From a virus, in IMG/VR virus record IMGVR_UViG_3300036985_005913, positions 1-23,714 of that record: a DNA stretch of 23,714 bases; one strand, written 5' to 3'. This document shows, piece by piece, positions 1 to 23,714 of the stretch. The position numbers and the translations under genes were made by a program. Each line of letters starts with the position of its first letter. Position 1 is the stretch's first letter. The notes beneath the pieces were generated by a model that worked only from the letters and a program-made list of their open reading frames with translations, was not told the DNA's origin and searched no databases.

Positions 1-207
1 TTTTATTAGTTCTTCTTGCTCTATAGTTAATCTTATTTTAATACCATTACTTTTACCAAGTCTTAATACATTTTTATTTTTTAATACTCTAATTATTGGT
101 GTTTTACTCACACCTAATTATATAGCTACTTCACTAGTACTTAACCCATGGGTTATATATAATTCTACTATTTTATCAATTTCAGTATTTGTAAACTCTA
201 TTCGCAT
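1..207 (-). pseudogene. Helix-turn-helix ORF fragment with an in-frame stop
   Basis: Reading the minus strand from the ATG at 205-207 gives 29 codons, then TAA at 118-120. The same frame continues open to the window edge with clear homology-like content. Across the stop the product reads as one helix-turn-helix: about 20 residues of helix (IDKIVELYITHGLSTSEVAI), the stop, then LGVSKTPIIRVLKNKNV. A second similar unit seems to begin before the edge (TIEQEELIK). Such serial HTH units are common in the DNA-binding part of phage homing endonucleases and in resolvase-like proteins, so this may be a decayed mobile endonuclease gene. A single base change (TAA from AAA) would explain the stop. The end lies outside the window, so the catalytic domain, if any, is not visible. 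A sequencing error at the stop is the main alternative. Confidence 0.5.
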
Positions 208-336
208 ATTTTAATTTTGTATTTAATAAATTGACCATGATGTTAATATTTATTGTTATTTAATTTGTTTATATCTTATAAAGATAATAACAAATATCTC
301 ATAAGTAAGTACTTGTTATTATATTATTTTCTGTTA

Positions 337-1137
337 TTATTGTTTATTTAATTTATAAAAACCATTACCATAATTTTCTAACCCTTTAAGATTTTTTATT
401 TCTGATAATCTTAAATGCATATCCATAACTGTTGTTATCCCTCTATCAATAAAAATATCATTTTTAACTTCTGGTGGAGAAATTATACCAAATAAATATT
501 CTTCTTTAATTAATGCTGATAATGATGTGTTTGTTTCGTTGAAACCTTCACCAATATACCTAATCGTTGTTGTATTTACTGATGTTGGTTCACCATCAAT
601 TAAAACAGTTCTAAAAGTTGAATAATCATTAAATACGAAACCATTTATTTGATTATTAGTTGCTAAATTATTATCATTAGGTGTATCAAAAACATATTCT
701 TTTGGTTCACCCATAGATTTAATTCTATCAACACCATCTATTAAAACTCCTTCGTAATTAGTGTAAGTTTCAGTGTTAATATTAAAATCAATTCTATATG
801 GATTTTTTATATCATAAGACCTAACATCTTCTATTCTAGATTCAGTATATGCTGTAATTACAGCATCAACAAAATTATAATAATTATTAATTTTCTTATA
901 TGGGTATCTTAAAACATTCCATAAATTTTGAGGTGTGTTTACTGTTGTAAAATAAGGTTTTGCATTTAGACTTTCAATGAAATCAACATCCGTAAACATA
1001 CCCATATCGTCAATATTTTGTGTTATTAAAATATTGATATAAAAAGTTGAAGCAGTTAAAACACCCCATTTTTTTTGGTCTTTACTACTTCTGTCAATAC
1101 TATTCTCTAATAAAATTTTTCTTTTAATTATTTCCAT
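337..1137 (-). CDS. Unrecognised protein, probable virion/baseplate component (266 aa)
   Basis: This is the last gene of the structural operon, and I do not recognise the family. Its ATG overlaps the stop of the upstream 291-aa gene by one base (TAATG), an arrangement that suggests translational coupling and an equimolar assembly partner. The protein is soluble in appearance: no signal peptide, no hydrophobic membrane stretch, mixed alpha/beta composition, many Asn, Tyr and Thr residues. There is no cysteine cluster and no catalytic motif that I can name. Position after the gp25, gp6 and giant repeat protein genes makes a baseplate, tail-tip or connector role plausible, but this rests only on context. 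Confidence 0.75.
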   Translation of the reverse strand: MEIIKRKILLENSIDRSSKDQKKWGVLTASTFYINILITQNIDDMGMFTDVDFIESLNAKPYFTTVNTPQNLWNVLRYPYKKINNYYNFVDAVITAYTESRIEDVRSYDIKNPYRIDFNINTETYTNYEGVLIDGVDRIKSMGEPKEYVFDTPNDNNLATNNQINGFVFNDYSTFRTVLIDGEPTSVNTTTIRYIGEGFNETNTSLSALIKEEYLFGIISPPEVKNDIFIDRGITTVMDMHLRLSEIKNLKGLENYGNGFYKLNKQ

Positions 1138-2012
1138 TAAATTGCTTTTATTTCATATAATGTAACAGTGCAACTGTTAGAATTATAAGTTACATTGTTA
1201 GACGTTGAAGTATCATCAATTGAATTTCCTTGATAAAGATTGTCAATTTCGTAATAAAAACCAGTTGTTGTTCTAGTTAACTTAAATCTTGTATATAATT
1301 CATGTACTAATTTATCAATCGGTTGTGCCGTGTTTTTTACCATTAAATTTACGTTTTTACCAGTCTTTGAATTTTTAAATGATGCTCTCATATATAAATA
1401 CTTTGGTATGTTATTATTTAAACTATTTTTATAATAATATAAGTGATAACCTTCAGCAAAACCTCTAGGGTTAATTAAAGGGTCTTCAGCAACAAAGTTA
1501 ATTGGTATTTGGACTGCTGGTTTTGGTGTACCAGGAACAGTATTTACTGGTAGTGGATTAGTTGGTGTACCTACTAATAAATCGGAACTATTTAATTCAG
1601 AATAAAGTGTCATATAGTTAACTAACTGTTGAGTTAGGGGATTATCTGAATCGTAAAAACTTAAATTTAAAAAAGTTTTTTTAAATGATTCTTTTCTGTA
1701 TTTTATATCGCTATCAGTAAACCCTATATCACCATAAAACCCCTTATAATCACCATTTGCATTTAATAAGTAAATATCGTAAATAATTTTATCTATTTTA
1801 TCACCTAATAAATTTAATGGTAAGAATCTAACTTTTTCATAATCTACTATTGGGTTAATGGCGTTTTCAACTTCTGTATCAACAAAAACCCTCTCAATTA
1901 ATTCAGAATTATCAATAGTTTGAAAATCCATAAAAAAAGGAACAGTAATTGTAGTAGCTGTAGTGCCAGTTTCTACTGTATTTATATTTATTTTAAATTT
2001 ATTAGCAAACAT
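1137..2012 (-). CDS. Unrecognised protein, probable virion component (291 aa)
   Basis: The start lies inside the 3' end of the upstream 593-aa gene (11-base overlap) and the stop overlaps the next start by one base, so the three genes are tightly coupled. The protein opens with a short polar segment followed by a Thr-rich strand region (TVETGTTATTITVPFFMDF) and a mid-region rich in Pro, Thr and Asn around residues 150-175, which may be a linker between two domains. The C-terminal third has alternating polar and hydrophobic residues typical of beta-rich tail proteins. No signal peptide, membrane segment or enzymatic motif is visible. Function is unknown; a structural role is inferred from operon position. 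Confidence 0.75.
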   Translation of the reverse strand: MFANKFKININTVETGTTATTITVPFFMDFQTIDNSELIERVFVDTEVENAINPIVDYEKVRFLPLNLLGDKIDKIIYDIYLLNANGDYKGFYGDIGFTDSDIKYRKESFKKTFLNLSFYDSDNPLTQQLVNYMTLYSELNSSDLLVGTPTNPLPVNTVPGTPKPAVQIPINFVAEDPLINPRGFAEGYHLYYYKNSLNNNIPKYLYMRASFKNSKTGKNVNLMVKNTAQPIDKLVHELYTRFKLTRTTTGFYYEIDNLYQGNSIDDTSTSNNVTYNSNSCTVTLYEIKAI

Positions 2013-3783
2013 CGTTTTCTATATTTATTGTGAACTTATCTGTTATTCTATCACCAGTTGGGTCGGCTGGGAATTTTCCGTAATATAAACCCCAAATCCC
2101 AAAAGGGTCTTGTCTTTTAAGAGTGAAAGAATAATTTTGGTACATGTAATGTGAATTATTTAAAAAAGGATAGTCTAACGGTTTAACATCGCTTTCATTA
2201 AAACCAATATCTAATAAATCTCTCCAAACTATCCTAGTATCACCTAAATCAACAGCATAATTAGGTATTCCTTCAGTATATTTATCACCAACTTCAATAT
2301 ATGATGAAAAATCCCTTATTTTAATCAAATGATGTGGTTCATAATAATAACCCTCATATCTTGGTCCCATCATTATTGTTTTATTTTCTTGGGTTACTCC
2401 AACTTTTGAAACATAATCCAATGAATTAGGTGTTTCTCTATTTACGGTATTAAAAGAATGTGCAACGGTTGCTAATACTGTTTCATTTAAAGTGTTAATA
2501 TTATATTCTACTAAATCTCCATAAAATTCGTTATTATTGTTAAAATTATTTATTTTAATATCCGTTTCTAGTGGTATATGTGTTGGAAAAATGTCTGAAT
2601 TACCATTATGTATCCTATGTATTGATGGGATATCTCTTAAATAAGGAATTGTGTCACTATTAACCAATCTAGAATCATATGGTGTTTCAATACCAGAAGA
2701 TACTTTAGTAAATAAATTATTACTATCTGTTTTAATTATAGTTAAATAAAATTCACTTAATGGTCTACCTAGATTATCAACTAAATCAGTTACGTCTATA
2801 TCTTCATTAAAAACAAATTGAATTATAGAATCATTAAAAAAGTTTTCACTGAAACCTAATCTATATGTTTCATAATCATCATTCTCAATCATTGGTGATA
2901 TTTTTGTCTTTATTTTCCTAAATTTTCTAAAATAATATTCACATTCTACATTATTTACTAGTTTTTTAAATCTAGATATCGGTGATAACACACCAGTTGA
3001 TGGTTTATCAATTACAAAATAATACTCTTTTAAATCACCATTATCTAATCCAACTCTAACAACCACATGGTCACCATTAAAACCATTAGTACCAGTAATT
3101 CTAACAATATCACCAACATTTAAATTATGTTTACATGATAAACCAATTGCTGTCATGTTTCTAGTTGATACGTTAGCTTCTACTCTATTCGTTATTAAAA
3201 TACCACCTTTTACCATGTTTTGACTTTTATCAACACTAGCTGGATAAGTTATAGTTAACTCCCAATTTTTAACTGGTGTCATTAAATTACCAAAAGGATT
3301 ATTATCTAATAGAAAACTAAAACGTTCTCTCTTTGGCTCCATATCAATATAATTACATAAACCAAATTTTGTAGTGTCTGGGTCAAAAACACCAAACCAA
3401 CCATCCTTTTCTTTTAGATTGTTTTTTATTGATGCATTATAAGTTAAATCAGTTTCATCATTTAACCCGTCTTTAGGGTATGACGTGTCTAAAAAGTCAT
3501 TTGAATTTAACCAAGACCAAGTGTACTTGTTTGAATATAATGGTTCAACTAAATTAAATAAAGGATTAGACATTGTTGTATTCATAGTACCAAGTATTCG
3601 ATACAATTTACATCTTTGTCTTTCTATGTTAAATCTTTCAGCAATATTAACAATCTTGTATATCTCATTTGTTGGTAATAATTTTTGAGAATTTTCAAGA
3701 TTTATTTTTAAATAAGTGTTGTTATTAACATTTTTAACTGATAATTCTTTATTTAATATTTGTTTTGTTCTTTCCGTATTCAT
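2002..3783 (-). CDS. Unrecognised large structural protein (593 aa)
   Basis: This gene follows the 1553-aa gene with a single base between them. The protein is soluble-looking and beta-rich. Around residues 215-262 there is a stretch (HNLNVGDIVRITGTNGFNGD) resembling small barrel-like modules seen in phage tail proteins, where a His-x-Leu is followed by GD and alternating hydrophobics. That is only a pattern impression. The remaining sequence contains many aromatic and Asn residues, no cysteine-rich or metal-binding motif and no membrane helix. Alternatives include a tail-fibre connector or a baseplate hub accessory protein. The tight coupling to both neighbours argues that it acts in the same assembly. 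Confidence 0.75.
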   Translation of the reverse strand: MNTERTKQILNKELSVKNVNNNTYLKINLENSQKLLPTNEIYKIVNIAERFNIERQRCKLYRILGTMNTTMSNPLFNLVEPLYSNKYTWSWLNSNDFLDTSYPKDGLNDETDLTYNASIKNNLKEKDGWFGVFDPDTTKFGLCNYIDMEPKRERFSFLLDNNPFGNLMTPVKNWELTITYPASVDKSQNMVKGGILITNRVEANVSTRNMTAIGLSCKHNLNVGDIVRITGTNGFNGDHVVVRVGLDNGDLKEYYFVIDKPSTGVLSPISRFKKLVNNVECEYYFRKFRKIKTKISPMIENDDYETYRLGFSENFFNDSIIQFVFNEDIDVTDLVDNLGRPLSEFYLTIIKTDSNNLFTKVSSGIETPYDSRLVNSDTIPYLRDIPSIHRIHNGNSDIFPTHIPLETDIKINNFNNNNEFYGDLVEYNINTLNETVLATVAHSFNTVNRETPNSLDYVSKVGVTQENKTIMMGPRYEGYYYEPHHLIKIRDFSSYIEVGDKYTEGIPNYAVDLGDTRIVWRDLLDIGFNESDVKPLDYPFLNNSHYMYQNYSFTLKRQDPFGIWGLYYGKFPADPTGDRITDKFTINIENDVC

Positions 3784-3784
3784 T

Positions 3785-6700
3785 TTATGTCGTTTTAATT
3801 ATTGTACAACCAACACTGTCTGTTATTGTTGTTGTGGCTTTTGGGTTAGGATAAATACTACAGAATGATGTTGTATCAACCACATCGTAAGCACTTCCGT
3901 TAAAATTATTAACATTCAATAATAACGGTGAACTAGAATAAGGACTAATACCACCAGATGCTGTAAAATTAAAATAACATTTAGTTAAATTAGTTAAATC
4001 TGTTGAATTGGTTCTATTAACTTGACCACTTAAAGCTTGTGTAGGCATCGTTATTGTTGGTAATATACCATTTGCTGTACAACCTTTATTATCAGTTATA
4101 GTATAACTTATCACAATTGAATATGTCGAATTACCATTAGGTATACCATTAATAACTGTTTGTGGTATCGTTTGATTAATAACTTGTTGATTTGATGTAA
4201 TTGTTTCAATAAAATATGAATTAACACCATTTGGACCATAACCATTTATTTGATATTTAAACTCATATGGTTTACGTTCTGAATATGTTGGTCCAGCAAC
4301 CTCCCAATGAGTAACATTAAATTTAAATGTTAAAACGTTAGGGTCACATTGTTTACTATTATTTATACCATTAAAATTAACATTTAAAAACGCTGGTGGT
4401 AATCTAATTTCGGTTTCATTTATAACCAACTCATTACTAAAACATAATTCATCAATAGATTTAAATGAAAAACTAACTTCTTCATTATTTAATAAAATAT
4501 TTGGTATTGTTAAGTATACATATGTTGAATTATTTATGTAAGCACTACTTGACATAAAATCTCGATATACCATATTACCATCATCATTTGTTTCATTATT
4601 AACATTCATTGAAATCTTAATACTAGGGATTGGTGGAGTCTGACCAACTGGAATAGGTGCGCCTTCTAATACATAAAAAGGAATCACATATTTATTAGGG
4701 TCACATTGTTTAGCTAAATCAATAATGCTACCTTTACTTGCAACCATTTTAGGGTTTTTACTAGGTATCGTAAAATTTAATACAGATGTAGAACCATAAC
4801 TATCGATAACTGAAGCTATATAATTACCTCTAAATAAAGTATTACCATTAAATGAAATAGAATTATAACCTAATGGTCCAGAAACATTAATTGAATATGG
4901 TGGTGCACCGCCAGTTAAACCTAAATTAAATTCACCATCTTGACTTTCCCAGCATGTAGTACCTTTAAAATTATTTAATATTAAAACTACAGGTGTTGGT
5001 CCATCAATAATTAAATCATATATATTTATGACATCTACACCATCGCTTAGTTCTAATCTATAACCAAAATGTTCGTCTGGTGTTGATAATCCATTTGAAT
5101 CTTTATCAACGCCTAAACCACCAATTGTAAATGGTACATTTATTACTGAATTATTTGAAACTAATGAACCATTACTTTTATATAATTTATAACTCCAAAC
5201 TCCTGTACCACCACCAATACTATCTATTGTAATTTCACCATCATTAATACTGGAAGATGTACACATTTTTTTAACAACACCAGAACCATAAAATGGTGGT
5301 GGACCATCTATATTTACTGTTTGTGTAACAACATTACCGTTAACATCAATAACTTCAATATCATATTGTCCTTGAGGTCCATTAATTGTTATCGGTAAAA
5401 TATCACCAGTAGTTGGATTAATATCTAAAATACCATTAATAACACCATTAGGTCCACTAATTGTATAAGTGAATGGAGCAGTTCCTGAAACAACTGTGAA
5501 AGTTATTGAACCATTTGGATTTTTATTTGATGAAGGTGTTGATATTGATGTAATATTAAACTCTTTTTCAATAACTGGTATACATTTAGTGAAGAACCTT
5601 TGATTTAATTTATCTAACCCCCCTTTTCCTGGTAAAATACCAAAATAAAAATAAAATGAATTATTTGTTTGTGAATAACTAGAATCATTATTTGGTTTAA
5701 AACCTCTAAATTCTAAATAATCATCACCATTAGAATTACTAGATGTAAAATTATAATCTGGTTCATTTTCTATATTAAAGTCTGTTGAAAAAGGTGAACT
5801 ATAATTAAATGTTGTGGTACCATTAACTTTGTTTTTGTTTAAATAATAAAACACATCTCTAAACCATTTACCACCGTTTTCATCTATTTCATTTTTACCA
5901 ATTACACCATCTGGGTAAATTAATGTTCCGTTATTATCATAACTAATTTCATCTAAATCAACACCCATCTCACATATGTGTCTAATATTTAAAACTTGTC
6001 TAGAGTCTGAATGAATACCTAAGCAATTAATTTCAAAAAATAACCCTTTAATACTTCCCTCTAACCCTACTTGACCAGTTGTTTCAGTTTTTTTATCATC
6101 AGTTATTTCTTGAGTATCAGGTGGTAATTTATATGATGTAGGTATTAATAAAGGTTGTATTTTAGGTATACCTTGCCAGTCACAATCAAAAACAGAACCT
6201 AAACAAACTATATCTGTAGCAAATAGTTTATTAGATGCATCATGTTTTGTTGCAGCATAATATAACTCTTCACTTATTTTTTTACCATCTTTAATTATGT
6301 TTATTTTTTTAATTAAACCTTCACGAGCTGGAATATAATATGATTTATTTTGTGCGTTAACGTAATTAGGAATTTTACCATATTTATGATTACCTTCTGG
6401 AAAACAAGTATCTAATAAATAATTTGAATGACAATCATTATCACCTTTATTATTGTTATCACCATCAACACCGCCTTGTGAAAAGAATTCTGGACTACAA
6501 TCGTATTCACAGAATAATTCTATACCTTTACTTCTTTTTTTGTATTTCACTAAAAAACCAAATAAACTACCATTAATCCAATCATTATAAAAATCAAATT
6601 GGAATAAATTAAGACTCTTTGCCATTTCAAATGCAACACAGTTATCCAACCCAGCTAAGTCACCAAACGTTTTTGGGTGACCCCAATCATCACCAGGATA

Positions 6701-8446
6701 ATAAGTTGGTGGTGGTTCTGGTGAATTTGGTGTATTTGGTGGGTCAAAAGCTTTAAAACCATCTGAACTAGCAAGACAACCAGGTGCGTAATACGTCTTA
6801 TCACCATTAGGACATTCAACATATAAACATTTAACATAATCAATAGGTGTTAATTTTTTAACTAATTCACACGCAAAATCAAAAATAGCAAATGGTCTAA
6901 ATTTAAAAATTTTAATATTTCTAGCAGCCCAACATAATTTATCAAACAACCATCTTAACGCCCCTATAATCACATTAACAACTCTTACAATAATATTTAT
7001 TATTGGTATAAGAATAAAATTCATAATAAAAATAATAAAACCAACAATTTTTATTATTAAACAAATAATAAAAAAAATAGGTGACATACTTGTATTGAGT
7101 TTATTATATGGAAATGGGTTTTTATCACCATCACACGCATCAACATCTTTTATACCAGTAAACGCTCTAGTACTCTCACCAGAACTTGTTTGAAATCTTG
7201 GGATGAAATTACTAACAGTGTAAATTTTATTCCAATATAAATTCCTAAAACTAGTTTTTTTAGTTGTTTCATCAAATTTATAATCTATTTCTGTTGTGTT
7301 TGTCGGATTATTTGGTACTAAATATTTAGCTCTTGTTCTAAGCCTACCTTCACCACCAGTGTTATCCATACCGATTTTGAATCTAACATTTGCTCTGGTC
7401 GGTATACCAATATTTGGGTCGTCTGATGGGATTAAATCCCCATTTTCATCTGTTATTACGTAATCTAAGTTCATTGGAATTTGATAAGCCCATGTACCAT
7501 CTTCATCAATCAATCTACCACCTTCAACATCAAATTGTTCAACACCACCATCTATAGTTTCTCTAATCATTTCTATAGTACCTTCACTAGCAATTTGGGA
7601 ACATAATTTACCTAAATCTTTTCTAGGTCTACATCTTTTATTTATACTATTTTTGTCTTGGTCACCAAATATACTACCCATAAACATAGCGGAAGGGATT
7701 ACGTTGTAATTCATGTCGATATCGGCTCTACTAATACCTATTTCACATATTTCACCTTCACCCCAAAAAGGTTGTACATTTACAGAATAATTTGTTGATT
7801 TCACTTGGACTAATTTATCTAAATTAGTACCACCTTTGAATTTAGTAGGACTATCAAAAAATTTAACTGGTGTACCTTGACTGATTAAATCATAAGGTCT
7901 TTGCGATACGATACCAACATCTGAAATATCAGCGTCAATATGTATTGTATGTGTACCTAATGGCACACCGAAAATCATGAAATCACCAGCATTATTGGTT
8001 GTTGTAGTAAATTTATAATATTTATTATATACATGAAGTAGTTCTTCATTATCTAATATTTCTCTCTTATTTGGAAAAGAACCGATAGGTGTAAAACAAT
8101 CATTATTTGTTTCACTATTTTTAGGTAAAAGGTTGTATCTTATACTATCACTATCTTTATCAGTAACAATACTATAAGGGTATAAACCTTTGATTAGTGA
8201 ATTATTTTTATCTTCATCATCAATAGGTAAAAACACACTAACTCTAGCATTTGGTAAACCAAAACCTCCATTAATAACTACCCTACCAACCACTACCCCA
8301 TAATCCGAACAAAAAGTTCTATAAGCATCCTCTTGTGTAATTTTCATAGAAAGTACTTCAATGAAATCAAATTCTTGGTCTAACTTAACTTTTACATATT
8401 TATCTGAACCATTTGGTGTTGTTCTTATTCTTATTGTTTCTGACAT
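3785..8446 (-). CDS. Giant structural protein with regulatory-like domain, membrane segment and SprB-like repeats (1553 aa)
   Basis: The layout has three parts. Residues about 50-175 look like a carboxypeptidase-regulatory/transthyretin-like fold: VVVGRVVINGGFGLPNARVS, then a gap, then NNAGDFMIFGVPLGTHTIHI. Residues about 453-500 form a long very hydrophobic stretch of two probable membrane helices (IIFIMNFILIPIINIIV), flanked by Cys, Lys and Arg. From about 960 to the end come serial modules with signatures such as GSITFTVVSGTAPFTYTISG, GQYDIEVIDVNG, GGAPPYSIN and SVGCT. These resemble the SprB repeat of Bacteroidota cell-surface adhesins. The gene sits in the baseplate operon between a small membrane protein and the 593-aa protein. 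A tail-tip, fibre or membrane-contacting virion protein fits; the PKD/Ig-like fold is an alternative reading of the repeats. There is no signal peptide at the N terminus. Function is inferred. Confidence 0.8.
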   Translation of the reverse strand: MSETIRIRTTPNGSDKYVKVKLDQEFDFIEVLSMKITQEDAYRTFCSDYGVVVGRVVINGGFGLPNARVSVFLPIDDEDKNNSLIKGLYPYSIVTDKDSDSIRYNLLPKNSETNNDCFTPIGSFPNKREILDNEELLHVYNKYYKFTTTTNNAGDFMIFGVPLGTHTIHIDADISDVGIVSQRPYDLISQGTPVKFFDSPTKFKGGTNLDKLVQVKSTNYSVNVQPFWGEGEICEIGISRADIDMNYNVIPSAMFMGSIFGDQDKNSINKRCRPRKDLGKLCSQIASEGTIEMIRETIDGGVEQFDVEGGRLIDEDGTWAYQIPMNLDYVITDENGDLIPSDDPNIGIPTRANVRFKIGMDNTGGEGRLRTRAKYLVPNNPTNTTEIDYKFDETTKKTSFRNLYWNKIYTVSNFIPRFQTSSGESTRAFTGIKDVDACDGDKNPFPYNKLNTSMSPIFFIICLIIKIVGFIIFIMNFILIPIINIIVRVVNVIIGALRWLFDKLCWAARNIKIFKFRPFAIFDFACELVKKLTPIDYVKCLYVECPNGDKTYYAPGCLASSDGFKAFDPPNTPNSPEPPPTYYPGDDWGHPKTFGDLAGLDNCVAFEMAKSLNLFQFDFYNDWINGSLFGFLVKYKKRSKGIELFCEYDCSPEFFSQGGVDGDNNNKGDNDCHSNYLLDTCFPEGNHKYGKIPNYVNAQNKSYYIPAREGLIKKINIIKDGKKISEELYYAATKHDASNKLFATDIVCLGSVFDCDWQGIPKIQPLLIPTSYKLPPDTQEITDDKKTETTGQVGLEGSIKGLFFEINCLGIHSDSRQVLNIRHICEMGVDLDEISYDNNGTLIYPDGVIGKNEIDENGGKWFRDVFYYLNKNKVNGTTTFNYSSPFSTDFNIENEPDYNFTSSNSNGDDYLEFRGFKPNNDSSYSQTNNSFYFYFGILPGKGGLDKLNQRFFTKCIPVIEKEFNITSISTPSSNKNPNGSITFTVVSGTAPFTYTISGPNGVINGILDINPTTGDILPITINGPQGQYDIEVIDVNGNVVTQTVNIDGPPPFYGSGVVKKMCTSSSINDGEITIDSIGGGTGVWSYKLYKSNGSLVSNNSVINVPFTIGGLGVDKDSNGLSTPDEHFGYRLELSDGVDVINIYDLIIDGPTPVVLILNNFKGTTCWESQDGEFNLGLTGGAPPYSINVSGPLGYNSISFNGNTLFRGNYIASVIDSYGSTSVLNFTIPSKNPKMVASKGSIIDLAKQCDPNKYVIPFYVLEGAPIPVGQTPPIPSIKISMNVNNETNDDGNMVYRDFMSSSAYINNSTYVYLTIPNILLNNEEVSFSFKSIDELCFSNELVINETEIRLPPAFLNVNFNGINNSKQCDPNVLTFKFNVTHWEVAGPTYSERKPYEFKYQINGYGPNGVNSYFIETITSNQQVINQTIPQTVINGIPNGNSTYSIVISYTITDNKGCTANGILPTITMPTQALSGQVNRTNSTDLTNLTKCYFNFTASGGISPYSSSPLLLNVNNFNGSAYDVVDTTSFCSIYPNPKATTTITDSVGCTIIKTT

Positions 8447-8454
8447 ATTTACGT

Positions 8455-8802
8455 CTAATATTTTTTTGTTATATCTTCAACATCTAACATAACGACATCA
8501 TCTTCTGTTAAATTATCAAAGTCATCTTCATCGTCTTCATCGTAATCATTATTAAATTTATGATTGGTGAACCTTTTAATTATGTTCACCATATTTACTT
8601 CTTTTGTTAAAACAATAGTGTTAAACATAAAGATTACAATAGCTACATTTATTAACGGTAATAATAAAATTCCTACAATAAATCCTGTCATTTTTAATGT
8701 ATAATTACCAATTAATTTTATTTTTTCTTTATTATTAGTTTTAAAAAACCTTACATTTTCCGATGATTCAAAACTATTTCCAGATTTACAATTACAACCC
8801 AT
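8455..8802 (-). CDS. Small membrane protein, MGCNCK start (115 aa)
   Basis: The protein starts MGCNCKSGNSF, is basic for about 30 residues, then carries a hydrophobic region at about residues 33-68 (GFIVGILLLPLINVAIVIFM). That region is long enough for one or two membrane helices. The tail is very acidic (DYDEDDEDDFDNLTEDD). It ends in TAG, whereas the stops I checked nearby are TAA, so TAG is still read as stop here. The leader is A-rich (AAATAAT before ATG). It lies between the gp6-like gene and the giant protein gene, which also has membrane helices, so the two may act together at the host membrane or during assembly. No family is recognised; holin-like function is possible but unsupported by context. 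Confidence 0.75.
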   Translation of the reverse strand: MGCNCKSGNSFESSENVRFFKTNNKEKIKLIGNYTLKMTGFIVGILLLPLINVAIVIFMFNTIVLTKEVNMVNIIKRFTNHKFNNDYDEDDEDDFDNLTEDDVVMLDVEDITKKY

Positions 8803-8869
8803 ATTATTTATTTTTTTTTTATTTGATTATTTTTAACAAATATAACAATTATTTTATAATAAATAAATG

Positions 8870-10684
8870 TTATTGTCTTGCTCGAATCATAATATCTTTA
8901 GTTGGATACTTAATTTCGAACATTGTTGTTGATTCACCAAATAAGGTCATATCTGAAATGTCTATTTGTCTAGTATCTTCTTCGATATATTGTTGTGAAA
9001 TTTCATTTACACTGTATTTACCACCACCAACTTTATTATAAATTCTAATCTCTAAAATATTTAAAACACCACCAACATTATTTATTGTTTCTATAAGAGG
9101 TGAAAGATAAATATTTTCACCCATTTCGTATTTATTTACATCAAAATATTTTTTAATTTCACTAATAACTTGCGTCATAACTTGTGATTGAGTTACTTTT
9201 TTATCTATAAATAAATCAACTTCAATTGATAAATTGATAATTCTACCATCAGCTATTTGAATATAATCATTTAGCATTCTATAATCAGCTAAATAATTAC
9301 TAATATTTTCTTTTAGTGTGGTTGTTGATTGATTTGTCAGTGAACCATTTGAATCTAAACTTAAAACATAAATTTTAATTTTATTTTGTTCTTCAAAAAC
9401 ACCATTTCTAAACGGTGAACCGAATTTGCCAGGAATCTGAGCAATCTTTGTTTGATAGTCTTTTATCGTTACTGCTCTATTTTGTGATGCAAAATTATAT
9501 TTAACCATATTTCTAATTTCTTCTATACTAGGTACATTTTTACCACCAATAGCTGGAAATAGATTATTTACCTTTAAGGATTTTTTAACATTTTGGTTAA
9601 TAGTTGAATTACTACCATTAACAGTCATATCAATAATACCTAACCCTTTAATTACATTAGGACCTAAATTAGAATCACTACCACCACCAACTTTATATTT
9701 TATAAACATTGTAGTGTTAGGTGTAGGAATAACACCTAGAGACATATTATTTATAAAATTACCTATTTGTTTAACTAATAATGGATTTGTGTCAAAATCA
9801 CAAAGACTATTTATGTCTTGTGTTCCAGCACCAAAAGTTATTTTAGTGAAACCTAAATCAGTATATTCTCTTATAAATCTTTTTGAAACACTTATCCATT
9901 TACCTGGTTTTACACCTGCGCTATCACTAGAACGTGTATTATCTTCAATGAAAACTTTATCTTCAGCTAAAGCATCAACTTCATACCATTTGTTTTCTTT
10001 ATTTAAAAATTCAGTGAATGTTGGAGTTGTTAAATAGTTTGTGCCTGGTAGTGTTATTATTGAGTCAATATCTAAAACGTCATTATCTGGTAAAATAACC
10101 TCTAAAAATGGTCTAGAATCACTAGTATTTATAACTCTTTTTAAAATCTTACTATAACCATTTGTAACTATCTCTCTTTTAGTTATTGAGTAATTAATCA
10201 ACGTACCGTTACCATTGAAGTTAGGTATAATTAAACGATTTGGAATACCACTAACAGAAAAAGGGTTAGAAAAATCAACATCGTTATTCAATTCAAAAAT
10301 TTTACCAGCACCAGATACTTGTGAACCAGCTCTAATTATTGGAGCATATGAAATATCAAAAGTATCACCAAAAACTGGTAGTGTTACAGTTAAATCAACA
10401 ATCGTTGCACTAGCTCTTTTTCCTGGTATTTTTAAACCAAGAGTTCTAGCTATAGAAAGAATTGATTTTCTTTCTTGTGCGTAGTCTATTTGTGTTTCAG
10501 CAAACATTCTATCAGTATTAAAAGATAACATATCCCCTACAGCAGCATTTAACTCTAAAAGCATCATACCTACCGATGCGTCATTAAAATCACCGAAAAT
10601 ATCTGGGTAATATTGTTTAACATAATTAACTAAATCAGTTCTTATATTTGCGAAATCTCTTGATGTATAATTTACATTTCCCAT
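8870..10684 (-). CDS. 6: gp6-like baseplate wedge protein (604 aa)
   Basis: This is a T4 gp6/baseplate J-type protein, part of the wedge ring that holds the contractile-tail baseplate together. It begins NYTSRDFANIRTDLVNYVKQ, followed by GDFNDASVGMMLLELNAAVG and NTDRMFAETQ. That is the usual opening of this family, in which an N-terminal helical region is followed by a long beta-rich middle. Residues about 390-445 contain the typical RNMVKYNFASQNRAVTIKDY and a nearby IAQIPGKFG segment, matching the conserved ATDY-like region of baseplate J proteins. Length is close to that of T4 gp6 (660 aa). It lies three bases downstream of the gp25-like gene, the order expected in myovirus baseplate operons. 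Confidence 0.88.
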   Translation of the reverse strand: MGNVNYTSRDFANIRTDLVNYVKQYYPDIFGDFNDASVGMMLLELNAAVGDMLSFNTDRMFAETQIDYAQERKSILSIARTLGLKIPGKRASATIVDLTVTLPVFGDTFDISYAPIIRAGSQVSGAGKIFELNNDVDFSNPFSVSGIPNRLIIPNFNGNGTLINYSITKREIVTNGYSKILKRVINTSDSRPFLEVILPDNDVLDIDSIITLPGTNYLTTPTFTEFLNKENKWYEVDALAEDKVFIEDNTRSSDSAGVKPGKWISVSKRFIREYTDLGFTKITFGAGTQDINSLCDFDTNPLLVKQIGNFINNMSLGVIPTPNTTMFIKYKVGGGSDSNLGPNVIKGLGIIDMTVNGSNSTINQNVKKSLKVNNLFPAIGGKNVPSIEEIRNMVKYNFASQNRAVTIKDYQTKIAQIPGKFGSPFRNGVFEEQNKIKIYVLSLDSNGSLTNQSTTTLKENISNYLADYRMLNDYIQIADGRIINLSIEVDLFIDKKVTQSQVMTQVISEIKKYFDVNKYEMGENIYLSPLIETINNVGGVLNILEIRIYNKVGGGKYSVNEISQQYIEEDTRQIDISDMTLFGESTTMFEIKYPTKDIMIRARQ

Positions 10685-10687
10685 ATT

Positions 10688-11068
10688 TTAAATTTTTACT
10701 ACTACTATATCTGATGAAGAAAAAACATCATCACTTATTGTGTAACTTATAGTTACAACGGCTGCGTATTCACTCTCTGGTGATGCAGAAATTATTATAT
10801 CGTCTAACTTTAAATTAGGTAAGAATTTTTTAACTACAGTCCTAATTTCATCTTTAATACCTTCTTCAGTCAATATATCATTTGGTTCAAATATAAATCT
10901 TAACAAATCAGTACCAAAATCTGGATTGTATAATCTTTGACCTCTTCTAGTAAGTATTAAATGTAATAAATCAGCTTTTATTGCTTGTTTATCGTTTTCA
11001 GTTAAATCTAAAAAAAACCCTTTTGCGCTGTCTTTGAAGGGATAATTTATATTGATATATTTTGACAT
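10688..11068 (-). CDS. 25: gp25-like baseplate wedge protein (126 aa)
   Basis: This is a short GPW/gp25 family protein, a conserved component of contractile-tail baseplate wedges that interacts with gp6 and links to the sheath. Family hallmarks are visible: an N-terminal NYPF and GFFLDLTENDKQAIKADLLH, then HLILTRRGQRLYNPDFGTDL with the invariant-looking RxGxRxxxPxFGxxL signature, then a C-terminal helix and strands. Length (126 aa) is normal for the family. It is the first gene of the structural operon, downstream of a terminator, so a promoter must lie in about 11069-11129. There the minus strand reads TAGTATTATATTTATC followed by an A-rich leader; the promoter boxes cannot be fixed by eye. 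Confidence 0.9.
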   Translation of the reverse strand: MSKYININYPFKDSAKGFFLDLTENDKQAIKADLLHLILTRRGQRLYNPDFGTDLLRFIFEPNDILTEEGIKDEIRTVVKKFLPNLKLDDIIISASPESEYAAVVTISYTISDDVFSSSDIVVVKI

Positions 11069-11129
11069 ATTCTTTTATTTATTAGATAAATATAATACTA
11101 AAAGTTTTTTGTAAGTAAATATGTTAAAT

Positions 11130-11159
11130 AAAAAAAGGGACTATGTAGTCCCTTTTTTT
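11130..11159 (-). terminator. Rho-independent terminator after nrdA
   Basis: A perfect inverted repeat, GGGACTA/TAGTCCC with a two-base loop (or GGGACT/AGTCCC with a four-base loop), is flanked by seven A on one side and seven T on the other. It lies 15 bases past the stop of the last nrdA piece, so it ends the replication/nucleotide block and separates it from the structural operon. Because the A and T runs are symmetric it could work on either strand. Confidence 0.9.
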
Positions 11160-11174
11160 AAATTTTATTTTAAT

Positions 11175-11789
11175 TTAAGCTGAACACCCAAAACACTCAA
11201 ATTGACTGTCTTTTGGTTTCTCAACATTTTGTGTAATCTGGTTAGATGCTAATTTAGAATTTGCTTCTAATTTTGATTTAGTTCTAGTATAATAAACACC
11301 AGTTTTTAAACCACCTTTCCATGCATACATAAGTGCACTTGCAATCTTACCATACTTAGCATCGGAATGATACAAATTCAAAGATTGAGATTGGTCAACA
11401 AATTTGTTTCTGATTATCGCTAAATCTAATAACACTCTTTGAGGGATTTCCCAAACATCTTTGTATCTGTATCTAATATCTTCTGGAATTTCAACAATAT
11501 TTTGAACACTACCTTGATTGACAATCAATTTATCGATAAGCTCTGGTGTCCATAAATTTAATTCAATTAATTCATTTACCAAATATTTGTTAACAACTAA
11601 GAATTCTCCTTGTCCAACTCTTCTTGTAAATAAATTAGCAGTTGCTGGTTCAAATGATTCAAATACACTTAATAAGATTGCAGAATTATGACTAACGCAA
11701 CCGTTTTTTGTTATGTAATGATTGTGTACTGGAACATTTATATCCCATGTTGGCGATACTTCACCTTTACTTATTTTTTTTATTTTCAT
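11175..11789 (-). CDS. nrdA: Ribonucleotide reductase large subunit, C-terminal piece with IntC2
   Basis: Residues 1-35 are the C-terminal half of a split intein ending GCVSHN; residues 36-204 are the last 169 aa of NrdA. The extein begins SAILL and, fused to PTAS of the middle piece, restores the MPTASSAI phosphate loop. It then runs through ESFEP and TRRVGQGEFLVVNKYLV, which match class Ia large subunits. The radical-transfer tyrosine pair is Y166/Y167 (GVYYTRT). The C terminus ends CFGC (C199, C202), the swinging dithiol that re-reduces the active site. The start is inside the 3' end of the Vsr-like endonuclease gene (23-base overlap). The piece is inactive alone; it needs trans-splicing to the middle piece. 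Confidence 0.93.
   Translation of the reverse strand: MKIKKISKGEVSPTWDINVPVHNHYITKNGCVSHNSAILLSVFESFEPATANLFTRRVGQGEFLVVNKYLVNELIELNLWTPELIDKLIVNQGSVQNIVEIPEDIRYRYKDVWEIPQRVLLDLAIIRNKFVDQSQSLNLYHSDAKYGKIASALMYAWKGGLKTGVYYTRTKSKLEANSKLASNQITQNVEKPKDSQFECFGCSA
11685..11789 (-). other. Split intein 2, C-terminal half (IntC2)
   Basis: 35 aa. The typical intein C-terminal blocks are visible: DINVPVHNHYI (block F) and the closing NGCVSHN, with Asn as the cyclising residue and penultimate His. The next residue, Ser, is the +1 nucleophile. Its partner is the N-terminal half at 13104-13454. Together they make a mini-intein of 152 aa without an endonuclease domain. Confidence 0.9.
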
Positions 11790-13047
11790 TGTATATTATA
11801 TTAATTATTTTATAAATTGCACTAATTTTATCCTCAATTGACCATATAACGTGATACTTAAAACCGTTATCAATTGCTAACTCTTCTTTTAAAATATCAT
11901 TTTTTCTAATTTCTAAACCATTTTTCTTAGTTTTTTTAAAATTATTTTTATCTCTAACTAAATATAACGTTTCCCAATTTAATAAATCGCTATCTTCTGT
12001 TATACTAAAATGTGGGTGAAATTTCTCACCGTGATATTCAAATATTAATTTTAAACTAGGTATAGTTAAATCATAATAATAATATTTTTTATCATTAGAA
12101 TTAAATAATGAAAACTCATTATTACCTTTAACACCTATTTTAAATTCTAAACCACTATCTTTAAAATAATCTATAACTGGGGTAAATACTTTTAAACTAG
12201 CTTTGGACGCTGACCTAAATTTAACACCTTTTTTATCGTAAATTTCTACTATTTTATTTTTAGCTTCTTCTTCAGATAATCCCTTGTTAATCCAAAACTT
12301 AACTGTTGATGTATTTAGATTTTCATGATGAAATTTTTTTCTCATATTTTCAGCTTCATCATCGGAAAAACCTTTATTAACCCAATAGTTTTTTGTAAAT
12401 ATACTAGTTTCTTTTTTAACATCCAAATAATTTAACCATTTTTTTTTACCTTCTTCTAACCCATACAAATTAATATATTTTTCTAAAGTATGTTTTGATG
12501 TAGTTTTAAACTCTTCAAATTTTTTAGTACCTTCAATTTCACCATGTCGTTTAATAAATCCTTCTAAAGAAGTTGCTTTAGATTTTTTGTACTCATTTAT
12601 TTTACTATTGATTTCTGAATCTGAAGTATACCCTTTATTAATCCAATATTCTTTTTTATATGGTGATAACTTATGTGTTTTATTAATTTTTTCTTTATAT
12701 TTAGTTAACCCATTTACTTCACCAAATTTTAATTTATAATATTCTTCATTAACTGAAAATTTGTTAAGTTTTTTATAATTTAAAAATTCTTCATACCTTT
12801 TTAAACAAAAATTATTACCTATTTCATTAATATCATTCACACATTTTGTTAACTGATAATCAAATTTTTTAATTAATTCAAAACAACCATTGAAAATTTT
12901 TAAATCAAAGTTAATTGATTCGTTAACACCTAAAAGATTCTTTAAATAATTAAAATCTTCTATTTGTATTTTTTTTAATTCACCTAATTTATTAATTGTA
13001 GTTAAAAAACGTTTAGTTTTAATTTCTTTACCTTTATAAAATACCAT
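11767..13047 (-). CDS. Free-standing Vsr/PD-(D/E)XK-like homing endonuclease in NrdA break 2 (426 aa)
   Basis: This gene lies between the N- and C-terminal halves of split intein 2. The C-terminal domain (about 318-402) has YYDLTIPSLKLIFEYHGEKF with D326 and E337, followed by D384/K387 and GFKYHVIWS. That is the layout of Vsr-type/PD-(D/E)XK nucleases. Upstream are three copies of a short module, YWINKGYTSDSE, YWVNKGFSDDEA and FWINKGLSEEEA (at about 134, 221 and 251), probably DNA-binding repeats as in other phage mobile endonucleases. Vsr-like endonucleases in the breaks of split-intein genes are known from marine metagenomes ('fractured genes'). It would cut an uninterrupted nrdA or intein allele and so spread the break. 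Its start codon is within an RNA hairpin, and its last 23 bases overlap the IntC2 gene. Confidence 0.8.
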   Translation of the reverse strand: MVFYKGKEIKTKRFLTTINKLGELKKIQIEDFNYLKNLLGVNESINFDLKIFNGCFELIKKFDYQLTKCVNDINEIGNNFCLKRYEEFLNYKKLNKFSVNEEYYKLKFGEVNGLTKYKEKINKTHKLSPYKKEYWINKGYTSDSEINSKINEYKKSKATSLEGFIKRHGEIEGTKKFEEFKTTSKHTLEKYINLYGLEEGKKKWLNYLDVKKETSIFTKNYWVNKGFSDDEAENMRKKFHHENLNTSTVKFWINKGLSEEEAKNKIVEIYDKKGVKFRSASKASLKVFTPVIDYFKDSGLEFKIGVKGNNEFSLFNSNDKKYYYYDLTIPSLKLIFEYHGEKFHPHFSITEDSDLLNWETLYLVRDKNNFKKTKKNGLEIRKNDILKEELAIDNGFKYHVIWSIEDKISAIYKIINIIYNENKKNK

Positions 13048-13093
13048 ACATCTATTTTTATAATAAATATATGGTATTTATGAAAAAGGTAAA
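13027..13093 (-). promoter_or_regulatory. RNA hairpin enclosing the endonuclease start codon
   Basis: Arms at 13027-13047 and 13071-13093 form nine pairs, a 3/5-base internal loop and nine more pairs, with a 23-base loop. In the minus-strand transcript the AUG of the endonuclease (13045-13047) is the end of the stem at the loop. The closing pairs use AUGGUAUUU with AAAUACCAU and the outer ones AAAGGUAAA with UUUACCUUU. Such a structure would hide the start from ribosomes, as hairpins do for several T4 homing endonuclease genes. Function is inferred from structure alone. Confidence 0.65.
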
Positions 13094-13100
13094 TGCTAAC

Positions 13101-14036
13101 CTATTTTTTTTCAAAAATATTAATAATATCGTCACCATCAATCAAATCCTCAACTTTAACCCAAACCTCTTCATTATTTCTATTAACTAGGAATTGGTGA
13201 TTACCAGTTGGTTCGAATATAGTCCCATCTTCCATCTCAATTTTATATGTTTCAGCGTGACCATTATAATGAATACCCTCTGTTTTGATATATTCACCAT
13301 CTTTAGTTAATACTTCTATAGGGTTTTCTAAAATAAACCATTGTTTATTATTAGTTTTTTCTATTTCTTCCCAATTAATATTATTCCTTTCTAATAATTC
13401 TTTATAACTAATATCACCATCTTTTGTTATGATTTCAATTTCTTTCTTGTGGCAACTAGCTGTTGGCATCATTCCTAATAAAAGACTATTTAACATTGGA
13501 ATTGGTTGCCCTTCTGGAAGTGGTGACCAACCTTCAATATAAGTTTCACCTTTTGAATATGGACTATCTTTCCATGATGGGTAGTTTTCACCTTTTTCAA
13601 TAGCTAACCTCATTGATTCAATAACAGCAGATTTATACATTGTTTCAGTGATATCTTTGTTCCATTGTTTAGCTTCTTCACTTTCATAAGAAATTTTTCT
13701 TTTAGCAAAGAAGTCAGCCATACCAGCAACACCAATAGCCAATGCTCTTTGGTCTTCACCAGCTGCTTTACTCCAATCGTCAGACCATTTGTTTTTATCA
13801 ACAACTTTGTTCAACGCTTTAACCAAAATCCTAGTTGTTTTAGCAATTGATTCTAATGAATCTTGTTCAGCCAAGTTGATTGATGCTAACGTACATTGTG
13901 GTGTATAACTAGGTCTTGAAGCTTGAAAAATCTCACAATTATGAACTAATATATTATTAGCATAAAAATTGTTAGTATTCTCAACTTGAATGTCATACAC
14001 ATCCATAGTTTTTTCTAATTTATTAATTTTAATCAT
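13101..14036 (-). CDS. nrdA: Ribonucleotide reductase large subunit, middle piece: IntC1 + NrdA + IntN2
   Basis: One 311-aa polypeptide carries three parts. Residues 1-33 are the C-terminal half of split intein 1 (FYANNILVHN). Residues 34-194 are 161 aa of NrdA, beginning CEIFQASRPSYTPQCTLASI, where E35 matches the catalytic Glu next to the radical cysteine and C48 the second cysteine of the active-site disulfide pair. This part ends GMMPTAS. Residues 195-311 are the N-terminal half of split intein 2. The protein must be spliced at both ends: to the N-terminal piece through intein 1 and to the C-terminal piece through intein 2. The A-rich leader (AATAAAAAATAAATAAT) and 15-base spacing after the GIY-YIG gene suggest the transcript is continuous. 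Confidence 0.93.
   Translation of the reverse strand: MIKINKLEKTMDVYDIQVENTNNFYANNILVHNCEIFQASRPSYTPQCTLASINLAEQDSLESIAKTTRILVKALNKVVDKNKWSDDWSKAAGEDQRALAIGVAGMADFFAKRKISYESEEAKQWNKDITETMYKSAVIESMRLAIEKGENYPSWKDSPYSKGETYIEGWSPLPEGQPIPMLNSLLLGMMPTASCHKKEIEIITKDGDISYKELLERNNINWEEIEKTNNKQWFILENPIEVLTKDGEYIKTEGIHYNGHAETYKIEMEDGTIFEPTGNHQFLVNRNNEEVWVKVEDLIDGDDIINIFEKK
13104..13454 (-). other. Split intein 2, N-terminal half (IntN2)
   Basis: 117 aa. It starts with the nucleophile Cys (C195 of the middle piece) but block A is unusual: CHKKEIEIITKDGD instead of the common CLxxDT type. Block B is present as FEPTGNHQFLV, with the T-x-x-H (T277, H280). The half ends in a VKVEDLIDGDDI-like stretch, the usual end of block B-side folds. 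It is inserted between PTAS and Ser of NrdA. Confidence 0.88.
13938..14036 (-). other. Split intein 1, C-terminal half (IntC1)
   Basis: 33 aa, starting at its own ATG: VYDIQVEN, NNFYANNIL and final VHN, a standard intein C-terminal half. The following Cys (C34) is the +1 nucleophile and becomes the residue right after the radical cysteine of NrdA. The partner is at 15314-15622; together they make 136 aa with no endonuclease domain. Confidence 0.92.
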
Positions 14037-14051
14037 ATTATTTATTTTTTA

Positions 14052-15251
14052 TTAATTATTTATATATTCAAATTTAAAACCTTTATAAGTTTTATTTCTA
14101 CCTTTACATACTGCTAATACAGATGTTATTTTACCATCTATATATTCAGCAGCTGATTTTAATGAATCAAACTCGATAATATCACCGTTATTATCAATCC
14201 TTCTCACTTTTCGTTGATTGTTACCTTTTTTAATATCAAATGTGTATTCTTCATTCTCCCATCTAAAAATATCAATAAAAGTGTTGTTATTTTTACATTT
14301 TCTTCTGATTACAGTTGGGTTTAAACCGATTTGTTCACTAGCTTCAAATACATTATTGAAAACTAATTCTATATTACTATCAATATCTTTTTTGTAATAA
14401 ACTAATTTAGAAATTCTAATAATACCATTTTTAGTTGTTTTAAACCCTCTGGGTGAATCATCAGTAGGTTTTTTATAATCTGACCGTTTAGTTTTACTAT
14501 AGACTAATTCACTATCATTGTATCTAAAATAATAACCTTTATATGTACCACCATATTTAATACATCGGTATATTAATGATTTAGTTTTAAATTCATATTT
14601 ATTAAGTATATCATTAATATTTAAAATATCTATTTCTTCTAATGTTTTAGAATCAATCATAACTATTAAACGTTTAACTCTAGATTTAAAATTTTCTTTC
14701 ATATTATCTATACGCTCTTTAGTAAATTTCTTACCTTTATTCCAATGAACTCCATTAATTTTAGCTAAATAAGATGGATTAATTTCTATTGGTCTACCAT
14801 ACATAGGGTTTTTACTACCTTTAGTATTTTCACTATGTTTTTCCCTTATTTCTTCTTTTTTAGGATTATTATTAAAAGTATCACCACCAGTTCCACCTAT
14901 GACAATATTAGTTAATAAACCACCTTCAGTAAATCGACCATAATAACCAATTAATTCTTTCTCAACTTTAAAAGCTTCATCTTCATTATCTGTTTCAAAT
15001 ATAACCTTAAAGTTAGGTTTGAAACCTAATCCAATTAATTTTTTAATCGTATTAGTTTTATGTGGGTTTATTTTACTACTGCGATTATCTTTTAATGCAT
15101 CAATATAATGTGTTAAATGTCGTTTTCTATTATTTTTAGCGTTATAATCACCTTTACCTATATAAAAAGGTTTGTAATTTATTTCAGAATAATTATTACT
15201 ATAATCACCCATTACTCTATCATCTAATAAAATGTAAATATAATATCTCAT
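14052..15251 (-). CDS. Free-standing GIY-YIG homing endonuclease in NrdA break 1 (399 aa)
   Basis: A GIY-YIG nuclease domain occupies about residues 1-120. YYIYILLD and FYIGKG form the name motif (the second copy at 29-34), with R42/R44 in RKRHLTHY, E97 (VEKELIGYYG) as probable metal-binding Glu, and N115 (LLTNI). After it come a NUMOD3-like element (NPMYGRP, 148-154, and HWNKGKKF) and two or three NUMOD1/IENR1-type DNA-binding units: KRLIVMID to YKGYYFRY at about 193-244, RISKLVYY to about 332, and RKVRRIDNNG to YKGFKFEY at about 348-396. The gene stands between the two halves of split intein 1. It would spread this break by cutting alleles that lack it. A large stem-loop sits just upstream of its start. 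Confidence 0.92.
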   Translation of the reverse strand: MRYYIYILLDDRVMGDYSNNYSEINYKPFYIGKGDYNAKNNRKRHLTHYIDALKDNRSSKINPHKTNTIKKLIGLGFKPNFKVIFETDNEDEAFKVEKELIGYYGRFTEGGLLTNIVIGGTGGDTFNNNPKKEEIREKHSENTKGSKNPMYGRPIEINPSYLAKINGVHWNKGKKFTKERIDNMKENFKSRVKRLIVMIDSKTLEEIDILNINDILNKYEFKTKSLIYRCIKYGGTYKGYYFRYNDSELVYSKTKRSDYKKPTDDSPRGFKTTKNGIIRISKLVYYKKDIDSNIELVFNNVFEASEQIGLNPTVIRRKCKNNNTFIDIFRWENEEYTFDIKKGNNQRKVRRIDNNGDIIEFDSLKSAAEYIDGKITSVLAVCKGRNKTYKGFKFEYINN

Positions 15252-15257
15252 ATTAAT

Positions 15258-15302
15258 AAATATACAGTACGTAGTGTAAAGTACACTACGTACTGTATAT
15301 TT
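15258..15302 (-). promoter_or_regulatory. Perfect 21-bp stem-loop upstream of the GIY-YIG gene
   Basis: Arms 15258-15278 and 15282-15302 are perfectly complementary around a three-base loop; the core reads ACAGTACGTAGTGTA. It lies between the nrdA N-piece stop (15311) and the endonuclease ATG (15249-15251), ending seven bases before the ATG, within the ribosome footprint. No T run follows it in the direction of transcription, so it is a poor terminator and a better candidate for a translational silencer, an RNA-processing site or a recognition site for DNA cleavage or recombination. The function is not established. Confidence 0.7.
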
Positions 15303-15310
15303 TTTTTTTA

Positions 15311-16786
15311 TTAATTAAAATTTGTATCTAACTCATCATCCTCTAGTAAATCACAAGCCATTACATAACCTCTATTTTTAGTGAATATCCTATGGTCTGG
15401 TGTACAAATAATCCTAACATTTTTTTCTTCATCAATAATTTCAAGTACTTCAGCATTCTCTTTAGTTTTTATAGCACCTAATATTGGTTGAAAAGTATTA
15501 TCTTGACTTAAAACTAAAATATTTTTATGTTTTTCATAAAGTTTAACTACTTCTTCCATAGTTATTTTTTCAATACCACCGTTTTCATTAATGATTGTTA
15601 TAATTGAATCACCATTTAAACAACACAAATTAGATTGTTTGATAATACCGATGTTTCTTTGCATGTTGTGTTTGTTCGCATTATCTTTGAACATAACATA
15701 TGGTTTACCACTTTCTACTTGTGATTTGATAAGTGAATCAAAGATATCTTTAGGGTTAACTTTTTTACCCAATCCTAATTCAACTGCTTTGTAATATTCA
15801 GCTTCAAATGCTTCTCCATGTAACTCATAAAGTGGTGTTAACCCAGCTTTTTTGATATCATTCGGACAGAACAAATACCAATCTTCATTGTTTTGTAGTT
15901 TTTCCATGAATAAATCATTGATAACCACAGCAGTAAATAAATCTCTAGTTCTTAATTGCTCATCACCAATTGGCAAAGTTAAATCTAAGAAATCAAAGAT
16001 ATCTCTGTGCCACACTGATAAGTATAATGCACAACTTCCAGAACGAGAACCTTGTTTATAGAATCTCATTTTAGCTTGTACCATATCAGCTAATCTTACA
16101 ACTCCACCAGCGTTACCTTTGAACGATTCTACGATACTATCCTTGCTTCTAAGAGGGTCAATTAATAATCCGATACCAGAACCTTCTTTAGATGCTGAAG
16201 CTATCTTAGTAAGCGTATTTTCGATTCCGTCAAATGAATCATCTTCTAAGTGTGTAAGATTACAACTAATCATACCATTTCTTTCTGGCACACCAGCGTT
16301 TGTATATGTAGGTGTAGCGAAGTTACCTTTTTTAGAAGTAATCTCATTCATTAATTCTTTATAATCTTCTTCATTATCATCATGTAAATAACCAGCAACA
16401 CGTTTATACATACAAGATGGTAATTCAGTTGGTGATTTCTTTTCATCTTTCAATGAATATTTTGAAAGGAAAGTTGTTGCGGCAAAGAAATCATAAGTTA
16501 AATCAACTGGTTGTAATTCTTTACCAATTAATTTAGATTGTCTGGACAATAAAATTCGACCACCCAATAAAGAGTAGTCAGAATGTAATATGATTTTATC
16601 AGCAGCTTTAAACGCTATAATTTCATCGATTTCGGTTGTTGTAATATTATCATTTACCAAAGGTATCACCTCTTGGAATAAAATATCGGAATCAACCTTT
16701 AACCCTTTAGCTTGTGTTTTGATTCTGGTTAGTATTTTATTTGGTGTAAACGCTTGTGATGTTTTATCTCTTTTTATTATTCTCAT
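15311..16786 (-). CDS. nrdA: Ribonucleotide reductase large subunit, N-terminal piece with IntN1
   Basis: Residues 1-388 are the N-terminal half of a class I NrdA; 389-491 are the N-terminal half of split intein 1. An ATP-cone (allosteric activity domain) occupies about 1-90 (MRIIKRDKTSQAFTPNKILT). C175 in NGMISCNLTHL matches the first redox cysteine of the active site, and DDSFDGI follows in the specificity-site region. The extein ends QSNLC, and C388 is the expected thiyl-radical cysteine. The intein begins at C389 (CLNGDSIITI) directly after it. After both splicing events the enzyme totals 718 aa, normal for the family. It starts 12 bases after the nrdB stop, with leader AAAATAAAAACAAT. 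NrdA reduces ribonucleoside diphosphates with NrdB. Confidence 0.95.
   Translation of the reverse strand: MRIIKRDKTSQAFTPNKILTRIKTQAKGLKVDSDILFQEVIPLVNDNITTTEIDEIIAFKAADKIILHSDYSLLGGRILLSRQSKLIGKELQPVDLTYDFFAATTFLSKYSLKDEKKSPTELPSCMYKRVAGYLHDDNEEDYKELMNEITSKKGNFATPTYTNAGVPERNGMISCNLTHLEDDSFDGIENTLTKIASASKEGSGIGLLIDPLRSKDSIVESFKGNAGGVVRLADMVQAKMRFYKQGSRSGSCALYLSVWHRDIFDFLDLTLPIGDEQLRTRDLFTAVVINDLFMEKLQNNEDWYLFCPNDIKKAGLTPLYELHGEAFEAEYYKAVELGLGKKVNPKDIFDSLIKSQVESGKPYVMFKDNANKHNMQRNIGIIKQSNLCCLNGDSIITIINENGGIEKITMEEVVKLYEKHKNILVLSQDNTFQPILGAIKTKENAEVLEIIDEEKNVRIICTPDHRIFTKNRGYVMACDLLEDDELDTNFN
15314..15622 (-). other. Split intein 1, N-terminal half (IntN1)
   Basis: 103 aa, residues 389-491 of the N-terminal piece. 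Block A is CLNGDSIITI with nucleophile Cys; block B is IICTPDHRIF with T-x-x-H (T462, H465), followed by NRGYVMACDLLEDDEL. The stop comes soon after, so the half is natural, not truncated by a frameshift. The pattern resembles the NrdA-type split inteins known from metagenomes. Confidence 0.93.
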
Positions 16787-16798
16787 ATTGTTTTTATT

Positions 16799-17752
16799 TT
16801 AAAATTCTTCATTAAACATTCCTTCTATTGTTGTTGGTATCTCAACTCTAGTATATTCACCTTCTCTTTTTTCAAAGAAGTTATTTTTAGATGATAACCC
16901 AATTCTAGACATGTATTCTAATGGGTTTCTAGTATTAAATTCGGTTTTACAACCAAAATCATTTAAAACGATATCAGTAACATACTGTACGTATTTAATC
17001 ATATCTTGTTTTGTAAGACCTTGTAATCCTTCTGGCATACTTTCTTCTACAAATATTTTTTCAGCTTCATAACAACTAATAATAATGTTTCTAAGTTCAT
17101 CTTTTGATAACTTATATTCATCTTTTAAATAGTTTTTATATAAATTCAATGCAAATTCATAATGGAAAGTTTCATCACGTAAAATCAATTCATTCATTGC
17201 GGCTAAACCTGGCATTTTATTACGACTTCTATACCAGAAAACTCCAGAGAAGACACTAGCAAAAGATATACCTTCAACACAAGCAAAAGCAATAAGTCTA
17301 TGACCGAATGATTTATGACCAATCCAATTTTCAGCCCAAGCTGCTTTTTTAGCAACTGCTGGGTTTGTTTCCATTGAATTGAATAATTCTTCTCTTTCCG
17401 TTAAGTTCTTGATGTAAGTCTCAATCAATAAAGAGTAACCATTAGCGTGTACTTGTTCAATAAATGCTTGGTGTCCGTAGAAATATTGTGCTTCTAAAAT
17501 TTCAACTTCATTTAAGAAATTAGTAGCTAAATTATCAATTACTAACCCATCTGAAATTGCGAAAAATGCTAATATATTTTTTAAATATGCTTTTTCTTCT
17601 TCTTTCAACTCATCAAATCTATCTTTTGATAAATCTGGTTCTTCAGCAACCCATGTTTGCGCTTCGGCTTTTTTGTACATCGACCACAAATCATTGTGGA
17701 TGATTGGGAAAATAGAATACCTTTTTTTTAATGTCTTGTCTTTTAAATACAT
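16799..17752 (-). CDS. nrdB: Ribonucleotide reductase small subunit NrdB (317 aa)
   Basis: NrdB holds the diiron centre and tyrosyl radical that starts catalysis in NrdA. All ligands are visible: D68 (FFAISDG), E99 and H102 (IEQVHANGY), E160 (CVEGISF), E194 and H197 (RDETFHYEF). Y106, seven residues after E99, is the radical tyrosine. The tail FFEKREGEYTRV has Y300 for radical transfer to NrdA, and the last residues MFNEEF form the docking peptide for NrdA. The wording around these motifs (YSLLIETYIK, FFEKR-GEY) is closer to eukaryotic-type class Ia small subunits than to E. coli NrdB. The gene lies directly upstream of nrdA and is intact and intein-free. The leader AAATAAAAACAA is shared with nrdA. 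Confidence 0.96.
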   Translation of the reverse strand: MYLKDKTLKKRYSIFPIIHNDLWSMYKKAEAQTWVAEEPDLSKDRFDELKEEEKAYLKNILAFFAISDGLVIDNLATNFLNEVEILEAQYFYGHQAFIEQVHANGYSLLIETYIKNLTEREELFNSMETNPAVAKKAAWAENWIGHKSFGHRLIAFACVEGISFASVFSGVFWYRSRNKMPGLAAMNELILRDETFHYEFALNLYKNYLKDEYKLSKDELRNIIISCYEAEKIFVEESMPEGLQGLTKQDMIKYVQYVTDIVLNDFGCKTEFNTRNPLEYMSRIGLSSKNNFFEKREGEYTRVEIPTTIEGMFNEEF

Positions 17753-17775
17753 TTTTTTTGTTTTTATTTAAATTA

Positions 17776-20301
17776 TTATTCTTCTATTTTTGGAACTGAT
17801 AAGGCATTTAATACAGCATTTCTTTGTTTAGCCGCCTCTAACACAGAATTAACTCTTTGTTGTTCATTAACACCTTTAGATTGTTTATGTTCGCTATGTG
17901 TTCTTGCACCAGTACTCTGACCCATATCAATTTGAATTGATGCATTATCAAATTTTATATCTTCGAAAATAAGTCCAGACTTACCAAAACGAGATTTAAG
18001 AATTGCCATTGTTGCTGTTCCAGCTTCTTTTTGGTCAAGTGTTTTTGCTATTGATACAACGAAGTGTGCAATTTGTGCTTTCTTGATAGAACCACCCATT
18101 TGGTCAGCCTCTACAACATCAGCTTTAATCGAACTTCTATTACCTTGAATCGCTGTCCAACCAGCTAAATCTAACTCTGATAACATTGTTTCAAATTGTC
18201 GCATAACACTACCTTCACCTATATTAACATCATCAAACTTTTTTGATGGTTCAACACAATCAATATAATCTAAAATTAAAATATCTGGTCTCCATCCTTG
18301 TGCAATTAACTTTCTAATATATTGTCTAATAACTGGAATAGTTGTACCATCACTCGAAAACTTTTTAAGTTTTAATTGACCTTTACCTTTTATCATTTCA
18401 TTTGACATATCAATAAGTTCATCTTTATGTAAAGATAAACTATTCAAATCGTAACCAGACCAACATGATAAATGTTTTCTTTGTATGACTTTTGGGTTAT
18501 CTTCGAAAAATATTTGTAAAACTTTATAACCGTCAAGCATAGCAGTATTAGCAATCTTTGTCATCATTGTGGTGTTATGTGTTACAATGTAGTCATCAGT
18601 AACATATAAATGCTCTGGGTTATCAACCATTATACACTGTGCTTCTTCATCATGTGAGTATTCAATGTTAGCTATAAATTTATTACTACAATATTTTGTT
18701 CTAGGATTAAAGTTAGACAATTTTCTGGTTAATCTAGAAGGTACAACACCGTTATCTGGAAAACTAAATGATATTCTATAATATTTTTTAGTTGTAACCC
18801 TAACGCCAAATTTTTTGTAAGAACCTTGTTTTTCACTAACTGATATTCTACCACCTAAAGATAAAACCAATTCTTTAATGTCTTCGGATAATTGTTTTGA
18901 AACTGTTGATATTTCAACTCTATGATTATCAATATAACCATCAGTATCGACTAACCCTTGTAATATACTAATCCTATCAGATACTGAAGAGTAAAGATAA
19001 TCTTTTGGTATAAACTTAGAACTAGAATTTGTTCCGTATAACCCTAAATTAACTAAACAATCTTTAATACCCAATAACGATACTTTTGTTAATGAACGTT
19101 TAACTAAAACTAATTCACCATCAACCTCTTTTTCAATTTCTCTTATTTGTTCTTTAACAGAAATACTAGGGAATACTTTATTGACTTCATTTATTATTTC
19201 ATTATCCTTAGTAACAAAATGAGGCTGGTTATTATCAGTCACGCAACCATCACCCAAAATCACACCTAATAAATAAGGATTTATAATTAAATCTTTTTTA
19301 TTAAATTCAATTGGTTGAACATTAGGTATTTTGTAATTTAACCTTCTATTACCCCAAACTTTAACGTTTTCAATCATATCTGAAGTTTTCATAACCTTAA
19401 AAGAATTATCTGGTTCTAAATAAATTATTTTACCATCTTTTTTAGTTTTTCTATTTCGTTGATTGATAGTGTTAACCGCCCACAAATGTTCTTTATCACA
19501 TAAAGTACTAGTACCATCATTAAAGCTAATTTTATAGATAGGTCTAACACCTTGTGGGTAAACACCAACAACATTTGTTGGTTTACCATCTCTTGATACA
19601 ACTTGGTCACCCACTTTTACATCACCCATAGTAACCCAACCGTTTGGTGTAAGAATATTAGATGTTAAGGGTTGTGACTTACCTACCCCGAACGGAGCTA
19701 ATATAGTAGCTAATTCTGTTTTTGATAAACCACCATCCATTACATCATCTAAACCTTTTATTCCAGTTCTAATAGGTTTTCTGAAGTCTTCATCTAATAC
19801 AGTATCTAGATTATCAAAAACATCCATCCCATCATCTTTATTATCACCATGTTCTAAAGCTTTTCTTAAAATAGCTTCGCATTGGTCATAATCATCAATA
19901 TTACCTTTATTTATTATTTTTGTAATTTCACTTACCGATTTTTTTAATTCTTGTTGTTTACAAAATTTCATAGCGATATCTTGAACTTTAAGTGTGTCAT
20001 TCAAGTCTGCTTCTTGAATTTTACGAAGTTGGCTGATGACATACTTTCGTTGCATATCATCAGTTACATCCTCTAATAATCTAAATTCAAGACTTCCAAC
20101 ATCTGGTATTATATCGTCTTTTATTTTAGCATCTTTTATTGTAGCGGCAACAACTCTTAAATAAGGGTCTTCAAAATAATTTGGATTAACAATATCTATT
20201 ATTGAGTTAGCGAATTTTCTATCAGTTAGAATTTGAGCTATTAATCTTAATTGGTAATCGTAACCAAGGTAACCTAAACTATTTTTATCTATTTTTGACA
20301 T
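17776..20301 (-). CDS. dnaB: gp41/DnaB-type replicative helicase interrupted by an intein (841 aa precursor)
   Basis: This is the hexameric 5'-3' helicase that unwinds the phage replication fork. Residues 1-208 and 577-841 form the helicase (473 aa after splicing, like T4 gp41); 209-576 are an intein. The N-terminal helical domain is followed by the linker and TGIKGLDDVMDGGLS. The Walker A loop APFGVGK is cut by the intein after Lys and resumes TTMMTKIA, so the mature loop reads GVGKTT. Walker B is PDILILDYID (about 672-681). The later QGNRSSIKAD region and ILKSRFGKSG match the H3/H4 and arginine-finger regions of DnaB-type helicases. The TAGGATG start context is A-rich without a proper Shine-Dalgarno. 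It lies upstream of nrdB with 23 bases between. Confidence 0.93.
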   Translation of the reverse strand: MSKIDKNSLGYLGYDYQLRLIAQILTDRKFANSIIDIVNPNYFEDPYLRVVAATIKDAKIKDDIIPDVGSLEFRLLEDVTDDMQRKYVISQLRKIQEADLNDTLKVQDIAMKFCKQQELKKSVSEITKIINKGNIDDYDQCEAILRKALEHGDNKDDGMDVFDNLDTVLDEDFRKPIRTGIKGLDDVMDGGLSKTELATILAPFGVGKSQPLTSNILTPNGWVTMGDVKVGDQVVSRDGKPTNVVGVYPQGVRPIYKISFNDGTSTLCDKEHLWAVNTINQRNRKTKKDGKIIYLEPDNSFKVMKTSDMIENVKVWGNRRLNYKIPNVQPIEFNKKDLIINPYLLGVILGDGCVTDNNQPHFVTKDNEIINEVNKVFPSISVKEQIREIEKEVDGELVLVKRSLTKVSLLGIKDCLVNLGLYGTNSSSKFIPKDYLYSSVSDRISILQGLVDTDGYIDNHRVEISTVSKQLSEDIKELVLSLGGRISVSEKQGSYKKFGVRVTTKKYYRISFSFPDNGVVPSRLTRKLSNFNPRTKYCSNKFIANIEYSHDEEAQCIMVDNPEHLYVTDDYIVTHNTTMMTKIANTAMLDGYKVLQIFFEDNPKVIQRKHLSCWSGYDLNSLSLHKDELIDMSNEMIKGKGQLKLKKFSSDGTTIPVIRQYIRKLIAQGWRPDILILDYIDCVEPSKKFDDVNIGEGSVMRQFETMLSELDLAGWTAIQGNRSSIKADVVEADQMGGSIKKAQIAHFVVSIAKTLDQKEAGTATMAILKSRFGKSGLIFEDIKFDNASIQIDMGQSTGARTHSEHKQSKGVNEQQRVNSVLEAAKQRNAVLNALSVPKIEE
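18574..19677 (-). mobile_element. LAGLIDADG intein in the helicase P-loop (368 aa)
   Basis: It starts with Ser (S209, SQPLTSNILTPNGWVTMGDV) and ends YIVTHN before Thr577, so the nucleophiles are Ser and Thr instead of Cys. Block B has H272 (CDKEHLW). Between the splicing blocks is a two-motif LAGLIDADG endonuclease: LLGVILGDG (344-352) and LQGLVDTDG (447-455), both with the catalytic acidic residue intact. It therefore looks able both to splice and to home. Confidence 0.9.
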
Positions 20302-20362
20302 CCTATTTTTTTTTATTTTTTTTATTTTTGTTATTATAATTATTATTAATAATATTTATAAT

Positions 20363-20881
20363 TTAAACATTAACAATTGTATATTTTTTTTGACTCAAAT
20401 AGTGTCTAATCTCAGACATAATAGATGGAATTACTTTTCTAACGTCTACATCATACCTTACTTTTGGTGGGAAATAATTACCACAAAATTGGGTTTTAAC
20501 AACAGTAACTTTATCAACTTTAATTTCAAATTGAAAATAATCTATTTTATCAAAAATAGATTTATTAGTTTCATCATCTTCTTTTTTAATGAAATATGGA
20601 TTATAACTATCCCATAAATAATCTTTTGTTTTGTCTTGTAAATATCTAGGTATTATACCTAATTCACCATATTGTCCGTTATTTACACCAGCAATATTGT
20701 CAACTAATTCTTTAAGTTCTAAAGATTTTAATGAATCTTCATTGTAATCTCTAATATTAAAATATCTTTGACAAATAAAATTATCATTAATATAAAAAAT
20801 AAATTCAAATCTTTGTTCCTCAAATCTTTGTTCTTCATTTCGTTTAAACCCGTTAAAGTTTTTTGTAGTTTCCATACTCAT
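20363..20881 (-). CDS. Unrecognised 172-aa protein in the replication block
   Basis: I do not recognise this family. The start used is MSMETTKN; a second ATG two codons later is equally possible. The leader is A-rich. The N terminus carries two near-identical hexapeptides in a row (EEQRFEEQRFEF), then beta-rich sequence (FIFYINDNFICQRYFNIRDY). A central negatively charged region and the end RKVIPSIMSEIRHYLSQKKY suggest a C-terminal helix. No nuclease, polymerase or zinc motif is evident. It sits between the Rnh-like nuclease and the helicase, so a replication accessory role (for instance helicase loader or clamp-loader-associated) is possible, but that is context only. Confidence 0.75.
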   Translation of the reverse strand: MSMETTKNFNGFKRNEEQRFEEQRFEFIFYINDNFICQRYFNIRDYNEDSLKSLELKELVDNIAGVNNGQYGELGIIPRYLQDKTKDYLWDSYNPYFIKKEDDETNKSIFDKIDYFQFEIKVDKVTVVKTQFCGNYFPPKVRYDVDVRKVIPSIMSEIRHYLSQKKYTIVNV

Positions 20882-20903
20882 TTTTTTTTTCTGTTTTTAA
20901 ATG

Positions 20904-21962
20904 TTAAAAAATTAATTTTTCTCTTTCTATAAGTTTTTTAAAAGGTATAAGATATTCTGGATATCTTATATCACCTATTGTTTTGTCTAGTCCGTCTCTT
21001 TCCATATACATAAGAACATTTTTTAAGTCTCTACCTGATTCATCAAGTGTTCCGTAAATTAATTGTTCTAAATCTCTAATACCATCTTCTGTTAACATTG
21101 GTTTTTTAAGGTCTACTAATAATTCATTTATTTCGTAAATTCTAGTTCCTTGAACACCATCTGTTATTGAATTGATAATATTATCTAATACTTTTAGAGG
21201 TTTTTGTTTACTGTTTACTCTTGTTTCTTGTTGCTTTTTAGCATCATCTATAATATCGTTTAAAGTTAATTTTCTTTCTTTTAAAATTGGGAAAAGATTT
21301 GTTAGTGTTTTCTCTTTTATCCCTTTGATTCCTTTTATCGAATCACTATCATCACCAGTTATTGTTTTGACCAATGCAGCATTTTTGTAGCTGTAGCAAA
21401 AATACGAAGAAAAATTTGTTTTGTCAACATAATTCTTAATTGATTTATCACAAAAATAAATTCTTACATCATCATCAATTAATTGAGCCATATCTCTATC
21501 ATTTGTACAGATAGTTATCTTCTCATTTTTCTTTCTAGTAAGACAATAGTAAGCTATAAAATCATCACCTTCGATTATTTCATGTCTTAATTGTCTTATA
21601 TACATTTCGTTTAAATATTCCCAAACTATTTCACGTTGGGTTAATTCGGATTCATCTATTGGTTGAGTACCATTTATAAAATCCTTACCTCTACCGCTTT
21701 TATATGGTTCATATATATTATATCTAAGTAGTCCACTATAATTACCATCCCAAAAAACGTATACCCTATGGTATAGTTCTTGGGATAGTAACATTCTTAG
21801 TGTTGTTATGAACTGATATATACCACCTATATGGTGACCATTATTGTTGTATTGATTTTTGGCACCGAAAAACCCAGTCTTAAATAAAGCATTTCCATCT
21901 ACCAATAATGTATTTTGTCTTTTTTCTACAATTTCACCGTTTCTAGGTGGTCTTTTGTTCAT
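20904..21962 (-). CDS. rnh: T4 RNase H/FEN-type 5'-3' exonuclease (352 aa)
   Basis: This is a structure-specific nuclease that removes RNA primers and flaps on the lagging strand. The acidic metal-binding set is visible: D22 (LLVDGNALF), D72 (VFWDGN), E131/D133/D134 (EGDDFIAYY), D155 and D157 (TNDRDMAQL), D204/D205 and D207 (TGDDSDSIKGIKGI, also the H2TH DNA-binding turn). YEPYKSGR provides the conserved basic patch near residue 90. Length is close to T4 Rnh (305 aa) with a longer C-terminal helical region. Its neighbours UvsX, helicase and gp32-like protein fit lagging-strand processing. The family is clear; substrate preference is inferred from T4. Confidence 0.9.
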   Translation of the reverse strand: MNKRPPRNGEIVEKRQNTLLVDGNALFKTGFFGAKNQYNNNGHHIGGIYQFITTLRMLLSQELYHRVYVFWDGNYSGLLRYNIYEPYKSGRGKDFINGTQPIDESELTQREIVWEYLNEMYIRQLRHEIIEGDDFIAYYCLTRKKNEKITICTNDRDMAQLIDDDVRIYFCDKSIKNYVDKTNFSSYFCYSYKNAALVKTITGDDSDSIKGIKGIKEKTLTNLFPILKERKLTLNDIIDDAKKQQETRVNSKQKPLKVLDNIINSITDGVQGTRIYEINELLVDLKKPMLTEDGIRDLEQLIYGTLDESGRDLKNVLMYMERDGLDKTIGDIRYPEYLIPFKKLIEREKLIF

Positions 21963-21983
21963 AATAGAACTTTTAAAGGGTTA

Positions 21984-23096
21984 TTAATCTTTTTCGTATG
22001 CGTCAGAATCGAAATCATGTTCTTTAACTGCAAAGTCTTCGAAGTTTGTACCTAATTTTTTGTTAATAAAATCTTTTTGTTCTTTAACGTAATCATTTTT
22101 TTCAGTTGGGTTTACGAAACCATGCGGTGTTGAACAAATAGAACCCATTCTTTCAATACCGTTTACGTGATTTTTAACACACTTGATATCTGTCATTACA
22201 CCGAATTGGTATGATTTACCACCCATTACAGCATCTAATTTCTTAGCTGAAGATGTTGACATACCGCCCATGTGGAAAATAAGTCTAACACCGTATTTAA
22301 AACCTTCACCACCATTATGCATTACTGTTGGTTGTCCTACTGCGTTTGGTCTTAACCAAATTTTTTGAACCGCAACAAATGTATTAATAAATGGAGCTTT
22401 TTCTCTTCTTGATGCTGGAATTCTAAAATTTAAAATCGATTCGAAAGCTCTTTTAAGTGCACCAGCTGTCCATTGGTTATTATTTGTATTTGATACAGCA
22501 CCTTCGTAACACCCAATTGACCCGATAGAATCCCACACAAAAGTAATATTTCTATCAAATTCACCTTTATCTTGTTTATCCATAATTTCATTCATTGCAC
22601 GTGCAATATCTTCAACAACTGGGATAAATCTTTGTGGTGATTGAGTCATTTTACCAGATTTATAATCAAAATTTTGATACAATTCAACTAAATCACTACC
22701 ACCAAAATACATGAAATCGTCACCATCATAATCAACAATTTCACCAGTATCTTCATCCGCAACTTCATTAAAATTAAAACCAACTAATTTAGCATGTTCC
22801 CAATTGAAACTACCTTCAGTATCAAAAATAACAACGTAATCCCCTAATTTTTGTGCACCAGCAATTGTTTCATAAATACCTGTTGATTTACCTACATCGG
22901 AGAAACCTCTAAATTGTGTTGTGTAACCACGTGGTACACCTGGTAATCCTACTGCATCATGGAAAGCTTTTTTAAATGGAATCCATGCTAATTCTTTTTC
23001 TTTAACTGTTTGTTCACCTAAACCTAAACTAGTTTTAAAACTTTTGTTATCAAATGGTTTTTTTTCAATTGTTTTTTTCTGTGGTTTTGTAGCCAT
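21984..23096 (-). CDS. uvsX: UvsX/RecA-like recombinase (370 aa)
   Basis: UvsX is the strand-exchange protein that forms filaments on single-strand DNA and drives recombination-dependent replication. Walker A is GFSDVGKST (residues 64-72), followed by the catalytic Glu in FDTEGSF (E94), and Walker B is ITFVWDSIGSI (D189). NTFVAVQKIW and the glycine-rich HNGGEGFKYGVRLIF correspond to DNA-binding loop regions of RecA-like cores. The acidic end EHDFDSDAYEKD is like the C-terminal tail of RecA/UvsX. Length is close to T4 UvsX (391 aa). The start ATG is chosen because it follows the leader AAATAAAAATAAATAAA. It lies downstream of the gp32-like gene across a terminator, so it probably has its own promoter. 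Confidence 0.93.
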   Translation of the reverse strand: MATKPQKKTIEKKPFDNKSFKTSLGLGEQTVKEKELAWIPFKKAFHDAVGLPGVPRGYTTQFRGFSDVGKSTGIYETIAGAQKLGDYVVIFDTEGSFNWEHAKLVGFNFNEVADEDTGEIVDYDGDDFMYFGGSDLVELYQNFDYKSGKMTQSPQRFIPVVEDIARAMNEIMDKQDKGEFDRNITFVWDSIGSIGCYEGAVSNTNNNQWTAGALKRAFESILNFRIPASRREKAPFINTFVAVQKIWLRPNAVGQPTVMHNGGEGFKYGVRLIFHMGGMSTSSAKKLDAVMGGKSYQFGVMTDIKCVKNHVNGIERMGSICSTPHGFVNPTEKNDYVKEQKDFINKKLGTNFEDFAVKEHDFDSDAYEKD

Positions 23097-23138
23097 TTTA
23101 TTTATTTTTATTTATTTATTAATCGTTATTATTTTAGG

Positions 23139-23172
23139 AAAAAAAAAGAGTAATCACTTACTCTTTTTTTTT
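23139..23172 (-). terminator. Rho-independent terminator after the gp32-like gene
   Basis: Perfect 15-bp stem: nine A + GAGTAA pairs with TTACTC + nine T around a four-base loop. It starts 11 bases past the stop of the gp32-like gene and would limit read-through into uvsX. It is symmetric, so it can act on either strand. Confidence 0.92.
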
Positions 23173-23183
23173 TATTTACCATT

Positions 23184-23714
23184 TTAAAATGGTAAGTCGT
23201 CTTCTTCATCTTCCTCCATTTTTACTGAAGTTTCTGTTTCTTTAGGTGAAGTTACTGTTGTAGCTTGTAGATTGGCTTTAACATTATCAATACCTAATGT
23301 AATTTCTTCTTCATTAGTAGATGTGTTTTTTAAGGCTTCTTTATCAACGAATTTTTTCTCGTCTTTATCCCATACTGGAATTCCACCTTTAACGATTATT
23401 TCTAAATAATCATAACTTCTAACTGAATAAACATCCTCCCATGTTCTAGTGTCATTTAACCATTTTTCAGCTTTTTCAGCATCATCAGTTAATGGTGTTG
23501 CATCTTGTGCAGCGATAGAGGTTACAACTGGGATTTTGTTTTGGTTTCTTTGGATAGAAATAGCTAAATCACGTCCAGATTCTACGTTTGTGATATCTTT
23601 GTTTGTTTTTAAAGCAGTTAATAAACCATGGATTTTATCAAAAATACCTTCTTTTCTGTAATCATGATTGAATCTCCAAAATTTAACACCCCAATCTTCG
23701 TTTTCTCTGTCGAT
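23184..23714 (-). CDS. 32: gp32-like single-strand DNA-binding protein, C-terminal part (partial)
   Basis: The 176 visible residues run from the window edge to the TAA at 23184-23186; the start is outside. The segment WGVKFWRFNHDYRKEGIFDK then SGRDLAISIQRNQNKIPVVT resembles the OB-fold end of T4 gp32 (where WDKI and a similar beta pair occur), and KAEKWLNDTRTWEDVYSVRS resembles the region before its acidic tail. The tail is KMEEDEEDDLPF, acidic with a hydrophobic tip. No cysteines are present in this part; a zinc site, if any, lies upstream. gp32 coats single-strand DNA and recruits replication and recombination partners such as UvsX and the helicase. Confidence 0.82.
   Translation of the reverse strand: MDRENEDWGVKFWRFNHDYRKEGIFDKIHGLLTALKTNKDITNVESGRDLAISIQRNQNKIPVVTSIAAQDATPLTDDAEKAEKWLNDTRTWEDVYSVRSYDYLEIIVKGGIPVWDKDEKKFVDKEALKNTSTNEEEITLGIDNVKANLQATTVTSPKETETSVKMEEDEEDDLPF

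Follow-up and report, generated by a model that had tools for sequence, protein, structure and literature searches.

What purpose might an exceptionally hydrophobic segment serve in the middle of a giant protein encoded among the baseplate genes of a phage? This question is raised by a window of 23,714 nucleotides (the entire stretch of DNA analyzed here, from virus record IMGVR_UViG_3300036985_005913), in which positions 3785-8446 of the minus strand form a single, genuine open reading frame. The original prediction described its product as a combination of a regulatory-like beta domain, two adjacent hydrophobic helices, and repeats resembling those of the gliding adhesin SprB, and proposed that the protein either inserts into the host envelope during DNA entry or mimics or binds host adhesins. 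Our analysis agrees that a single baseplate-operon polypeptide unites SprB-type modules with regulatory-like beta domains and a middle segment of exceptional hydrophobicity. It also revises several of the particulars.

A giant protein family in the baseplate operon

The family is large, with at least 586 confirmed matches in a scan of IMG/VR, and no member was found among 50,697 sequenced phages. A PHROG search with the protein from the window likewise gave no match. The phages that carry the gene form a large, uncultured, contractile-tailed group that probably infects Bacteroidota and is abundant in freshwater and rumen data. Two homologue sets were used for the comparisons below, the first with 128 non-redundant sequences and the larger with 192, the latter deliberately enriched for relatives of two exceptions that lack the hydrophobic helix. 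Our literature search found no paper that joins the SprB repeat, phage, and baseplate, and neither of two papers on SprB with a phage genome and tail concerns such a protein, to judge from their titles and abstracts. A protein covered by none of the phage families searched now has a name and an architecture. The genes of this run, apart from the small gene discussed below, are as follows.

337..1137, minus strand: 266-aa protein of the same gene run (synteny; no convincing family match in Pfam or PHROG)
1137..2012, minus strand: 291-aa protein of the same gene run (synteny; no Pfam or PHROG match)
2002..3783, minus strand: 593-aa protein, always next downstream of the giant gene (synteny; no phage-record match)
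3785..8446, minus strand: giant protein, 1553 aa (open frame; homologues of 944-2640 aa)
8870..10684, minus strand: gp6-like baseplate wedge protein (PHROG 219, E 2.5e-27; Baseplate_J)
10688..11068, minus strand: gp25-like baseplate wedge protein (GPW_gp25, E 1.2e-12; PHROG 261)

Related contigs share a fixed order of gp25, gp6, a small membrane protein, the giant protein, and three tail-side genes of unknown function. Wherever a related contig is long enough to show it, the giant gene resides in the baseplate operon, and its linkage to gp25 and gp6 is strict across hundreds of contigs. Furthermore, a related 155-kb record encodes tail sheath, hub, and tape-measure-like proteins. Gene order is the basis on which we infer that the giant protein is a virion protein.

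Beta domains and an inserted hydrophobic helix

An AlphaFold2 model of residues 1-640 from a deep alignment (147 sequences) has a mean pLDDT of 91.3. It supersedes an earlier model from 39 similar sequences, whose N-terminus was poor (pLDDT 27-50) and gave no useful fold match. The features of this part of the protein are listed here.

7700..8314, minus strand: residues 45-249, predicted first transthyretin/carboxypeptidase-regulatory-like sandwich with an internal insertion (AlphaFold2 pLDDT mostly >90; carboxypeptidase N match)
7082..7699, minus strand: residues 250-455, predicted second transthyretin-like sandwich, first part (matches 251-635 and 253-634, Z about 5.5)
6917..7081, minus strand: residues 456-510, hydrophobic helix with polar stripe (Kyte-Doolittle 3.15; both models; shuffle test; C462/N476 conservation)
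6605..6916, minus strand: residues 511-614, remainder of the insertion, variable, with conserved cysteines, leading back to the sandwich (P446-D622 spans)
6542..6604, minus strand: residues 615-635, FDFYNDW motif, where the chain rejoins the second sandwich (model strands 615-634; matches end at 630-635; motif nearly invariant)

In fold searches with residues 29-249, the best matches reached Z 8.3-8.6 (rmsd 1.9-2.4 Å over 80-84 residues) and many entries of the same fold class were listed, although a Z near 8 alone might reflect a common arrangement. Carboxypeptidase N is among these matches through its transthyretin-like domain (Z 8.3, rmsd 1.9 Å, 80 residues, within 29-248). A second transthyretin-like match falls within residues 250-635 (Z about 5.5 for both 251-635 and 253-634). 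The sequence signal is weak: CarboxypepD_reg is detected in 22 of 30 members with a best E of 1.6e-4, and in the window protein the match (PF13620, residues 146-172, E 0.047) scores 14.5 bits, below the Pfam cut-off of 32.3. The predicted regulatory-like beta domain is borne out by the model and the fold matches, and there are probably two such sandwiches in the N-terminal part rather than one. In fold searches against solved structures, none of the clear matches was a phage baseplate protein, which does not imply that none is similar, and a sequence-profile search of the PDB set matched no solved structure to the giant protein.

The middle segment reaches a Kyte-Doolittle peak of 3.15 (19-residue window). 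Both structure models place there one continuous helix of about 55 residues and about 80 Å (residues 456-510, with pLDDT >90 in the deep-alignment model). The hydrophobic segment expected near residues 453-500 is present, but the two adjacent helices give way to one. We dropped a two-helix hairpin because both models show a single helix, although a single-chain prediction may miss a hairpin that forms in lipid. In the model, the helix is inserted into the second sandwich, whose strands flank it on both sides. The span from P446 to D622 measures 99-279 residues in proteins with the helix versus 46-72 in those without it, and roughly half of this insertion varies among homologues, in length as well as in sequence.

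The hydrophobic segment recurs in 126 of the 128 non-redundant homologues (peaks 2.0-3.5) and in 181 of the 192 sequences of the set enriched for kin of the two exceptions. One rumen group has a shorter hydrophobic stretch. Among 177 ORFs of ≥200 aa from two related phages, a comparable peak is seen in only one other type of ORF, which has many hydrophobic stretches, and the helix is far more hydrophobic than the remaining structural proteins of these phages. Along the helix, polar residues recur with helical period and so make up a stripe, a pattern that none of 5000 shuffles equaled in strength. Two residues are near-invariant in the helix-bearing rows, namely Asn476 (136/136) and Cys462 (133/136).

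A small protein encoded beside the giant gene

Directly upstream of the giant gene lies a short gene.

8455..8802, minus strand: small putative partner, 115 aa, with an MGCNCK N-terminus, a hydrophobic stretch at about 32-65, proline 49, an acidic tract, and an EDDV..DVEDIT tail (alignment)

Members of its family share an MxCxCK motif, a hydrophobic stretch of ~35 residues with a central proline, and often an acidic tail. In an aligned set selected for the motif, Cys3, Cys5, and Lys6 occur in 158 of 158 sequences and Pro49 in 149. A hydrophobic small ORF is found in 126 of 128 loci. In the larger set, a partner with a hydrophobic stretch accompanies 179 of the 181 helix-bearing loci (the remaining two have an inserted gene between), whereas in all 11 helix-less loci, which come from rumen, the partner is missing or has no strong hydrophobic stretch. 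This table is striking, yet on the tree the loci that lack both the helix and a hydrophobic partner trace to one or two evolutionary events, and with just two changes needed we give the co-variation no statistical weight. The motif-based classification used with the tree misses CxxCK forms and so undercounts partners; the locus table is the better record. TraS, EVC2_like, and holin T were rejected as identities for the partner (E 6.7e-4 to 0.014, all below curated cut-offs), and a PHROG search with nine of the small proteins gave no convincing match. The near-constant pairing of the long helix with this small membrane protein suggests that the upstream gene encodes a partner of the giant protein, and that the two form a device that engages the host membrane, perhaps during DNA delivery.

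SprB-like modules in the C-terminal region

The remainder of the giant protein comprises the following features.

5582..6541, minus strand: residues 636-955, conserved cysteine-rich region (conserved columns and cysteines; the 944- and 954-aa homologues end here)
3788..5581, minus strand: residues 956-1553, SprB-like and further Ig-like modules (SprB 30.3 bits; nothing in the reversed control)
5447..5521, minus strand: residues 976-1000, best SprB stretch (Pfam PF13573)

Profile searches confirm the SprB-like repeats. The whole protein scores slightly below the Pfam cut-off of 28 (24.7 bits, E 1.8e-5), the C-terminal 599 aa alone exceed it (30.3 bits, E 3.3e-7), and the same 599 aa reversed match nothing. 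A scan of 30 homologues with a threshold of E 0.1 also detects SprB in 25 of them (best E 4.1e-14), and the C-terminal regions contain 125 instances of an SprB-like motif when read forward versus 10 when reversed. The modules may bind the host surface.

The proposal that the protein mimics host SprB fares poorly. Two natural homologues of 944 and 954 aa have no SprB-module region, and an NCBIfam scan of 30 members with a threshold of E 0.1, which a diverged domain could escape, brought up no family of the type 9 secretion C-terminal domain typical of gliding adhesins. A signal peptide-like N-terminus was not seen, the first hydrophobic stretch being at residue 449. We have rejected mimicry as the main role, given that the modules are an optional tail and two homologues stop near residue 950.

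Possible functions of the helix and its partner

We lean tentatively toward the explanation that the giant protein is a structural protein of the baseplate region whose helix would act as a membrane-engaging finger, with both its virion location and its membrane insertion putative. We favor it because the gene has a fixed place between gp6 and the tail-side genes, with tail proteins encoded in the 155-kb record; because the hydrophobic segment (126/128) has a periodic polar stripe and forms a single sandwich-inserted helix; because a hydrophobic partner attends the helix in 179/181 loci and none that is strong occurs in the 11 helix-less loci; and because the L-loops of phi29 gp9 offer a precedent (PMC6542822). 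The original idea that the protein inserts into the envelope of the host as DNA enters is still the leading reading, on the grounds of the single long polar-striped helix and the hydrophobic partner, whose hydrophobic stretch is missing where the helix is.

Several copies might hold the helix packed away in the virion. Baseplates have six-fold symmetry. Adsorption and contraction would release the helices, which may then bundle in the host membrane, turning their hydrophobic faces to the lipid and their asparagine-rich stripe to the interior of the bundle. This would open or line a passage akin to that proposed for the hydrophobic L-loops of phi29 gp9. The small partner would either cover the helix until release or join it in the membrane, and the SprB-like arm, dispensable in some relatives, probably touches the cell surface. 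A more elaborate version, in which the two genes are lost or kept as a unit and form a penetration module with a six-fold helix bundle, a polar-lined passage, and an MxCxCK protein that releases or seeds it, is doubtful at present. The tape measure protein is the usual candidate for passage of DNA through the inner membrane in contractile phages.

Both flanks of the helix lie in one sandwich and the segment that leads back lacks hydrophobicity, which makes a simple single membrane crossing hard to draw; entry would have to follow refolding or take the form of a finger. The return of both helix ends to the same sandwich fits a fixed internal element, and it is conceivable, if somewhat doubtful, that the helix stays out of contact with lipid throughout. 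Its hydrophobic faces would then pack against each other and against partner helices inside the baseplate, and the stripe, which is also expected of a mostly buried helix, would line a cavity or face solvent. The partner's loss of hydrophobicity where the helix is lost agrees with such a structural core. However, helix (peaks 2.0-3.5 in 126 homologues) and partner alike are as hydrophobic as membrane segments, and an insertion that is variable over about half its extent would be unusual for a tightly packed core.

Eleven phages manage without the helix and one rumen group has the shorter hydrophobic stretch, both of which count against the finger, and a co-expressed partner equally fits assembly at a membrane. 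Perhaps the two proteins tether the baseplate, while it is being built, to the infected cell's inner membrane, where the partner would stay behind rather than enter the virion. A phage protein that carries a helix of this kind would be expected to go to the membrane, the partner resembles an ordinary small membrane protein, and membrane-held contractile systems exist, such as the thylakoid-anchored CIS (PMC8894136) and that of Streptomyces with CisA (PMC12237407). Nevertheless, we consider an assembly platform unlikely, in that phages must leave the membrane on lysis, relatives without the helix assemble without it, and the related-order Flavobacterium and Microcystis phages examined encode none. 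Far less probable still is a late protein, absent from the virion, that sits in the membrane of the infected cell with its SprB-like arm outside and acts at the host surface or in superinfection. Such a role would explain adhesin-like modules and a membrane-type segment in one protein, but not the lack of a signal-like N-terminus before the first hydrophobic stretch at 449 or the strict linkage to gp25 and gp6 over hundreds of contigs.

If the finger explanation holds, apparent membrane engagement occupies two genes, one for a baseplate-operon protein and a second, small one, in a widespread group of uncultured phages. Natural relatives without the helix, the predicted helix itself, and both genes make a direct test possible.

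Comparison with known systems

Like gliding adhesin SprB, the giant protein carries modules of repeat family PF13573, in its case at the C-terminus. Unlike SprB, it has few modules, no NCBIfam adhesin C-terminal match, and no hydrophobic N-terminal signal, and it is encoded in a phage baseplate operon. Its position shortly after gp6 recalls T4-type gp7 and large proteins (1265-1336 aa) of Flavobacterium phage immuto and Microcystis phage Mel-JY01. However, the immuto and Mel-JY01 proteins have no hydrophobic segment, and profile comparisons with these two gave nothing in favor of gp7 homology.

Among contractile machines, the thylakoid-anchored CIS also has a membrane segment on baseplate-side or fibre proteins, Cis12/Cis13 (PMC8894136). 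In that system, a fibre protein bears the membrane helix at its C-terminus, and the helix anchors the machine in the cell that made it. CisA, a membrane protein required for firing of the Streptomyces CIS, is of small to medium size, is encoded next to baseplate genes like the small partner, and is linked in function to a contractile machine, as the partner may be (PMC12237407). CisA differs in having one membrane segment, a C-terminal domain, and no MxCxCK motif.

Phi29 is a short-tailed phage of Gram-positive hosts. The L-loops of its tail knob protein gp9 assemble into a barrel of helices that is hydrophobic on the outside, and it was proposed that they bundle and thereby breach the membrane of the host (PMC6542822). 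The sequence-profile search of the PDB set brought up no match to gp9, and gp9 is absent from the fold-search lists, which does not exclude homology. As modeled, the giant protein resembles gp9 in that a hydrophobic, largely helical insertion interrupts a beta-rich tail or tail-tip protein, here as helix 456-510 between strands of the second sandwich. It differs in the length of that helix (about 55 residues), in belonging to a contractile-tailed phage, and in having a partner gene and SprB-like arms.

Architecture of the giant protein

ORF calling on the 23,714 bases of this IMG/VR virus record places two genes side by side:

3785-8446, minus strand: ORF of the giant protein, 1553 residues
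8455-8802, minus strand: gene for the 115-residue MxCxCK partner, the next gene upstream

Proteins resembling the baseplate wedge components gp25 and gp6 are encoded around the giant ORF. A structure model of residues 1-640, built with 147 diverse sequences, has a mean pLDDT of 91.3. Structure comparisons of this model assign residues 45-249 to a transthyretin/carboxypeptidase-regulatory-like sandwich (best Z 8.6; for carboxypeptidase N, Z 8.3 with 1.9 Å over 80 residues), which bears out the regulatory-like beta domain of the original prediction. A fold search yielded a second match of the same class across residues 250-635, and therefore both flanks of the hydrophobic segment contribute strands to this sandwich. 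The insertion at this site spans 99-279 residues in helix-bearing homologues versus 46-72 in those lacking the helix. In the alignment, residues 636-955 are conserved and rich in cysteine. Past residue 955 the sequence is variable, with homologues ranging from 944 to 2640 amino acids, and this last part carries the SprB-type modules that had been anticipated.

The hydrophobic segment is present in 126 of 128 non-redundant homologues. However, the two adjacent helices originally proposed are modelled as a single helix (residues 456-510). Cys462 is conserved in 133 of the 136 helix-bearing rows and Asn476 in all 136. Polar residues cluster at positions 466, 470, 473, 476, 477, 484, 488, 491 and 495 with a period of 98-100 degrees per residue, the power of which was matched by none of 5000 column shuffles. 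Together, the hydrophobicity of the segment and the helical polar period predict a long helix that is strongly hydrophobic apart from a narrow stripe of polar residues.

Co-occurrence of the helix and the MxCxCK partner

The aligned partner proteins, a set chosen by its motif, share MxCxCK and a hydrophobic stretch whose central proline is almost always kept; many also have an acidic tract. A hydrophobic small ORF occupies the partner position in 126 of 128 loci. In a larger set, hydrophobic segments occur in both proteins at 179 loci, in neither at 10, in the giant only at two and in the partner only at one. The partner-only locus reflects a spurious ORF, the true partner there being without a strong hydrophobic stretch, and at both giant-only loci an unrelated gene intervenes between the partner position and the giant gene. 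On three related contigs (L279, L393 and L333), an unrelated gene, endonuclease-like by eye, lies between these places, roughly 700 bases upstream of the giant gene. The small gene is absent from three helix-less loci. Because the tree requires two changes (loss or gain) for the helix-less rows, and a single origin is also possible, the joint absence of helix and hydrophobic partner is a suggestive natural experiment rather than a statistical result.

Distribution, gene order and likely hosts

One scan of IMG/VR with the alignment confirmed at least 586 relatives of the giant, and a viral structure library includes one, derived from a metagenome. With three different family members as queries, no giant match was found among 50,697 phage records. 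Genome contigs contain five giant loci, each carrying a MAG or single-cell label; those examined share the gene order of the phage contigs, and the best explanation is that phage DNA was binned together with cells. The tail operon on the contig QCKH01000004.1 (L084), which bears the label of a Prochlorococcus single-cell genome, is probably phage DNA co-sorted or co-assembled with that cell. In one related locus (L064, 1010-5668), the giant gene is broken into three ORFs, through either sequencing errors or true disruption.

Nearly all sufficiently long contigs share the order gp25, gp6, small protein, giant, and proteins of 593, 291 and 266 amino acids. The tail is contractile, since a related 155-kb record encodes tail sheath, hub-like and tape-measure-like proteins upstream. 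The three downstream proteins of the window (337-3783) are conserved with the giant and have no convincing family match in Pfam or PHROG; for the first of them, phage records gave no match either. Two related phages carry an ORF of 386-413 amino acids with many hydrophobic stretches (L163, 10693-11850; L157, 5403-6641), located roughly 20-30 kb downstream of the giant.

Further upstream of the giant in the window are ribonucleotide reductase, DnaB-like helicase and UvsX-like genes, the reductase and helicase being named by sequence features and synteny. NrdB has its closest matches, at 44-46% identity, in Tenacibaculum phages and in uncultured huge phages. This affinity, the SprB modules and the Bacteroidales-labelled rumen contigs among the giant-family loci point to probable Bacteroidota hosts. 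By eye, the ORF list has the reductase large subunit in three ORFs (11175-16786) with ends resembling intein halves. Two endonuclease-like ORFs, one of them GIY-YIG-like, separate the pieces; the arrangement may be a fractured gene joined by split inteins. The 841-residue DnaB-like ORF (17776-20301) seems to contain an intein, its relatives on other contigs being mostly 465-480 residues long.

Possible function of the helix

Computation supplies the N-terminal fold class, the inserted helix with its stripe, the SprB modules and the partner; the insertion into the second sandwich, the stripe and the partner gene go beyond the original prediction. That prediction was accurate in its main observations, and its interpretation, by which the protein might insert into the host envelope or mimic or bind host adhesins, is right only in part. 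Gene order would place the giant in the virion, baseplate symmetry suggests several copies per baseplate, and the hydrophobicity of the helix suggests that it may act on a membrane.

A polar-striped helix is compatible with a pore-lining or bundled membrane helix, and also with one that is mostly buried. In one rival reading, the helix would be permanently buried in a core formed together with the partner. Simple membrane spanning is weakened by the position of both helix flanks within one sandwich, and it is mainly for this reason that confidence in membrane action is only moderate. For membrane action, phi29 gp9 offers the closest working model: its hydrophobic loops sit inside the knob tube and emerge to form a barrel of helices that is hydrophobic on its outer face (PMC6542822). 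In a second rival reading, the giant and its partner might provide a platform for assembly on the inner membrane. Contractile machines tied to a membrane are exemplified by the thylakoid-anchored CIS (PMC8894136) and by CisA (PMC12237407).
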